64,000 nucleotides of DNA from the NCBI GenBank assembly GCA_000961655.1, contig LADR01000045.1, positions 186,001 through 250,000 of the forward strand, written 5' to 3'. Origin of the DNA: Desulfatitalea sp. BRH_c12 (lineage in GTDB: Bacteria; Desulfobacterota; Desulfobacteria; Desulfobacterales; Desulfosarcinaceae). Positions within the stretch are counted from its first letter, which is position 1, and each line of letters opens with the position of its first letter. Both the position numbers and the translations under genes were made by a program. Positions 1 through 64,000 of the stretch are shown here, in pieces. The notes below the pieces were generated by a model. The model ran no database searches. It was not told the DNA's origin and was given only the letters and a program-made list of their open reading frames with translations.

Positions 1-870
1 GGCCAGCCAGATGAAACGGCTCCAGAACAGTCGCGGCAGCGGTCGCTTGAAGTACTCTTCATCGAAGGGCAGTACCGCCGAAATGCGTTGGAAGTCTTCG
101 GTGCTTTCGGCCTCGATGATGTCGATGACGTCATCTACGGTGATGATGCCCAGCAGGCGGGTGTCTTTGTCCACAACCGGTACGGCCAACAGATCGTACT
201 TGGAAAAAACGGCCGCCACCTCCTCGATGTCCATTTCATGGGGCACCCGGATGAGGTTGGTTTCCATAATGGCTTCCAGTTTCGCGCTGGGTTTGGACAT
301 GATCAGGTCGCGCAAGGAAATGATTCCGAGCAACTGGCGCTGCACATCGGTGATGTAAATATAATAAATGGTTTCTTTGTTGGGCGCCTGCAGCCGCAGC
401 TTTTCCAAGGCCTCGGCGACCGAAAGATATTTCGGCAGCATCGCATATTCTGTGGTCATCACGGCACCGGCCGTGCCCTCCTCGTAATGCCACAGTTTGC
501 GGATAGCGTTGCGTTCGGCCTGGGCGATCAAGGGCATGATGGTCTCGCGCACATCGGCATCCACCGCCTTGAGCAAGTCCACGCGATCGTCCGGTTCCAT
601 GTTTTCCAAAAAACGCAGCATGGTTTGCGACTTGCCTTCTTCCAGGCACTCCTGCTGCATCTCCATGGAAAGCTGTGCAAATGCTTCAATCGCTTTGTGG
701 TTGCCCACTTGGTTAAGTATTTCAACCATCTGGGCGGGCTCCGCACTGCTCTCCTCCAAAGCCTCGGCGATATCCGAAGGGTGCAGATTGCGAAGAGCGG
801 CGATTTCTTGGCTGCGCGCCTGCGGATCACTGGCGTTCAGAAGATGACTGATATCGAGCGCGAGGGTCAT
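1..870 (-). CDS. mgtE: Magnesium transporter MgtE, N-terminal part (cut by window edge)
   Basis: The first 290 codons of a minus-strand gene are visible; the rest lies beyond base 1. The visible protein is cytoplasmic: an MgtE N-terminal superhelical domain (about residues 25-130) followed by two CBS domains (about 135-260), which in MgtE sense Mg2+ and gate the channel. It ends at a stretch reading SRFIWLA, where the membrane domain should begin. The ATG at 868-870 is preceded by AGGAGG seven bases upstream, which fixes the start. The order N domain-CBS-CBS and the sequence around DVIDIIEAE are typical of MgtE, which imports Mg2+ through the inner membrane. No Mg2+ riboswitch was recognised upstream. 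Confidence 0.9.
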   Translation of the reverse strand, partial: MTLALDISHLLNASDPQARSQEIAALRNLHPSDIAEALEESSAEPAQMVEILNQVGNHKAIEAFAQLSMEMQQECLEEGKSQTMLRFLENMEPDDRVDLLKAVDADVRETIMPLIAQAERNAIRKLWHYEEGTAGAVMTTEYAMLPKYLSVAEALEKLRLQAPNKETIYYIYITDVQRQLLGIISLRDLIMSKPSAKLEAIMETNLIRVPHEMDIEEVAAVFSKYDLLAVPVVDKDTRLLGIITVDDVIDIIEAESTEDFQRISAVLPFDEEYFKRPLPRLFWSRFIWLA

Positions 871-1417
871 AAAGCGCCTCCTGATGACGTCTAGCCCGGC
901 CGTGGCCGACGGACGTTCAGGAGTGCCTGTCAGATCGAGCGCATGGATGCACTCGCGGAAGGGACGTTCCTTTGTCGGGGCCGAACGGCACTGGACCGGA
1001 ATAATTTTTTCCGACTAGGGGGTTGCGTTTCGCAACTACCACCAGAGTCCTTTTCGTCCATTGGGTTCCTCTTCGGATGTACGGCAAACAAAAATGCCGG
1101 ATCAGCCGGCACCACTGCTAAACTAAAGAACGCTAATGCAACGGCCATAAAAAATCAAGCACATAATTGGTTAGCTACGGGTAACCGCATTTGGATTACA
1201 TGGATGGTGCGAGAACGCGCCCAACGATCACCCGAAGGGCGACGCAGTTATATTTTTCTGGAATAGATCGTGCTTTTTGGGGACAACAAAAGGCGATAGG
1301 CCCCTGTTGGATGGGCGCCCGGAAAGGACGCCCATCGGGATAGTGTGCGCGGCGCCACAGCAGTGACATCACGCGTTTCTTATTTCTTAGGACCTCTCAG
1401 GCTTTGAAGGCCGCCAA
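871..1417. other. Intergenic region with small palindromes, no convincing gene
   Basis: About 550 bases separate mgtE from the next gene. There is a short stem TGCCGG-ATCAG-CCGGCA near 1095-1111, a copy of the intergenic motif GGTAACCGCATTTG at 1180-1193, and an 8 bp perfect stem at 1310-1336. Short open frames on both strands lack ribosome binding sites and recognisable domains. The mgtE promoter must lie here but no convincing -35/-10 pair was seen. Confidence 0.5.
1310..1336 (-). terminator. Hairpin downstream of the small secreted protein gene
   Basis: GATGGGCG and CGCCCATC form a perfect 8 bp stem with an 11-base loop. It lies about 80 bases past the stop codon of the minus-strand gene at 1418-1825. 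There is no T-run on that strand, so an intrinsic terminator role is weakly supported. Confidence 0.3.
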
Positions 1418-1825
1418 TCAGTCATCGTAGGCGAATGCCGGCGTCTGTTTAAGTGTGAAGCCTTTATAGCGGAAATCGCCGATATCCTTTTCCATCTTTT
1501 TCTTTGCGATATCTTCGGTTTTGAAGGCCACGCGCGCGCTACAGGTCAAATCGGCCCAATTCACCTGCATTTTCTTTTCCAAATAGTTCTGAAAAGCGGC
1601 TTCCATCTTGAGTTGAAGGGCTGTCTCCGCAACGTACTCTTCCTCATTATAGCTTTTCCCCTTGAAATTCTGGGTGAAAATGGGGCTATGATAGACGACT
1701 TTGTCGCGATAGGAATAGGCGATGATATAGTTGTAGCCAACCTCCTTGGCCCAGCACAGCGTCGCCGACCCTATTGTCATCCCAAAGACCATAACGAACA
1801 GCAATGATGTCGTTCGGAATTTCAT
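1418..1825 (-). CDS. Small secreted protein of unknown function
   Basis: A 135-residue protein with a clear signal peptide: MKFRTTSLLF, a hydrophobic core, and a probable cut after ATLCWA. The mature part of about 110 residues is rich in Lys, Tyr and Glu and has one Cys (LTCSARV). No domain was recognised. A longer frame runs upstream, but the ATG at 1823-1825 has GGAGGG close before it and begins exactly at the signal peptide, so it is preferred. It is probably periplasmic. The gene stands alone, and the neighbours at both sides give no functional hint. Confidence 0.7.
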   Translation of the reverse strand: MKFRTTSLLFVMVFGMTIGSATLCWAKEVGYNYIIAYSYRDKVVYHSPIFTQNFKGKSYNEEEYVAETALQLKMEAAFQNYLEKKMQVNWADLTCSARVAFKTEDIAKKKMEKDIGDFRYKGFTLKQTPAFAYDD

Positions 1826-2071
1826 ATACCCTCCTGCTTCATGTCTGTTGTACGTGTTAACGCATCCTTCATCGACTTGCCCCTTGGCGCACGCAATGCA
1901 TTGAAAAAGCGTTCCCATGCTGACATCACCCCACAGGGCCCGATGTGCTCGTGAGATGCGCTTCTTCACCCCACGACAATCCATTTTACCGAACAGGTGC
2001 AGAATACGGCAACCTGCGCGAATGGGTCAAGAACAAACCAATACACATACCTCCTCTTTAATGAATGGCGT

Positions 2072-3397
2072 TCACCCATCAGAATGCATTTTGGGAGGGT
2101 TGAAATAGCCGTGACGCACGTCGGGAAATTGCTGACGCACCTGGTCCAGCAGACGTCCGACTCCTATGGGCCGGCTATGTCTGGCCGTCTGGTGCATGAT
2201 GGACAAGTAGCGTAGCGGATCAAAATTCAGATTACGCCATTGAATCATGTGAATGGGATGGGCGCTCAAAAAAGCCGTCAAAGCATCGCGCTCTTCAGGG
2301 GCATCCACAAAACCGGGGCAGTTGAGATAGTTGATGGCCACATGCGCACCGCGGCCAAGGGCCATCTCGATAGTGGCGATCACATCGTCGAACGCGTACT
2401 TTGGACGAAAATAGGCTTGGTAGCAACTTTCGCGCAGGCTGTTCATACTGATGCGCAGACTGTCGAGGCCGGCATCGAGCAGCAGCGCGATTTTTTGGGG
2501 CAAGCTGCCATTCGTATTCATGTTGATGGTCCCCTGAGCGGTTTGGGACCGGATGAATCGAATGGCCTGGGCAATCGAATCGGCTTCCAACAGAGGATCG
2601 CCTTCGCATCCCTGCCCGAAGCTGACCACGGCGTCTTGAACCCGCCCGATATGGGTCAGGGCCACATCGGCGATTTCACGCGGCGTGGGCGTGAACGCAA
2701 TGCGATGCTGACTGCTGCACAGGCCGTCTTCGGTTTGCAGGGAGATGCATCCCAGGCAGCGGGCGTTGCAAGCGGTGGAGGTCGGCAGCGGCGCTTCGTA
2801 GCGGCCCAGGAAAAAATTCTTGCCAGCCGGGCAGCCGTAGGTCAACGCACAGTTTTCCAGATGGGCGCGCAACCGGTTGTCGGGCAATCGCCGCCGCATC
2901 AGGTCGATGCCACGCCTGATTTTGGACAGCGGCATGTGGCGCAAATCCTGACGCGGCTCATCATCAACTTGAATCACGGCCGAGCGGAACCGGCCGCGGT
3001 GCCAACCCGCCGCACCATATGAAAAAAGCGGCAGAAAGCCAGCCTGGGGGCGCTCCTCGTAGGCACTGGTATGGCTGATCAGAAACCCCGGGGAATTAAA
3101 GGCCGCCACCGGGAATATCGCTTCTCCCGGCACATAGGGGTTTTCAGGAAGGGCCACCACGCGACGCTCGTCGAGATCGTAGAGCAGCGGCACCCTGTCG
3201 GGAAGATACATCAGTTCGCTGCCGTAAGGCAGATCGCACGTCGCGGCCAGGGTAAGCGGCACATGCAGCGGACCATCCGCACCCAAAGCGGCGTAGCCAG
3301 GCAAATCGAATATGTCGCCGGCCGCGTTGGCCACCACCGCAGTGATAAAAAAGGATGATTTTGCGTTTTTCATGTTGGTTCTATGGGTTTTCATCAA
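2072..3397 (-). CDS. Radical SAM protein
   Basis: A 441-residue protein whose radical SAM cluster motif CxxxCxxC (CNARCLGC, Cys210, 214 and 217) follows a 200-residue N-terminal region of unknown fold. After the motif come GQGCEGDPLLE and NMNTNGSLP, the usual SAM-binding and barrel-strand signatures. It is the last gene of a minus-strand operon: its start overlaps the end of the glycosyltransferase fusion by 17 bases, suggesting coupled translation. An alternative start is the Met at codon 9. The substrate is unknown. The arsenosugar-type partner suggests, but does not show, a role in arsenic-sugar or other small-molecule modification. It does not look like canonical ArsS, because the cluster motif sits mid-protein after a long N-terminal region. 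Confidence 0.8.
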   Translation of the reverse strand: MMKTHRTNMKNAKSSFFITAVVANAAGDIFDLPGYAALGADGPLHVPLTLAATCDLPYGSELMYLPDRVPLLYDLDERRVVALPENPYVPGEAIFPVAAFNSPGFLISHTSAYEERPQAGFLPLFSYGAAGWHRGRFRSAVIQVDDEPRQDLRHMPLSKIRRGIDLMRRRLPDNRLRAHLENCALTYGCPAGKNFFLGRYEAPLPTSTACNARCLGCISLQTEDGLCSSQHRIAFTPTPREIADVALTHIGRVQDAVVSFGQGCEGDPLLEADSIAQAIRFIRSQTAQGTINMNTNGSLPQKIALLLDAGLDSLRISMNSLRESCYQAYFRPKYAFDDVIATIEMALGRGAHVAINYLNCPGFVDAPEERDALTAFLSAHPIHMIQWRNLNFDPLRYLSIMHQTARHSRPIGVGRLLDQVRQQFPDVRHGYFNPPKMHSDG

Positions 3398-4733
3398 GAT
3401 GGCCTCGATGGGTTCGGCGAACCGGCGCTGGTGTCACTCCGATCCGATACAAGGTCGCCAGGCGCCTGGGATCGATCCCCAGCACACAGCCCGCGGCGAT
3501 CACATAGTTAAGAATAGTGGTGCGCCAGATGCCCAACGCACGCCAGCGGCGCCCTGAGGTCACAGCCGCACCGGTTGCCAGGACAATGCGCCCCTCGCGG
3601 CGGACCATACGGGCAAAAAGCAAATCCTCGGCAATGGGCACCTCGGGAAAGCCGCCCAAGCGTTCGAAGAGCGTTCGCCGCATGAAAAAGGCCTGATCGC
3701 CATACGGGAGCCGCAATAGTGTCGCGCGCAGATGAACGCCGCGTTCGACCCAGTGCATGGCCCAGTGATCCCAGTCGGTTTTGAATCGAAAAGCCCCCAA
3801 TGCCACGCTGCCATCGAGCAGCACGTCAAACACCTGCTTTCCAAAATCACCAGGCAGGCGCGTGTCGGCGTGCAAAAATAGCAGCACGCGCGCCCTGGCC
3901 CTGCGAGCCCCTGCATTTTGCTGCCGTGCACGGCCGCGCGCCGAGGAAACAACCACCGCGCCGGCCTGCTGTGCCATCACAGGCGTACCGTCATGGCTGC
4001 CGCCATCGGCCACGATGATCTCGATATCCGGTCCGCGCAATGCGGAAATGGCCCGGACAATGTGGTCGGCCTCGTTTAAGGTTGGAATAACGATCGACAT
4101 GTAGGGCGTGGGCCATTGCTCCCGCGGTTGGCCACGCCGCAGGTCGGCCTCTGTATCGATGTCGCCCATCGGCGCCAAAAGGGCGATCGTCAATCCATTG
4201 CGTTCAGCCGCTGCCCGAGTTTGTGATAGAACATGCGGACCGCCCCAGTCGATGCCTTGAAAAACCGGTACGGGACGACGGCAAGCGATCAGCCAGTATC
4301 CCCCGTCGTGGCTGGGTCCCAGGACCAGGTCATGCGTCGCCAGAGCCGTGAAAGCCTCAGCCACATGGCGACCGGTCAACCCGGGCACATCCGTGCCCAC
4401 CAAAACGACCTGGCCGGCCCCTTCGTCGAAGGCGGCTTCGATAGCCTGCTGCATGCGCCGGCCGAGATCACCGTGCACCTGGGCGCGCAGCCGAATCCGA
4501 CGGTCCTGCAACCAGCGCCGGACTTGGTATTTGCGGGCACCGGTATAGACAAAATCCACTGAAGCATTCGCCACCCGCAGGATCGCGGACAGCGTCCGCT
4601 CGGTCGACTGGCGCTGCCATTCGGCGGCGGCCAGAGGCCCCAGTGCCTGTATCAAGCGGGTTTTGACCTGGCCCGGCACGGGATGACGACCAAAAACGAT
4701 GACACGGCGGGCAATGGTGCGTATCGGCTGCAT
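3381..4733 (-). CDS. Fused DUF2064 nucleotidyltransferase-like and family 2 glycosyltransferase
   Basis: A 450-residue fusion. Residues about 10-205 match the DUF2064/TIGR04282 family (VFGRHPVPGQVKTRL near the N-terminus, then GTDVPGL and GPSHDGGYWL), a nucleotidyltransferase-like fold. Residues about 212-440 are a family 2 glycosyltransferase of the TIGR04283 type, with SIVIPTLNEAD and the metal-binding segment LHADTRLP. Both families are known as arsenosugar-biosynthesis-associated and often lie side by side as separate genes; here they are one polypeptide. The start codon shares a base with the stop of the upstream oxidoreductase gene (TGATG), and the 3' end overlaps the radical SAM gene, so the three are one operon. 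It is cytoplasmic with no membrane segment. The sugar donor and acceptor are unknown. Confidence 0.8.
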   Translation of the reverse strand: MQPIRTIARRVIVFGRHPVPGQVKTRLIQALGPLAAAEWQRQSTERTLSAILRVANASVDFVYTGARKYQVRRWLQDRRIRLRAQVHGDLGRRMQQAIEAAFDEGAGQVVLVGTDVPGLTGRHVAEAFTALATHDLVLGPSHDGGYWLIACRRPVPVFQGIDWGGPHVLSQTRAAAERNGLTIALLAPMGDIDTEADLRRGQPREQWPTPYMSIVIPTLNEADHIVRAISALRGPDIEIIVADGGSHDGTPVMAQQAGAVVVSSARGRARQQNAGARRARARVLLFLHADTRLPGDFGKQVFDVLLDGSVALGAFRFKTDWDHWAMHWVERGVHLRATLLRLPYGDQAFFMRRTLFERLGGFPEVPIAEDLLFARMVRREGRIVLATGAAVTSGRRWRALGIWRTTILNYVIAAGCVLGIDPRRLATLYRIGVTPAPVRRTHRGHLDENP

Positions 4734-5722
4734 CAGACCGGCTGGACTGCCAGAACAATTTTACCGAAATGGCGGCCGGATTCCATCTCTTCATGGGCCT
4801 GGGCCGCCGCGTGCAAGGGGAAAACCCGATGAATGAGCGGAGCAATCGCACGCCGCTGTAAAAGAGGGACGACCTGCGCCACAAAGTCATTGGTGATATC
4901 CGCTTTTTCCGCCACCGGTAAGGCACGCAGCACGGACCCGATCACACGCTGGCGCTTGACCATCAGGAGTCCCAGATTGATTTCGGCAACCGCGCCCCCC
5001 ATTAGGCCGATAATCACCAGACGACCGCCAACGCCCAGCACCGACAGATTCTTCGCCAGATAGGACGCCCCGATATGATCCAGAATGACATCGGCGCCCG
5101 ATCCTCCCGTGAATTCCTTGATTTCCCCAACGAAATCCTGCTGCCGGTAATCGATGACGCGATCGGCACCCAACGCCCTGACGCGCTCGATCTTGCCCGC
5201 CGAGGCGGTTACGGCAATCCTGCAATCGGACCGCAGGGCCCGGCACAGCTGAATGGCCGCGGTATTGACGCCGCCGCCCCCGCCGTGCAGGAGCACGGTT
5301 TGACCGTCTTGCACCTGGGCGATGCGGAAAAGATTCAAAAAGGCGGTGATATACACCTCGGGTACCGCGGCAGCCTCTTCGAACGTCAGCGATTCCGGAA
5401 TGACCATCGCATGCTCAGCGTACATCAGCGCGTATTCGGCGTACCCGCCACCCGCTACCAGGCCCATCACGCGGTCGCCTGTCTGCCAGCGCCCCACCCC
5501 ATCGCCGATGGCATCCACAACGCCGGCCACCTCCAGGCCTAAAATCTCCGACTCGCCCGGCGGCGGCGGATATAGACCCCGGCGCTGAACGGTATCGGCT
5601 CGATTGACGGAAGTGGCCACCACCCGCACCCGCAACTGCCCCATGCCCGGCTCCGGCAGCGGCATCTCGCCGATGGCCATCGTCTCGGGCCCGCCGAATC
5701 CATGCAACACGATCGCTTTCAT
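4733..5722 (-). CDS. NAD(P)H-quinone oxidoreductase, zinc-independent MDR family (PIG3-like)
   Basis: A 329-residue medium-chain reductase. It starts MKAIVLHGFGGPETM, has the substrate-domain segment SVNRADTVQRRGLYPPPPG and the glycine-rich cofactor loop HGGGGGVNTAAIQL. These are hallmarks of the PIG3/quinone oxidoreductase subgroup, which reduces quinones with NADPH. The frame extends 49 codons upstream, but the ATG at 5720-5722 has a GGAGG-type site before it and gives the family's normal length. It is the first gene of the operon with the glycosyltransferase fusion and radical SAM genes. It is divergent from the LtaS-like gene, so promoters for both probably lie in 5723-5904. Confidence 0.85.
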   Translation of the reverse strand: MKAIVLHGFGGPETMAIGEMPLPEPGMGQLRVRVVATSVNRADTVQRRGLYPPPPGESEILGLEVAGVVDAIGDGVGRWQTGDRVMGLVAGGGYAEYALMYAEHAMVIPESLTFEEAAAVPEVYITAFLNLFRIAQVQDGQTVLLHGGGGGVNTAAIQLCRALRSDCRIAVTASAGKIERVRALGADRVIDYRQQDFVGEIKEFTGGSGADVILDHIGASYLAKNLSVLGVGGRLVIIGLMGGAVAEINLGLLMVKRQRVIGSVLRALPVAEKADITNDFVAQVVPLLQRRAIAPLIHRVFPLHAAAQAHEEMESGRHFGKIVLAVQPV

Positions 5723-5904
5723 AACAATGCGCCTCCCCTCCAACATATACGCGGTTGCGACCGCCGTCGGTTGAATGATCCCAACCCGCCCCAGCCGGCC
5801 GCAACTCTCTTTTGCTTGACGGACGCCGCCAATTGCCCTAAGAAACAACTTTTTCGTACAACTTTCCAACGGTATCCTGCAACTTAATCTTTTTATGTCA
5901 AAAA

Positions 5905-7776
5905 ATGAAAACTAACGCCAGTAGTACCATTGGCCTTCTTTATCTATTGCTTTCAGCAATTGCGTGCGTGCTTATGACCGAAATTCTAGCCCGCACCGGT
6001 ATCGGGGAGGTCGGGCAATGGATTACACAGCATCCCAGGCTGTTTTTGCTCAACCTGTTGTTTGCGTTCTCCTTTCAAAGCCTGTTCATCGGCCTTATGG
6101 GCAGATGGCTGTCAGGACTCGTCTGGGGGGCAGCGGTGCTGTTGCTGGCCGCCGTAGTGAATGCGCTGAAACTGTCCGCCCTGCAAACACCCTTTTTGTC
6201 CTGGGACCTTTTTTATGCCCGTCAAATGCTGGCTTTAGGTCAGTCCTTGCTGGCCGGATCCCATCTTGCCTGGATCGGTGTCTTCGGGCTGCCGCCTGTT
6301 CTGATCGTGGGTGCCTGGCACCTGCATCGCCACTGGAGCGCCGTGGTGGGCTGGAAATATCGAGCCGCATTGCTGATAGCCGCTTTTTGCGGGCTGGGTG
6401 TTTTCGCCCCGATCAGCCCTGTAAACCTGCCCCGCCTTCTGCGGGTGGAAAACATTGTCTGGGAACAGCCCCAGAATTATCAGGTCAATGGATTTTTTCT
6501 GGCCTTTTCCATGAACATTTCCCCTCTGCGGATCAAACAACCCGAAGCCTACGACGAGGGACTGATAACACAGCTGTTGGAACCCAACGAAGCGTTGCGT
6601 GAAACCCCGCTGGGATACAAGGGACAGCCGGTCAGCCTGGTCATTGTGATGAGCGAATCTTTCGCCGAGCTATCCGGGCTGCCCATGCGACCTTCGGAAA
6701 ACCCGTGGAAAAATTTGCAGCGGCTTGCGGCCCGGCACCCCAGTTTCCGCCTCATTTCACCGACGGTGGCCGGCAATACAAGCCTGGTGGAGTTCGAAGC
6801 CCTCACCGGGTTGAGCCACGCGTTGCTGCCAAGCGGGTCCATTCCCTACGATCACTACCTGCACCGGCCGGTGCCGTCGATCGCGTCCCTGCTCCGCGAC
6901 CAGGGATGGCGCACCATTGCCCTGCACCCGTTCCATGGGTGGTTCTGGAATCGCACGATGGCTTACGAGCACTTGGGATTCGAACGCTACCTGTCTCTGG
7001 ACGACTTCGAAGATGCTGAAATGCGGGGGTTCTTTGTCTCCGACCAAGCCCTGGTCGACAAGATCAAAACGGTCATCGAATCGGGCGACAGCCCTTACTT
7101 TCTGCACGCGGTATCCATGCAGAACCATGGGCCGTACAATGACGAACGCTATATGGAGGACATCGTGCAGGTCGAAGGCGAGCTGCCCGACAATCTGCTG
7201 CAGGCGCTTTCCACTTATCTGACCGGCATCCGGGATGCCGACCGGCAGCTTGCCCGTTTGCTGCACTATCTGAAAAAAAGACCGGAACCGGTCGTCTGTC
7301 TGTTTTTCGGTGACCACCAGCCCGCTCTGGGCTGGGAATTGCTGCCCTATCAGGTTGAGGGGGCTTTGAGCACCAGGGAATCGGATTTCCACATGGCGGA
7401 AGTGCCGGCACTCCTATGGTCCAACAAGCCGGACCTGCTAAAAGCGGTCGATATTCCGGAATCTTTCAGCCCGTCCCATTTACCGGGCATACTGTTGCAG
7501 CAGATGGGCATAGCGTTGCCCGGCCATATGCTGCACATGCGCAAAGGCATGCAAGCCTACCCGGTGATTCATCGTCAATTTGTGCGCGGGGTTCACGGTG
7601 GCTTGCGCGATTTGAAGCTGATCCAGTCGGATCCCTGGTTCAAAGGATTTGAAATGCTGCAATATGACGTTCTGTTTGGAAATCGTTATTCGACCCGCCG
7701 CTTGCGCCCAACAGAAATCGCGCCCCGCCCCCCACTGACGCCTCTCAAGGATCATATCAAGAACCGAAATGGATAA
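5905..7776 (+). CDS. LtaS-like membrane phosphoglycerol transferase/sulfatase-fold enzyme
   Basis: A 623-residue protein with about five N-terminal membrane helices (roughly residues 9-28, 45-65, 70-90, 120-140 and 153-173) and a large periplasmic alkaline-phosphatase-superfamily domain. Catalytic signatures are visible: VIVMSESF (247-254, metal-binding Glu251), GNTSLVEF with the nucleophile Thr292, and FFGDHQP near residue 475. This layout matches the LtaS/OpgB group, which transfers phosphoglycerol or related phospho-alcohols to glycans. In a Gram-negative cell the likely product is a decorated periplasmic glucan or lipopolysaccharide, not lipoteichoic acid. The C-terminus extends about 70 residues past the usual domain. 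It is divergent from the glycosyltransferase operon and upstream of the arsenic genes. Confidence 0.85.
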   Translation: MKTNASSTIGLLYLLLSAIACVLMTEILARTGIGEVGQWITQHPRLFLLNLLFAFSFQSLFIGLMGRWLSGLVWGAAVLLLAAVVNALKLSALQTPFLSWDLFYARQMLALGQSLLAGSHLAWIGVFGLPPVLIVGAWHLHRHWSAVVGWKYRAALLIAAFCGLGVFAPISPVNLPRLLRVENIVWEQPQNYQVNGFFLAFSMNISPLRIKQPEAYDEGLITQLLEPNEALRETPLGYKGQPVSLVIVMSESFAELSGLPMRPSENPWKNLQRLAARHPSFRLISPTVAGNTSLVEFEALTGLSHALLPSGSIPYDHYLHRPVPSIASLLRDQGWRTIALHPFHGWFWNRTMAYEHLGFERYLSLDDFEDAEMRGFFVSDQALVDKIKTVIESGDSPYFLHAVSMQNHGPYNDERYMEDIVQVEGELPDNLLQALSTYLTGIRDADRQLARLLHYLKKRPEPVVCLFFGDHQPALGWELLPYQVEGALSTRESDFHMAEVPALLWSNKPDLLKAVDIPESFSPSHLPGILLQQMGIALPGHMLHMRKGMQAYPVIHRQFVRGVHGGLRDLKLIQSDPWFKGFEMLQYDVLFGNRYSTRRLRPTEIAPRPPLTPLKDHIKNRNG

Positions 7777-7835
7777 CCGTGGTCATCCCCCGAGGCGCTC
7801 ACTCGGCATAGATGGCATCCAGAAGCAGGCGAGGC

Positions 7836-7977
7836 CAGGGCAATCGCATGTAAAAACTCTCTTAAGGATACCCGAATTGGTTTACGGGATTGGCGCGGAC
7901 CACCCACCCGGATCCCCGGCCAAGCAAAGAACGCATAACAGCACGCTGCGTCCCAAGGTTTACATGCGATGGCCCTG
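7836..7977. mobile_element. MITE-like element, copy 1 (142 bp)
   Basis: The ends are near-perfect inverted repeats: CAGGGCAATCGCATGTAAA at 7836-7854 and TTTACATGCGATGGCCCTG at 7959-7977, with one mismatch. They are flanked by an 8 bp direct repeat GGCGAGGC (7828-7835 and 7978-7985), the mark of transposition. There is no coding capacity. The second copy at 44778-45099 shares the ends and much of the interior. CAGGGC ends and 8-10 bp duplications fit mobilisation by an ISAs1-family transposase encoded elsewhere (inference). Confidence 0.85.
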
Positions 7978-7996
7978 GGCGAGGCTCTGAAAAGTG

Positions 7997-8024
7997 TTGA
8001 CAAGTGGCACAAATATTCTATATT
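7997..8024 (+). promoter_or_regulatory. Sigma-70 promoter of arsR
   Basis: TTGACA (7997-8002), a 16-base spacer and TATATT (8019-8024) form a near-consensus promoter. Transcription would start around 8030-8032, at or just before the arsR start codon, so the message may be leaderless; no Shine-Dalgarno site precedes that ATG. Confidence 0.6.
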
Positions 8025-8033
8025 TCGAAATAT
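8020..8033. promoter_or_regulatory. Probable ArsR operator
   Basis: ATATTTCGAAATAT is a perfect 14 bp palindrome overlapping the -10 box and the first two bases of the arsR start codon. ArsR-family repressors bind AT-rich dyads in this position, so autoregulation is likely (inference). Confidence 0.5.
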
Positions 8034-8349
8034 GTCGAAATTAAAAAATATCCAGTTGGAAAAATATTCCGAGATGTTTAAGGCGTTGTCCAATCCTAAC
8101 CGCCTGAAGATTTTCATGCGCCTGCTGGAGTGTTGTGAACCTGGTACGGTTTGTAGCGTAGAAGATGAAAGCTGCGCCTGTGTGGGGGACCTTTCCAAGG
8201 ATCTTGAAATCGTGCCATCGACGGTTTCCCACCACATGAAGGAGTTGCGCGGCGCCGGTCTGATCCGGATGCGGCGTCAGGGCCAGCGAATCGAGTGTTG
8301 GGTCGATCCGGATGCAGTACGGCATCTGGCCGATTTTTTCCAGAGGTGA
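8032..8349 (+). CDS. arsR: ArsR-family metalloregulator
   Basis: A 105-residue winged-helix repressor: FKALSNPNRLKIF for the first helices, VPSTVSHHMKELRGAGLI for the recognition helix and WVDPDAV in the wing region. The metal-binding helix region carries Cys48 and Cys50 (SCACVGDL), equivalent to the arsenite site of classical ArsR, plus Cys34, 35 and 41, so As(III) or Sb(III) sensing is likely. The ATG at 8032 gives normal length; a frame beginning inside the MITE at 7969 is not credible. It is the first gene before arsM, 19 bases apart, and probably represses the whole operon through the palindrome over its own promoter. Confidence 0.88.
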   Translation: MSKLKNIQLEKYSEMFKALSNPNRLKIFMRLLECCEPGTVCSVEDESCACVGDLSKDLEIVPSTVSHHMKELRGAGLIRMRRQGQRIECWVDPDAVRHLADFFQR

Positions 8350-8368
8350 TATATTAGGAGGGCGCATC

Positions 8369-9169
8369 ATGGAACACGATCAGGAAATTATCCGGCAAGC
8401 GGTTCGCCAGCGATATGGCGAGATCGCAAAGAAGAAAGACACGTCCTGCTGCGGACCCGCCTCATCCTGTTGCGGGGGAAACAACGTCATGTCGGCGGAT
8501 GCGATCGCTCGCGCTTTGGGCTATTCGACCAAAGATCTTGAGGGGATTCCCCAGGGCGCAAACATGGGGTTGGGATGCGGCAACCCAAAAGCCTTGGCGG
8601 CGCTCAAGCCAGGGGAAACCGTATTGGATCTTGGCAGCGGCGGCGGGTTCGACTGCTTCCTGGCCGCCCGGCAAGTCGGAGAAAACGGCCGCGTCATCGG
8701 AGTCGACATGACCCCCGAAATGGTATCCAAGGCCCGTGACAATGCTTCCCAAATGGGTATCGCCAACGTTGAATTCCGTTTGGGCGAAATTGAGCACCTG
8801 CCTGTTGCAGACAACAGCGTCGATGTCATATTGTCCAATTGCGTGATCAACCTGGCCGCTGAAAAAGCACAAGTCTACCGCGATGCATTCCGGGTGTTAA
8901 AAGCGGGCGGTCGATTGGCCATTTCGGATGTGGTGGCAACCCGCCCCCTGCCCGAAGCGCTGCAACAAGATCTAGCCTTGAGAGCGGCCTGCGTCAGCGG
9001 CGCCGAGACCATCGCACACTTGACGCAGATCCTGCAACAAGCTGGTTTCGCGGACATCCGCATTCAGCCCAAAGACGAAAGCCGGACCTTTATCAAAGAA
9101 TGGGTTCCGGGCCAAAAGGTCGAAGAGTATATTGTATCGGCCACCATCGAAGCCCTCAAGCCCGCTTAG
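8369..9169 (+). CDS. arsM: Arsenite S-adenosylmethionine methyltransferase
   Basis: A 266-residue class I methyltransferase that converts As(III) to methylated arsenicals in the cytoplasm. The SAM site VLDLGSGGGFDC is at residues 85-96. Three cysteines match the conserved arsenic-binding set of ArsM: Cys70 (GLGCGNP), Cys158 (SNCVINL) and Cys208 (AACVSGAE). An N-terminal double pair, Cys27/28 and Cys34/35 (SCCGPASSCCGG), is also typical. The start at 8369 has TAGGAGGG eight bases upstream. It follows arsR closely and is probably under its control. Methylation is the first step both of arsenic detoxification and of arsenosugar formation, which links it to the divergent glycosyltransferase operon. 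Confidence 0.93.
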   Translation: MEHDQEIIRQAVRQRYGEIAKKKDTSCCGPASSCCGGNNVMSADAIARALGYSTKDLEGIPQGANMGLGCGNPKALAALKPGETVLDLGSGGGFDCFLAARQVGENGRVIGVDMTPEMVSKARDNASQMGIANVEFRLGEIEHLPVADNSVDVILSNCVINLAAEKAQVYRDAFRVLKAGGRLAISDVVATRPLPEALQQDLALRAACVSGAETIAHLTQILQQAGFADIRIQPKDESRTFIKEWVPGQKVEEYIVSATIEALKPA

Positions 9170-9227
9170 AAGAAACTTACTACGAACACGCCGGTTTGGG
9201 ATGCAAACAACAAAGGAACGCTTTCAC

Positions 9228-10091
9228 ATGATCGACGTCACCTGGACCGGCGCGGCAGGGCTTCGCTTTGAAACCGAAACAGAGACGGTGCTCATCGATC
9301 CTTACCACACACGCGTCAACCTGCTGCGAACGCTCTTCAAGACGATTCGCCCGGATGAGGCGGCAATCCAAGCTGCGATCGCCTCACTGGCCAAAATTAC
9401 AGGGATCATCATTGGGCACACACATTCGGATCATGCCCTGGACGTGCCTTCTATCATGCGCCGCACCAATGCAGTGCTGGTAGGCAGCCGCTCCCTGGAG
9501 ACACTGATGACACTCGGCGGCATGCCGGGACGCACCACTGTCTGCGCCGGCGGGGAAAAAGTGGTTTTAAGCGACCAGGCCGAAGTGACCATGATCCGAT
9601 CGGCCCATGGTGCGGCCATGTTCGGTAAGGTGCCTTTTCCAGGCGAGATATCGCCAGCGGCCACCTTGCCCATGAAAGCCGCTGGATACCGGTCCGGCAG
9701 CGTTTTCGCACCGCTGCTCGTGTTGAATGGCACGCGCTTTCTGCATATCGGCAGCGCCGATGCTATCGAGGCGGAATTGAAGAACCATACTTGCGATGTG
9801 TTGTTCGTGTGCGTGGCTGGCTGGAATCAAACCCCAGACTATCCGCTGCAGATCATCAATATCACCCGCCCCGCGACGGTCGTTCTTTTTCATTACGACA
9901 ATTTTTCCAAACCCCACACCAAGGGCTCGGGCACCCCCAGACTGCCCCTGATCGACATGCGCGGACTGATCCGACGTATCCGGACCCATGCACCTGATAT
10001 CGACATCCTGGTTCCGGAGCTCGACCAGCCCATGCGGTTTCCTCTCTCATCCGACGCCGTTAACAACGACGCGTCAAAGGAGCTCAGATAG
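9228..10091 (+). CDS. Metallo-beta-lactamase-fold hydrolase
   Basis: A 287-residue protein of the UlaG-like metallo-beta-lactamase superfamily. It opens IDVTWTGAAGLRFET, then VLIDPY, and carries the metal motif HTHSDH at residues 64-69; further likely ligands are in IRSAHGA and HIGSAD. The ATG at 9228 has AGGA ten bases upstream and begins at the first strand of the fold, so it is preferred over the Met at 9201. It lies 58 bases after arsM and two bases before the SMP-30-like gene, so it is probably in the ars operon. The substrate is unknown; a sugar-phosphate or phosphodiester is possible. Confidence 0.75.
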   Translation: MIDVTWTGAAGLRFETETETVLIDPYHTRVNLLRTLFKTIRPDEAAIQAAIASLAKITGIIIGHTHSDHALDVPSIMRRTNAVLVGSRSLETLMTLGGMPGRTTVCAGGEKVVLSDQAEVTMIRSAHGAAMFGKVPFPGEISPAATLPMKAAGYRSGSVFAPLLVLNGTRFLHIGSADAIEAELKNHTCDVLFVCVAGWNQTPDYPLQIINITRPATVVLFHYDNFSKPHTKGSGTPRLPLIDMRGLIRRIRTHAPDIDILVPELDQPMRFPLSSDAVNNDASKELR

Positions 10092-10093
10092 CA

Positions 10094-10960
10094 ATGGACC
10101 TATCCATCGTGAGGACGATCGGCAGCGGCATAGCCCGGCCCGAAGGGGTTATGGCCCTGGATAACGGCACGCTTTACACCGCCGACGCACGCGGCCAGTG
10201 CGCCCGCATTCAGCCGGACGGCCACACCGATTTTTTCGGGGACCTGGGTGGCGTCCCCAATGGGATCTGCATCGATGCCGACGACCGCTGCATTGTGGCC
10301 AATATCGGCAACGGCCAAGTGCAGGCCTTGACGGCCGACGGACGCCATGATGTCCTGCTGACCCATGCCCAGGGCCGCCGCATGCGCGCGCCCAATTTTC
10401 CTTTCGCCGATTCGAAGGGGCGCTTATGGGTCTCCAACTCCACCGAACATGAAGAGATCGATGCGGCCTTGTGGAACCCGACGCCGGACGGCAGCGTGGT
10501 CCTCATTGCAAACGGCAACGCGCGCATTGTGGCCGATGGCCTGTACTTCGCCAACGGCCTGACCCTGGATGCGTCCGAAGAGTACCTGTATGTGGCCCAG
10601 ACCATGCGCCGCAATATTGTGCGCTACCGCATCCTGGCGGACGGCGCTTTGGCAGCGCCGGAGGTATTCGGACCCAGCCCCCTGGGCCCGTTGGGCCTGC
10701 CCGATGGCATCGCCTTTGACGATGCGGGCAACCTCTGGATCACCTTCCCGCGATGGAACGCGATCGGCTACCTGACCCCTGCGGGCGCTCTGGAAATGGT
10801 TTTGGAGGACCCGCAGCACCAAGTTCTGAAACGCCCGGCCAACATCTGTTTCGGTGGGCCGGGCCGTGCGACTGCCTACATCGGCAGCTTGGACGGCACC
10901 ACGATTCCCTATTTTCCCGTCCCCTGGCCCGGCATGCGCCTGGTGCATCAGCAGCGATAG
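10094..10960 (+). CDS. SMP-30/gluconolactonase-like beta-propeller protein
   Basis: A 288-residue protein with the repeated pattern of a six-bladed propeller. Recognisable segments are ARPEGVMALDNGTLY, FANGLTLDASEEYLYVAQT and LPDGIAFDDAGNLWITF, all typical of SMP-30/gluconolactonase/LRE enzymes, which hydrolyse sugar lactones using a divalent metal. There is no signal peptide, so it should be cytoplasmic. A site AAGGAG sits before the ATG and only two bases separate it from the upstream hydrolase gene, so the two are co-transcribed. In an arsenic context a lactonase could act on a sugar moiety, but this is speculation. It is the last gene of the arsR operon as far as can be seen. Confidence 0.75.
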   Translation: MDLSIVRTIGSGIARPEGVMALDNGTLYTADARGQCARIQPDGHTDFFGDLGGVPNGICIDADDRCIVANIGNGQVQALTADGRHDVLLTHAQGRRMRAPNFPFADSKGRLWVSNSTEHEEIDAALWNPTPDGSVVLIANGNARIVADGLYFANGLTLDASEEYLYVAQTMRRNIVRYRILADGALAAPEVFGPSPLGPLGLPDGIAFDDAGNLWITFPRWNAIGYLTPAGALEMVLEDPQHQVLKRPANICFGGPGRATAYIGSLDGTTIPYFPVPWPGMRLVHQQR

Positions 10961-11030
10961 CACCTGCCGACGCTTCGGGCTTTGACGCAGCAAGGGCTGG
11001 CGTCGGGAAACGGTGTGAATGGCATCCAGG

Positions 11031-11633
11031 CTAGCGTTTGCCGGCGGCCCGCAAAATGCTCGAAAGCACCTCCTGAGGGGTTGACTTGCTTGCTGCGACC
11101 GGATTCTTGGGTATCCGTCGGATGCGAAAGGGAAATTGTCCGTTGGGACGATCGGCAAAGTACCGCCGCAAGGTGTTCTCGATGGCTCGGAAGGCGATCT
11201 CGTTCCAGGGGATCTCCTCTTCACGCATGAGCACAACTTCCGCGCTTTCTTCTGTTACGGTGAATTGCGGTTTTTGCATGTGGCCGCGAAACATCAGATA
11301 GATCTGGTTCACATCCACAATATCGAACAGCATGTAAGGTGTCAGATCGCCGAGCAGGGCACCGGTTTCTTCCCATGTTTCGCGGCGGGCGCCATCGGCG
11401 ACCGTTTCACCGTTTTCCAGGTAGCCGGCCGGGAGCGTCCATTTGCCTTTGCGGGGTTCGATGTTGCGGCGGCACATCAGGATCCGGTCTTCCCATTGCG
11501 GGACGCATCCGACAACTATCTTGGGATTTTCATAATGGACAAAGCCACAGGTGGGACAAACATAACGCAGTCGGTTATCCCCCGGTGGTATCTGTCGGCC
11601 GACCGGGGCGCCGCAATGCGAACAAAAATTCAT
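11031..11633 (-). CDS. Nudix hydrolase with N-terminal zinc ribbon
   Basis: A 200-residue protein with a zinc ribbon (Cys4, 7, 26 and 29) followed by a Nudix domain. The Nudix box is complete at about residues 70-92 (GYLENGE ... RETWEETGAL), with the catalytic REXXEE present. The combination resembles NudC-like and ADP-ribose-type pyrophosphatases, which cleave nucleoside diphosphates linked to another moiety; the exact substrate cannot be read. The C-terminal 40 residues are basic. The start has GGAG ten bases upstream. It converges with the ars operon and stands alone. Confidence 0.85.
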   Translation of the reverse strand: MNFCSHCGAPVGRQIPPGDNRLRYVCPTCGFVHYENPKIVVGCVPQWEDRILMCRRNIEPRKGKWTLPAGYLENGETVADGARRETWEETGALLGDLTPYMLFDIVDVNQIYLMFRGHMQKPQFTVTEESAEVVLMREEEIPWNEIAFRAIENTLRRYFADRPNGQFPFRIRRIPKNPVAASKSTPQEVLSSILRAAGKR

Positions 11634-12087
11634 TGGTCATACTCCCCTGAACTTTCATGATGCATGCCGGGATCTGAATCGTCTCGCGTCATGCATGCTT
11701 TTAATCCTTTTTTAAGTATATCAGGCAAAACGATAACAGCAAAACGGTCGAATGCAAATGCGAACCTGAGTCACCCAGGGCAACCGCATTTGCGTATGGG
11801 CCCATTTTAGAAATGGACATCGTTCTTTCTTAGGGGCGAACCTTGTGTTCGCCCGGTGCGTTTTATGGGGATACGCATTTTGTTTGAAAAGTCCTTGAGC
11901 ATAATTAACTTGCATCAGCGTAATATAAAAAGTTTGGTATTGACACCCCTCCCGCAGCCGCCAATTTAAGATGGATGGCCTATTCCCTGCACCGCAACAT
12001 TGCGATAGACACGGCAGGCGTATGATGGGATAACGTGACGTTTTCTGTTTTCCTGGGCAAAGAGGGACAAGCATTGGAAAGGCGGTT
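11634..12087. other. Intergenic region with palindromic repeat modules
   Basis: No gene is convincing here. GCAAATGCG (11754-11762) and CGCATTTGC (11785-11793) form a perfect 9 bp inverted repeat. The same block contains the motif GGCAACCGCATTTG (11779-11792), shared with 1180, 25825 and 35732. At 11835-11860 lies a 26-base module that recurs with two mismatches at 25844-25869. Confidence 0.6.
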
Positions 12088-12954
12088 ATGAAACGTATTA
12101 TCAAATCATTATGGGTCCCCCTTTTGTGCGGGTTGGCATTTGCGAATACGGCCGATGCCGCTGATCTGCAGCTGGACATTACGGGAAATACATTGTCAGT
12201 CCAAGCTGAACGGGTTCCTTTGCAGGATGTGCTGCAACGCTTGTCGGCTCACGGCATTGTCGTGCATATTGACCCGGCGCTCAACCCAACGGTAAGCACT
12301 TCCTTTCGGGACAAAAACCTGGAAGATGGGCTCAAGACACTGATTCGGCCGCTGAACTCCATTTTCGTCTGGAAGCGGGACACGGCACCCGCGGATGCGA
12401 AACGCCCGCCCGGCTATCAGTTATCCGAAATCCGCATATTCGAACCCGGCCAAGAAGATCGCATGATCCAACTTGAGGAGGATACGGATGAAGCCGCCGC
12501 CCAGCCGCCGGAAAAGGATGAGCGCCCGGCCATGGAAACCCCCGTCATCATTAAAGCCAACCGTGTCTTCGTGCCGGTCGTACTGACCTACAACAACGCT
12601 AAAATTGAAACCACGCTGCTTTTCGACACTGGCGCCGGCAGCATCGTACTGCATCAGGAAGTGGCCGACCGTCTCGGCATTTCCGACGTCGTTCCGGCCA
12701 AAGGGCATGGCGTCGGCGGTTTCGAAATCGAAGCCACGGTATCCCGATTGCAATCGGTTCAAGTCGGCCCTTATGAAAAACAAAACCTGCGGGCTGCCAT
12801 TGTGGCCTATACCGGTCCGCCCGACAGCCAATACAATGGATTGCTGGGTATGAATTTTCTACGAGGTCTCAAGTACGAAATCGATTTCGATGCGCAGGTC
12901 ATCCGCTGGGAAAACGCACGGGAGGGCAGCACTCCAGAGGGAACTTCTGAGTAA
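12088..12954 (+). CDS. Secreted STN-domain/retropepsin-like aspartic protease fusion
   Basis: A 288-residue protein with a signal peptide cut near ADAAD (residue 25). Residues about 26-90 resemble the short secretin/TonB N-terminal (STN) domain, with VPLQDVLQRLSAHGIVVHID. After an acidic linker (about 118-150) comes a retroviral-type aspartic protease domain with the catalytic LLFDTGAGSIVL (Asp180) and a later LLGMNFLRGL flap-type segment, as in the clan AA (TIGR02281-like) bacterial proteases. Such enzymes act as dimers in the periplasm. The pairing with an STN domain is unusual; it suggests targeting to an outer-membrane complex. The gene is monocistronic with a GGAAAGGCGG site before the ATG. 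Confidence 0.75.
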   Translation: MKRIIKSLWVPLLCGLAFANTADAADLQLDITGNTLSVQAERVPLQDVLQRLSAHGIVVHIDPALNPTVSTSFRDKNLEDGLKTLIRPLNSIFVWKRDTAPADAKRPPGYQLSEIRIFEPGQEDRMIQLEEDTDEAAAQPPEKDERPAMETPVIIKANRVFVPVVLTYNNAKIETTLLFDTGAGSIVLHQEVADRLGISDVVPAKGHGVGGFEIEATVSRLQSVQVGPYEKQNLRAAIVAYTGPPDSQYNGLLGMNFLRGLKYEIDFDAQVIRWENAREGSTPEGTSE

Positions 12955-13095
12955 CAGCAGCTTGACAAACGACCTGGGATCGATAGTTTTCAAACACTAT
13001 AGGATGTTGCTATTCCGGTTCATGCGAAATACGCAGCCGCTTTACTGGCGGACTTCGGGGCATTCTATATAATCGAAACTCAGGAGATTATTCCC

Positions 13096-13290
13096 ATGAA
13101 ACATATGCCATCGAGAGATATTACAGGTAAATGCAAAGGCGAATGCCGCGATCGTGTTCATGAAGGCGAACGTGAACGTCAGAGAACGATCAATGCATCC
13201 CATTTCGAGTACAGCACACCCGCCGAACGCTCGCCATCCTGGACCCATAAGCGCAACGATCCGCCGGGAGTTATGGGAGGGCGGGTCTGA
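13096..13290 (+). CDS. Small charged protein of unknown function
   Basis: A 64-residue protein rich in Arg, Lys, Glu and His with two Cys (GKCKGECRD). It has a good AGGAG site nine bases before the ATG and a TATAAT box at 13068-13073, which supports real expression. No domain or membrane segment was recognised. It lies alone between the protease-fusion gene and the rRNA methyltransferase gene. The composition suggests a cytoplasmic, possibly nucleic-acid-binding protein, but this is a guess. Confidence 0.45.
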   Translation: MKHMPSRDITGKCKGECRDRVHEGERERQRTINASHFEYSTPAERSPSWTHKRNDPPGVMGGRV

Positions 13291-13338
13291 TCTTTTGCGG
13301 GCCTGGTGCTGTGCGCGATGAATTCAGTGAGTAAAAAA

Positions 13339-13363
13339 CGAGGAGGGCACCCCACCCTCCTCG
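13339..13363. terminator. Strong GC-rich hairpin, possible terminator
   Basis: CGAGGAGGG and CCCTCCTCG form a perfect 9 bp stem with a 7-base loop. An A-run (AAAAAA) precedes it, so on the minus strand it would be followed by six T. On the plus strand it lies 50 bases after the small protein gene but has no clean T-run. Confidence 0.45.
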
Positions 13364-13484
13364 ATGTTTACCCAGCCCGATCCTTTGACGTATTGGGCCA
13401 ATACATGCGCAGGTCGCCGGGGAACGTCACGGCGCGCAAACTTTTAACACGCTGGCAAAGCTGGTTTAGGCAAGGATATACCTA

Positions 13485-14462
13485 TTGAACGGCCCCCCTA
13501 TGGATACTGAACTGCACCAAAACATCGATCGGCAATCGGAAATGTTGGCCAATAAGGTCAAAAAACGCTATCAGCACCTGCGCAAACGGTTTGCCAAACA
13601 GAACATCGAAGTCTTCCGTTTGTATGATTGGGATATTCCCGAGATCCGGGCGGTGGTGGATTGGTATGCCGGCCACTTGGTCGTCGGCGAATATACGCGC
13701 AAGCAATCGGTGCCGGAATGGCTGCCCAGGATGGGCGCTGCCGTAGCCCGCGCACTGGCGGTGCCCTCGGAAAATCTGCATCTGAAGGAACGCCGCTATG
13801 GCTTTGCCGACGGTCAGCGCTATGAACGCATCGCGACGACCAACCGCACGTTCGTCGTCTCTGAAGGAGATTTGAAGTTCCATGTGAATCCATGGGATTA
13901 CGTGGACACCGGCCTTTTCGGCGATCATCGCATCACACGTCGTATGATCCGCGAATCAGCTGCTGGCAAGGATTTTTTGAACCTGTTTTGCCATACTGGT
14001 TCGTTTACCTGCTATGCGGCCTCAGGCGGGGCGCGCGCGACCCTGTCGGTCGACCGCTCTCAAACAACGATCGCCTGGGCTCGGCGCAATATGGAACTCA
14101 ATGGTTTGTTATCGGACCAACACCGTTTGATCCAGGCCGATACAATGGATTTCATCACCGCGGCGCTGCAAAAAGAACAGCGCTTCGACCTGGCGGTGGT
14201 GGATCCGCCCTCGTTTTACACGCGCCGCAGCACGGAAGATCGCTTCGATATTGCCGCCGATCACCCGGCGTTGCTCAATGCCGTGATCGGCCTGATGAAG
14301 CCGGGCGGCTTGATTGTTTTTTCGACCAACCACCAGGATTTCATGCCGCGCCTGAGTGAAGTGGCCGCCGGGCGCGTCGAGGAAATCACCGCACAGACGA
14401 TTCCCGAAGACTACCGGCACAAACGCAAAACCATCCATCGCTGCTGGCGCATCTGGTGTTAA
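13485..14462 (+). CDS. RlmK-like 23S rRNA (guanine-N7) methyltransferase
   Basis: A 325-residue class I methyltransferase that resembles the C-terminal RlmK half of E. coli RlmL/RlmK. Matching features are NKVKKRYQHLRKRFAKQNIE at the N-terminus, RLYDWDIPE, VNPWDYVDTGLFGDHR, DFLNLFCHTGSFTCYA for SAM binding, the catalytic-type VVDPPSF and VFSTNHQ. In E. coli this domain makes m7G2069 in 23S rRNA; here it is a separate protein without the RlmL half. Start: a TTG at 13485 has AGGA nine bases upstream, whereas the ATG at 13500 has no site. It converges with the SPOR-protein gene, 22 bases away. Confidence 0.8.
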   Translation: MNGPPMDTELHQNIDRQSEMLANKVKKRYQHLRKRFAKQNIEVFRLYDWDIPEIRAVVDWYAGHLVVGEYTRKQSVPEWLPRMGAAVARALAVPSENLHLKERRYGFADGQRYERIATTNRTFVVSEGDLKFHVNPWDYVDTGLFGDHRITRRMIRESAAGKDFLNLFCHTGSFTCYAASGGARATLSVDRSQTTIAWARRNMELNGLLSDQHRLIQADTMDFITAALQKEQRFDLAVVDPPSFYTRRSTEDRFDIAADHPALLNAVIGLMKPGGLIVFSTNHQDFMPRLSEVAAGRVEEITAQTIPEDYRHKRKTIHRCWRIWC

Positions 14463-14484
14463 GATAGGATTGACGGTAATAGGT

Positions 14485-15264
14485 TTAAAACGATTCCGTC
14501 GGAACGGCGATGGCTGCCATTTTCTCCTTGTCCTTGAAGACAGCGGCCGCAGCGGCCGCTTGCGCGCGCGTATCGTAGGAACCCGCGCGCACCGCGTACA
14601 GCAATCCTTTACGGGTATCGCTGAATTCCTGGATATAAGGGGCATATCCAAGCTGGTGCAAACGGGTCAGCAATCCATCGGCATAGGCTTTGGTCCGGAA
14701 CAAGCCCATTTGTATCGCAAATGGCGACCTGGGTCTTTGCACCACGTCCGCAAAGTCTTTGTCAGGGGCGGAGGCCTTGGCGGGTACCGCCACAGTCGCG
14801 TCACTCTCAGCGGGCATCCCAGTCAAGGCAGTCTTTTGGTCGGCAAGCGCGGCCGACGGTGACGCGTCGCGGACATCCTCCTCGGACAGGACCGCACCAG
14901 CGGCGGTGTCCCGCGGGCCGGCCGCCGGCGGCGTATTCGCTGCGGACTCGGCCGCTTGCGCATCGGATTCGACCATCGCAGAGTGTTGTTCCAGTGGATC
15001 TTCTGAATCTTGTGATGGCAGCGGGTCTTCTTCGGCAGGCGCCGCCTCTTCATCGACCTCTTGTGAAACCGCTTGGGATTCGGCGGGCGCGGACGGCGGC
15101 AGCTGCGGCACCTTGGCCCGTGCCACTACCTGGGTGGGCGCCGGTGAAACCGGTTTGGGAATAAATTGAATGGCCGTCGCACCGATTGCAAGCACAACGA
15201 CGATGCCGATCAGCCAAATCCAGGGCACTGAACCCTTTTCACTTTTCAGTAACAGATTTTTCAA
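14485..15264 (-). CDS. SPOR-domain inner-membrane protein
   Basis: A 259-residue bitopic protein: a short cytoplasmic N-terminus, one membrane helix (WIWLIGIVVVLAIGATAI), a 130-residue Ala/Pro/Glu-rich periplasmic linker, and a C-terminal SPOR domain (about residues 185-255; FAIQMGLFRTKAYADGL, YAVRAGSYDTRAQA). SPOR domains bind denuded peptidoglycan glycan strands at division sites, so a cell-envelope or division role is likely. The start is chosen as the TTG at 15262-15264 because GGAGGTG lies six bases upstream; a longer frame would read through that site. Confidence 0.82.
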   Translation of the reverse strand: MKNLLLKSEKGSVPWIWLIGIVVVLAIGATAIQFIPKPVSPAPTQVVARAKVPQLPPSAPAESQAVSQEVDEEAAPAEEDPLPSQDSEDPLEQHSAMVESDAQAAESAANTPPAAGPRDTAAGAVLSEEDVRDASPSAALADQKTALTGMPAESDATVAVPAKASAPDKDFADVVQRPRSPFAIQMGLFRTKAYADGLLTRLHQLGYAPYIQEFSDTRKGLLYAVRAGSYDTRAQAAAAAAVFKDKEKMAAIAVPTESF

Positions 15265-15546
15265 CGGGAACACCTCCAAATTTCAAGTGGCAGTACCATA
15301 CATGTCGAAAAAAACGGCGTCAACAATTCGGGAGGAACTCCTCACGACCTCCTCTCTTTATCGTCCGCTTCACGAATTTCTTCAGTACGCGACCTTTTAA
15401 AACTCTAGATAGCCGGATCACAGGGGTTGCCCCATCCCATATCCGCCATTACCGTAAAAGACAGGTCAGGTTTCCTTATCATAAAAATCGTTAAAATTTC
15501 GCTTCTTTGGCCACATACCGCAAAAAAGGAGCAGCACGGAACCGAA

Positions 15547-16119
15547 ATGATCAAAAAATGCCGCATATTATCCTTTTTTTTGGTTTTTCTATGGCTTACC
15601 GGTGTGTGCGGTGCCCAAGACTTTGCCTTATCGCTGTACGGCGGCCGTATGACCACCGAGACCTGGCAAGATGCGCTGTTTCAGAAACCTGATTTTGCAG
15701 ATGCCGGAATTGTCGTGGTGGCCGGTGCCTGGACTTTCAAACGCTATCTGGATGATGCCCTTTCGCTCGAACTGGAGGCCCAGGTGGCCAAATATTTCGG
15801 CGATCAGGACAACTGGGAATTCAACATGCCGATTTTGACGTTGCGATGGCACCGCTTTCCATGGGAACGGTACGTGGCCACAACGTTTGCCTGGGGCATC
15901 GGACCCTCCTATGCCACACATGTTCCCGAAGTGGAAGTCGCTGTCAAAGGCGACAGCGAGCAATGGCTGGTATACTGGTTCGGCGAACTGACCTTCGGTC
16001 CGCCGCAGGGCCGCTGGGCGGTGCTTCTGCGCCTGCACCACCGCTCCGGCGCATTCGATCTCGTGGCCGAAGACGGTGGATCTAACACTCTGACAGCCGG
16101 GCTGAAGTTTTACTTCTGA
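15547..16119 (+). CDS. Secreted outer-membrane beta-barrel-like protein
   Basis: A 190-residue protein with a signal peptide (cut near VCGAQ). The mature part has alternating hydrophobic and polar stretches rich in Trp, Tyr and Phe (ALSLYGGRM, SLELEAQVAKYFG, MPILTLRWHRFP) and ends in GLKFYF, a C-terminal aromatic as expected for an outer-membrane beta-barrel. No specific family was recognised. The frame extends 40 codons upstream, but the Met at 15547 starts the signal peptide. It is single, with its own strong terminator. Confidence 0.7.
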   Translation: MIKKCRILSFFLVFLWLTGVCGAQDFALSLYGGRMTTETWQDALFQKPDFADAGIVVVAGAWTFKRYLDDALSLELEAQVAKYFGDQDNWEFNMPILTLRWHRFPWERYVATTFAWGIGPSYATHVPEVEVAVKGDSEQWLVYWFGELTFGPPQGRWAVLLRLHHRSGAFDLVAEDGGSNTLTAGLKFYF

Positions 16120-16154
16120 AATCCTATGTAACACTCACTGTCTCACTTCGGACG

Positions 16155-16201
16155 GCCGCGCCCGCCCGCACAGACGGGCCGGGCGCGGCTCTCATTTTTT
16201 T
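16155..16201 (+). terminator. Intrinsic terminator
   Basis: A long GC-rich stem (GCCGCGCCCGCCCG against CGGGCCGGGCGCGGC with small bulges) is followed by CTCA and seven T. It lies 35 bases after the stop of the beta-barrel gene and fits an intrinsic terminator. Confidence 0.85.
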
Positions 16202-16236
16202 CGGGCCCTTCCCCACAGCCGTGGGTGGGGGAAGAT

Positions 16237-17595
16237 CTATGCAGGCAGTACCAGCAGCCCGAGAATGAAAATGACGGCACTGACCACCAAAACCACCATG
16301 GTATACCCCACAATTTCGCGCGCTTTCAGCCCCGTGATGCCCAGCAGCGCCAGAGCCCAGAAAGGCTGGAGCATATTGGTCCATTCATCGCCATAGGCGA
16401 TGGCCATGAGCGCCTTATTCATAGGTGCGCCCAGCGCTTTGGCAGCCTCAACCATGATGGGGCCTTGGACGGCCACCTGACCGCCTCCGGAAGGTACGAA
16501 CAAGTTGACCAATCCTGCGCTCAGAAAGGTGAAAACCGGATAGGTCAATGGGGTCGAAATGGCCACGAACCAGCCAGCAATGATCGCCACCATCCCTGAA
16601 AATTTCATCATGCCCATGATGCCGGCATAGAACGGAAACTGAACGATAATGCCCGCGCAGGCCCGCGCGCCGTCGCGCGAGGCCGCAATATAGTTGACAG
16701 GCGTTCCCTGAAACAGGATTCCAAGAAAAAGAAATGTAAAGTTGACGATATTCAGATCGAGTTTGAATCCCTGGGTCGCGAAGTACCAGATGACGTATAT
16801 CATCCCCACGAGGCCGATGATCCATGATATCAGCCGGCTATTTTCGAGTTTGTCCGCGATCACCATGGCCTGCCGCGCACTTGCCGTAACGGAGAGCGAG
16901 GGTCCTTTTTCCACCAGGGACGGATCGATATCCGTTATCGTCTTGATCTGGTCCGGTCGCTGCGGCGCCATCAGCATGCAGGTGAGGGGAATCAAAACGA
17001 TAAGGGCCAGGCTGACGACGATGTTCATCACGCTGAAAAGCGTTTCGGAGGTTGGAATGATGCCGATCTGAGCGAACAGGAAATGGCCTTCGGTGGCGAT
17101 CAGCAGGGGCGCGGAACCGGACAATCCACCGTGCCACGTTAGAAAACCGGCATAGCCTGCGGCTCCGAGCAGCGGATAGTGCATCGAAATGCCGCGTTGA
17201 TGCCCGCTGCGCCCGACTTCGCGCGCGACCAGGGCGCCGATGATGATGCCCAGCCCCCAGTTGATCCACGAAGCGATGGCGGCCGTCAGTCCGACCAGAA
17301 AAATGGCGCCGCTTTGGGAGGATGGAATTTCGGCCAGTTTTTCGATGCCCCGCCGGATAAGCGGCGAGGTGGCCAACGCATGTCCGGTCACCAGGATCAA
17401 GGACATCTGCATTGCAAAGGCCAGCAGGTCCCAGAAGCCTGCATACCAGTGCTGGATCATTTGAAACGGTCCGCTGTCGGTGAAGATGAGCCCCATAACA
17501 TAGGTCACAAAAGTGAGTAAAATGGCGAACAGCATGGGGTCGGGCATCCACTGGCGCGCCCAACGATCGAAAACAGTTCCCAAACTTCGGATCAT
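16237..17595 (-). CDS. atoE: Short-chain fatty acid transporter, AtoE family
   Basis: A 452-residue integral membrane protein with about eleven or twelve hydrophobic helices, full length for the AtoE/TIGR00366 family. Conserved stretches include WMPDPMLFAILLT, SWINWGLGIIIGALVARE, HGGLSGSAPL, PSGGGQVAVQGP and GDEWTNMLQPFWAL. The family imports short-chain fatty acids such as acetoacetate or butyrate in the inner membrane. The ATG has AGAGGAG seven bases upstream. It is monocistronic here. Two genes away is an ADP-forming acyl-CoA synthetase that could activate or release the same acids, but they are on opposite strands and a shared pathway is inference. Confidence 0.9.
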   Translation of the reverse strand: MIRSLGTVFDRWARQWMPDPMLFAILLTFVTYVMGLIFTDSGPFQMIQHWYAGFWDLLAFAMQMSLILVTGHALATSPLIRRGIEKLAEIPSSQSGAIFLVGLTAAIASWINWGLGIIIGALVAREVGRSGHQRGISMHYPLLGAAGYAGFLTWHGGLSGSAPLLIATEGHFLFAQIGIIPTSETLFSVMNIVVSLALIVLIPLTCMLMAPQRPDQIKTITDIDPSLVEKGPSLSVTASARQAMVIADKLENSRLISWIIGLVGMIYVIWYFATQGFKLDLNIVNFTFLFLGILFQGTPVNYIAASRDGARACAGIIVQFPFYAGIMGMMKFSGMVAIIAGWFVAISTPLTYPVFTFLSAGLVNLFVPSGGGQVAVQGPIMVEAAKALGAPMNKALMAIAYGDEWTNMLQPFWALALLGITGLKAREIVGYTMVVLVVSAVIFILGLLVLPA

Positions 17596-17932
17596 TGCTT
17601 TTCTCCTCTCAAAAAAGTTAAAAGCAGAATCGGTGCCTGGTCGAACTGAACCTCCTTTTTAGAGCATATCCAAAGTTTCTCGCATTTGCATAGTCAAAAG
17701 TGCTGTAAAGGTGTCATCATGAGAATAGCCGAACTGCTTTTGACGCGTTGGCCGAGAATTGCTGCTGCGATCCAGCCTCTTTTGTGATAATTCCTTTTTC
17801 GAATTCGCACCTGACGCGATATGCCGGGCGGGCGGATCGCGCGTTTGGAACCGAAAGTTGCTTAAAAAATGATCTTGGTGATTTCGCAAAAGCCGCTGAG
17901 CGAAATTAACAATCCGTTCGAAGGTGATCCCC
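17596..17932. other. Intergenic region, no clear feature
   Basis: The divergent gap between atoE and the small membrane protein gene. It should hold both promoters, but no near-consensus promoter, repeat or structured element was seen. A 99-codon minus-strand frame crosses it without a ribosome site or domain. Confidence 0.4.
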
Positions 17933-18187
17933 TTGCAAAAAAGACCGCTGACACCCACTTACCTCTTTTTTTATATCCTTTTCTGGCCGGACACATGGCA
18001 GATCGCCATCGGTCTGCTGGCCGCATGGCTGCTGCCACCGTTTTTCATGCCGCCCGATGCGAGTCTGTTCAAAACCGTGATGGTGTTCATCATGATGGGC
18101 TGCATCGGATACGCCGTGTCGGGGGTGCCGGCGCGCGCCATCTCCCGCCTGCTGCGCAAAATGCTTCTTGGCGCCAAACACCCTTGA
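17933..18187 (+). CDS. Small membrane protein of unknown function
   Basis: An 84-residue protein with two hydrophobic segments (WQIAIGLLAAWLLPPFF and VMVFIMMGCIGYAVSGV) and a basic C-terminus (RLLRKMLLGAKHP). A TTG at 17933 is preferred as start because AAGGTGAT lies five bases before it; a GTG at 17924 would place the start inside that site. Orientation by the positive-inside rule puts both ends in the cytoplasm. No family was recognised. It precedes the acyl-CoA synthetase gene by about 185 bases, with a promoter between, so it is probably a separate unit. Confidence 0.55.
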   Translation: MQKRPLTPTYLFFYILFWPDTWQIAIGLLAAWLLPPFFMPPDASLFKTVMVFIMMGCIGYAVSGVPARAISRLLRKMLLGAKHP

Positions 18188-18199
18188 TCAAAATATAAA

Positions 18200-18250
18200 A
18201 CGAGCGTTCGTTCACGATTATTGACACGCGAGCGCACCTGCTGCTACTAT
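18200..18250 (+). promoter_or_regulatory. Sigma-70 promoter with an upstream TetR-like half-site pair
   Basis: TTGACA (18221-18226), an 18-base spacer and TACTAT (18245-18250) lie about 120 bases before the acyl-CoA synthetase start. Directly upstream is AACGAGCGTTCGTT (18200-18213), an AACG/CGTT dyad of the kind bound by TetR-type regulators. No such regulator is in the window. Confidence 0.5.
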
Positions 18251-18373
18251 TTTTTCAGCGTCTGAATTGGGTTCAGATCACTTTTTCGGTTGCCTGCTGA
18301 CAGTGCTGGCCCGGATCGGACATCAATCATGCGGTCCTTTAAGGGACCACTATACGAAAAAGCGGGTTTTAAA

Positions 18374-20635
18374 ATGATGATGGCGGAGAATCGACCCCTT
18401 AAATATTCCGGCGAAGCCGGCTCAAGGACAAACATCGAGAAAGGATGCGCTTTGGAAGAGCCTGTTGCATGGATCGATCGGTTGCGGAAAGAGGGTAGAC
18501 GATGTCTGAATGAAGCGGAATCCAAACAACTCTTGCGCCATTACGGTGTCCCCACGGTTGCCGAATGGGTTGCCACCCACCCGGAAGAGGCGCTCCGGCA
18601 AGCGCAAGAGATCGGGTTCCCCCTGGTTGTGAAAGGTTTGGGCGCCAACCTGACCCACAAAACCGAAAGGGGGCTGGTTCACGTCAATGTGGCCTCGGCC
18701 GAAGCATTGCAACGCGCCTATCGCACGATCGCGGAAGGAGCCGGCAAAGATTGGGAAGGTTGCCTGATCCAACCGATGGTCGCCGGCCGCAGAGAATTCG
18801 TGGCTGGTCTCGTGCGCGACCCGCAATTTGGCCCAGTGGTGATGTTCGGTTTGGGCGGGATCTTTACCGAAGCCCTCGACGATGTGGTTTTCCGCATTGC
18901 GCCGTTCGATCAAAGCCAGGCGTTGCAAATGATCGACGAGCTTCGCGCACGCAAGCTCCTTGGCGATTTCCGCGGGGAAAAAGCCGCCGACCGCCGGGTG
19001 CTGTCGCAGGTCCTGCTGGGCTTGTCGCGCTTGGCCCTGGCGCTTCCGGCCGTCAAAGAGATCGACATCAACCCCCTGATCGTCTCCGGCGACGGCACAG
19101 TCACGGCCGTGGATGCCCTGGTCGTTCTGGAGGATGCGGATACGCCCCCTGGGCTGCCCTCCGACATCGAAGATGCCGCACGCGTCGCCAGGATCAACGC
19201 TGCCTTGCAAGAGATGACCCATCCGCGTGCGATTGCAGTGGTCGGCGTGGCGCGCACGGTGGTCGGCGCCTTTTCAGGCATCTTCCGCTGCGTCCGCAAT
19301 TTCGGTTTCCCAGGCAAACTTTACCCGATCAATCCCAGTGCCGACGATATCGACGGAATCAAAGCTTATCCCAGCCTGACGGCCTTGCCGGAGCGGGTCG
19401 ATCTGGTGATCCTGTCCGTGCCGGCCACCGCGGCGCCTGCAGCCTTGCGGGACTGCATTGCCTCCGGCAACCGGAATGTGCATATCTTCACTTCGGGTTT
19501 CAAGGAAACCGGTGAAGAAGAAGGCATCCGGCTGCAAGCGGAAATTAAACGCATTGCCGAAGAAGGCGACTTGAATATCATCGGTCCCAACTGCATGGGA
19601 TTGCATGTGCCGGCAGCGCGTCTTCTGACCTGGGCGGCAGCTTCGGATATCAGCGGCCCGATAGCCATGGTCAGCCAAAGCGGCGGCCATGCCCAGGATT
19701 TTGCCAGCTATGCCGCCAGTCGCTTCGGCCTGCACTTCAGCAAGGTGATCAGTTATGGCAACGCCGTAACCATGGACAGTACCGATTTTCTGCCCTTTTT
19801 AGCCGATGACGAGCAGACCCGTCTCATCGCCATGTATCTCGAAGGGGTTCAAAACGGACGGCGGCTGCTGCGGCAAGTCACTCAGATCAACCAAACCAAG
19901 CCGGTGGTTATCCTCAAGGGTGGACAAACCGAATCAGGGGCGCGCACCGTGGCCTCGCATACCGGCTCGCTGGCCGGGGGCGTAAAAATCTGGCAGGCCT
20001 TTTTCCGGCAAAGCGGCGCCGTGCCGGTGCATTCTCTGGAAGAAATGGCCGATGTGATTCTGGCCCTGCACCATCTGCCCCCCATACACGGTCGCGGTGT
20101 GGCCATTTTGGGCACGGGCGGTGGCATCGGCGTGGGAGCGGCCGACAGCTGCGCCAAAGCCGGGCTGAATTTGGCGGCCCTGCCGGACGATCTGAAGGAA
20201 CGGCTGCGCGCCTTCATTCCGCCGGCCGGCAATATGATCAGCAACCCTATCGACGCCCACATCATATTACTTAAATTGGAGTTGCTGGGGCCGACCCTGG
20301 CGCTGCTCGCGGCCCAAACCAATCTGGATATGTTCGCCATCTCCCTGCACCTGGACTGGCTGTATGGCCTGGAAAAGGGCGCGCATATCGATAAAATCGC
20401 GCGCTATATCGCCGACGAAGCGCGCAAGCACACCGGCGGCAAGCCGCTCGTAGTCGTGTGGCGGCAGTATCAACCCAACCCCGACATCCGCAATGCCCGC
20501 ATTCGCCTGGAACAGACCTTGCTGGATGCCGGCGTGCCCGTTTATGAAGGGTTGGACCGCGCAGTGACCGCGCTCGCCAAAACGGCGGCCTATTATGCGT
20601 TTCAGGAAAGGGCCAATGTGCAGGTGAGCCGATAG
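18374..20635 (+). CDS. ADP-forming acyl-CoA (acetyl-CoA) synthetase, fused beta-alpha subunits
   Basis: About 753 residues. An N-terminal ATP-grasp domain (FPLVVKGLGANLTHKTERG, EIDINPLIV) is followed by a CoA-binding Rossmann domain (AIAVVGVARTVVG, KLYPINP) and succinyl-CoA ligase-like domains (IIGPNCMG, SQSGGHAQDFA, SHTGSLAGG with the likely phospho-His). The order ATP-grasp then CoA-binding is the beta-alpha fusion. The enzyme interconverts acyl-CoA, ADP and phosphate with acid, CoA and ATP, conserving energy in anaerobes or activating acids. The acid used cannot be read; AtoE nearby hints at short-chain acids. The start is uncertain: the MMM run at 18374 is chosen, but the frame is open to 18290 and neither start has a good ribosome site. 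Confidence 0.88.
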   Translation: MMMAENRPLKYSGEAGSRTNIEKGCALEEPVAWIDRLRKEGRRCLNEAESKQLLRHYGVPTVAEWVATHPEEALRQAQEIGFPLVVKGLGANLTHKTERGLVHVNVASAEALQRAYRTIAEGAGKDWEGCLIQPMVAGRREFVAGLVRDPQFGPVVMFGLGGIFTEALDDVVFRIAPFDQSQALQMIDELRARKLLGDFRGEKAADRRVLSQVLLGLSRLALALPAVKEIDINPLIVSGDGTVTAVDALVVLEDADTPPGLPSDIEDAARVARINAALQEMTHPRAIAVVGVARTVVGAFSGIFRCVRNFGFPGKLYPINPSADDIDGIKAYPSLTALPERVDLVILSVPATAAPAALRDCIASGNRNVHIFTSGFKETGEEEGIRLQAEIKRIAEEGDLNIIGPNCMGLHVPAARLLTWAAASDISGPIAMVSQSGGHAQDFASYAASRFGLHFSKVISYGNAVTMDSTDFLPFLADDEQTRLIAMYLEGVQNGRRLLRQVTQINQTKPVVILKGGQTESGARTVASHTGSLAGGVKIWQAFFRQSGAVPVHSLEEMADVILALHHLPPIHGRGVAILGTGGGIGVGAADSCAKAGLNLAALPDDLKERLRAFIPPAGNMISNPIDAHIILLKLELLGPTLALLAAQTNLDMFAISLHLDWLYGLEKGAHIDKIARYIADEARKHTGGKPLVVVWRQYQPNPDIRNARIRLEQTLLDAGVPVYEGLDRAVTALAKTAAYYAFQERANVQVSR

Positions 20636-20798
20636 GATCAGATCACGGGCTGGATTGCACCAAGCCCCTCAAGCGCTTGCACGCCTCTGGAATATAAAAT
20701 CCGGCAAAACCGGTTTCGTTTTGACCTTTGAAGATTTTGAGGTATCCTGACGCACTTTGTTTCGTGCGTGATACTCCGAGGATGGAAGCCTCAAAACC

Positions 20799-22229
20799 AT
20801 GCAGTGTCCCAGAATTATCATTGCCGGTCTGAACGGCGGATCGGGCAAGACCATTATCAGCCTCGGCCTTGCGCGCATATGGGTGCGGTCAGGAAAGGCC
20901 CTCATACCGTTCAAGAAGGGACCGGATTACATCGATGCCAAGTGGCTCGGCTTGGCGGCCGGCACTTCGGCGACCAATCTGGACCCTTATTTGTTGCCAA
21001 AGCCGGTCCTGCGCGCGCTCTTTTGCACCCGCATGATCGGCGGCGAAGGCGCCTTGATCGAAGGCAACCGGGGATTGTTCGACGGTAAGGATGTGGCCGG
21101 TTCCTGTTCGACGGCCGAGTTGGCCCGCATTCTTGCGGCGCCGGTCATACTGGTGATGGACTGCACGAAAATGACCCGCACGGCGGCCGCCGTGGTTCGC
21201 GGCATGATCGCTTTCGAGCCCGGCATGCACATCGCGGGCGTCATTCTCAACCGCACGGCCAACGACCGCCACCGCGCCATTCTGCGCGAATCCATCGAAC
21301 AGTATACCGGCGTTCCTGTTCTGGGAGCTTTGCCCAAACTTAAACGCAATCCCCTGCCTGAGCGGCATATGGGGCTGATTTCCGATCAAGAGTATGCGGC
21401 TTCTGACGAGGCCCTGGATACGGTGGCCGACCTCATCGGTGCGCATGTCGACGTGGCACGGCTTTGGCGGATCGCCTGCAATGCCCCGCCCCTTTCCGTT
21501 GCACGCACCCAACCCGTCACTGAAGACGTGATTCTACCGGAAAATGTGTGGGCCCTTATCCCGCGCGCCCTGCCCAACGCAAGTCCGGCGGTGCGCATCG
21601 GCTATGTGCGGGATGCGGCTTTGTGGTTTTACTACGAGGAAAATCTGGAAGCCCTGCGCCGCGCGGGTGCCGAACTGATCGGCCTGTCCCTGCTGACGGA
21701 CGACCGCTGGCCGCCCATCGATGGCCTGTACCTGGGCGGAGGCTTTCCCGAAACGCAGGCCGAGCGGTTAACGGCCAATGCATCCATGCGCCGGCATGTC
21801 AAAGCGTTGGCCGATGGTGGTCTGCCCATCTATGCCGAATGCGGCGGCATGATGTACCTGGGCCGGGATCTGGTTTACAAAGAGGCCCGTTATCCCATGG
21901 CCGGCGTCCTGCCGGTCACCACGCAATTGTGTGAACGGCCGCAGGGATTGGGGTACGTAGATGCCGTGGTAACCGTCGACAACCCATTTCACCCGCTGGG
22001 CACCATTTTACGCGGCCATGAATTTCACTATTCCCGATGTCTTGTGCACGATGGCGAAACCCCTGTCTTCGGTCTTCGATTAAACAAAGGCTGCGGCATG
22101 GGCGGGCAGCGCGATGGCATCATCGCCGGAAGCGTGTTTGCCGCTTACACCCATTTGCATGCCCTGGGCGAACGGCACTGGGCCGGCAATTTCGTCAGGA
22201 CGGCGGAAGGATATCGGGGAAAAAAGTAG
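20799..22229 (+). CDS. CbiA/CobB-family glutamine-dependent a,c-diamide synthase
   Basis: A 476-residue amidase with an N-terminal ATP-binding domain (AGLNGGSGKT, residues 9-18; KKGPDYIDAKW; GNRGLFDGKD) and a C-terminal class I-like glutaminase domain with the nucleophile Cys near residue 348 (YAECGGMMYLG) and a later HEFHYS. The family amidates the a and c side chains of cobyrinate, hydrogenobyrinate, Ni-sirohydrochlorin or siroheme. No other cobalamin gene is nearby and no cobalamin riboswitch was seen. In a possible sulfate reducer the DsrN siroheme-amidase role is a serious alternative. It converges with hypD. Length and domains are complete. Confidence 0.85.
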   Translation: MQCPRIIIAGLNGGSGKTIISLGLARIWVRSGKALIPFKKGPDYIDAKWLGLAAGTSATNLDPYLLPKPVLRALFCTRMIGGEGALIEGNRGLFDGKDVAGSCSTAELARILAAPVILVMDCTKMTRTAAAVVRGMIAFEPGMHIAGVILNRTANDRHRAILRESIEQYTGVPVLGALPKLKRNPLPERHMGLISDQEYAASDEALDTVADLIGAHVDVARLWRIACNAPPLSVARTQPVTEDVILPENVWALIPRALPNASPAVRIGYVRDAALWFYYEENLEALRRAGAELIGLSLLTDDRWPPIDGLYLGGGFPETQAERLTANASMRRHVKALADGGLPIYAECGGMMYLGRDLVYKEARYPMAGVLPVTTQLCERPQGLGYVDAVVTVDNPFHPLGTILRGHEFHYSRCLVHDGETPVFGLRLNKGCGMGGQRDGIIAGSVFAAYTHLHALGERHWAGNFVRTAEGYRGKK

Positions 22230-22315
22230 ACGCTTCGCCGCGACCTGCCACGTCGTCATATTATGTATTCAACGTTCGGGTTCCAAACGCCGGTGAGCCA
22301 ATCCGGCAAGTTGCG

Positions 22316-23404
22316 TTATGTATTGAACCGATAATATGCGGCGCAAGTACCTTCGCTGGAAACCATGCAGGGACCCACCGGGTCCATGGGCGTGCAGCGC
22401 TTGCGGAACAGGGGGCATTGCAGGGGCGTTTTGGCGCCGATCAGGATCTCACCGCAAGCACATCCTTTGGGCGGCGGCATATCCACCACCGAAATGGTGA
22501 ACCGCCGCGCCGCATCGAATCGGGCATATTCGGGCCGAATGGCCAGACCGCTGCCCGCGATCACGCCCAGCCCGCGCCAGCGCACGGCTATGGGCATAAA
22601 CACTTTGGCCATGACCGACTGGGCCGTGGGGTTGCCCTCCTCGGTCACGGCGCGCCCGTAGGCGTTTTCCAGAGCGGGGGCGCCGCTTTCAACCTGCACC
22701 GCCAGACGGTGGATGCCTTCCAGGATATCAAGAGGTTCGAAGCCGACTGCGACGGCCGGTGTCCGATGGGCGTCAAAAAACGACTGGTAGGCCTGCATGC
22801 CGATGATCACGGACACATGTCCCGGCAACAAAAAGCCGTCGATTTGGACCTCCGGGTGGGCCATCAGGGCCGCCAGAGCCGCGGGCACGGTTTTGTGGGC
22901 CGAATAGACGCAAAAATTGGCAAGGTGCATCTTTTCGGCCGTCAGAATGGCGGCCGCGATGGTGGGTGCGGTGGTTTCAAAGCCCACGCCCAAAAAAACG
23001 ACGGTTTTCTCCGGATGGCGCGCGGCCATTTGCACGGCATCCATGACCGAGTAGACCATGCGCACATCGGCGCCCTCGGCGACTTCACGCTGCAGGCTGG
23101 TGTACGTGCCCGGCACCCGCATCAGGTCACCGAAAGTGGTCACGATCACATCATCCCTCTGAGCCAGGGCAATAAACGCATCGATATCGAGCTGATCGGT
23201 GACGCACACCGGGCATCCCGGGCCGGAGAGCAAGGTGATCGCAGGGGGCAGCAAGGCACGCACGCCATGGCGGAAAATAGACATGGTGTGCGTGCCGCAC
23301 ACCTCCATCAGACGCATCGGGCGGTCGACACATTCATGAATCTGCCGCACCAGACTTTGGGCCAGCGCCGGATCGCGAAACTGTTCAGTATATTCGTCAG
23401 ACAT
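22316..23404 (-). CDS. hypD: Hydrogenase maturation protein HypD
   Basis: A 362-residue full-length HypD. It has the conserved CGTHT (Cys36), GPGCPVCV (Cys64 and 67), LGVGFETTAPT, LPGHVSVIIG and the C-terminal [4Fe-4S] cysteines (GCACGEIL, CPLFRKRC). HypD works with HypC as the scaffold on which the Fe(CN)2CO unit of NiFe hydrogenase is built, taking cyanide from HypE/HypF. It starts nine bases after hypF ends, with GAGGA before the ATG, so the two form an operon. hypA, B, C and E are not in the window. Confidence 0.97.
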   Translation of the reverse strand: MSDEYTEQFRDPALAQSLVRQIHECVDRPMRLMEVCGTHTMSIFRHGVRALLPPAITLLSGPGCPVCVTDQLDIDAFIALAQRDDVIVTTFGDLMRVPGTYTSLQREVAEGADVRMVYSVMDAVQMAARHPEKTVVFLGVGFETTAPTIAAAILTAEKMHLANFCVYSAHKTVPAALAALMAHPEVQIDGFLLPGHVSVIIGMQAYQSFFDAHRTPAVAVGFEPLDILEGIHRLAVQVESGAPALENAYGRAVTEEGNPTAQSVMAKVFMPIAVRWRGLGVIAGSGLAIRPEYARFDAARRFTISVVDMPPPKGCACGEILIGAKTPLQCPLFRKRCTPMDPVGPCMVSSEGTCAAYYRFNT

Positions 23405-23413
23405 AAAAAATCC

Positions 23414-25702
23414 TCAAATAGAGTGGAAAGTCATTTCCATCCCCGCTATCACCGCTTGTCCCAAGGCTATTCCGCCATCATTGGCCGGCACGCGCTCGGG
23501 GCTGTATACGGCAAAACGCTCTTGTCGCAGAGCGGCGCTCAATCCTTCGAGCAGCAGCACGTTCTGAAAACAGCCGCCGCCGAGCGCCACCCGATCGAGT
23601 CCGGTTTTATCGCGGAGCAGCACGCACAGTTCAGTCCATAGTGCGATGAGCGTGTCGTGGAACCGGCGGCTGATGATAAAGGCCGGGGTGCCCTGGCAGA
23701 TATCCGCCACGATGGCCCGAATGATCGGAGCGGCATCGACCTGATGCACGGGACCATCACTCCAGGCGAACGGATAGCTGCTTTGAGGGTGCCCGTCGGC
23801 GATCATCTCCAGTTCCATGGCGGCCTGACCTTCGAATGCCGCGTTCGCCCGCAGCCCGATGATGGCGGCCACCGCGTCGAAAAGACGGCCAAGGCTCGAC
23901 GTCAGGGGGGCGTTGATGCCGCCGGCGGCCATCCGGACGACAGTGCGGGCGCGATCGGGCGCCAATCCCCGCAGAAACGGCAGGGGCAAGGCCCACATAT
24001 CGTCGCCATATGTCCGGTGCAGCCAGGCCAGTCCCATACGCCAAGGCGCCTTGATGGCGGCCGCGCCGCCCGGCAGGGGCACACAGGACAGGTGTGCCGC
24101 GCGTTCATAGCCGCTCAGATCCGCCAGGAGCACCTCGCCGCCCCACAGGGTGCCGTCCGGCCCCAGCCCCGTACCGTCGAAGGCCAGTCCGATCAGACGC
24201 CCTTCCAACTGGTGCTCGGCCATGCAGGCGGCGACGTGTGCATGATGGTGCTGCACGCGTACCAGGGGCAGGTCGTTCTGGGCAGCACCCCAGCGGGTGC
24301 TCAGGTAATCGGGGTGCAGATCGCAGGCGATGGCCCGCGGTCGGATGTCCAGAATTCGCTGCAGGTGATCGATGGTCTGCCGGAAGAAATTTTCGCCGGC
24401 CAGGTTTTCCAGATCTCCGATATGCTGGCTGAGAAAAGCCTGCGCCCCTTTGGTCAGGCAGATGGTGTTTTTCAACTCGGCGCCGCAGGCCAACACCGCG
24501 GGCTGTTCCCTTTTCAGGAACAGCGGCACGGGCACAAAACCGCGCGAGCGGCGAAGCAGGCGATTGCGTCCGCCGGTCCGGCGCACGATGCTGTCGTCGC
24601 TGCGCAGGTAAATCGGCCGGTCATGCACCAGAAAATGATCGGCGATGTCGGCCAGGCGCGCGAAGGCCTCCTCATTGTCGATGGCCAAAGGTTCTTCACT
24701 CAGGTTGCCGCTGGTCATTACCACGGCTTTAAGATCTTGCGCCATCAACAGGTGGTGCAATGGCGTGTAGGGCAGCATCACGCCGTAATAATGGTTGCGC
24801 GGCGCCACCGAAAAGGCCAATCGCTCAGGCAGGCGTTTAGGCAGCAAGACGATCGGCCGCGCAACCGACCGCAGCAGTTCGCGCTCTTCGTTCGACAAGT
24901 GGGCAAAATCGGCCACGGTTGCCACATCGGGCGCCATGACGGCCAGCGGCTTCTCTTCGCGGTGCTTGCGGCCGCGCAACCGCGCCACGGCATCATCGTT
25001 GAAGGCATCGACCGCCAGATGGAAACCGCCTAACCCTTTGATCGCCACGATGCGGCCGTCGCGGAGCAATTGGGCGGCGGTCCCGATGGGATCGGCGGAC
25101 GGCACCGGCTGCCGGCGATGGTCGTAAAGCATCACAGTGGGGCCGCATGCGGCGCAGGCATTGGGTTGGGCGTGATAGCGGCGATCGGCAGGATCATCAT
25201 ACTCGGCCTGGCACTGCGCACACATGGTAAAAGCGCGCATGGCCGTTTTAGGCCGGTCGTAAGGAATGTCTTCGATGATGGTGTAGCGCGGACCGCAGTT
25301 GGTGCAATTGATGAACGGATAGCCGAAGCGCCGGTCGGCCGGATCGAACAGCTCGCGGAGACAATCCGCGCAAACGGCGGCATCCGGTGCGATCAGGGTG
25401 TCGCGCCGATCGGCGGCCTGACTGTGGACGATGGCAAAACCGCTGCAGCCCGCAATCGGTTGATCGTTCGCTTCGATAGAAACAATCCGTGCCATGGGCG
25501 GGGCCTGGTCGCGCAGGTCCCGCGTGAAGGCCGCGATCTTTTCCGGCCGGCCTTCGACACGGATGGTGACCCCCGAAGTCGTGTTGGCAACCTGACCGTT
25601 CAGGGCGTATCGCTCGGCCAAGCGGTATACAAAGGGCCGGAACCCAACCCCTTGGACGATGCCGCTGACGAGAATCTGTTGCGCAAGGATTTTAGCGTTC
25701 AA
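23414..25702 (-). CDS. hypF: Carbamoyltransferase HypF
   Basis: A 762-residue HypF with all expected domains: N-terminal acylphosphatase (ILVSGIVQGVGFRPFVYRLA, residues about 10-95), two zinc-finger motifs built on CADC, CTNC, CAQC and CAAC (about 110-185), a YrdC-like domain (about 200-390) and a Kae1/carbamoyltransferase domain (RVQHHHAHVAACMAEH; GLAFDGTGLGPDGTLWGGE; VALGGGCFQNVLL). It transfers the carbamoyl group of carbamoyl phosphate to the HypE C-terminal Cys for cyanide synthesis. A TTG start is required to include the full acylphosphatase domain, since no ATG lies near. It is upstream of and co-transcribed with hypD. Confidence 0.96.
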   Translation of the reverse strand: MNAKILAQQILVSGIVQGVGFRPFVYRLAERYALNGQVANTTSGVTIRVEGRPEKIAAFTRDLRDQAPPMARIVSIEANDQPIAGCSGFAIVHSQAADRRDTLIAPDAAVCADCLRELFDPADRRFGYPFINCTNCGPRYTIIEDIPYDRPKTAMRAFTMCAQCQAEYDDPADRRYHAQPNACAACGPTVMLYDHRRQPVPSADPIGTAAQLLRDGRIVAIKGLGGFHLAVDAFNDDAVARLRGRKHREEKPLAVMAPDVATVADFAHLSNEERELLRSVARPIVLLPKRLPERLAFSVAPRNHYYGVMLPYTPLHHLLMAQDLKAVVMTSGNLSEEPLAIDNEEAFARLADIADHFLVHDRPIYLRSDDSIVRRTGGRNRLLRRSRGFVPVPLFLKREQPAVLACGAELKNTICLTKGAQAFLSQHIGDLENLAGENFFRQTIDHLQRILDIRPRAIACDLHPDYLSTRWGAAQNDLPLVRVQHHHAHVAACMAEHQLEGRLIGLAFDGTGLGPDGTLWGGEVLLADLSGYERAAHLSCVPLPGGAAAIKAPWRMGLAWLHRTYGDDMWALPLPFLRGLAPDRARTVVRMAAGGINAPLTSSLGRLFDAVAAIIGLRANAAFEGQAAMELEMIADGHPQSSYPFAWSDGPVHQVDAAPIIRAIVADICQGTPAFIISRRFHDTLIALWTELCVLLRDKTGLDRVALGGGCFQNVLLLEGLSAALRQERFAVYSPERVPANDGGIALGQAVIAGMEMTFHSI

Positions 25703-26234
25703 TTCGTTTGCCCATTAGCCCGGTACCCGCTGCACTGGCAGTTGTTTGCTGCTGCGTGCGAAGTCATTAGCGTACTTTGTACGATTTCCCGAAAGAATGC
25801 AACTCATCGGCTATTAAATTCAACGGTAACCACATTTGCTAAAGGCGCACGTTGTGTTCGCCCGGTGCGTAGATATCGGCGGATTCCTGGAGCAAATGGA
25901 CACCCTTGATGATCACGATGCCCGCTGTAGGGGCGACCGGCGGTCGCCCACGCGAACCACTGTATTCGGGGCAACGCCCAAAATGGCGAGGCCTTATTCT
26001 CCCGCACCCATGATTGTCTGGAATGCTGGTTTTGCTCCCGCACCGGGCGACCGCCGGTCGCCCCTACAGGTGAAAGCCCCTGCGATGACACGCCGAAAAG
26101 GGTTTCATCATAATTGCTGGAATGGATTGTGCAGGCTTGCATCTTGACGCAATGTGGTGCTATTGTCCCGCATCCTTTTAAGGGCAGGCAAATCAATGCC
26201 GTTCGACACTGAAAATTCGGGCGAGGAGACCACC
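25703..26234. other. Intergenic region with repeat modules
   Basis: The divergent gap between hypF and ilvE. It carries the motif GGTAACCACATTTG (25825-25838), the 26-base module at 25844-25869 shared with 11835-11860, and a widely spaced 25 bp perfect inverted repeat (25925-25949 and 26045-26069). Promoters for both genes should be here; none is close to consensus. Confidence 0.6.
25925..26069. repeat. 145 bp element bounded by a perfect 25 bp inverted repeat
   Basis: The left arm is 25925-25949, beginning CTGTAGGGGCGACCGG; the right arm is 26045-26069, ending CCGGTCGCCCCTACAG. They are exact reverse complements over 25 bases, separated by 95 bases. Each arm contains an inner palindrome (GGGCGACCGGCGGTCGCCC, one mismatch at the centre). 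No direct-repeat target duplication was seen. Confidence 0.75.
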
Positions 26235-27299
26235 ATGCAGTTGACCACAACCTTAAGCACCCAATTGAAGCCCAAACCAGATGAGAACAACCTGGGCTTC
26301 GGCATCCATTTCACCGACCACATGTTCAACATGGATTACCATCCTGAAAAGGGCTGGCACAACCCACGCATCGAACCGTATGCGCCCTTTGTCATGGATC
26401 CCTCGACCATGGTTCTGCATTACGGACAGGGCATTTTCGAAGGTCTCAAAGCCTACCGCACGGCCCGAGGCAAAATCCAGTTGTTCAGGCCTCAGAATAA
26501 TTTGAAACGGCTCAACTATTCAGCTCACAAACTGTGCATTCCGCAAATCGACGAAGCCTTCGCGCTGCAGGCCCTCAAGGAACTGATCCGCGTCGAAAAA
26601 AAGTGGGTGCCGAGTGCGCCGGGCACGTCCCTGTACATACGCCCGACCATCGTGGCCACCGACCCTTTCCTGGGCGTACGGGCTTCTCATACCTACCGGT
26701 TTTTTATCATTTTATCGCCGGTGGGCGCCTACTATCCCGAAGGCTTCAACCCGGTCAAAATCATGGTGACGCGCGATTATGTGCGCGCCGTGCGCGGCGG
26801 TCTGGGCGACACTAAAACCCTGGGCAACTATGCCGCCAGCCTTTTGGCCGGCGAAAAAGCCCACGAAGCGGGTTACACCCAGGTGTTGTGGCTGGACGGC
26901 ATCGAGCAGAAATACGTGGAAGAGGTCGGGTCGATGAATATTCTTTTTGTCATCGACAACCAAGTGGTCACCCCCATGCTCAACGGAAGCATTCTGCCCG
27001 GCGTCACCCGCGCTTCGGTGCTGGCACTCGCCAAAAGCTGGGGAATGTCGACCAGTGAACGCCGCATCAGCATCGACGAAGTTTTTGCGGCCCATAAAAG
27101 CGGTGCTCTGACGGAAATTTTCGGATCAGGTACGGCCGCCGTCATCTCTCCGGTCGGTGAGCTTAAATATGAGCAAGAGACCATCACCATTGGCAATGGC
27201 AAGGCCGGCCCGGTTGCGCAACGCCTGTTCGACACCATGGTGGATATCCAATATGGCCGCGCCGAAGACCCCATGGGATGGATAGAGCCTGTCGATTGA
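26235..27299 (+). CDS. ilvE: Branched-chain amino acid aminotransferase
   Basis: A 354-residue fold-type IV PLP aminotransferase. Typical features are LHYGQGIFEGLKAYR near the N-terminus, RPTIVATDPFLGVR, the segment GGLGDTKTLGNYAASL with the PLP-binding Lys, and FGSGTAAVISPVG at the cofactor phosphate. It is the longer group II (plant/actinobacterial/mitochondrial-like) form. It interconverts Leu, Ile and Val with their 2-oxo acids. The frame is open 27 codons upstream, but the ATG at 26235 has GAGGAG eight bases before it. Single gene; no attenuator was recognised. Confidence 0.92.
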   Translation: MQLTTTLSTQLKPKPDENNLGFGIHFTDHMFNMDYHPEKGWHNPRIEPYAPFVMDPSTMVLHYGQGIFEGLKAYRTARGKIQLFRPQNNLKRLNYSAHKLCIPQIDEAFALQALKELIRVEKKWVPSAPGTSLYIRPTIVATDPFLGVRASHTYRFFIILSPVGAYYPEGFNPVKIMVTRDYVRAVRGGLGDTKTLGNYAASLLAGEKAHEAGYTQVLWLDGIEQKYVEEVGSMNILFVIDNQVVTPMLNGSILPGVTRASVLALAKSWGMSTSERRISIDEVFAAHKSGALTEIFGSGTAAVISPVGELKYEQETITIGNGKAGPVAQRLFDTMVDIQYGRAEDPMGWIEPVD

Positions 27300-27516
27300 T
27301 CAAGTAAATACCCGATTGCCGCTTTACAAGCCGCGCATGCCCTATTATTCTTATGCGATACAAACGATCGTATCTTTCTTAAGGGTCATGCTATTCGGCC
27401 ACTTTTCCTTGTACCGATTGGGTGCTTCATCATTACCGGTGTGAACAAGACGTTGTGAGTGAAATCCCTGTTCAGACCTGCGGTGATGGGGTGTTCAAAA
27501 GCCAAAGGAGATATTC

Positions 27517-28392
27517 ATGCAAGTGCGTAAAGCCGTTTTTCCGGTGGCGGGTCTGGGTACCCGCTTTTTACCGGCGACAAAGGCCATGCCCAAGGAAATG
27601 CTTCCTGTCGTGGACAAGCCGCTGATTCAATATGCCGTGGAAGAGGCACTGTCCGCCGGCATACGGGAGATCATTTTTGTGACCGGTCGCAGCAAGCAGG
27701 CCATCGAGGACCACTTCGATCACTTCTGCGAATTGGAACAAACCCTGATGGCCCGCAGCAAAAACGCCCTGCTGAGTGAAATCAGCCAACTCGTGCCCGA
27801 ATCCGGTACCTTTATTTACACGCGCCAGAACGAGCCGCTCGGATTAGGTCACGCGATCTGGTGCGCGCGCCATATCGTCGGAAACGAACCTTTCGCGGTA
27901 CTGCTGGCGGACGACCTGATCAAAGCGAAGAAACCGGTGCTGTCGCAAATGATCGAATGCTACAACGATCTGCGCACCTCAATCGTATGCGTGGAAGAGG
28001 TGGATCCCGACCGCACGGCCAGCTACGGCATCCTGGATGCCGATCCGCCGGAAAACCGCCTGACCAAAATTCGCGGATTGGTGGAAAAGCCCAAACCCGA
28101 AGATGCCCCTTCCAACCTGGCCATCATCGGTCGGTATATCCTGACACCGGAGATTTTCGCCATTCTTGAACGCAAGGAAACCGGTGCGGGCGGTGAGATT
28201 CAAATTACCGATGCCATGGGGAAACTGATCGACTCGCAAGCGATCTATGGCTACCGTTACGAGGGAACGCGCTTTGACTGCGGCACGAAGGTCGGTTTTC
28301 AGATGGCCAATCTCTCTTACGCTCTCGACCGGCCCGAACTGCGCGAAAGATTGGTCCCTTACATGCGCGAGATGCTGAATTTACCATCATAA
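27517..28392 (+). CDS. galU: UTP-glucose-1-phosphate uridylyltransferase
   Basis: A 291-residue GalU, full length. The nucleotide-binding signature GLGTRFLPATKAMPKEM lies at residues 11-27, and LLADDLI, GLVEKPKPEDAPSNLA and the C-terminal DCGTKVGFQMA follow. It makes UDP-glucose from UTP and glucose-1-phosphate. AAAGGAG precedes the ATG by a normal distance. It is the first gene of the glycogen block, and because no glgC is present here its UDP-glucose may be the donor for the glycogen synthase downstream (inference). Confidence 0.95.
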   Translation: MQVRKAVFPVAGLGTRFLPATKAMPKEMLPVVDKPLIQYAVEEALSAGIREIIFVTGRSKQAIEDHFDHFCELEQTLMARSKNALLSEISQLVPESGTFIYTRQNEPLGLGHAIWCARHIVGNEPFAVLLADDLIKAKKPVLSQMIECYNDLRTSIVCVEEVDPDRTASYGILDADPPENRLTKIRGLVEKPKPEDAPSNLAIIGRYILTPEIFAILERKETGAGGEIQITDAMGKLIDSQAIYGYRYEGTRFDCGTKVGFQMANLSYALDRPELRERLVPYMREMLNLPS

Positions 28393-28478
28393 ACGAAATG
28401 CCATGAACCGTCGGGTTCCGCAACAACGAGGTCACACACAAGTTTGTCCCTACATTTAAGCTCATCTGTGCTTTGGCG

Positions 28479-28522
28479 CGGAATGCGCCGTTCAGCCGAA
28501 AGAACTGTTTCGGCGCATTCCG
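28479..28522 (+). terminator. Long hairpin after galU
   Basis: CGGAATGCGCCG (28479-28490) and CGGCGCATTCCG (28511-28522) form a perfect 12 bp stem with a 20-base loop, 87 bases after the galU stop. Only CTCCTTT follows, so it is an imperfect intrinsic terminator or a palindromic repeat. Confidence 0.5.
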
Positions 28523-28656
28523 ACTCCTTTGCCGCACCGCGGATGGAACCTAAGAACGCGATTTTTATCCCCCAACCAACGTGAATACCACATTCTAACC
28601 CTTCATACAGCCGGTCTGTTGTCCGACCGGCATGATGATCAAGTTTTGGAGCCAGC

Positions 28657-31600
28657 ATGTCGGCCAAAAAAGCCAAGCAAGACCCCATCGTTCAAGAGCC
28701 CGCGCCAGGGCAGCGCCTACTCCTTTTTCGAGGGGACCGGGTGCTTTTCCGCCTGCACGCCGATAGCGCTGCAACGGGCAGCGCCTATGTGCGCACCAAT
28801 CTGGGACATGCGCGCATCGGCCGGCGCGAAATCATCCGTTCCGTCGAATTGAACGAAGCCCCGCTGGGAAGGGACTGGTTCGATATCCCCATGCCATCGA
28901 CAGCGCCCGGCCGTTTCGAAATCGCCCTGCCACTGATCGAAGTGGGCCATTTCGAAGCCAAATGTTTCTTTTTGCCCGAAGGCCGGAACGAACCAGTCTG
29001 GCCGGACGGCCCCAATACCAACATTAACGTGGAACCGGCCGATACGGTCTGCGGCAATATCGTCTACAACGCCTTCGTCCGTCAGTTCGGCCCGCATAAA
29101 ATGTGCCCCCGCAGCGATTTCTCGGAAACGGCCGATTGCATCAAAAAGCTCGACGGGGCTGGCTACGCCGTCATACCGCCTTCAGGCACCTTCCGTGAGC
29201 TGATTGCCGAACTCGACTTCATCATGGGCCGCCTGGGATGCCGCCTGCTGCAGCTGCTGCCAATCCACCCGACCCCGACCACTTTTGCCCGCATGGGGCG
29301 CTACGGCAGCCCCTACGCCGCCCTGAGTTTCACTGCTGTCGATCCGGCCTTGGCTGAATTCGATCCCAAAGCCACACCCCTGGAGCAGTTCGTCGAACTG
29401 GTCGATGCGGTGCATGCGCGCGCGGGCAAAATCATCATCGATATCGCTATCAATCACACCGGTTGGGCGGCCAACCTGCACGAGACGCATCCGCAGTGGC
29501 TGGCGCGCAAGGAGAACGGTGAAATCGAGAACCCGGGTGCCTGGGGCGTGGTGTGGGAAGATCTGACGCGCCTGGATTACCGCCACAAAGATATGTGGCC
29601 TTACATGGCCGACGTTTTCCTGACCTGGTGCCGGCGCGGCGTGGACGGGTTCCGTTGCGATGCCGGCTACATGATCCCCACCCCGGCCTGGCAATATATC
29701 ATTGCCAAAGTACGCGAGCAGTTCCCCGATACCCTCTTTCTGCTCGAAGGATTGGGCGGCAACATGTCCGTGACCCGCGATCTGCTCAATCGCGCCAATT
29801 TCAATTGGGCCTACTCGGAACTGTTTCAAAATTACGACCGCGGGCAGATCGAGTGGTATCTGCCCGGCGCCAACGAAATGAGCGTCACGGATGGCATCAA
29901 TGTCCATTTTGCCGAAACCCACGACAACAACCGCCTGGCCGCCACCTCCCCGACGTTCGCCCGCATGCGCACGGCGCTGTGCGCGTTGCTCGCGCCGCAT
30001 GGCGCTTTCGGGTTCACCAATGGCGTCGAATGGCTGGCGACCGAAAAGATCAACGTGCATGATGCCTGCGCACTCAACTGGGGCGCGCCTGACAACCAGG
30101 TGGATGCCATCGCCCATCTGAGCCATTTGCTCAAAACCCATCCCGCCTTCGGGGCCCAAGTGCGGTTAGCGCTCATCAGCCATGGAGAGGGCCATTTCAT
30201 CGCCTTGGAACGCCTGCACCATGCCAGCGGCCGAAGCGTGGTAATCGTCGCCAATCTTTCTGCCGAAAAAACGGTCACAGCCGGCTGGCATGTCCAAACG
30301 ACCGATGACCGGACAACCGCATGGATCGATCTTCTGACCGGCCGACCCATGGCGGTAAAACAGGGCAAACGCAGTTGCCGGATGTCTCTGGCAGCCGGGC
30401 AGGTGGTCTGCCTGACCCATGCCGACGATCCTTGGCTGACATCGAAAGCGCAGGATAGTGCGGGACGGCCCCCGGCGATCATCGACCAGCGCCTGCGGGC
30501 CAAGGCCCAGGAGATTGCGGCACACTTTCCGGCGAACGCCAATGGCGATCCCGAGCAGGCCGCGCTGGCGCTGTGCGCCGACCCTGAATCCTACTGCGCA
30601 AGGCTGAATCATCCCAGCCAGGCGCCTCGTACGGTAGCATGGGATTACCCGTCCGATTTGCGGCGAGTGGTCATGTTGCCACCCGGCCACCTGCTGCTGG
30701 TGCGCGCCGCAAACCCTTTTCACGCGCGCATCGCCGCGGGCGAATACGTTCACGCGGTGGAAGAGAGCATGGCCGATGCGCAGGGCCGCCATTTCGTCCT
30801 GTTTGCCCCCTTGCCCACGCCCGAAGCGCATACCCCTTATGATCTGGAGATCGTGTTGTACGATCCTGGGCACATCCGCCACGAGAAAGCCCAACTGCTC
30901 TATTTGACCGAGGGCCGTCACGTGCGCGTGCGCACCACCTTTTCGCGCAACGACTGCCACCGCATGCCGCTGCTGGTGCTGGGCACCAACGGAAGCGGCG
31001 CCATGATGCGTGTACATGCCGACACAGGCCTGCGCAGCCGTTACGATGCCTTACTGGCCGCCAATTTGAATCCCGATTTTCCGGAAGACCGTCACAACAT
31101 GCTGGCGCGCTTTCGCGCCTGGGTTACTTACCAGGGCTATTCGCAGGAGATCACCCTGGACTGCCTCAAGCAGTTCGGGTTCGATTACCGCACCGGCGCC
31201 TGGTGGCGCTACCAAGTGGTGACCGGCCAAGGCGAACACATTGTGCTGCAGGTCAGGGCCCAAATGCTGCCCGAACCGGCAAATACCATCGTCTATCAGT
31301 TCGAACGCTTGTACCGGCTGGCCGGGCGAGATGAATTGGCCGATGACTGCGCCGTGACGCTGATCGTCCGCCCGGACATAGAAGATCGCAATTTCCATCA
31401 CACGACCAAGGCCTTTGAAGGCCCGGAACATCATTGGCCAAAAATGATAACCGCTTCCGCAAACGGGTTCCGGTTTTCGCCGGCCCCGGAAAGAAATCTT
31501 TTCATCCAGGCCGATCGCGGCACTTTCACGATCGCACCCGAATGGTATTACATGGTTCATCGCGCCCTGGAGGCCGAGCGCGGTCTCGATTCGGCCTCGG

Positions 31601-32937
31601 ATCTTTATGGCCCGGGCTATTTCGCTTGCCCGCTGCAAGGCGGCCAGCAGGTCACTTTAACCGCCCAGACAGGCGCTGACTGGACCCCGCCAGCGCGCGA
31701 GCCCGAAACCGAACAACGTCTGCCGGCAGACGATTTGCCCATCGATACGGCCATGACTCTGGCCCTGGACCAGTATGTGGTACGGCGCGGCGCGTTCAAC
31801 ACGGTGATCGCCGGATTTCCCTGGTTCCTGGACTGGGGCCGCGATACCTTGATTGTGGTGCGGGGCCTTATTGCCGCCGGACGCCTCACGACCAGCCGCG
31901 CCATTTTGGCGCAATTCGCCCATTTTGAAGACCGCGGGACCCTGCCCAACATGATCCGCGGCAACGATGCCGGCAACCGCGACACATCGGACGCCCCCTT
32001 GTGGCTCTTCACAGCCTGCAATGATTTGGTCAAGGCCGAGAGGCACAACGGGTTCCTGGCGCAAGCCTGTAATGGACGCGACATTCGCCGGATTCTGATC
32101 GATATTGCCTCAGCAGTGATGGCCGGCACACCCAACGGGATCGTCATGGACCCCGCGTCCGGCTTGCTTTTCAGCCCCTCCCATTTCACCTGGATGGACA
32201 CCAATTTCCCGGCCGGATCGCCGCGGCAGGGGTATCCGATCGAAATCCAGGCCTTATGGCACGCGGCCCTGACTTTCCTGGACCGGATCGATGAGGGTAA
32301 AGAAAAACCCTGGCAAACACTGGCCGCAAAGGTCAAATCCGCCATCGTTGAATTGTTCTGGCTGCCCGAGTTGGGTTTTTTGAGCGATTGCCGGCACGCC
32401 GAACCCGGTCAATCCGCGCATCGCGCCCGTCCGGACGATGCGCTGCGCCCCAATCAACTGCTGGCCATTACCTTGGGCGCGGTCGACGAACCGGTGATCA
32501 TCCGGGCCGTACTGAGTGCCTGCCAGCGCCTGCTGGTGCCGGGGGCCATCCGCAGCTTGGCCGACCTTCCGGTGCGCTTCCCCCTGGCGGTACGCAAGGA
32601 CGGTCAGTTGCTCAACGACCCGTTAAACCCGTTTTGGGGCCACTATTTTGGCGATGAGGACACCCGGCGCAAACCCGCCTACCATAATGGCACGGCCTGG
32701 ACATGGCCATTTCCTTTATTTTGCGAGGCCTTTGCCGACTGTTACGGCAGCGAGGGCCGGGGCAGCGCCCTGGCCTGGCTGTCGAGCAGCGTGCAGCTGA
32801 TCAATAGCCATTGCGCGGGCCATGTGCCGGAGGTCCTGGACGGTCATGCCCCTCATCATCAACGCGGCTGTGATGCCCAGGCTTGGGGCGTTAGCGAACT
32901 GCTGCGGGTCTGGAAAAAATTGACGACCCGCACATAG
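28657..32937 (+). CDS. Two-domain glycogen debranching enzyme (GH13 amylase + GDE C-terminal glucosidase)
   Basis: A very large 1426-residue protein. Residues about 130-520 form a GH13 barrel with intact catalytic motifs: DIAINHTGW, GVDGFRCDAGYM (nucleophile Asp), LFLLEGLGG (acid/base Glu) and FAETHDNNR. After a beta-rich middle region, residues about 1030-1420 match the glycogen debranching enzyme C-terminal (GDE_C) domain: FNTVIAGFPWFLDWGRDTL, LPNMIRGNDAGNRDTSDAPLW and YHNGTAWTWPFPLF. By analogy with eukaryotic debranching enzyme, the first half transfers maltosyl units and the second cleaves the alpha-1,6 branch. It is followed by glycogen phosphorylase, its functional partner. No signal peptide; cytoplasmic. 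The ATG at 28657 fits the domain start. Confidence 0.88.
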   Translation: MSAKKAKQDPIVQEPAPGQRLLLFRGDRVLFRLHADSAATGSAYVRTNLGHARIGRREIIRSVELNEAPLGRDWFDIPMPSTAPGRFEIALPLIEVGHFEAKCFFLPEGRNEPVWPDGPNTNINVEPADTVCGNIVYNAFVRQFGPHKMCPRSDFSETADCIKKLDGAGYAVIPPSGTFRELIAELDFIMGRLGCRLLQLLPIHPTPTTFARMGRYGSPYAALSFTAVDPALAEFDPKATPLEQFVELVDAVHARAGKIIIDIAINHTGWAANLHETHPQWLARKENGEIENPGAWGVVWEDLTRLDYRHKDMWPYMADVFLTWCRRGVDGFRCDAGYMIPTPAWQYIIAKVREQFPDTLFLLEGLGGNMSVTRDLLNRANFNWAYSELFQNYDRGQIEWYLPGANEMSVTDGINVHFAETHDNNRLAATSPTFARMRTALCALLAPHGAFGFTNGVEWLATEKINVHDACALNWGAPDNQVDAIAHLSHLLKTHPAFGAQVRLALISHGEGHFIALERLHHASGRSVVIVANLSAEKTVTAGWHVQTTDDRTTAWIDLLTGRPMAVKQGKRSCRMSLAAGQVVCLTHADDPWLTSKAQDSAGRPPAIIDQRLRAKAQEIAAHFPANANGDPEQAALALCADPESYCARLNHPSQAPRTVAWDYPSDLRRVVMLPPGHLLLVRAANPFHARIAAGEYVHAVEESMADAQGRHFVLFAPLPTPEAHTPYDLEIVLYDPGHIRHEKAQLLYLTEGRHVRVRTTFSRNDCHRMPLLVLGTNGSGAMMRVHADTGLRSRYDALLAANLNPDFPEDRHNMLARFRAWVTYQGYSQEITLDCLKQFGFDYRTGAWWRYQVVTGQGEHIVLQVRAQMLPEPANTIVYQFERLYRLAGRDELADDCAVTLIVRPDIEDRNFHHTTKAFEGPEHHWPKMITASANGFRFSPAPERNLFIQADRGTFTIAPEWYYMVHRALEAERGLDSASDLYGPGYFACPLQGGQQVTLTAQTGADWTPPAREPETEQRLPADDLPIDTAMTLALDQYVVRRGAFNTVIAGFPWFLDWGRDTLIVVRGLIAAGRLTTSRAILAQFAHFEDRGTLPNMIRGNDAGNRDTSDAPLWLFTACNDLVKAERHNGFLAQACNGRDIRRILIDIASAVMAGTPNGIVMDPASGLLFSPSHFTWMDTNFPAGSPRQGYPIEIQALWHAALTFLDRIDEGKEKPWQTLAAKVKSAIVELFWLPELGFLSDCRHAEPGQSAHRARPDDALRPNQLLAITLGAVDEPVIIRAVLSACQRLLVPGAIRSLADLPVRFPLAVRKDGQLLNDPLNPFWGHYFGDEDTRRKPAYHNGTAWTWPFPLFCEAFADCYGSEGRGSALAWLSSSVQLINSHCAGHVPEVLDGHAPHHQRGCDAQAWGVSELLRVWKKLTTRT

Positions 32938-33060
32938 CGGGCTGCCCAGGTGGCACGGACACGATCGAACTGAAAAACGTGGACATTGCAGCCTTCATGA
33001 TTAATTTGGCGCTTATGATTCCAGCGCCACCGCGACCGACCACCCAACAGGAGTGATAAA

Positions 33061-35610
33061 ATGAAGCACATACTGGCTTACCAGGTCTTTCCCCGGTTGC
33101 CTGGTTCGTTGAGTTTTCTAGGTGTACTATCCCGTAATCTATGGTGGTCTTGGAAACCGGATGCGATCGAACTGTTCCGGCGCGTGGACCCGCGGCTATG
33201 GGAAGCGTCCGGCCGCAATCCCATCGTCTTCGCAACGCAGGTATCGCAGGAGCGCCTTCAAAAATTGTCCAGGGACGACAGTTTTCTTGCGCACCTGGAT
33301 CGCGTACGGCAGCAATTCAAGGAACGCGTTCTGGCCACGCCCGACATTGGCGAAAACCCATATGGGTCGGGTACGCGCATAGCGTACTTTTCGATGGAGT
33401 TCGGGATTCATGAAAGTCTGCCGCTCTTTGCCGGCGGGCTTGGGGTTCTGGCCGGAGACCATCTGAAATCGTCATCCCATATGGGCCTCCCGATGGCGGC
33501 CGTTGGTCTGCTCTACCGCCAGGGTTATTTTCAGCAGTTGCTCGATCCTAATGGCTGGCAGCAAGAAACCTACCCGGAAACCGATTTGTATACCCTGCCT
33601 TTGGTGCGTGTCAAAGACAACACCGGCGCCGACTTGCGCATTCGCGTGTCCGGTCCGGCAGGCGACATTCTTGCGGATGTATGGAAAATCATGATCGGCC
33701 GGATCCCTTTGTTCCTCTTGGACACCAATGTCATGGACAACCCGCCTGCGATCAGGGATATCACGGCGCGTCTTTACAACAGCGAGCCGGGCATCCGGCT
33801 GGCGCAGGAAGTCCTGCTGGGTATCGGCGGCATGCAGGCCCTGACCGCCATGGGCATCGAACCGACTGTGTGCCATATGAACGAAGGGCACAGTACCTTT
33901 GCCAACGTCGAGCGCATTGCGCTTTTCATGGAACGACATGGCGTGGATTTGCCCACGGCATTGGAAATCGTGGCCCGTACATCGGTATTCACGACCCATA
34001 CGCCTGTGGCTGCCGGACATGACGAATTTCCGACGGATATGGTGCGCCCTTACATCAAGCCGCTGGCCAAAAGGCTGATGATTTCCGAAGACGAAGTCCT
34101 TGCCTGGGGCCGGACCGGCAATGCTGAACCCCAGGGGCCTTTTTCGATGTTTATCCTGGGCCTGCGGCTTTCGCAGTACTGCAATGGGGTCAGCCGCCTG
34201 CACGGTCGCGTTGCGCGGCGCATGTGGTCGCATGTGTGGCCGGAGCGCTCGGAAGAAGACATCCCGATCAGCCATGTCACCAACGGTGTGCATATCTCCA
34301 GTTTCATCGCACCCGATATCGTCATGCTTTTCGAACGTTACCTTGGCCCCGAATGGCACTATACCAGCCGTAAACTGGAAAATGTCGAGCGCATCGATGA
34401 AATTTACGACGAAGAATTGTGGCGCGCGCATGAGATGAACCGCACCCGGCTGATCAGCAAGGTGCGCGAGTTGCTGGTCAAGCAGTACAGTCGCCGCAAT
34501 GCGCCCACATCGGTTGTCAAGGCTGCTGAAAACGCGCTCGATCCCGAGGTGCTGACCATCGGGTTCGCCCGCCGGTTTGCCACCTACAAGCGTGCCAATC
34601 TTATTTTGCGGGATCCGGAGCGGCTGAAAGCCATTTTAACCTCCAAGGACCGTCCCGTGCAGATTATTTTCGCTGGCAAGGCCCACCCCCAGGACAATGA
34701 AGGCAAGGAGTTGATCCGCAACATCATCCAGTTCACGCGCCAGCACAATGTGGCCGATCACATCGCCTTTCTGGAAGATTACGATATGGGCATTGCACGC
34801 CATTTGGTACAAGGCGTGGATGTATGGCTCAACACGCCGCGCCGGCCATTGGAGGCATGCGGCACATCCGGCATGAAAGCCGCCATCAACGGCGCCCTCA
34901 ATCTGAGCATTCTGGATGGATGGTGGGACGAGGGCTATCACCCGGACCGTGGATGGAGCCTTGGTGGCCGGGAAGAGATGGCCGATCCGGCCTACCAGGA
35001 CGCCGTCGAAGTCCAGGCGTTGTACAACATCCTGGAAAACGACGTGATCCCCTGCTTTTACGATCGCGCCTCCGGCAATATGCCCACGGAATGGCTGGCC
35101 AAGATGAAAGCCTCCATGCGCATGGCCATGGCCGAGTTTTGCAGTCACCGCATGGTCCATGACTACCAACAGCGCTTCTATCTACCCGCGGTGCAGCGTC
35201 AGCGGGAGCTTTTGGAGGCCGATGCCGCCGAAGCGACACGCCTGAGCGTGCTGCACAAGCGACTGGTCGATCTATGGAAAGAAATTCGCGTCGGTGTTCC
35301 CGAACGCGACCACGAGGGGCCTTTTCAAGTCGAAGACACCTTCGGTGTCAGTAGCATTGTCCACCTGGGTCTGTTGAAGCCTTCTGAAGTCACAGTGGAG
35401 TTATACTACGGCCGCATGAAACGAATGACCGAATTGATCACCGGCCAGACCCAGGAGATGACCATGGCGGAAGACCGCGGGGATGGCAGCTATCTTTATC
35501 GCTGTACCGTGACATGCAGAGAGTCGGGCCGGTATGGGTTCACGGTTCGGGTGGTGCCGCAGGCGGACGACTGGATCCGCTTTACACCCGGATTGCTGAC
35601 CTGGGCATGA
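33061..35610 (+). CDS. glgP: Alpha-glucan (glycogen) phosphorylase
   Basis: An 849-residue GT35 phosphorylase of the TIGR02094 (short alpha-glucan phosphorylase) type, starting with the family's extra N-terminal segment LSRNLWWSWKPDA. Active-site features include YFSMEFGIHESLPLFAGGLGVLAGD, HMNEGHS, HVTNGVH, FARRFATYKRANL and the PLP-binding Lys in EACGTSGMKAAINGAL. It releases glucose-1-phosphate from linear glucan ends in the cytoplasm; the product can feed GalU. AGGAG lies before the ATG. It is 123 bases after the debranching gene, most likely in the same operon. Confidence 0.95.
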   Translation: MKHILAYQVFPRLPGSLSFLGVLSRNLWWSWKPDAIELFRRVDPRLWEASGRNPIVFATQVSQERLQKLSRDDSFLAHLDRVRQQFKERVLATPDIGENPYGSGTRIAYFSMEFGIHESLPLFAGGLGVLAGDHLKSSSHMGLPMAAVGLLYRQGYFQQLLDPNGWQQETYPETDLYTLPLVRVKDNTGADLRIRVSGPAGDILADVWKIMIGRIPLFLLDTNVMDNPPAIRDITARLYNSEPGIRLAQEVLLGIGGMQALTAMGIEPTVCHMNEGHSTFANVERIALFMERHGVDLPTALEIVARTSVFTTHTPVAAGHDEFPTDMVRPYIKPLAKRLMISEDEVLAWGRTGNAEPQGPFSMFILGLRLSQYCNGVSRLHGRVARRMWSHVWPERSEEDIPISHVTNGVHISSFIAPDIVMLFERYLGPEWHYTSRKLENVERIDEIYDEELWRAHEMNRTRLISKVRELLVKQYSRRNAPTSVVKAAENALDPEVLTIGFARRFATYKRANLILRDPERLKAILTSKDRPVQIIFAGKAHPQDNEGKELIRNIIQFTRQHNVADHIAFLEDYDMGIARHLVQGVDVWLNTPRRPLEACGTSGMKAAINGALNLSILDGWWDEGYHPDRGWSLGGREEMADPAYQDAVEVQALYNILENDVIPCFYDRASGNMPTEWLAKMKASMRMAMAEFCSHRMVHDYQQRFYLPAVQRQRELLEADAAEATRLSVLHKRLVDLWKEIRVGVPERDHEGPFQVEDTFGVSSIVHLGLLKPSEVTVELYYGRMKRMTELITGQTQEMTMAEDRGDGSYLYRCTVTCRESGRYGFTVRVVPQADDWIRFTPGLLTWA

Positions 35611-35989
35611 TACGGCCCAATGGCCCGGCCGGTGGGTGCCATGCAAGCGACGCGTTTTAGCGCGCCTTCGTGCAGCGCTGGGTCAGCGGCCCATACTGGC
35701 TGAGCGACCGTCACATCGCGTTTGTGAGACGCAAATGCGGTTACTCTTCTTTTTATTGCATGGATTGTTGAAAAATCATTGAACCGGTGGTAGCGTCTTC
35801 TCTTTAAAATCTTATCAGAAACATTCATGAAAAAGTATATGTGCCGGAGAAAGTCATGCGGATAGAATCGACAGAATTCCTTCGCTTTCCTCTCTCAACG
35901 TTCGACACTCAACTCCGGCGCAGTAGGCTTAAATAACTTTTTAAACAAATCAGCCAAATCGAGCCTCTTGAGACGGATAGAAAAGACGC
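35611..35989. other. Intergenic region before glycogen synthase gene
   Basis: Contains an inverted copy of the CGCATTTG intergenic motif (CAAATGCGGTTAC, 35732-35744). At 35856-35936 is a 26-codon open frame beginning with ATG, six bases after GGAG, which could be a leader peptide but has no supporting similarity. No consensus promoter was seen. Confidence 0.4.
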
Positions 35990-37498
35990 ATGGCAAAACG
36001 CAAAAAACCTCGGGTGCTGATTGTCACCCCGGAAGTCACCTATCTGCCGGACCGCATGGGCAACCTGGCCAATTACCTGACCGCCAAAGCCGGCGGCTTG
36101 GCCGATGTGTCGGCGGCACTGGTGAGCGCACTCTTCAACCAGGGTGTCGACGTACATGTCGCCCTACCCGACTACCGGTCCATATTCGAAGATCGCTTGG
36201 CACCCTTTCTGAGAAAGGAACGGCGCATGCTGCGCCGGGTGATGCCCAACGATCGCGTGCACCTGGCTGAAGACCGCGCCTTTTTCTATCTGAACCGCGT
36301 CTACTCCAATTTCAGCGACCAGAACATCCACATTGCGCTGGCCTTCCAACGCGAAGTCATCAACAATATCGTGCCGCGTGTGCGTCCGGACCTGATTCAC
36401 TGCAATGACTGGATGACAGGGCTGATACCGCCGATGGCGCGGGAAATGCACATCCCTTGCCTGTTCACCATCCACAACATCCATACGATCAAAACCACGC
36501 TTGCGCATATCGAAGACCGCGGCATCGACGCCGCCTATTTCTGGCAGCATCTTTACTATGAACGCTTTGCCGAAGACTACGAATCGGCCCGGGATGAGAA
36601 TCCGGTCGATTTTCTGGCCAGCGGCGTGTTCGCGGCCCATTTTGTCAACACGGTCAGCCAACGCTTTCTGGATGAAATCGTCGAGGGCCGCCATGCTTTC
36701 GTCGAACCAACGCTGCGCCATGAACTCATCAATAAGTTTCGGGCCGACTGTGCCGCGGGTATCATCAATGCGCCGGACCCGGGATTCCATCCCAGCAAGG
36801 ATGGCAACCTGCCACGCACGTTCAGCGCCAAGGATCATGCGCCGGCCAAACGCGAAAACAAGCGCCGCCTGCAGCAACTGCTGGGGCTGGCCGAAGATGT
36901 GAATGCGCCCATGTTTTTCTGGCCTTCACGTCTGGACCCGGTGCAAAAGGGATGTCAACTGTTGGCCGACATCTTTTACACGATGATCTCAAAATACTGG
37001 CACCAGAACCTTCAGGTCGTCTTTGTCGCCGATGGCGCGTTCCAGAATGTGTTTCGCAACATCGTGGACCATCATGGGTTCCATCAACGGGTTGCGGTAT
37101 GCGACTTCAGCGAGCACCTGGAACACATGGCTTATGGCGCCGCCGATTTCGTGCTCATGCCGTCTCTTTTCGAACCCTGCGGGCTGCCGCAGATGATCGG
37201 GCAAATTTACGGCGCCTTGCCGGTGGCCCATGACACCGGCGGCATTCACGATACCGTCGCCCACTTGGATGCCACCAACAATACCGGCAGCGGTTTTCTG
37301 TTTGAGCATCACGATACGATTGGCCTGATGTGGGCCATTGATCAGGCCATGGCGTTTTACGCCCTGCCTGTTGAGATGAAAGAGCGGAATGTGGCGCGCA
37401 TCATGCGCCAGGCCATGCAGACCTTTACCCATTCGGTCAATGCACGGCAGTACATCGACCTGTACGAACGCATGTTGGAAAGGCCCTTGTTGTCATAG
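35990..37498 (+). CDS. glgA: Glycogen synthase, GT5 family
   Basis: A 502-residue GT5 glucosyltransferase. The N-terminal donor/acceptor loop KAGGLADVSAAL is at residues 33-44, preceded by VLIVTPEVTYLPDRMGN; later come LIHCNDWMTGLIP, FTIHNIHT, FFWPSRLDPVQKGCQLL and SLFEPCGLPQMIGQIYG, containing the conserved Glu pair that binds the glucosyl donor. It extends alpha-1,4-glucan from a nucleotide-glucose. Bacterial enzymes usually use ADP-glucose; the lack of glgC and presence of galU in this block leave UDP-glucose possible. It is followed 45 bases later by the branching enzyme gene. Confidence 0.92.
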   Translation: MAKRKKPRVLIVTPEVTYLPDRMGNLANYLTAKAGGLADVSAALVSALFNQGVDVHVALPDYRSIFEDRLAPFLRKERRMLRRVMPNDRVHLAEDRAFFYLNRVYSNFSDQNIHIALAFQREVINNIVPRVRPDLIHCNDWMTGLIPPMAREMHIPCLFTIHNIHTIKTTLAHIEDRGIDAAYFWQHLYYERFAEDYESARDENPVDFLASGVFAAHFVNTVSQRFLDEIVEGRHAFVEPTLRHELINKFRADCAAGIINAPDPGFHPSKDGNLPRTFSAKDHAPAKRENKRRLQQLLGLAEDVNAPMFFWPSRLDPVQKGCQLLADIFYTMISKYWHQNLQVVFVADGAFQNVFRNIVDHHGFHQRVAVCDFSEHLEHMAYGAADFVLMPSLFEPCGLPQMIGQIYGALPVAHDTGGIHDTVAHLDATNNTGSGFLFEHHDTIGLMWAIDQAMAFYALPVEMKERNVARIMRQAMQTFTHSVNARQYIDLYERMLERPLLS

Positions 37499-37543
37499 AT
37501 CGCAGGGGCGCAGTGCTTGGGTCGAATAAAGGATTTCAGCCGC

Positions 37544-39577
37544 ATGATGAAAAAGCCGGAACGGCAACGCCTGGAGCGTTTTCTCTCTTCGGATGGCTAT
37601 CTGCATTCCTACCGGGAGGTGATTGCGCGGCGCATCACGCATATCGCGCGCATGGCCCGGCAACTGCCCGGAGATGGTACGCTGGCCGATTTCGCTTCCG
37701 GTCACGAATACTTCGGGCTTCATTGGCAAAATGATCGCTGGGTGCTACGCGAATGGGCACCGTACGCAACCGCTGTTTACCTGATCGGAGACCTGAGCGA
37801 TTGGCAGGTGCGCGAGGAACTGGCACTTACCCGTCAGGACGCCAACGGCACCTGGGAAATCGCGCTTCCGGCCGAACGCCTGCGCCATGCGGATTTATAC
37901 CGTCTGCATGTACGCTGGCCCGGCGGCAGCGGCGATCGCATCCCGGCTTGGGCACGCCGAGTGGTCCAAGACCCGCAAACCCTTATTTTCAATGCCCAGG
38001 TATGGCGCCCGCCAACGCCCTACGCCTGGCGCACGCGCAAGACCAGAAAAAACAAGGAAGCGCCGCTGATCTATGAAGTTCACGTGGGTATGGCTACCGA
38101 AGAACCGCGCGTGGGCAGTTATACCGAGTTCACCCGGCAGATCCTGCCGCGCGTGATCTCAGCAGGCTACAATACCCTGCAGGTGATGGCTGTCCCCGAG
38201 CATCCCTATTACGGCAGCTTCGGATATCATGTGTCCAGTTTTTTCGCGGCCTCTTCACGCTTTGGTACACCTGAAGACCTGAAAGAACTCATCGACAGCG
38301 CCCATGCGGCCGGCATGCGGGTACTTATCGACCTGGTTCACTCGCATGCCGCCAACAACGAAGTGGAAGGCATCAGCCGCCTGGACGGCAGTGATTTCCA
38401 ATACTTTCACGCCGGCGCGCGCGGCCGCCACACGGCCTGGGATTCAAGACTTTTCGACTATGGCAAACCCCAGGTCCTGCACTTTCTGCTGTCCAACTGC
38501 CGTTACTGGCTGGATGAATTCCACGTGGACGGATTCCGTTTCGATGGCATTACCAGCATGCTTTACCTGGATCATGGGCTGGAGAAATCCTTTACTTCCT
38601 ACGACGACTACTTCAATGGCAATGTGGATGAAGACGCACTGTGCTACCTGGCTCTGGCCAACCAGCTGATCCACCAGGTGCGTCCGGATGCGGTCACCAT
38701 CGCCGAAGATGTCAGCGGCATGCCCGGACTGGCGCGGCCCTGGCGCGAAGGCGGCATCGGCTTTGACTTCCGCTTTGCCATGGGCGTTCCCGATCACTGG
38801 ATCAAGCTGACCAAAGATACCCGTGACGAGGATTGGTCGATGAGCAGGTTGTGGTTCGAATTGAACAACCGCCGCTACGATGAACGCACTATCTCCTATG
38901 CCGAATCCCACGATCAGGCCATGGTCGGAGATAAAACCTTGATCTTCCGCTTGATTGACGCGGCGATGTACGACCACATGGCCATTGACGACGACAATCT
39001 GCGCGTGGCACGCGGGATCGCCTTGCACAAAATGATCCGCTTGATCACGCTGGCCACGGCCGGCAACGGCTATTTGAACTTCATGGGCAATGAGTTCGGG
39101 CATCCCGAATGGATCGATTTTCCCAGGCCCGGCAACAATTGGTCGCACCACTATGCCCGCCGCCAATGGGGTTTGGCCGACAATCCCCAACTACGGTACG
39201 GTCAACTGGCTCGCTTTGACAAAGCCATGCTGGATCTGACGCGCGAGCAGCGCGTGCTGATGTCGCCGTCAGCCCGCTTGATATGCGAGCACAACGACCA
39301 AAAAATTATGATTTTTGAAAGGGCCGGTCTGATCTGGGCCTTTAACTTTCACCCGAACGACTCTTTTTCCGATTACCGCTTTCCCGCGCCACCAGGCCAG
39401 TATCGCATCATTCTGGACGCCGACGCGCCGGAATACGGCGGTTTTAACCGCATCGCCCGTGATCTGACGCATTTCACTGTGGCCACCGACCACGCGCCCG
39501 GCAACGCCCAGTATCTGAGCCTTTATCTTCCCAATCGCTCTGCCACAGTATTGAAGCCAACAGAGAACAAGCCCTGA
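37544..39577 (+). CDS. glgB: 1,4-alpha-glucan branching enzyme, eukaryotic-like GH13 subfamily
   Basis: About 677 residues. An N-terminal CBM48 domain (YFGLHWQNDRWVLREWAPYA, YLIGDLSDW) precedes a GH13 barrel with VHVGMATEEPRVGSY, LIDLVHSHAANN, HVDGFRFDGITSM (nucleophile Asp), TIAEDVSG (Glu) and SYAESHDQAMVGDKT, then MGNEFGHPEWIDFPR. These motifs match the type II amylopectin/glycogen branching enzymes (GBE1-like) more than E. coli GlgB. It creates alpha-1,6 branches on the product of GlgA. Start: the ATG at 37544 has AGGA ten bases before it; a TTG nine codons upstream lacks a site. Last gene of the glycogen block. Confidence 0.92.
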   Translation: MMKKPERQRLERFLSSDGYLHSYREVIARRITHIARMARQLPGDGTLADFASGHEYFGLHWQNDRWVLREWAPYATAVYLIGDLSDWQVREELALTRQDANGTWEIALPAERLRHADLYRLHVRWPGGSGDRIPAWARRVVQDPQTLIFNAQVWRPPTPYAWRTRKTRKNKEAPLIYEVHVGMATEEPRVGSYTEFTRQILPRVISAGYNTLQVMAVPEHPYYGSFGYHVSSFFAASSRFGTPEDLKELIDSAHAAGMRVLIDLVHSHAANNEVEGISRLDGSDFQYFHAGARGRHTAWDSRLFDYGKPQVLHFLLSNCRYWLDEFHVDGFRFDGITSMLYLDHGLEKSFTSYDDYFNGNVDEDALCYLALANQLIHQVRPDAVTIAEDVSGMPGLARPWREGGIGFDFRFAMGVPDHWIKLTKDTRDEDWSMSRLWFELNNRRYDERTISYAESHDQAMVGDKTLIFRLIDAAMYDHMAIDDDNLRVARGIALHKMIRLITLATAGNGYLNFMGNEFGHPEWIDFPRPGNNWSHHYARRQWGLADNPQLRYGQLARFDKAMLDLTREQRVLMSPSARLICEHNDQKIMIFERAGLIWAFNFHPNDSFSDYRFPAPPGQYRIILDADAPEYGGFNRIARDLTHFTVATDHAPGNAQYLSLYLPNRSATVLKPTENKP

Positions 39578-39612
39578 AACATGGATCCCTTAAAAAGACA
39601 GTTCGGCTATCC

Positions 39613-39674
39613 AGTTCGCGCCGATGACTGTTGGCGAAGTGTTACGTAACGGATAATGGTGGGCAATGCCCACC
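39613..39674. repeat. Short intergenic repeat and palindrome after glgB
   Basis: GATGACTGTTGGCGAAGTGT (from 39613) resembles a segment at 60532-60541 and following. GGTGGGCAATGCCCACC (39658-39674) is a perfect 8 bp-arm palindrome with a one-base centre. Both are the kind of short dispersed element seen elsewhere in the window. Confidence 0.5.
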
Positions 39675-39786
39675 CTACATCCGGGAAGCTACACCCGAAT
39701 CTCACTTGACCAAAGTGGATAACCAGAAAAGACAATTACCATCACTTGCTTTGGCGCGTGCGTGTATAAATGACGCCCTGGACGGG

Positions 39787-40377
39787 TCAGCTCTTCCGAT
39801 AGATATGGAAAAATCGCATGACTTTCTCGACGTAATCCTGGGTTTCCTTGTATGGCGGGATATTCTTGTAGCGATCCACTGCCGTGGGACCGGCGTTATA
39901 GGCAGCCAACGCCAGGGGCAGCTGATTGTCGAAACGCTCCAGCATGGTTCTCAGGTAACGCGCGCCACCCATGATGTTTTCCCAGGGATCGAACGGATCA
40001 CTGATGTTCAGGTGCGCCAGATTGTCCGGCATGATCTGCATCAAACCCATTGCCCCCTTTTTGGACACGGCGCGCGGATTAAAATAAGACTCTACATGGA
40101 TCAACGCCTTGAGCAGGTGAAAGGACACCTCATTCTGTCTGGCCGCTTCCAGAATGACATCGTCGTACGCGCGGGTATCGGTCCATGCGGGCGGCGGCAA
40201 TGCTTTTTCACGCATATATACCTTGTACTGGTCTGACGTGGGCGTATTGGTAAAATGCAAAACGCCTTCCCGGTCCACATACACATAGATGTCCGCGTAA
40301 ACGGACGATGCGCCAAAAAAGATCATCACAACAAAAAGAAACGCGCACAACCGCTTTCCGACCCGCCCGAGTGCCAT
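39787..40377 (-). CDS. Secreted lytic transglycosylase, SLT family
   Basis: A 196-residue protein: signal peptide (cut near VYADI), a DUF4124-like stretch (IYVYVDREGVLHFTNTP, residues about 30-46), then an SLT goose-lysozyme-like domain with the catalytic Glu96 in LIHVESYFNP, GAMGLMQIMP, GGARYL and LALAAYNAGPTAV. It cleaves peptidoglycan glycan strands in the periplasm, forming 1,6-anhydro-muramoyl ends. All catalytic motifs are present. It is probably monocistronic; it converges with the branching enzyme gene. Confidence 0.9.
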   Translation of the reverse strand: MALGRVGKRLCAFLFVVMIFFGASSVYADIYVYVDREGVLHFTNTPTSDQYKVYMREKALPPPAWTDTRAYDDVILEAARQNEVSFHLLKALIHVESYFNPRAVSKKGAMGLMQIMPDNLAHLNISDPFDPWENIMGGARYLRTMLERFDNQLPLALAAYNAGPTAVDRYKNIPPYKETQDYVEKVMRFFHIYRKS

Positions 40378-40606
40378 CCTATCGCTTCGCCCTTTCTGAT
40401 TCCCCTGGTTTGAAAATGTTAGCGACGTATCTTAAAAGATACCGTATATGACATCCAAATGGCATTTTGGGCCATTTTGGACGCGACATGCAATTAAGCA
40501 ATATCTGTACCTGAACCTCCTGGTCAATCTCGGCGCCCCTCCGTCCCAGTGGGAATGAAATGCAAGTGAAGGGACGAATAGTGCGCGCCACGTTTCCTGA
40601 GCACGC

Positions 40607-41020
40607 TCATTCCAGCATAGGCACGATTTCAACTTCGGTGGACAGGCTTGCCACGCCGCGCACGGTGGCGGCTACCGAACAATATTTTTCGAGCGATAAT
40701 TGGACGGCTTGGGCCAGAGCTTCTTCCGTCAACAAGTTGCCGCTGACACGGTATTTTAAATGGATGCGTTGGTAGGCCCAGGGCGGCGTCGGATCCTGCT
40801 GCCCATCGGCGGTGATTTCAAGCATCGTAAGCGGTTTGCGTTTTTTGATCATGATCTCGAGCACGTCATAGGCTGTGCACGCCGACAAGCCGATGAGCAG
40901 CATCTGCGAGGGGCTGACCCCCCTGGCTGGATCGTCGCCCGAAAGAACGACTGAATGGTTCCTCGAATCGGTCCCCACGAATTGTTTGCCCGTTGTCCAG
41001 CGAACGGTTGTGATCGGCAT
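40607..41020 (-). CDS. OsmC/Ohr-family protein
   Basis: A 137-residue OsmC-fold protein with the two family cysteines, Cys48 (LSACTAYDV) and Cys114 (EKYCSVAAT), which in characterised members reduce organic hydroperoxides. The segment SPSQMLLIGLSAC is typical of the YhfA/OsmC-like branch. A dithiol-dependent peroxidase or thiol-redox role in the cytoplasm is likely. GGAG lies before the ATG. It is separated from the transglycosylase gene by 229 bases with no clear feature, so co-transcription is uncertain. Confidence 0.88.
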   Translation of the reverse strand: MPITTVRWTTGKQFVGTDSRNHSVVLSGDDPARGVSPSQMLLIGLSACTAYDVLEIMIKKRKPLTMLEITADGQQDPTPPWAYQRIHLKYRVSGNLLTEEALAQAVQLSLEKYCSVAATVRGVASLSTEVEIVPMLE

Positions 41021-41570
41021 AAGGTCTCCTTTGAGGGCACTTGATCGGGTTTGGGGTACCTTATAAAGTCATCTTGAAATGAGCAACTTTTTTTTAAAAA
41101 CAGCCCCTTCAACAACCGCTTGTCGAAGTGCCCGGCGTCGGGGTTCCGAACAGACGGACGGATACCGCAAGCGCGTCGAAAAAAGGAACTCCTGTTTCTT
41201 CTTATTATCACGCCGGTCAATCTCATTTAAAAAAATATACTTTATTATTTCGAAATGTTAACCTTGAGATGAGCCGATTTGGAAGTCACAAAGGGTTGAA
41301 ATTCCAAAAAACAGGAACTTACAATTCCGGTGATGATTTAAGCAATTTTGAAACCAACTGAAATAACTAATAATTTTATATGGCACGCCTTTTGTTATGC
41401 AGGCAGCTAAAATGAGGGCGTACGGCGTGCCATTGGTCGCTAAATAGGCGGCCGCGGAGTTGCCAACGTGACTTGACGATTGAGGAGACCGGAACAGTCA
41501 TCTTTGATTCATCCCAGAAGCAAACATCAGCCGGAATAAAAAATTTCTTCCAGGAGGCGTAATAAAAGCG
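41021..41570. other. AT-rich intergenic region upstream of the aminomutase gene
   Basis: A 550-base gap, notably AT-rich from about 41200 to 41400, unlike the flanking genes. It probably holds promoters for osmC and the aminomutase cluster. AGGAGG at 41552-41557 is the ribosome site for the aminomutase gene. No repeat, hairpin or extra gene is convincing. Confidence 0.5.
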
Positions 41571-42872
41571 ATGCATCACAAAGCATGTCGCCCAATCTGT
41601 ATCAAAACAGATATCAAACCCGCGAGTTCGGTGGAGGTCAACGCGGAGGTAGACGATGAACCTCCGAGCCAGCAGGCTTGCTGTCCTGAATCCCCGCAGC
41701 CTGTCAGACAAAGAACCCGCAAGCTGACCATTCAGAGCTTGCCCCCCGACACACCTACCGCCCGAAGCCAGTTCAAGCATTTTTATTACCCGAACATTTC
41801 TGAAAAGCAATGGAACGATTGGCAGTGGCAGATCGCCAACCGCGTTCGCTCGCTGGACCAATTGGCAAAATTCCTGCACCTGTCGCCCGAGGAAAAGATG
41901 GCGGCGCAGGGCTTGCAAACCAAATTGCCGCTGGCGATCACGCCCTACTATCTGAGCCTGCTGGTCGGACATGGTGCCGACTATCCGCTGCGACGAACCG
42001 TCGTGCCGGTCATCGATGAATTTATCAAGATGCCGGGCGAGGATGACGATCCTCTGGGCGAAGAGAACCAAAGCCCGGTTCCCGGGCTGGTCCACCGCTA
42101 TCCGGACCGGGTGTTGTTTTTGACCCTCGATTTTTGTTCTACCTATTGCCGATATTGCACGCGCTCGCGTATGGTCGGACACGGACGGCTTTTTTTCAAC
42201 CGGCGACGGTTGGAAAACGCCTTGGAGTATATCCGCCGCACCCCTACGATTCGCGATGTGCTGCTGTCTGGCGGAGACCCGCTGACCCTGGGCGACGCCC
42301 GCCTGGATTGGCTGCTGACCCGGCTGCGCCAGATCAAGCACGTGGAGATCATCCGCATCGGCACCAAGGTCCCGGCGGTGTTGCCGCAACGCATCACGCC
42401 GCAATTGGTGCGCATGCTGCGGCGTCATCATCCGCTGTGGATGAGCCTGCATTTCACCCACCCGGACGAGTGCACGCCCGAAGCCTACCGGGCCTGTCAG
42501 CGTTTGGCCGATGCAGGCATCCCCCTGGGGTCGCAGACAGTGCTGCTCAGCCGGATCAATGATTCGGTAGAGACCATGCGTTCGCTGATGCATCATCTGC
42601 TCCAAATGCGGGTGCGGCCGTATTACCTGTACCAATGCGATCCTATTTCCGGTTCGGCCCATTTCCGAACCTCCGTGGACAAAGGGCTGGAGATTATCCG
42701 CGGGTTGCGCGGCTTCACCAGCGGCTACGCCATTCCGACGTACGTGATCGATGCGCCGGGCGGCGGCGGCAAAATCCCCCTGACCCCCGATTACTACCAG
42801 GGCCGCGAGGGCAGTGCGGTTGTATTGAAAAACTACGAAGACAAAACGTTTCATTATCCGGACGTATGCTGA
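41571..42872 (+). CDS. Lysine 2,3-aminomutase-like radical SAM enzyme (KamA family)
   Basis: A 433-residue KamA-family protein. The radical SAM motif is Cys189, 193 and 196 (CSTYCRYCTRSR), SAM-binding LLSGGDPLTL follows, and the PLP-binding Lys401 lies in DAPGGGGK. Asp357 (LYQCDPIS) and Asp394 correspond to the two Asp that bind the substrate side-chain amine in clostridial lysine 2,3-aminomutase, so L-lysine to beta-lysine is the most likely reaction (comparison from memory). The first 60 residues are a Cys/Pro-rich extension not needed for the fold. Downstream genes for a YkgJ protein (64 bases) and an ATP-grasp ligase suggest an operon using the product. EpmB-type EF-P modification is less likely because no epmA or efp is adjacent. 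Confidence 0.85.
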   Translation: MHHKACRPICIKTDIKPASSVEVNAEVDDEPPSQQACCPESPQPVRQRTRKLTIQSLPPDTPTARSQFKHFYYPNISEKQWNDWQWQIANRVRSLDQLAKFLHLSPEEKMAAQGLQTKLPLAITPYYLSLLVGHGADYPLRRTVVPVIDEFIKMPGEDDDPLGEENQSPVPGLVHRYPDRVLFLTLDFCSTYCRYCTRSRMVGHGRLFFNRRRLENALEYIRRTPTIRDVLLSGGDPLTLGDARLDWLLTRLRQIKHVEIIRIGTKVPAVLPQRITPQLVRMLRRHHPLWMSLHFTHPDECTPEAYRACQRLADAGIPLGSQTVLLSRINDSVETMRSLMHHLLQMRVRPYYLYQCDPISGSAHFRTSVDKGLEIIRGLRGFTSGYAIPTYVIDAPGGGGKIPLTPDYYQGREGSAVVLKNYEDKTFHYPDVC

Positions 42873-42936
42873 ACAGCCGGACGATGAATGCACCGCAAAT
42901 CCGCTTCGTGAACGCCGCCGGAAGGAGGCGGCCTGT

Positions 42937-43515
42937 ATGACCGCAGCACATGCAACAACAACCGATCCCCACGCCGCGAGCGCTTTGCACCCGGCGCCGG
43001 TCATCGATCATAAGCAACTGTGCAGCGTGTGCGCCCAGCGTGGACGCACATGCTGCCAGGATCACGATATCTATGTGACCTGGGGCGACTGCCGCCGTAT
43101 CTTCGTGCATACTCGGCAGAAAGAATTTTTCGAATACCGCGGCTGCCTCAACAAGGCGTACCTGGAGCAAGACAATGATCCGCTGTGGCGGCAACATGTT
43201 TTCCGCGCCGACGGCAGCCGCCGGGTGCTCAAACACAAGCCCGATGGGGATTGTATGATGCTGACCCCCTCAGGATGCAGTCTCCCGCTGGATGTGCGCC
43301 CCCTGGTTTGCCGACTTTTCCCGCATCTCTACTCGGCCGATGGCATGGCCAAAGAGTGGGACGGCGAGTGTCCGGCAGCACGTAATGCCTCCGCGACCCA
43401 GATCGAACAAGGCATTGCCGGCGTGGAACCCTGTGAAGCCGCGCAATGGCATCAACTGCTTTACGATGAAGTACTGTGGGAAGGGCTGGTCGATGACCAC
43501 TGGATTGATCGGTAA
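42937..43515 (+). CDS. YkgJ-family cysteine-cluster protein
   Basis: A 192-residue protein with the YkgJ-type cysteine pattern: CSVCAQRGRTCCQDHD, CRRIF, RGCLNKAY, GDCMMLTPSGCSLP, RPLVCRLFP and GECPAARN. Such proteins probably bind zinc or an iron-sulfur cluster; biochemical function is not established for the family. AAGGAGG precedes the ATG at a normal distance. It lies between the aminomutase and ATP-grasp genes with short gaps, so it is probably part of the same operon and could be an accessory redox or metal protein for the pathway (inference). Confidence 0.75.
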   Translation: MTAAHATTTDPHAASALHPAPVIDHKQLCSVCAQRGRTCCQDHDIYVTWGDCRRIFVHTRQKEFFEYRGCLNKAYLEQDNDPLWRQHVFRADGSRRVLKHKPDGDCMMLTPSGCSLPLDVRPLVCRLFPHLYSADGMAKEWDGECPAARNASATQIEQGIAGVEPCEAAQWHQLLYDEVLWEGLVDDHWIDR

Positions 43516-43565
43516 CCGTGCCGCGGTGCAAAACGGCCGTGGCTTTCTCCGACGGGATGGGCGAA

Positions 43566-44576
43566 ATGCATATAGCGGTCGTCCATAATGCCATCAGCCC
43601 GGAGAGCACCGCGGATGAGCAGGATGTCTTGGTGCAGGCCGATGCGGTAGAGGCTGCCCTTCGGCAATGCGGGCACGACACGCGCCGTCTCGCCTGCGAT
43701 TTGAACTTGGCGGACGTCCGGCAAGACCTGTCCGAGGATCCGCCCGACCTGGTCTTCAACCTGGTAGAATCGCTCGCAGGCACGGGACGGCTGCTGCATC
43801 TTTTTCCAGGAGTATTGGATGCCCTGCGCATCCCCTACACCGGGGCATCCGCGGAAGCTCTTTTCTTGACCTCCAACAAGATTCTGGCCAAAGGTTGGCT
43901 GGCGGCCGCAAACATGCCGACGCCTGCCTGGGCAGGCCCTTGCGATGGTCGCCGGGTGTGCGATGTACCCCAAACGCTGCTCCGGCCTGAACGCTGGATC
44001 ATCAAGTCGGTCTGGGAGCACGCATCCATCGGCCTGGATGCCAACGCTTTTCTGGACGGCACCCTCACGGAACGCTTGCCGGCTCTGCTGGCGCAACGCG
44101 CTCCCCTGCTGGGCGGGACCTGTTTTGCCGAAGCCTTTATAGAAGGCCGCGAGTTCAACCTTTCCCTGCTGGAGGATGCCGACGGTCCCCGCGTGCTGCC
44201 ACCGGCTGAAATCGTCTTCGAAGGATTCGACGAAAACCAGCCGCGCATCGTGGACTATCGCGCCAAGTGGGATGAGAACGCCTTCGAATATCACCATACC
44301 CCGCGCCGGTTCGATTTCGATCCCGCGGACAAATCCTTGCTCGACCACCTGAAGACGCTGGCGCTGCAATGCTGGCATCTTTTCGGAATCAGCGGTTATG
44401 CACGCGTGGACTTTCGTGTCGATGCCCACAATCGTCCCTGGATTCTGGAGGTCAATGCCAATCCTTGCCTTTCGCCTGACGCAGGTTTCGCCGCGGCGGC
44501 CGCTCAAGCGGGAATGGCGTACCCCCAGGTGATCGCATGCATCGTCCAGGCATGCTCCCGCAGAGGCGTGCTGTAA
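43566..44576 (+). CDS. ATP-grasp ligase related to D-Ala-D-Ala ligase
   Basis: About 336 residues with a D-Ala-D-Ala-ligase-type ATP-grasp fold: N-terminal PDLVFNLVESLAGTGRL, the LDALRIPYTGASAEALFLTSNK substrate/ATP segment, WIIKSVWEHASIGLD, AFIEGREFNLSLL and the metal-binding RVDFRVDAHNRPWILEVNANPCLSP. Such enzymes form an amide between a carboxylate and an amine using ATP. Canonical Ddl genes sit with mur or fts genes; here the neighbours are an aminomutase and YkgJ protein, so a different substrate, perhaps a beta-amino acid, is plausible. The start is uncertain: ATG at 43566 begins at the first strand (MHIAVVHN); ATG at 43557 or GTG at 43518 are alternatives. Confidence 0.75.
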   Translation: MHIAVVHNAISPESTADEQDVLVQADAVEAALRQCGHDTRRLACDLNLADVRQDLSEDPPDLVFNLVESLAGTGRLLHLFPGVLDALRIPYTGASAEALFLTSNKILAKGWLAAANMPTPAWAGPCDGRRVCDVPQTLLRPERWIIKSVWEHASIGLDANAFLDGTLTERLPALLAQRAPLLGGTCFAEAFIEGREFNLSLLEDADGPRVLPPAEIVFEGFDENQPRIVDYRAKWDENAFEYHHTPRRFDFDPADKSLLDHLKTLALQCWHLFGISGYARVDFRVDAHNRPWILEVNANPCLSPDAGFAAAAAQAGMAYPQVIACIVQACSRRGVL

Positions 44577-44611
44577 CGCCACCCATAGCATCGATCCCGC
44601 CTTCCGAAGCG

Positions 44612-44636
44612 CAGGGGGATGTCCAATCACCCCCTG
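44612..44636 (+). terminator. Hairpin after the ATP-grasp gene
   Basis: CAGGGGG and CCCCCTG form a perfect 7 bp stem with an 11-base loop, 36 bases after the ATP-grasp stop codon. No T-run follows, so it may be a weak terminator or an RNA 3'-end stabiliser. It separates the ligase gene from the mobile element. Confidence 0.4.
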
Positions 44637-44777
44637 TGAGACAGTGGGCTCGACACGCAAGACAAGCGCATGTAGTGCCTGACCCGTCTTACAACGGAAC
44701 CTGGCAACGGGCTACGGTGCGGGGTGGCCGTCCGCAAATCTCCTAACGCGGTCGCCTGGGTCGTTATTATCTTGCGG

Positions 44778-45099
44778 CAGGGCAATCCCATGTAAAAACT
44801 CTCTTAAGGATACCCGAATTCGTATACGGGATTGGCACGGAGGAGGTGATCCGGGTGGGTGGTCCGCGCCACGTCAGCCATGAGATTTAGTGAGGCACAA
44901 GGCGTGCGTAGGACATAGGGGCCGCACTGTCTGAGCGCAGCGAGTTTGCGGCCCGTCCGGAGCATGCCTTATTGCCTCACTTAATCGCATGGATGGTGGC
45001 GCGGACCACCCACCCGGATCACCGGGTTTTCAGCACGATAGATATGGCGCCAAGTAAAGACAGCACGCTACGTGCCAAGGCTTACATGCGATTGCCCTG
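44778..45099. mobile_element. MITE-like element, copy 2 (322 bp, with an internal palindrome)
   Basis: The ends CAGGGCAATCCCATGTAAA (44778-44796) and CTTACATGCGATTGCCCTG (45081-45099) match those of the element at 7836-7977. They are flanked by a 10 bp direct repeat TATCTTGCGG (44768-44777 and 45100-45109). The outer parts align with copy 1, but about 180 extra bases are present in the middle. These form a long hairpin whose outer arms are an exact 25 bp inverted repeat (44848-44872 and 44996-45020). No transposase is encoded. Confidence 0.88.
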
Positions 45100-45225
45100 T
45101 ATCTTGCGGTTGAAACGATTGAATTTCAATAGTATACCAGAGCACTTGGCATTGCGGGCCATGCTTGGCACGCAAATACGATCCGCGCTGCTGTGGATCC
45201 AAGAAGGACTGGAGCGTTTTCAACG

Positions 45226-47475
45226 ATGCTGAAAATCAGAAGAATTCATGACGATTTACTACCGATCAATCGGGAAATCCTCAAACAGGTGCAACAGATC
45301 CTGCGCACGCGCTTCAGCCAGGCCTCGGAAGAAGAGATTGAACGCATCGGAGAAAAGCTGCGCAATCCATTCAAGCAACGTTTTCGCGCCATCTTGCTGA
45401 TTGCCGAAAATTTGCGCCGCAAAGTCTCCGGTTTTGCCATGCTGCTGCATGAACCCGAAATCGGTTTTTGCTACCTGGATTGGATCGCTTTGGCCCGCGG
45501 CACCACCGGCGGGGGCATCGGCGGCGCGCTGTACGACAGGGTACGCGGCGAAGCTGCCGCCCTGGAAGCCAAGGGCCTTTATTTCGAAAGTCTGCCCGAT
45601 GACCCCCAGAGTTGCCCCGACCCCACCATCCTCAGGCAAAATCGATCGCGGCTGCGCTTTTACGAACACTATGGCGCGCGCCCTATTATCAATACGGCTT
45701 ACGAAACACCGGTCCATCCCCAGGAAACCTGCATGCCGCATCTGGTCTACGATGCGCTAGACCGGCCGGAACCCTTGCGACCGGCCTTTGCACGCAAAGT
45801 GGTGCGCGCCATCCTCGAACGTAAATATGCAGAATACTGCCCGCCGGAATATGTTGACAAAGTCGTCTCTTCGTTTCGCGACGATCCGGTTCGCCTGCGA
45901 CCGTTGCGCTACGTGAAACCCGAGGCGGTGCAGAGCGTGGTCGCCAACCGCCTGACCGAACAGGTGGCTCTGATCGTCAACGACAAACATGATATTCACC
46001 ACGTGCATGAACGTGGATACGTAGAAGCGCCTGTGCGGGTCAAAAGTATTCTCAGTGCGCTCGAGGGCAGTGGCATGTTCACGATCAGCCAACCGCGCGC
46101 CTTCAGCGAGAAGTATATCACCGCCGTTCACGATGCCGATCTGGTCAACTATCTGCGCCGCGCCTGCGCCGAGATGCCCGAGGGCAAGTCACTCTACCCT
46201 TATATCTTTCCCATCCGCAACAAAACCCGCCCACCCAAGGAGCCTTCGGTTTTGTCGGGATATTACTGCATCGACACCTTCACGCCCATCAACCGCAACG
46301 TCTATCCGGCCGCGCGGCGCGGGGTGGATTGCACCTTGACGGCCGCTGCGGAAATCCTGGCTGGCCGCCGGATCGCCTACGCTCTGGTGCGCCCCCCCGG
46401 TCATCATGCCGAGCGACGGGCATTCGGTGGTTTTTGCTACTTCAACAACAACGCTATCGCAGCCCAATACTTATGCGCCCATGGTCGCGTGGCCATTCTG
46501 GATATCGATTTTCACCACGGCAACGGTCAGCAGGATGCCTTTTACCGACGCTCCGACGTTCTGACGATCTCCATTCACGGCCATCCGCGCTTTGCCTATC
46601 CTTATTTCAGCGGATTTGAAGATGAAATCGGTGAAGGCGAAGGTGAAGGCTTCAACTGGAACCTGCCGCTGCCCGAAGCGGTCGACGGCCCGCACTATCG
46701 CAAAGCGCTGGGAAAAGCGATTCAGCGCATCCACACCTTCAAACCCCATTTCCTGATCGTGGCCCTCGGCGTGGACACCGCCAAAGGCGATCCGACCGGC
46801 ACCTGGCAACTGACCGGCAAAGACTTTGACGCCAACGGCCGCTTGATCGGTGCCATGGGCATGCCCACGCTGGTCGTCCAGGAAGGCGGCTACCGCACCC
46901 GCACGCTGGGGGCCAGCGTATTCAACTTCTTCAAGGGACTGGTGGCCGCCAATACCCGCGCGATCCCGTTTCCCAACGGCACCGGCACTTTGCAAGATTT
47001 TCAATGGCGCCACAAGCTGCAAGCCGAAGACCCCGCACGCATCCGCCAACTGGTGGCTGCCACCGGCTTTTTCAACCCTGAAGAAATCGGTGTGGCCGAA
47101 GAACTGGCCCATGAACGTCTGGCCAAAGGCGACGCCAGCGGCTACTTTTTCCTGATCGCCGAGCACCAGGGCCGCATGGCTGGGTACAGCTGCTATGGTC
47201 CTATCGCCGGCAGCGCCAACAGCTACGACCTATACTGGATCGCCGTGCACCCCGAATTTCAACGTCGCGGCATAGGCCGGCGCATGATGGCCAAAACCGA
47301 ACGCCTCATTCACAAGGCCGGTGGCCGTCGCATCTACGTCGAAACCTCCCAACGCACAGACTACACCAGCACCCGTATCTTTTACGAAAACTGCGGCTAC
47401 CGCCTGGAAGCCCTGTTGGCGGACTTTTACGGGCCAGGCGATGGCAAGGCGATTTATTGCAAGGTTATGACCTGA
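45226..47475 (+). CDS. GNAT-HDAC-GNAT triple-domain protein
   Basis: A 749-residue fusion. Residues about 1-165 resemble a GNAT acetyltransferase (CYLDWIALARGTTGGGIGGALYDRV for the acetyl-CoA loop, LRFYEHYGARPI at its end). Residues about 240-585 are a class II histone-deacetylase/acetylpolyamine-amidohydrolase domain with RPPGHHAERRAFGGFCYFNN (His393/394), zinc ligands Asp428 and His430 in DIDFHHGNG, Asp517 in ALGVDTAKGDP, and QEGGY. Residues about 610-749 are a second GNAT (LYWIAVHPEFQRRGIGRRM, FYENCGYRLEA). The deacetylase site looks intact; the first GNAT is more divergent. One protein could thus add and remove acetyl groups from an amine. It follows the aminomutase/ligase genes past the mobile element, so an acetylated lysine, beta-lysine or polyamine substrate is a reasonable guess. 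Confidence 0.85.
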   Translation: MLKIRRIHDDLLPINREILKQVQQILRTRFSQASEEEIERIGEKLRNPFKQRFRAILLIAENLRRKVSGFAMLLHEPEIGFCYLDWIALARGTTGGGIGGALYDRVRGEAAALEAKGLYFESLPDDPQSCPDPTILRQNRSRLRFYEHYGARPIINTAYETPVHPQETCMPHLVYDALDRPEPLRPAFARKVVRAILERKYAEYCPPEYVDKVVSSFRDDPVRLRPLRYVKPEAVQSVVANRLTEQVALIVNDKHDIHHVHERGYVEAPVRVKSILSALEGSGMFTISQPRAFSEKYITAVHDADLVNYLRRACAEMPEGKSLYPYIFPIRNKTRPPKEPSVLSGYYCIDTFTPINRNVYPAARRGVDCTLTAAAEILAGRRIAYALVRPPGHHAERRAFGGFCYFNNNAIAAQYLCAHGRVAILDIDFHHGNGQQDAFYRRSDVLTISIHGHPRFAYPYFSGFEDEIGEGEGEGFNWNLPLPEAVDGPHYRKALGKAIQRIHTFKPHFLIVALGVDTAKGDPTGTWQLTGKDFDANGRLIGAMGMPTLVVQEGGYRTRTLGASVFNFFKGLVAANTRAIPFPNGTGTLQDFQWRHKLQAEDPARIRQLVAATGFFNPEEIGVAEELAHERLAKGDASGYFFLIAEHQGRMAGYSCYGPIAGSANSYDLYWIAVHPEFQRRGIGRRMMAKTERLIHKAGGRRIYVETSQRTDYTSTRIFYENCGYRLEALLADFYGPGDGKAIYCKVMT

Positions 47476-47711
47476 ATTAAGCACTCAAAGGATGGTCTAT
47501 CGGCACCTGGAAATGTTTGCAGTTCAACTCAGATGTTAAAATTTTTAAACGCTGGAAGACCTGGAGTTGATCAACCACTCAGAAACGGGTACTACCAAAT
47601 AATCTATAGAGGTTCGATCGATACCTTGAATGGCATTATTCGATGCCCCTATCCATTGCCCTTGATCGCCACAGCAATGGACAGGGGTAAAAAAGAGCGC
47701 TCAGAACGTTT

Positions 47712-48053
47712 TTAATTCAATTCTTTGTCTTCAACGGGCGGCTCCCATTGCGCCAGGGAGTCGCGCCCCAATGCATATTCTACAATCTTATTGACCGGTT
47801 CACCGCTATTGTCCACGTAGTACCTGAGGGTCACCACGCTGCCGATTTTAAGATCCACTTCAATTCTCTGACTTGCCGGGTAATAGCTGATGCCATTCCC
47901 ATCCAACTCGATGGCGCCATCCCGAACCGACGTTACTGTCCCTGAGACGAGTTCGGTTTCAATATATATTCCTGCATAGCCATGCAACGGAATCAAGCAC
48001 AGGCAGATAAGCAGAATATAAGAATGGAAGGTAACTTTATTTCGAGAAAACAT
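47712..48053 (-). CDS. Small periplasmic protein at the end of the pilus operon (PilY2-like position)
   Basis: A 113-residue protein with a signal peptide (cut near HGYAG) and a small mature domain containing SGTVTSVRDGAIELDGNGISYYP and VVTLRYYVDNSGE, which looks like a beta-barrel or OB-type fold. AGGAGG precedes the ATG by 11 bases. It starts 49 bases after the PilY1 stop and is read in the same direction. In Pseudomonas aeruginosa the gene after pilY1 is pilY2, encoding a periplasmic protein of about 115 residues; size and position agree, but sequence similarity could not be tested. Confidence 0.65.
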   Translation of the reverse strand: MFSRNKVTFHSYILLICLCLIPLHGYAGIYIETELVSGTVTSVRDGAIELDGNGISYYPASQRIEVDLKIGSVVTLRYYVDNSGEPVNKIVEYALGRDSLAQWEPPVEDKELN

Positions 48054-48102
48054 GATTCTTCTGACCTCCTGAAATAGTAAAGTGGATTACTCCCATGCGA
48101 TC

Positions 48103-51100
48103 TTACGGCTGTTGGCTGTTTCCTTCCCGCCAATAGTAGAGTTCAAGACCCAAGGGGGGGCCTGGGATCTTGAATTCATCACCCGGGTCACCTTCCCCAT
48201 CGGGATCACCCGGGCCGATGATTCTTCCACCCATCATAGCCATGGCACCGGCCTGCCCCTTTCTGGAGATGATGGAAAACCCGGAGGGAAGGCCGAAAAT
48301 GTTGTTGATCTTTTTGTATCGGTCGGTCACATTAAATGTGTAACTATCGTTGCCATCATTATCCGTATTTAAATTAAACGCCGCAGTGCCATCGCTGTAA
48401 TTCAATGAATAGCTGAAACCATTGCCTTGGGGGTTGCATGGATCCTGAATGGATGGCTGATAACTTGTAAAGTAGAGAATACCTGCATAAAGTTCTACTT
48501 TCGACAATATCGCTTCCCCCTCGTGATTGTCCCTGTCGGCGGAAGTGTCGTTGTCGATGGTGGCCCCATACTTGCAGTGGCTGCACGCGGTTGCATCGCC
48601 CTGATCTTCCAGAATTACATACCAGCCTTTGGCATCATTTTCATTGTCCCCGTTTTCAAGAGCCGGTGTTCCTGATGAATTGTACTCGGCGTCATCGGTG
48701 AGGTATCCGCGCAACGTGGCCTTCGTCAGGCCGGTCAATGTTGTGCTCTCGCCCAACTCGTCGCATGACAAGTTGAGCAGGTGATTTTCAGTGTAGGGCG
48801 GTGTCGAAACTTTTACGCTTGCCCCAGTCTCCGTGTTCTTGGCCGTCACGGAAGTATCATCATAAATGGCATAAAATCGGTTGCGGGTTATGGTGTGGGT
48901 AGGATGCTCCCTATCGCCGGTACCTATATACAAACTGGCAATATCATACTGACCACTGAAGGTGGTGTCCTTGAAACCATAATTGCCGGCATCGAAATAG
49001 TCGCCCGCGCCGCCCCATGAGACTGCTGGTGGATAAAAGGTTTTGCGCCCCTGATCGCTGGTGTCGACGCCCTGTTTAAATTGTCCGCTGCCGCTGGTGC
49101 TGCCCGGATTGCCTGAAAAGATAGGGTTGACTTTCCAGCCATTCTCTTTAAGAGAGTAGGTTCCCTCGCTTTCAGCGACCTCGAACTTGTACACCAGTTT
49201 GTAGATATTGGTGTAGATATCCGGCGCGTAGACAGTGTCAAGAACGTTGGTTTTTTTCCCCTCGCGCATCACGCCGGCGTCTTTGTAATAATAGGAGTAG
49301 GTGCTGGATATCAGCGCCGGGGTAGCGGGAAAGCAGAATTTCATCGAACTCAACTTTTGGCTGGCGCCGGTGGTCACGTTAGATGTGCCAAAGGTCACTG
49401 AAAAAGGAAGGACCGCATTGCCTCCCAGCGTCACCGTGTTTTGGGGATTATCGATATCCACTGCGAAAATACCGCGCCCATATTCATTCTTGTCCGGGTT
49501 GTAGCGATCATAGACATCATTATTGTTGATGTCTTGCTCAACATTGGTTTTGCTCCATTCGGCATTGACAATAGTGCCGTTGGCAGCATAGGGGGTGCCA
49601 TTGTTGTCAATATCAAGAAACGGTTCCGGATATGAATCCTCTTCGGGGTCGTACCCTCCGGTAAACACGACAATATCCTTGAAAGTGATCGCACCCGTAG
49701 CGGAATTGAGACCCACGGGAATCGATGCAACCTGCGGTTTGGCCCAGGATTGGACCATTTCGGCATTGCTGTACTGCCACGCTACGTCCCAATTGGCGGA
49801 ATCGCTGTCGGAGACATCCAGACACCAGTAAGATCCACCCCCGCGCCTGAGACCGAAAATAAGGTACTTGGGTTTTTGGTCGCGGCGATACAGGGTAATC
49901 TCGCCGTCCACCATATCCACAAGGGGCGTGGTGGGCAACAATTTCAAATTCGGCAATACATCCGGTGGAATGAAAGCGAACTTTTCACTGCCGTCACTAT
50001 CGTCGAACACATGCAGCATACCGTCATTGGCGCCCACAACGATGTAGCGGGCTTCGAGGACGCTGATATCACTTTCATCATAATAGTCCACCACCACCGG
50101 ACTGGAATGAATGATGCTGCCTAAAGCCCAATCCCTGTAGGCCAGCGGCGCACCTGTTTCCGCGTCCGCTTTGTCGGTGTAACCATACACATAATTGATT
50201 ATTTCGTTTCGTCTCACATCATCGTCCACACCCAACTGGGCGGCGGTGATATTGGCCTGATCAACTTTGGTCATTGTACTGTCCACATACGTGAAAATGG
50301 GGCGCTCATAGAAATTGGTGCCCGCATTGAAAGCAGCCACAACCTGTTCGGTAAGCACCTCGCCCACGCCATCTTCCTTCACGTCATGGCTGCCGTAAAC
50401 GTCCGCGTCATTGGCATCGTTATCGTCTCCCCAGAATGCCGCCGCGTTATCTAAAAATTCACCGGAACTGTTAATGGCTGGGCGGTTTTGCGCATCGTAA
50501 AGCATCCACAGATAGGGGCGGGCCGTGCTGCCGTCGCCCAATTTGTACTTTTTGAGATTGCCGACCCAACTCTGGCTGTCTTGAGGAAGAAAAAGGCCCA
50601 TATAGAGATCGTCGCCATTTTGAATTTTATTGGCCGCATCCACGGAAACCACCGGCGCGGTAAATGAGATGGCTTCCGTCATCTGAAGGCCGATGGCATA
50701 GAATGCGGCCACCAGCTGCTCCCTGTTGCGTGCAGCAATATACATTCCACCCGAGTCCCGGGCGGCATCCTCCAGAAGAGGATGATCCGCGCCAAAGGCG
50801 ATATGGTGGGTCGTCACATTGACATAAGAGTTGGCCGGATCGGCCACCTCGGATTTGTCCATCCAACTGTGCGTGTACAACCAATGGCTGACATCGTCGT
50901 AATAGTTAGGCGGGGTGTTAGTTTTGTACTGAAAGGGGTCAGCCGTCCAGTCGTCCTCGTCCCAATCCTGGAAGGTGACGCCCGCAATACGATTCCAATC
51001 ATCATCGACGGAAGGGAACCCGTCCGTCACTGAGATGATATAGTTTTTGCGGCAGTTAAGATTGTCCAGGATTTGGTTTTTAGCATAGTAGCCTTTTTCA

Positions 51101-52551
51101 AACACATCCTGAAGCGCCTCGCCCATTGGCGTGCCGCCACCAGCAGTCACCTTGTTGATCTCAATGACGACGTTGTTCCGATTGACATCATCGTTGTCAT
51201 TGGGATTGAGCGGGGTCAGAATCTTGGCGCCATCGCCATTGTTGTAATGGGCGAACCCCCAGTTCATCTTGCCATGGAAATCCAGCAGAGCATATTGCAT
51301 GGCTTCTTTGGCACTATCCAGACGCGTCTGCATCTTATAAGAACCACTGTTATCAGCGACTCGAATCTGATCTATCTGAAAACCGGTGCCCTGATTCTGT
51401 TCTCCGCTGAACATTGCAATTTTGACAGTATCGCCGTTTATGGTCACCGACCATCCATCAGACGGTTTGGTGTTGTTGTCATATTGGACTATTTTATTAC
51501 CTCGGCCATCATAGAGGGCTACATAATCGCCAGCATCATAATACCCTGTCCATTTGCTCGTCTTTATGTACTCCTTTGTCGGATTGACGTCAAAAGCGGA
51601 AAAATGCACCTGAATCTGGGAGGCGCCTCCGTGATGGATCGTCTCAATGATGTTGTTAAGCTTCAGATTGTTTGCATAGAGCCCGCTTTCGGGATACTTA
51701 ATGGTTTTACCAAGGGTGGCCCAGTCCTCGGGGGAAGAGAGCAGCACCTGTTCATAGCGCCAGGGTTCATTGGTTTTGCCTGTCGGAACAGATGAATACG
51801 TCAGGTTATAAACCTTTTGCATATTGGCCCAGTTGCCTGTGACAAAAAAATAGATGTCGTTGTCTCCAGACTCGGCTTCATTGAGACTTGCCGGATCGTG
51901 CGTTTCGCCGACGCCCTCATAGCCACTGAAATAGAACCCCGGCGCATCCAGCAACCCCGCAAAACCGTTTTCTATCCGTGTGCCCTCGTAAAGCGTGACC
52001 CAATCATCCAGTTTAATGTCTTGCCCCAAGGGCAGCCGCTCGCCATCCAATAAAATGTAGCCGTTGTCATCGGTGGTGAGGCGTTGTGTCCCGCTGCCGT
52101 CCCATGATAGCGTTCCGGCAGCATCGATCAGGGTGTGCGTATCGACAAGGCTGGGCTCCCAATACCAACCAAGTTTCGGCTTACCTGCGTCACCTGTGAA
52201 GGCCACGGTTTTGCCTTTGATAGTGGCGGTAGACATACCGACAGGTCCCTTCATCAGGTAGACCTTCCTTCGGGTCAGGTGGTCTACAGCAGCAGTGAGA
52301 GTCTTATCCGTTATATGGGCAAGCTTCTCTAAAGAGTCGTACATGACCCCGTAATCCTTACTGGACTCATAGACGCCAAAATCCATACTCCCCGAACTGT
52401 CCATAAGGATATAGCAGTTCTGCTTGGCATTGATCTGGTAGATATCCGTGTCCTTGGCTGTGGCCAGACCGGCAATGCAAACAGCGGCCAAAAAGATACA
52501 AATGCAATACAACGCTTTGGTTTTTGATCCGCGTATATTGAATAAAGACAT
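48103..52551 (-). CDS. pilY1: Type IV pilus tip adhesin/assembly factor PilY1
   Basis: A 1482-residue secreted protein. After a signal peptide (cut near GLATAKD) a von Willebrand A-like region begins at once with the metal site DSSGS (Asp51). The second half contains the PilC/PilY1 beta-propeller: EARYIVVGANDGMLHVFDD, EKFAFIPPDVLPNL, YLIFGLRRGGGSYWCLDVSD, DIVVFTGGYD and SLYIGTGDREHP. A Ca2+-binding-like loop rich in Asp/Asn lies at EQDINNNDVYDRYNPDKNE. PilY1 sits at the pilus tip and controls extension, retraction and adhesion. GGAGG precedes the ATG. It is downstream of four minor-pilin genes in one operon, as in Pseudomonas and Desulfobacterota. Confidence 0.93.
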   Translation of the reverse strand: MSLFNIRGSKTKALYCICIFLAAVCIAGLATAKDTDIYQINAKQNCYILMDSSGSMDFGVYESSKDYGVMYDSLEKLAHITDKTLTAAVDHLTRRKVYLMKGPVGMSTATIKGKTVAFTGDAGKPKLGWYWEPSLVDTHTLIDAAGTLSWDGSGTQRLTTDDNGYILLDGERLPLGQDIKLDDWVTLYEGTRIENGFAGLLDAPGFYFSGYEGVGETHDPASLNEAESGDNDIYFFVTGNWANMQKVYNLTYSSVPTGKTNEPWRYEQVLLSSPEDWATLGKTIKYPESGLYANNLKLNNIIETIHHGGASQIQVHFSAFDVNPTKEYIKTSKWTGYYDAGDYVALYDGRGNKIVQYDNNTKPSDGWSVTINGDTVKIAMFSGEQNQGTGFQIDQIRVADNSGSYKMQTRLDSAKEAMQYALLDFHGKMNWGFAHYNNGDGAKILTPLNPNDNDDVNRNNVVIEINKVTAGGGTPMGEALQDVFEKGYYAKNQILDNLNCRKNYIISVTDGFPSVDDDWNRIAGVTFQDWDEDDWTADPFQYKTNTPPNYYDDVSHWLYTHSWMDKSEVADPANSYVNVTTHHIAFGADHPLLEDAARDSGGMYIAARNREQLVAAFYAIGLQMTEAISFTAPVVSVDAANKIQNGDDLYMGLFLPQDSQSWVGNLKKYKLGDGSTARPYLWMLYDAQNRPAINSSGEFLDNAAAFWGDDNDANDADVYGSHDVKEDGVGEVLTEQVVAAFNAGTNFYERPIFTYVDSTMTKVDQANITAAQLGVDDDVRRNEIINYVYGYTDKADAETGAPLAYRDWALGSIIHSSPVVVDYYDESDISVLEARYIVVGANDGMLHVFDDSDGSEKFAFIPPDVLPNLKLLPTTPLVDMVDGEITLYRRDQKPKYLIFGLRRGGGSYWCLDVSDSDSANWDVAWQYSNAEMVQSWAKPQVASIPVGLNSATGAITFKDIVVFTGGYDPEEDSYPEPFLDIDNNGTPYAANGTIVNAEWSKTNVEQDINNNDVYDRYNPDKNEYGRGIFAVDIDNPQNTVTLGGNAVLPFSVTFGTSNVTTGASQKLSSMKFCFPATPALISSTYSYYYKDAGVMREGKKTNVLDTVYAPDIYTNIYKLVYKFEVAESEGTYSLKENGWKVNPIFSGNPGSTSGSGQFKQGVDTSDQGRKTFYPPAVSWGGAGDYFDAGNYGFKDTTFSGQYDIASLYIGTGDREHPTHTITRNRFYAIYDDTSVTAKNTETGASVKVSTPPYTENHLLNLSCDELGESTTLTGLTKATLRGYLTDDAEYNSSGTPALENGDNENDAKGWYVILEDQGDATACSHCKYGATIDNDTSADRDNHEGEAILSKVELYAGILYFTSYQPSIQDPCNPQGNGFSYSLNYSDGTAAFNLNTDNDGNDSYTFNVTDRYKKINNIFGLPSGFSIISRKGQAGAMAMMGGRIIGPGDPDGEGDPGDEFKIPGPPLGLELYYWREGNSQQP

Positions 52552-52568
52552 ACTACCTCCGATTTGCT

Positions 52569-53168
52569 TTACTTAAGACCGATTTTCATTCCACCAAGTT
52601 CGATCGCGACCTGCTTTACACCGTTAACTCTGAATTTATAAGCAGCGACACTCCCGGCATTATATCCCTTTAGCGCTTTGTCGCTCGCGCCCAGATAAGT
52701 GACCAGGTAGGCATAGTCAAAGCGGTCGTCGGTAGCATCCTGCAAGAGATTCTCATGAGGCCAGTATCTTTTGTCGACCACCTGTTCGTCGCGTGTCAGA
52801 TCGTTGAAGGCTTTCGGGAAAGTACCGGAAATTTTGATGTCACCGCCGGGATCGTAATCTGCTGAGGGCGGCACGAGAATTTGATCAAACTGCTCGGGGT
52901 TTGCGATTTCATACCACTCATAGGCCCCGGTTCTGGCAAAGCCAACTTTGCTGGCATTGATTTGAGCGCCGCCCTCGGATGTATTGAGATCTTCTATCCA
53001 TTGCTGCTCGTTGCCGGAAATTTTGATTTCGGTGACTGATGTCTGGGCCGCCATAATGCCAAGGGTCGTTAAAACAACGAGCACCAACAAACAAACAATC
53101 AGCGCCGATCCGCTCTCATCGTAAGGAAAATATTGATCTGGTATTCTTTTCGGATGATATTTGGTCAT
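52569..53168 (-). CDS. pilX: PilX-like minor pilin
   Basis: A 199-residue protein with the PilX N-terminal pattern DESGSALIVCLLVLVVLTTLGIMAAQT followed by TEIKISGNEQQW, typical of the PilX_N family; it lacks the usual Glu5 GFTLIE motif. One membrane helix near residues 20-42 and a periplasmic globular part. Minor pilins of this kind form the pilus initiation complex with PilV, PilW, FimT/FimU and PilY1. It begins 11 bases after the PilV stop and ends 17 bases before PilY1. Confidence 0.85.
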   Translation of the reverse strand: MTKYHPKRIPDQYFPYDESGSALIVCLLVLVVLTTLGIMAAQTSVTEIKISGNEQQWIEDLNTSEGGAQINASKVGFARTGAYEWYEIANPEQFDQILVPPSADYDPGGDIKISGTFPKAFNDLTRDEQVVDKRYWPHENLLQDATDDRFDYAYLVTYLGASDKALKGYNAGSVAAYKFRVNGVKQVAIELGGMKIGLK

Positions 53169-53179
53169 ATTCAGTTTTC

Positions 53180-53713
53180 CTATAGTGAGGCTTTTTGATT
53201 GTTGTATTTAACGGCAGTCATTTCGAGATGATTTCTGCCCAACGGTGTACTCCAATACATGAATAGTTTGATGGTGCAGAAAGGCGTTGGTGCGCCGGCC
53301 GTTCCCACGGTGACATCTTGTTGCACATTCCAAAAAAGCTGATAGCGTCTTCCCGTCCCATCGATGATAGTATTGCCATCCACTTGGTAGCTGCTGTTTA
53401 AGACCGGAAGCAGCGCAGGATCGAATACGTGATCGGCGGCGCTGGGGTCGGGGTTGGTTCCCGCGGAAGCCCTGCCCGCATCCAGATCGCCATTTACTTC
53501 AGTCAGATTGCCGTCATCAAAGGGGAGTCTCTTGAGCTCCTCGAAAATTGCGGAAGCGATAGCGTTGGCCTGAGTCCTGTCGAAGGCGCTCTTGTTATGG
53601 AGAATCGACCGATACTGCAGATTGGCGATGGCCAGTATTCCTATGGTAAAAATAAACAGGGCGATAAGGACTTCCACCAAAGAAAATCCGTCTCTGACTT
53701 TTAAGCTTTGCAT
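53180..53713 (-). CDS. pilV: PilV-like type IV pilus minor pilin
   Basis: A 177-residue prepilin with a short leader ending in DGFSLVEVLIALFIFTIGILAIANLQ: prepilin peptidase should cut after the Gly, and the Glu5 of the mature protein is present. The rest has FEELKRLPFDD and TDGTGRRYQLFWNVQQ, characteristic of the PilV/type IV pilus modification protein family. It overlaps nearly end to end with PilW (one base gap) and precedes PilX, so it is in the fimT-pilW-pilV-pilX-pilY1 operon. Confidence 0.87.
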   Translation of the reverse strand: MQSLKVRDGFSLVEVLIALFIFTIGILAIANLQYRSILHNKSAFDRTQANAIASAIFEELKRLPFDDGNLTEVNGDLDAGRASAGTNPDPSAADHVFDPALLPVLNSSYQVDGNTIIDGTGRRYQLFWNVQQDVTVGTAGAPTPFCTIKLFMYWSTPLGRNHLEMTAVKYNNQKASL

Positions 53714-53714
53714 C

Positions 53715-54455
53715 CTAAAACCCCTTGTTCCGGCTTTGAATGGTGGTCACCGATAACCTACGCCTGAAACCGTCGTTGAATGGTCCCCAAACTGTGCCCG
53801 AAGGCGCTGTGTAAGTGGCGCCGTTGGAAAATTTGGGATCTTGCTGCGAGGCTCTCGCCAGCATGGCCACTTGTACTGCTCGAATGCTATTGAGATTCAC
53901 TTGGGATGTAATTGGGGAAGCGATGAAGGCGCCATTTTCGTCTATGTATCTAAACTCCACGCGCTCTATATTTTCTGCGATAGGTTGAAAAACTGCTGGA
54001 GTGGCTCCGTTAACATCTCTTCTGCAAAAATTAACCGCCGCGGTGCCATCAGGGATCCCGTCACCGTTTGCGTCAACCGTCGGGTCGAATCCAAAAACGA
54101 TATCCTCGTTGGGATCCAACACATCGCCATCTTCCTGGTTCGGATTGACGGCATGGCCGGCAATGTCGCGGGTAAAACGGAGCTGACCGGCAGTCGCCGT
54201 GACAAAACCCGCACCGGACATTTGGGTGGGATCACACCCAGCCTCGCGGACATCACGGGACAGCATCAGCATGGCCGCCCTGATATTCTGCTGCATCTCA
54301 ACCACTTGATTCTGAGCAAAATACGATTTTTGCTGGGTCAAATAGGTCGCATAGACGGCTGCCATCACGATGGCACCAAGTAGCATGGCAATTAACAATT
54401 CGATCAATGTAAAGCCGCCCGCCTGCAAATTTATTCTTTCTTTTTTTCTTTTCAT
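53715..54455 (-). CDS. pilW: PilW-like type IV pilus minor pilin
   Basis: A 246-residue prepilin; leader MKRKKERINLQAG then FTLIELLIAMLLGAIVMAAVYATYL. The Gly/Phe cleavage site and mature Glu5 are present. LMLSRDVREAGCDPTQMSGAG is a conserved PilW stretch, and RAVQVAMLAR with a C-terminal RRRLSVTTIQSRN matches the end of the family. The reading frame runs 32 codons further upstream into the FimT gene end, but the ATG at 54455 begins at the basic leader, with GGAA before it, and is preferred. Part of the pilus operon. Confidence 0.88.
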   Translation of the reverse strand: MKRKKERINLQAGGFTLIELLIAMLLGAIVMAAVYATYLTQQKSYFAQNQVVEMQQNIRAAMLMLSRDVREAGCDPTQMSGAGFVTATAGQLRFTRDIAGHAVNPNQEDGDVLDPNEDIVFGFDPTVDANGDGIPDGTAAVNFCRRDVNGATPAVFQPIAENIERVEFRYIDENGAFIASPITSQVNLNSIRAVQVAMLARASQQDPKFSNGATYTAPSGTVWGPFNDGFRRRLSVTTIQSRNKGF

Positions 54456-54460
54456 AATGG

Positions 54461-55075
54461 CTATTTCCAGGTCCCGTCCACCCCATTGGTAGAATTGCTG
54501 CTCATTTGTATATTTACGACGCCTGAGACCGACAACGCAGTCCGATACCATCGGTTTGTCTGGTCGCTTCTCCTGAAAACAACTGTTCCGGAACGGCCCT
54601 GCAAGGGCAAGCCCCTGGATGTGAAACCAGTTTCTGTGGTTCCTCCGAATTGCGTGTCTTGAATCTGGAAGGAGACATCTTGATCCGTCGTTATGGAAGA
54701 AATGATTCTTTCATCGTCTTCCCAGGTTTGATTGCCAGCGGTTCCGGAAACGGAAGGCCCGCCATCATCCAGAAAAACCAGGTACCTATTTGGCGCAGTA
54801 AAGGATATCACCGCATCGCAGTTGTTCCGGATGGCTTCAAGCCTGGCCAGCTGCATCTGCGAATAGAGCTCCTTTGCATTTTTCGAGATACGCATGTTCG
54901 CATTAAATGCGAGCAAAGAAGGCAGAGAGAAGGCGGCCAATATACCTAAAAGAGCCATCACGATCACCAGTTCTATCAAGGTAAAACCGCGCTGGTGCAA
55001 CAGTACGCAGCTTGCTCTCTTTAATGGGACAAAAGGGTCTCGCGGAAGTAAAAGCATCGTTATTCGCCGTTCCAT
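54461..55075 (-). CDS. fimT: FimT/GspH-like minor pilin
   Basis: A 204-residue prepilin with an N-terminal leader ending in QRG then FTLIELVIVMALLGILAAFSLPSLLAF; cleavage Gly and mature Glu5 are present. MQLARLEAIRNNCDAVISF is the FimT/GspH helix-to-globular junction, and RSGTVVFRRSDQ matches the GspH-type C-terminal domain. The first ATG (55075) has a poor ribosome site; the Met at 55057 is an alternative and would shorten a rather long leader. First gene of the pilus operon, just downstream of a sigma-54 promoter. Confidence 0.87.
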   Translation of the reverse strand: MERRITMLLLPRDPFVPLKRASCVLLHQRGFTLIELVIVMALLGILAAFSLPSLLAFNANMRISKNAKELYSQMQLARLEAIRNNCDAVISFTAPNRYLVFLDDGGPSVSGTAGNQTWEDDERIISSITTDQDVSFQIQDTQFGGTTETGFTSRGLPLQGRSGTVVFRRSDQTNRWYRTALSVSGVVNIQMSSNSTNGVDGTWK

Positions 55076-55400
55076 GAAGTGGTTGCCATCTAAAATTCCA
55101 AAAGTGACTGCTTCCTTTGGGTCGAAGGACGCGCTCTCTTGGCATCAAGCAAGCTTTGTACCACTTGCCTAATTCATACATATTGCCAGTAATTGTCTGT
55201 AAATTCGAATTCTTATAAAATGGCTAAATATTACCTGCCAATGGAAACCGTATTTTTGTCATAAAAAGGCATGGGAACTATTAAAACTTTTAATGCCTCT
55301 GACGGGGTATGGCCCGCGAGGCAGCGCTTTTCAAAAGCTGTCCAACAGGCTTAAAGATAGGAAGGAAGTGTGTGGAGCTTTGATATCGATCAGGATTAGA
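55076..55400. other. Intergenic region with the pilus operon promoter
   Basis: Between the fimT start and the 3' end of the HDAC-family gene. It holds the sigma-54 site at 55148-55163; the stretch 55190-55290 is AT-rich, as upstream activator-binding regions often are. No extra gene or clear terminator for the HDAC gene was found. Confidence 0.6.
55148..55163 (-). promoter_or_regulatory. Sigma-54 (RpoN) promoter of the pilus operon
   Basis: On the minus strand TGGTACAAAGCTTGCT matches the -24/-12 consensus TGGCAC-N5-TTGCT at all but one position, with the invariant GG and GC ten bases apart. It lies about 75 bases before the fimT start. Type IV pilin genes are commonly sigma-54 dependent through PilR, and an NtrC-type regulator is encoded at 62567-63961. 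Confidence 0.75.
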
Positions 55401-56423
55401 TTAATCCGGCCCACCCGGTTTTTCGGTATTTTTCAAGGCCCATTCCAGAAATTGGGCATACACCCGCCAGACCTCTTCACCATAGCCGCCGGCCATGACA
55501 TAGGTTGCCGGAATTTTGCGGGTACGCAGAAAACGATAGACGAGTTGGTCACGGGCCATCATCTGCTCCAGAGAGAGCCGCAGCCCTGCGGTGGATGGCA
55601 ATTCATCGCCCACGTAAGGATCGGCGCCGCTCACCACGACGGCCAGATCCGGGCTGCCCAAAGTCGCGAGTTCATCTAACCCCGCGCGCAAGCGCGGCAG
55701 ATAGAGTTGCTCTTCTCCGGCGGAAATGCCGATATCGATGTCGCTGGGTATAAAGGCAGGGTTGGGCGCGCCGTTCTCCAAAATGGCCGGGCCATCCAGC
55801 GGCCAGCCGTCGGCCATGTGGATGCTGAGTGTCCTGATACTGTCATCGCCGGCGGTCAGCGCCGCGGTGCCGTCGCCTTTGTGGGCATCCACGTCCACTA
55901 CCCAGGCTTGCTTGACCAGCCCTTCAGCTTGCAGTCTGCGCACTGCGATCACAAGATCGTTGATCATGCAGAAACCGCTGCCGTGATCGTAGTGGCCATG
56001 GTGCATGCCCCCTGAAAAATAAAAGCAAAAACCCTCGGCCTGCGCCAGCCGCGCACACTGCAACGTACCGGCGGCTTTGTCCAGAATGCGTTGAAAAAGC
56101 TCGGCCAGCGGACGCTCGGCCTGTTCGGGCGCATAACGGTGATAGCTGCCGTCGGCCGCGATCAGTTCATAGGTGGTGAGGATCTCTTTTTCAAGACCGG
56201 GGCCATAAAGTCGCTCGACATAACCCGGCGCATGCACCCGCAGCAGATCCTGCGGGGTCAATATCTCAGTGACCTTATTGCAGTGCCAGCGATCGCTGGC
56301 CGGCGCGAGGTCTTTGTCTTCTGATAAGGCCGCAAAGGTCCGAGTGGCGCGGCTGTCACGCACCGGAATCAGAATGCCGTACGGCATCATGCTGACAGTC
56401 AGGGTGGGATCATAAAGAATCAT
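55401..56423 (-). CDS. HDAC/acetylpolyamine amidohydrolase-family protein
   Basis: A 340-residue single-domain deacetylase of the arginase/deacetylase fold. Active-site motifs are intact: GGMHHGHYDHGSGFCMIND (about residues 138-156), zinc ligands Asp179 and His181 in VVDVDAHKGDG, a third Asp268 in VVSGADPYVGDELP, and MAGGYG near the C-terminus. The cytoplasmic enzyme should remove acetyl groups from an amine or lysine; the target is unknown. GGAG lies seven bases before the ATG at 56423, which is preferred over a start 22 codons upstream. It is distinct in sequence from the HDAC domain at 45226-47475. Confidence 0.87.
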   Translation of the reverse strand: MILYDPTLTVSMMPYGILIPVRDSRATRTFAALSEDKDLAPASDRWHCNKVTEILTPQDLLRVHAPGYVERLYGPGLEKEILTTYELIAADGSYHRYAPEQAERPLAELFQRILDKAAGTLQCARLAQAEGFCFYFSGGMHHGHYDHGSGFCMINDLVIAVRRLQAEGLVKQAWVVDVDAHKGDGTAALTAGDDSIRTLSIHMADGWPLDGPAILENGAPNPAFIPSDIDIGISAGEEQLYLPRLRAGLDELATLGSPDLAVVVSGADPYVGDELPSTAGLRLSLEQMMARDQLVYRFLRTRKIPATYVMAGGYGEEVWRVYAQFLEWALKNTEKPGGPD

Positions 56424-56846
56424 TTGCGTTCTCCGCGGCGTGTGGCACGAGCCATTATTTATTTCCGCCAGGCATATTGGGGCTCCCATGCGGTCGGCTT
56501 TACCGAATTCACAACTAACTGGTTATGCACTTCACTCCAGTAAGACACAGGTATGGGGTATCATTAGTTGTCATTTTTAGAACCTTTAACAAAAACTACG
56601 CAAAAAGTGCAACATGGGCATGTCAAATCGACAGAATGCCTCCCTTTACACTTTAAACTTTACACTTAACACTTCGCCCATAATCATTTGAGCGGAGTGC
56701 ATAACCAGATACAACTATTTATTAATCCAGTATATCAATAATCACGATTTGCCTGAAGCGACAGTCCTTTTCCGCAGTCACCTCTTGATCAAAAAGTAAA
56801 AATACTGAATAACGTCTGAAACCCTTAAAACGGTAAGGAGATAGTT
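56424..56846. other. Intergenic region with a 90 bp repeat
   Basis: The divergent gap between the HDAC-family gene and the TolC-like gene. CTGGTTATGCACT (from about 56519) and AGTGCATAACCAG (to about 56708) form a 13 bp inverted repeat enclosing the 90 bp repeat at 56618-56707. No other gene is seen. Confidence 0.6.
56618..56707. repeat. 90 bp dispersed repeat, copy 1
   Basis: Begins GCATGTCAAATCGACAGAAT and ends GTGCATAACCA. It matches 60557-60646 at 87 of 90 positions by eye. The centre is AT-rich with near-direct repeats of TTTACACTT/TTTAAACTT. Both copies lie about 140 bases upstream of a plus-strand gene. Confidence 0.85.
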
Positions 56847-58253
56847 ATGCGACCAGGATGGTGCCATGTTCTTGGCGGGTGGCGATGGGCGGTTCTGTGG
56901 GTGTGGGTGGCGGCTTTCCCGATGCTTGCCGATGCGGCGGAACCGGATGCCGCCCTTGAAACGCTGAACCACATCACGGTGCTCGATCTGAATACCGCCG
57001 CCCGGGTTGCCTTGGCCGGCAATCCTTCGCTGGCGGCGGCGCAGGCCAGGGTAATGCAGGCCGGCGAAATTGTCCGGCAGGCCCAATCGGCCTATTGGCC
57101 CCAGTTGGATGCCACGGCCAGCGCGGCGCGGGTGGATTTGGCCGAAAGGGATTTCCAGTCCCAGAACGCTTTTCTCCAGCCTTTAGGCCAGAGCATCGAC
57201 AATCCGGAGAATTATTATCGGGCCGGACTGAACGCCAGTTGGCTCATTTTTGACGGGTTTGCGCGCAAGTTCAGCCTGGCGGCGGCGCGCTACGGTGAAC
57301 GGGCGACGGCCGCGGCGCGCTTTGATGCCCAACGGTTGCTGCTGTCCGCCGTGACCATCGCATTTTTGCAGGCCCAGTTGGCTGATGAGAATATCGCGAT
57401 TGCCAGGGCCGACGCGGCCTTCAATCAGCGTTTGCTGGAGGAGGCCCGCTTGCGATACGAGGTGGGTACCGGCGCATTGAGCGACGTGCTCAATTTCCAG
57501 ATACGCGTCAACAGCGCTCAGAGCCGGTTGATTCAAGAGGAGCGCGTTTTTCAGACGAATCTGATCAGCCTGGCCGCTTTGATGGGCGTTCCCCAGGGCC
57601 GCTTTCCCGAGCAGATGGGATTGGCGGATCTATCGCCCACCACGGCTCGGGAACTGACCACGCCACAAGCTCCCGATCTGATCCAAACAGCCGCGACCTT
57701 GCGTCCGGACCTGCGGCAGAGCGAATGGCGCGTACAGCAGGCTGAGGCAGGTGTGAGCAGAGCCCGCGCAGGCTACTATCCAACGATTGCGCTGTCCGGC
57801 AGCTATGAGGGCGAACGGCCCGAGGACATCGGTTTTGGGCAGGACGATTTTGGAAACAGCATCGGCGTGGGCCTGACCTGGAATCTTTTTTCGGGCGGTT
57901 TGACACGCGCCCGGCATGGCGAAGCCAAGGCGCGCCTGCTCGAAACCGAATACATCCGGGATGATGCCTTCATCAACGTGGCCGCCGAAGTGCAGCGCGT
58001 GACCACCCAGATCACAGCCGCGCAGCAGCAATTGAGGCTTCAGGAGACGAATACCGAACTGCTGCAACAGCAACGCGACCTGGTGGAAAAAGAGTACAAA
58101 GCCGGGGTCGGCTCGCTGGTGCGGCTCAACGAGGCGCAGCGCGATTTGACTGTATCGCAGGCGCAACTGGCCCTCGCCCGCGTCGCCCTGCGGGTATCTT
58201 GGTACGATCTGGAGACGGCCACCGGTCGGATTCTGGAGACCTTCAAACCATAG
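56847..58253 (+). CDS. TolC-family outer-membrane efflux protein
   Basis: A 468-residue protein with a signal peptide (cut near LADAAEP) and two outer-membrane-efflux (OEP) repeats: ALAGNPSLAAAQARVMQAGEIVRQAQSAYWPQLDA and LRPDLRQSEWRVQQAEAGVSRARAGYYPTIALSG, each followed by long helical stretches rich in Ala, Gln and Glu. It should trimerise into an outer-membrane channel for drug, metal or type I export. No inner-membrane pump or adaptor gene is adjacent, so the partner is unknown. AAGGAG precedes the ATG. The ends of the two repeats, VGTGALSDVL and YKAGVGSLVRLNEAQRDL, are well conserved. Confidence 0.9.
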   Translation: MRPGWCHVLGGWRWAVLWVWVAAFPMLADAAEPDAALETLNHITVLDLNTAARVALAGNPSLAAAQARVMQAGEIVRQAQSAYWPQLDATASAARVDLAERDFQSQNAFLQPLGQSIDNPENYYRAGLNASWLIFDGFARKFSLAAARYGERATAAARFDAQRLLLSAVTIAFLQAQLADENIAIARADAAFNQRLLEEARLRYEVGTGALSDVLNFQIRVNSAQSRLIQEERVFQTNLISLAALMGVPQGRFPEQMGLADLSPTTARELTTPQAPDLIQTAATLRPDLRQSEWRVQQAEAGVSRARAGYYPTIALSGSYEGERPEDIGFGQDDFGNSIGVGLTWNLFSGGLTRARHGEAKARLLETEYIRDDAFINVAAEVQRVTTQITAAQQQLRLQETNTELLQQQRDLVEKEYKAGVGSLVRLNEAQRDLTVSQAQLALARVALRVSWYDLETATGRILETFKP

Positions 58254-58294
58254 TCCGTTGGCCTGTCAACGAGGAACGGGCGGGCCCTGGCACC

Positions 58295-58591
58295 CTATTC
58301 GCTGAAACCGTAATGATAGATGTCATAACGGGTCTGACCACCTAACAGTTCGTCGATGCGCTCCTGAATTTTCTGACGTTCCGGGCTCGTCAACCATCGC
58401 TCCCAGTCGCCGGAGCTCTGCCAGCTGCTGATCACCAGGAACTCTTCGGGATTATTCAGGTTACGCAGGGTTTCACCGGAGATGTAGCCCTCTTGGTTCA
58501 TGGCCAGGGTACGCATTTGGCGGAACAGCGGGATCATCTCTCGGGCCTTGCTTTCAGGAATGATTCTTTTGATCAGGGCTTTGACTGCCAT
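58295..58591 (-). CDS. Antibiotic biosynthesis monooxygenase (ABM)-domain protein
   Basis: A 98-residue ferredoxin-like-fold protein: MAVKALIKRIIPESKAREMI, a helix MRTLAMNQEGYISGETLRN, FLVISSWQSSGDWERWLTSPERQKI, and a short C-terminus. This is the usual ABM domain pattern. Members range from quinol monooxygenases to haem-degrading enzymes, so no reaction is assigned. GGAGGTGC is seven bases before the ATG at 58591; a longer upstream frame is ignored. It converges with the TolC-like gene. Confidence 0.78.
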   Translation of the reverse strand: MAVKALIKRIIPESKAREMIPLFRQMRTLAMNQEGYISGETLRNLNNPEEFLVISSWQSSGDWERWLTSPERQKIQERIDELLGGQTRYDIYHYGFSE

Positions 58592-58928
58592 ACGCACCTC
58601 CTGCGGTCTGTGTGGGTTATAGCGGACTGACAGGGGAGTGGGATTCAGGAGCGCAAAGAGGAGAAGCGTTAGGTCGGAAAGCGGAGAGGCTGCCAGGCAT
58701 TGACTCCCCCGTCGCGAACTCGGGATAAACATACTATATGGGGCTCAGACCGGTTAGTCAAAAGGTAAAATGCGCCGGCTGCGAAATGTCCGGGGCCAGC
58801 CGGTTTGGAGGATGCCACCAAGGACGCTGCGGTAACTCTTGATATCGGTGCGCCATCCTTATAAGATGCTGCACAGATGTAACGCGCACCGCGGCGCTGT
58901 CCGCGTGCGGTGAAAGAATGGTGTTCTA
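58592..58928. other. Intergenic region, no clear feature
   Basis: The divergent gap between the ABM protein gene and the FAD-dependent oxidoreductase gene. A minus-strand frame covers part of it without domain or ribosome site. No repeat or consensus promoter was recognised. Confidence 0.4.
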
Positions 58929-60335
58929 TTGTCAACCAGCCCGAATTCCCCCGAGAGCGCCACTTACGACGTCATCATCGTCGGCGGCGGTCCTGCCGGC
59001 CTGTTTGCCAGTTATTATTTATCCGAGCATTCGGGTTTGAAAATATTGCTGCTGGACAAAGGCAAGCCGCCGGAACGCCGCGCCTGCCCCATGAATGCGG
59101 TCACCCAGTGCCAGCGCTGCAAACCGTGCAACATTTTATGCGGTCTGGGCGGCGCCGGCCTTTTTTCAGACGGAAAGCTCAATTATACTTACAAGCTCGG
59201 CAAAACCGACCTGACCCAATTTTTACCGCCGGATGCGGCCCAGGCATTGATTGATGAGACCGAGGCGATCTTCAATCGTTTCGGCATGAACGGTACGGTA
59301 TTTCCCACCGATATCCAAGCCGCCCGGACGATCCGCAAAAGCGCCAAGCGTTACGGCATTGACCTGATGCTCATCAAACAAAAGCATCTGGGCAGCGACC
59401 GGCTGCCCGGGCACATCGCCGTCATGGTCGACCATCTGCGCACCCACGGGGTTGTCATCCAGACCTGCGAAGAGGTCCGCGAACTGCTGATCGACAAGGG
59501 GGCTGTGGCCGGCGTGACCACCCAGCGCAACACCTACCGGGCGCGCAATGTGATCCTTGCACCGGGCCGGGCCGGAGCCGATTGGATGGGACGACTGGCC
59601 GGGCAATTCAACCTTGGGCTGCGCCAACGGGGTATCGAAGTCGGTGTGCGGGTCGAGGTGCACAACGACATCATGCAGGATTTATGCGCGATCATCTACG
59701 ATCCCACCTTTTTCGTTCAAACCGGTAAATATGACGATCAGACACGCACTTTCTGCACCAACCAGGGCGGGTACGTCACCATGGAGAATTACAGTCGCTT
59801 CGTGTGTGTTAACGGCCATGCCTATCACGACAAGAAATCGGACAACACCAATTTCGCATTCCTGTCCAAGGTGGTCCTTACCGAACCGGTGACCGACAAT
59901 CAGGCTTATGGGGAAGCCATTGGCCAATTGGCCAGTCTCATCGGCGGCGGACGCCCCATTTTACAGCGCTTCGGCGACCTCAAGCGCGGTCGGCGCAGCA
60001 CATGGCCGCGCATTCACAAAGGTTTTCTCCGACCGACACTGACCAATGTGGTCTGCGGCGATATCGCCATGGCGCTTCCCGAGCGCATTTTGACCAACCT
60101 GATCGAAGGCCTGGAACAGCTCAACCGCGTGGTGCGCGGTGTCTCCAACGATGAAACCCTGCTGTACGCTCCTGAAATAAAATTTTTCGCCACCCAGGTG
60201 GAAAGCGATCAGCACCTGGAAACGATCATCAAGGGTCTTTTCGTGGCTGGCGACGGCCCAGGCGTGGCCGGCAATATCGTCTCGGCCAGCGCCACAGGAT
60301 TGATTCCCGCCAAGGCCATTCTCGCAAGAAATTAA
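58929..60335 (+). CDS. FAD-dependent oxidoreductase of the COG2509 type
   Basis: A 468-residue flavoprotein: dinucleotide-binding VIIVGGGPAGLFASYYLSEH (residues about 15-34), a Cys-rich segment CPMNAVTQCQRCKPCNILCG (about 53-72), GGAGLFSDGKLNYTYKLG, and a C-terminal FAD-contacting FVAGDGPGVAGNIVSASATG. It resembles the uncharacterised NAD(FAD)-utilising dehydrogenases (COG2509). The six-Cys segment near the N-terminus may bind an iron-sulfur cluster or metal. Substrate unknown. The start must be the TTG at 58929, as no ATG precedes the FAD fold; the ribosome site is weak. Confidence 0.8.
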   Translation: MSTSPNSPESATYDVIIVGGGPAGLFASYYLSEHSGLKILLLDKGKPPERRACPMNAVTQCQRCKPCNILCGLGGAGLFSDGKLNYTYKLGKTDLTQFLPPDAAQALIDETEAIFNRFGMNGTVFPTDIQAARTIRKSAKRYGIDLMLIKQKHLGSDRLPGHIAVMVDHLRTHGVVIQTCEEVRELLIDKGAVAGVTTQRNTYRARNVILAPGRAGADWMGRLAGQFNLGLRQRGIEVGVRVEVHNDIMQDLCAIIYDPTFFVQTGKYDDQTRTFCTNQGGYVTMENYSRFVCVNGHAYHDKKSDNTNFAFLSKVVLTEPVTDNQAYGEAIGQLASLIGGGRPILQRFGDLKRGRRSTWPRIHKGFLRPTLTNVVCGDIAMALPERILTNLIEGLEQLNRVVRGVSNDETLLYAPEIKFFATQVESDQHLETIIKGLFVAGDGPGVAGNIVSASATGLIPAKAILARN

Positions 60336-60783
60336 AGGCCGCTCGTCTGTGTGCCGAGCGCACAAAGTTCCGTGGACGACTTATCCATGGACCCGTTGAG
60401 ACACAGAGAGATTCATTCACACCAACCCATCACGCATCTGCCGGCTGCCATTGCGCGGGGCACCTATCGCTTTCACCCCGCCCATGGCTAAACGGAAAAA
60501 TTATTTGTAGTCATCCAATTCGCGGTGACTGTTGGCGACGTGTATTCGGGAGGTGAGCATGTCAAATCGACAGAATGCCTCCCTTTACACTTTAAACTTT
60601 ACACTTAAAACTTCGCCCATAATCAGTTGAGCGGCGTGCATAACCAAAATTATTTCAATGGCAGCCTTGGCATGATAATTGATCACATTTACATACGGGT
60701 CTGAAAGGGTATATTTTTTACCCGGTTTAGCCTACACCATGAGAGACAGTGTTTACTTTTTACCCATAGGACCTATTTTGCCC
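60336..60783. other. Intergenic region with repeats
   Basis: About 450 bases before the histidine kinase gene. It contains TGACTGTTGGCGACGTGT (from about 60532), similar to 39615-39632, and the second 90 bp repeat (60557-60646). A plus-strand frame runs into the kinase gene from 60679 but has no ribosome site. Confidence 0.6.
60557..60646. repeat. 90 bp dispersed repeat, copy 2
   Basis: Matches 56618-56707 with three differences by eye. Flanking sequence differs between the two copies, so the repeat itself is the mobile or amplified unit. The left flank carries a second short module also found at 39615. Confidence 0.85.
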
Positions 60784-62598
60784 ATGAGACCGCATCCATT
60801 CAAATCCGACGCCGGCATGCGCACTTCGCCCTGGATCATTATCGGAGCAACGGTCATTCTTCTGATCACGGTGCTGGTTCTGGCGTTTCAGAACATACAG
60901 CGCGACCGACGGCACATGAATGAAGTACTGCAGGCCAAGGGCGTGGCATTAACCCGCGCAGTGGAAGCCGGCGCACGCAGCGGCATGATGGGGATGAGAT
61001 GGGGCGGCGCCCAACTGCAGCGCCTGCTGGAGGAAACAGCGCGCATGCCCGAGATTCTCTATATGGCCGTGCTGTCTGAGGACGGTATTGCCCTGGCCCA
61101 CAGTGATGCGCGTCGCGTCGGGCAGCCTTTGCATTCTGATCGCCCTTCACCGGTCTTGCCCCAAGGGGTGGAAGAGAACCATACCGTGATCACATCGGCC
61201 GATGGGCATCGGGCCTACGAAATCCAGCGCACCTTTCGTCCAACAAGCCCCAGTTGGCGTTCACGCCAACCGTCCGCAGGCGCCGGCATGTGGCGGCACG
61301 GCCCAAATTCCGAACGCCTTGAAGGGCCAGCCGAGCGGCAGGAAGCACCGCGTACGATCGTGGTCGGAATGGATGTGGCGCCTTTTGAAAAGATGATCGC
61401 CGGCTATGTGCGCAATACGATCGTCATGTCGGCTGTGTTGCTGTTGATGGGATTTGCTGGATTCGTCAGCCTCTTCTGGATGAACAGCTATCGCGCGGCC
61501 CGTCGGTCACTGCAGGACACCAGCGCCTTTGCCGACCAGATGGTGACCCATCTGCCGGTCGGCCTGATCGCCACCGGCCGGGATGGCCGCATCGCCGTTT
61601 TCAATTCGGCCGCCGAAGCGATTACCGGCGTCCAGCGGCAGGCCGCCTTGGGACGCAATCCTGATCACATTTTACCAGAGCGCCTGTGCGGGATGCAAAA
61701 GGTCCTCGATCAGGGGCACACGATTCGGGAACAGGAGATGGCCTGTGTGTTCGCCCGTGACAAGATCGTTCCGATTAGCCTCAGTGCCACCCGTATCGTT
61801 AACGAAGAGGGTCAATTCGTTGGCAATGTCCTGATTTTAAGAGATCTTGGCGAACTGCGCCGCTTGCAAGCCGAAATTCGGCGCCAGGAGAAACTGGCGG
61901 CTCTGGGCGGCCTGGCGGCGGGCGTAGCCCACGAGATTCGCAATCCTTTGAGTTCGATCAAAGGGTTGGCCACCTACTTTGCCGGCAAATTCAGCGATGG
62001 CAGCCAGGAACGCAAATTGGCGCTGGTCATGACCCAGGAAACGGATCGCCTCAACCGCGTGATCAGCGAGTTGCTCGAATTTGCCCGGCCGACCGATATC
62101 AAACGGAGACCGACCAACATCAATGAATTGCTGCGCCACTCGATGCAATTGATCGCGCAGGACGCCGCCGCCAAACAGATCACGCTGCATCAACATTTTC
62201 AGGCCGGCCTGTGCCTTGCACGCGTCGATCCGGATCGCTTGTCCCAATGCCTGCTCAATCTCTATCTGAATGCACTGCAGGCCATGGAAACCGGCGGCAG
62301 CCTGACCGTCGCCAGCGAGGCGATCGACGACGAACACCTGCGCATCCAGGTTGTCGACACGGGCAGCGGCATTGCCGCTGAAGACGTTGACCGTATTTTC
62401 GATCCGTATTTCACCACCAAAGCCAAAGGCACCGGCCTGGGACTGGCCATCGTGCACAAGATCATCGAAGCCCACGGCGGTCATATCCAGGTGGAAAGCA
62501 CGCCGGGCAAGGGCACCCGCTTTGGGCTGACCCTCGCCTGCCAGCCCGATACGACAGGAGACGCGCATGACTCCATCCAGCATCCTGGTGGTAGATGA
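60784..62598 (+). CDS. Membrane sensor histidine kinase (ZraS/PilS-like)
   Basis: About 604 residues: an N-terminal membrane helix ([19 protein letters not shown]), a periplasmic sensor of roughly 175 residues, a second helix ([21 protein letters not shown]), a PAS domain ([22 protein letters not shown]), a HisKA domain with the phospho-His in [17 protein letters not shown], and a HATPase domain ([34 protein letters not shown]). The sensor arrangement resembles ZraS/HydH. It overlaps the regulator gene by 32 bases, so the pair is translationally coupled. The start is uncertain: ATG at 60784 is chosen; ATG at 60739 or 60817 are possible and none has a clear ribosome site. Confidence 0.9.
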
Positions 62599-63961
62599 CG
62601 ACCCTGGTCATCTGACCATGTTGCAAACCCTTTTCGAGTCCTGGGATTATACCGTGGAAACCCTCGACGACGGCAGCGCTGCGGTTGCGCGGGTGCAAGC
62701 CGGCCCAGTGGACCTTATCCTGATGGACGTGCGCATGGCCGCGCTCAGCGGCATTGACGCCCTCAAGCAGATCAAGGCCTACAACCCGTCCATACCGATC
62801 ATCATCATGACCGCCTATTCGTCGGTTTCTTCGGCCATCGAGGCGCTTAAGGCCGGGGCCTACGACTACCTGATCAAACCTTTGGATTTCGACGCCCTCA
62901 AGCTCAGCGTTGAAAGAGCCCGCGAGCATGCCGGTTTGAAAATCGAAAATCGGCAACTCAAGGCGCGGTTAACATCCGTTTTTCACGCAGACCGCATCAT
63001 CGGGAAAAGCCAGGCCATACGTGCCATGATGGAAATGTTGGCCATGATCGCGCCCTCGGAAGCGACCATCCTGATCACTGGCGAGAGCGGAACCGGTAAA
63101 GAGCTGATCGCCCGCTCGATCCATTTAAACAGTCCGCGCCGGGACAACCCGCTGGTGGTGGTCAATTGCGCCGCCATTACTGAAACCCTGCTGGAATCGG
63201 AGTTGTTCGGGCATGAGAAAGGCGCTTTCACCGGTGCGGAACGCAAGCGCGACGGCCGCTTTCAGCAGGCCCACGGGGGCACCCTGTTCCTGGATGAAAT
63301 TGGAGAAACCTCTCCCGCCATGCAGGCCAAACTGTTGCGGACGATCCAAGAACGCGAAATTCAAAGGGTGGGCGGCGAAGAGATTCTGCATGTGGATGTG
63401 CGTATCATTGCCGCCACCCACCGCGATTTGGCGCAGGACGTCAAGGACGGCCGCTTCCGCGAAGATCTTTTCTACCGGCTCAATGGCGTCACCCTGGAAG
63501 TGCCGCCCTTGCGCGAACGGCTGGATGATATTCCTTTGCTGGCGCATCATTTCATGCACCTGTTCGCCGAGCGCAACCGCAAGGCGGTCAAAGGCTTTTC
63601 ACCGCTGGCCATGGACATGCTGGTCAAGCACAGTTGGCCGGGCAACGTGCGCGAGTTGGAAAACGCGGTCGAACGGGCGGTCATTCTGATGACCGGCGAG
63701 CATGTCTCCGACAAGCATCTGCCGCTGGCGGTCGTCCAGAACTATTCGCCGGGCGCACCGCTTCCCCGGGAAGCCGGTTCCGGCTTGACGCTGGATGGTC
63801 ATCGTTCCCTGGAAGAGGTGGAAAAGGAGGTCATCCTGGCTACGCTGGAAGCGGTCGGCGGGAACAAAACCGAAGCGGCGCGGCGACTGGGCATCACCCG
63901 CAAGACATTGCACAACAAACTCAAACAATTTGAGAGAAGCGGACAGGGAAGTTTTTCTTGA
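62567..63961 (+). CDS. Sigma-54-dependent response regulator, NtrC family
   Basis: A 464-residue three-domain activator. Receiver domain with ILVVDDD and the phospho-acceptor Asp54 (LILMDVRM); AAA+ domain with Walker A GESGTGKE, the sigma-54-contacting GAFTGA, Walker [12 protein letters not shown] and [15 protein letters not shown]; and a C-terminal Fis-type helix-turn-helix ([20 protein letters not shown]). All motifs for ATP-driven activation of RpoN polymerase are intact. AGGAG precedes the ATG inside the kinase gene. It may control the sigma-54 promoter of the pilus operon at 55148, as PilR does, or distant genes; the sequence does not decide. Confidence 0.95.
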
Positions 63962-64000
63962 AAATAACAACGGCTAGGACACTGCATCGGGTCGGACATC

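Follow-up and report, generated by a model that had tools for sequence, protein, structure and literature searches.

A KamA-type aminomutase gene cluster with Ddl-type ligases in Desulfatitalea sp. BRH_c12: a candidate route to an acetylated beta-lysyl peptide

Genes and domains of the locus

The window, a 64,000-nucleotide stretch of DNA from Desulfatitalea sp. BRH_c12, carries the following genes and features between positions 41571 and 47475.

41571..42872, + strand: KamA-type radical-SAM, PLP-dependent 2,3-aminomutase (433 aa), with CxxxCxxC at 189/193/196, Asp357, Asp394 and Lys401
42937..43515, + strand: YkgJ/FliB-like CxxCxxCC protein (192 aa), with 8 invariant cysteines; an optional cluster member
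43516..43565, + strand: 50-bp spacer at the position of ATP-grasp 2 in close relatives (about 925 bp there), read as a deletion scar
43566..44576, + strand: ATP-grasp 1, a Ddl-type amide ligase; the Met at 43566 is the conserved start, a GTG at 43518 an alternative one
44778..45099, no strand assigned: palindromic MITE-like repeat between the ligase and acetyltransferase genes
45226..47475, + strand: GNAT-like/acetylpolyamine-amidohydrolase (HDAC)/GNAT fusion protein (749 aa); open reading frame 45193-47475, conserved start 45226
45226..45795, + strand: N-terminal GNAT-like domain (fusion protein residues 1-190), assigned by secondary structure only
46021..46935, + strand: HDAC/acetylpolyamine-amidohydrolase domain, with the presumed zinc-site residues HH, DxDxH, D and Tyr
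47026..47472, + strand: C-terminal GNAT; the acetyltransferase is kept in most loci and fused to ATP-grasp 1 in many HDAC-free relatives

These open reading frame positions are confirmed by the sequence, and the frames of the KamA, the cysteine protein, the ATP-grasp ligase and the three-domain protein are all open. When compared with the close relative L103, the window genes give dN/dS values of 0.10, 0.13, 0.15 and 0.08, at high dS (0.87-1.91); they are under purifying selection.

The initial annotation of the ligase as an ATP-grasp enzyme of Ddl type agrees with its match to Pfam Dala_Dala_lig_C (66.9 bits) and with its predicted structure (pLDDT 86.0), which resembles the Ddl fold (8evx, TM 0.71/0.81). 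Besides fold and domain, an aligned motif region is common to ATP-grasp 1 and Ddl, but the Ddl stretch SHSLVP, located near the second D-Ala, corresponds to PDAGFA in the window protein, and the score against the NCBIfam D-Ala-D-Ala ligase model (115.2) lies below the cut-off of 243. ATP-grasp amidoligases were reportedly surveyed by Iyer and others in 2009.

The small cysteine protein matches PF03692 (CxxCxxCC) weakly, at 20.6 bits against a gathering cut-off of 23, while its relative in L082 passes with 24.8 bits; the eight cysteines are invariant in all 15 aligned proteins. The flagellin lysine methylase FliB (PMC8598068) likewise has a PF03692-like cysteine motif and conserves eight cysteines. 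The two proteins differ in spacing (CX2CX6CC in the cluster protein, CX4CX3CC in FliB) and in that the YkgJ-type protein is small and adjoins KamA.

In the fusion protein, originally read as two acetyltransferase domains and a deacetylase domain, Pfam calls the deacetylase (257.8 bits, cut-off 27.9) and the C-terminal GNAT. An N-terminal GNAT was not detected by Pfam in this protein; the domain appears GNAT-like from its predicted secondary structure, so the claim of two acetyltransferases is only half shown. The HH, DxDxH and Tyr stretches of the HDAC domain are invariant in 16 aligned rows; together with the D, we take them to be zinc-site residues. The domain is 36-38% identical to solved acetylpolyamine amidohydrolases, which stand at the top of the match list, and a match to 2r7h was counted as support alongside them. 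Unlike the solved enzymes, the cluster deacetylase is embedded between GNAT-like and GNAT domains and tied to the cluster.

What had been taken for a mobile element between the ligase and fusion genes is indeed repeated, but its identity is better described as a MITE-like palindromic repeat of roughly 320 bp. Its outer arms lie at 44778-44795 and 45082-45099, and its inner, perfect 28-nt arms at 44845-44872 and 44996-45023. Counting the window copy and many partial ones, no fewer than 40 genomic sites carry it (40 of 282 candidates were scored).

Conservation across genomes and the second ligase

Among 96 genomes of the order, a KamA of the close clade (>500 bits) and ATP-grasp 1 occur together in all 37 genomes that have this KamA; one further genome has the ligase without the KamA clade and 58 have neither (Fisher p = 7e-26, counts made by hand). 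In a phylum-wide sample of 198 genomes, a KamA above 600 bits was found in 33, with ATP-grasp 1 (E <= 1e-60) in 32 of these and both on one contig in 31. The association of KamA with an ATP-grasp ligase thus extends far beyond the window genome.

The usual layout was derived from 103 de-duplicated loci, found mostly by ATP-grasp 1, after three loci in which this ligase scored below 200 bits (L084, L091 and L092) had been dropped. KamA, ATP-grasp 2, ATP-grasp 1 and GNAT follow one another in this order, with YkgJ as an optional gene after KamA and a GNAT-deacetylase as an optional one before the final GNAT. Cultured carriers of the cluster are Desulfatitalea alkaliphila (L110) and Desulfosarcina cetonica (L112). 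On the upstream side, testable in 84 loci, KamA is present in 79 and lacking in 5; on the downstream side, testable in 73, a GNAT follows in 66 and none is shown in 7. The four-gene set singled out by the initial annotation does recur in other genomes, with the YkgJ protein (18/84) and the deacetylase (29/73) as optional members. HDAC and GNAT share a single open frame in 23 of the 73 downstream-testable loci, and ATP-grasp 1 and GNAT in 17; L065 has such a ligase-GNAT fusion. Exceptions include G018 and G058, where the ligases are located away from KamA, and G275, in which KamA and ATP-grasp 2 are present but ATP-grasp 1 is missing from the next 2.8 kb.

Among 106 loci, the most frequent ORF family apart from these genes is found in 9 and, by eye, resembles a response regulator of the sigma-54 type; further neighbour families read by eye look like Fpg, PhoU and a phosphate permease, a CBS protein, Lon, an FAD protein and an ABC ATPase. 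A riboswitch search gave nothing over threshold in the window between 35000 and 50000, and a single cobalamin riboswitch (in L038), taken as unrelated, in 20 of 30 KamA loci, the window's own (L033) being one of the 20.

ATP-grasp 2 is present in 78 of the 84 upstream-testable loci, separated from ATP-grasp 1 by a median gap of 32 bp between matches (93 pairs), and is missing from the window. The close relatives L103-L107 and L110 keep it where the window has 50 bp. Judging by this comparison, the window has lost its second ligase, two ligases being usual in relatives, and its pathway may in consequence differ or be decaying. One candidate for a relocated copy, a ligase elsewhere in the same genome (G000:C82:122242-123168), shares 28% identity with the first ATP-grasp 2 row; its neighbouring genes look unrelated, and it scores 173.7 bits with a clean ATP-grasp 2 alignment (337.5 when itself a row). 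Its orthology was rejected, although it may be a distant substitute.

Placement of the aminomutase

The window KamA matches Pfam LAM_C and Radical_SAM and gives 440 bits against the solved lysine 2,3-aminomutase 2a5h. Asp357, Asp394 and Lys401, whose retention had been noted at first annotation, are all present and, with the SAM cysteines, are invariant in 84 of 84 cluster KamAs; the KamA of L085, with a stop within the matched stretch, was left out of the residue counts and of the tree. Both Asp residues bind the side-chain amine of lysine in enzymes of this kind, and the conserved residues lead us to infer beta-lysine as the KamA product.

Nevertheless, the cluster enzyme is not a typical AblA. 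Against the AblA model TIGR03820 (curated cut-off 525.4) the KamAs of the window, L103 and L180 score 478.9, 472.5 and 485.8, whereas three AblA-type references reach 612.8-645.2; the window match stops at position 358 of 417, the C-terminal part of the model being absent. In a tree of 43 of the 84 cluster KamAs (18 chosen, 25 random), a branch with support 98/97 sets all 8 AblA rows apart from these and a Thioflavicoccus KamA, and support for the 43 alone is 90/93.

Roles in EF-P modification or as a glutamate or arginine aminomutase are unsupported by scores or tree. The window KamA gives 244.9 with the EpmB model (cut-off 369.3), 425.8 with that of glutamate 2,3-aminomutase (TIGR04368, cut-off 650) and 381.9 with that of arginine aminomutase (cut-off 600). 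Grouping with an EF-P-type enzyme, which the initial annotation had kept in mind, was not observed: E. coli EpmB falls into a different tree group, on a very long branch that makes its placement unsure.

Proposed pathway and alternative explanations

There is, in our estimate, an even chance that this locus is one naturally occurring form of a widespread biosynthetic cluster that works without an NRPS, and that its KamA, Ddl-type ligases and GNAT produce an acetylated beta-lysyl peptide. In this scheme KamA would convert L-lysine to its beta isomer. The Ddl-type ATP-grasp ligases, either one or two of them, would then form an acyl phosphate from a carboxylate and couple beta-lysine with a further amino acid or with a second beta-lysine, yielding a di- or tripeptide. 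An amine would be acetylated by the GNAT that is fused to ligase 1 or lies next to it; the acetyl group could serve as a cap, or could block the epsilon-amine and so direct the coupling. In some lineages the acetylpolyamine-amidohydrolase domain could take the acetyl group off again, for deblocking or turnover, and the YkgJ protein could introduce a further modification, possibly N-methylation; FliB, related to it in motif, is a [4Fe-4S] lysine methylase. The window version would rely on one ligase instead of two.

Partial precedents exist. In NAGGN synthesis (PMC8070244), a route to a dipeptide osmolyte, Ngg of the AsnO/Ngg pathway acetylates one glutamine and links it to a second, so that acetylation and amide-bond formation take place within one protein, as might be expected of the ATP-grasp 1-GNAT fusions; that pathway starts from glutamine, whereas the cluster has a beta-lysine-type aminomutase and Ddl-type ligases. 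Blocking of N6 by a GNAT was proposed to favour dipeptide coupling (PMC2922099). As in AblA/AblB systems (ablA-ablB pairs in L219, L221 and L222), a lysine 2,3-aminomutase-type enzyme adjoins an acetyltransferase, but the cluster KamA stands apart in the tree, the GNAT is not AblB, and the cluster further contains one or two ATP-grasp ligases and, optionally, a deacetylase and a CxxCxxCC protein. Literature searches aimed at the cluster, and others at FliB and NAGGN, gave no description of it among the matches listed (titles and abstract starts); an earlier account may still exist.

One alternative is a plain osmolyte route, in which KamA and the C-terminal GNAT would produce N-epsilon-acetyl-beta-lysine as an independent counterpart of AblA/AblB, with the deacetylase recycling the product and the ligases serving a side function. 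Retention of both lysine-binding Asp residues, the absence of AblB (TIGR03827) matches from the window genome, and the nearness of the HDAC domain to acetylpolyamine amidohydrolases, whose substrates resemble acetyl-beta-lysine, are in its favour. We nonetheless regard it as unlikely: KamA lies outside the AblA rows and under the AblA cut-off, model scores do not identify the C-terminal GNAT as an AblB, KamA is paired with the ligase in 37/37 genomes and the ligase fused to GNAT in 17/73 loci, and of the 12 among the 96 order genomes that have AblB, 3 belong to the 37 cluster genomes. An aminomutase substrate other than lysine (acylated lysine, ornithine or arginine), with a product not based on beta-lysine, would accord with the separate KamA clade and the missing C-terminal part of the AblA model; given that both side-chain Asp residues are invariant (84/84) and that the glutamate and arginine aminomutase scores fall far under their cut-offs, we consider it quite improbable.

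Tagging of a protein, lipid or wall precursor with beta-lysine or a beta-lysyl peptide, under reversible acetylation, has a precedent in EpmA/EpmB, which attach beta-lysine to EF-P; moreover, Ddl-type ligases supply wall precursors, and HDAC and GNAT could form a reversible switch. Such tagging is rather unlikely, since no candidate carrier family exceeds 9 of the 106 loci, the ligases are not of RimK type but of Ddl type, which join free amino acids, and KamA does not score as an EpmB. A similarly low probability is assigned to decay of the window locus into a non-functional remnant through ATP-grasp 2 loss and MITE insertion. The ATP-grasp 2 kept by the six close relatives and the position of the repeat between the ligase and GNAT-HDAC genes would fit, but the remaining frames are open, G070 (L077) likewise has a KamA-YkgJ-ATP-grasp 1-GNAT layout without ATP-grasp 2, and dN/dS relative to L103 is low (0.08-0.15), though dS is high and most of the divergence may predate the loss.

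The product is most likely an intracellular acetylated beta-lysyl peptide, to judge from the sequences, and possibly a compatible solute or osmolyte; the latter role is suggested by analogy only, because no riboswitch pointing to osmotic control was found in the loci searched. The initial suggestion that the product derives from beta-lysine but differs from N-epsilon-acetyl-beta-lysine is consistent with these data, its beta-lysine part being deduced from conserved residues. More tentatively, and with somewhat less than even confidence, we propose an undescribed metabolite class in several phyla: a beta-lysine peptide that an aminomutase and a pair of Ddl-type ligases would make without NRPS, with reversible acetylation in a single GNAT-HDAC-GNAT enzyme as its cap or protection and FliB-like iron-sulfur modification in some lineages.

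If this is true, many sediment and anaerobic bacteria would share a conserved route to a beta-amino-acid peptide, with amide ligases accepting beta-lysine. It would show whether metabolomics has overlooked a solute of sulfate reducers, syntrophs and planctomycetes. The ATP-grasp-GNAT and GNAT-HDAC-GNAT fusions let a pathway logic that can be tested be read purely from sequence.

Conservation of the KamA and ligase pair

The genes for a lysine 2,3-aminomutase-like radical-SAM enzyme (KamA) and for a Ddl-type ATP-grasp ligase (ATP-grasp 1) belong to a real, conserved cluster, which occurs under several phylum labels. The order was surveyed twice, in one set of 96 genomes. KamA scored above 500 bits in 37 of them (the next-best KamA reached 414), and ATP-grasp 1 was present in all 37. 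Among the other 59 genomes, 58 lacked both genes; one, G045, bears ATP-grasp 1 (309 bits) and only split, weaker pieces of KamA on other contigs. Over the 96 genomes, the pairing gives a Fisher p of 7e-26. The ligase is divergent in G025 (171 bits), in two pieces in G076 and G035, and short, at a contig end, in G087 (146 bits) and G091 (92 bits). That of G091 was counted because it adjoins KamA; distant ATP-grasps in cluster-negative genomes reach 77 bits.

Both genes lie on the same contig in 33 of the 37 genomes. A contig break falls between them in G011 and G032, and they are truly separate in G018, where the ligase is interior to another contig with 7.6 kb upstream devoid of KamA, and in G058, where 7 kb downstream of KamA hold no ligase. 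In a phylum sample of 198 genomes, whose hits overlap the order sample in the window's genome, G010 and G023, KamA exceeded 600 bits in 33 genomes; ATP-grasp 1 (E <= 1e-60) accompanied it in 32 of these, on the same contig in 31. The sole miss, G275 (locus L234), has KamA and the second ligase usual in relatives (ATP-grasp 2), with no ATP-grasp 1 within the next 2.8 kb.

Layout of the cluster and of the window locus

The window lies on contig C74 of a 6.0-Mb genome, and the closest named relatives at the cluster locus are Desulfobacteraceae SURF_4 (L103) and Desulfatitalea (L104, L107, L110). The locus and its surroundings contain:

35990-39577, + strand: tandem starch/glycogen-synthase-like and alpha-amylase/branching-type genes
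41571-42872, + strand: KamA
42937-43515, + strand: CxxCxxCC protein (YkgJ)
43566-44576, + strand (alternative GTG start at 43518): Ddl-type ATP-grasp (ATP-grasp 1)
44778-45099: palindromic MITE-like repeat, between the ATP-grasp 1 and 749-residue protein genes
45226-47475, + strand: 749-residue protein with a GNAT-like N-terminus, HDAC-type middle and C-terminal GNAT
48103-54551, - strand: type IV minor pilin operon (PilX, N-methylation pilin and PilW genes, preceded by one for a large protein that matches VWA weakly)

The large protein of the pilin operon is presumably PilY1-like. Scoring of 40 among 282 candidates puts the MITE-like repeat at no fewer than 40 genomic sites; these count the copy in the window, and many are partial. 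Some copies are 93-96% identical across about 200 bp.

Layout was compared in 40 regions, one of them around a ligase on contig C82 of the window's genome, and in 80 named loci, in which ATP-grasp 1 is present by construction because they were found through it. Removal of copies left 106 loci with ATP-grasp 1, including the window, and 103 of these scored above 200 bits. Where at least 3.3 kb was available upstream (84 loci), KamA was found in 79, ATP-grasp 2 in 78 and YkgJ in 18. The median gap between the matched stretches of the two ligases is 32 bp (93 pairs). Where at least 3.6 kb was available downstream (73 loci), a C-terminal-type GNAT was found in 66 and HDAC in 29. A single open frame joins ATP-grasp 1 with GNAT in 17 loci and HDAC with GNAT in 23; the latter two are not so joined in 6, in some perhaps through frame breaks. 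GNAT is separate, without HDAC, in 20 loci and absent from 7. Apart from these genes, an ORF family was shared by 9 of the 106 loci at most, and the families inspected by eye were ordinary. In L235 the order is permuted, with a GNAT match ahead of the GNAT-like and HDAC pair. L230, L231 and L232, of one family, have KamA adjoining a single divergent ATP-grasp; a gene resembling ATP-grasp 2 lies about 4 kb off, and the stretch examined gave no GNAT match.

The initial annotation had proposed KamA, YkgJ, an ATP-grasp ligase and an acetyltransferase/deacetylase as a beta-lysine metabolism or conjugation cluster. Co-occurrence in other genomes bears out the association of KamA with the ligase; the full four-gene set is not the core, because YkgJ and HDAC are optional.

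Record titles with KamA and ATP-grasp genes name Desulfobacterota groups, Planctomycetota, KSB1, Acidobacteria and Nitrospinota, nearly all of them MAGs whose labels may err. A Kiritimatiellae record (L158) shows ATP-grasp 1 and GNAT only. A contig filed as Patescibacteria (L146) encodes a KamA 81% identical to that of the window over the part present; its label is probably a binning error.

The window locus is a variant of this layout. In the close relatives L103 to L107, ATP-grasp 2 sits between YkgJ and ATP-grasp 1, where the window has 50 bp; L110 has ATP-grasp 2 and no YkgJ. ATP-grasp 2 is missing from six of the 84 loci (the window, L077, L098, L101, L168 and L175), and KamA as well from the last four of these. 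A further Ddl-type ATP-grasp of the window's genome, on C82 (L063:9519-10619; 103.8 bits), stands in a different gene setting; it was rejected as an ATP-grasp 2 orthologue at 173.7 bits to the clean profile and 28% identity. Measured against L103, the window's KamA has a dN/dS of 0.10, YkgJ 0.13, the ligase 0.15 and the fusion protein 0.08; dS ranges from 0.87 to 1.91.

Properties of the encoded proteins

KamA matches a solved lysine 2,3-aminomutase at 440 bits, and the substrate-side Asp357 and Asp394, the PLP lysine Lys401 and the SAM cysteines Cys189/193/196 are kept in 84 of 84 cluster KamAs. In a tree of 73 rows, including 43 of these 84, a 98/97 branch separates the AblA rows of the known N-epsilon-acetyl-beta-lysine route from a group made up of the cluster KamAs and one KamA encoded on a plasmid of Thioflavicoccus; the 43 cluster KamAs by themselves stand at 90/93. 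The plasmid KamA has a long branch. Its locus (L224, Thioflavicoccus mobilis) has another Ddl-like ligase beside it, along with SbnA and an ornithine-cyclodeaminase homologue, and may represent a different cluster for an amino-acid peptide. The idea of the initial annotation survives its own tests of co-occurrence and tree placement, with corrections.

The predicted structure of the window ligase has the Ddl fold; where Ddl has the stretch SHSLVP, the window ligase has PDAGFA. Two acetyltransferase domains had been claimed for the fusion protein (mean pLDDT of the model 74.2). The C-terminal one is a GNAT whose nearest solved relative is 2r7h (TM 0.96 by 2r7h chain length); the N-terminal one is GNAT-like only and gave no Pfam match. 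The deacetylase domain is nearest to acetylpolyamine amidohydrolases. Eight cysteines of the CxxCxxCC protein are invariant in 15 of 15 aligned sequences. FliB, as described in PMC8598068, has a similar cysteine motif and uses a [4Fe-4S] cluster for methylating flagellin lysines.

A possible beta-lysine product

The proposed pathway would convert lysine to beta-lysine, which would then be acetylated or coupled, with deacetylation as an optional last step. A parallel for a GNAT joined with a peptide ligase is Ngg in NAGGN synthesis (PMC8070244); another is an N6 modification proposed to block the side-chain amine ahead of dipeptide coupling (PMC2922099). NRPS-free pseudodipeptides from ATP-grasp enzymes are known, as in E-64 synthesis (PMC12568646). 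Literature searches, largely outside subscription journals, listed no description of the cluster.

AblB occurs alongside the cluster in 3 of 37 cluster genomes, and the two pathways are therefore not mutually exclusive. AblA is recorded as an osmolyte gene (PMC9337991 and PMC3543383), and the product of the cluster may, by analogy only, have an osmolyte role.
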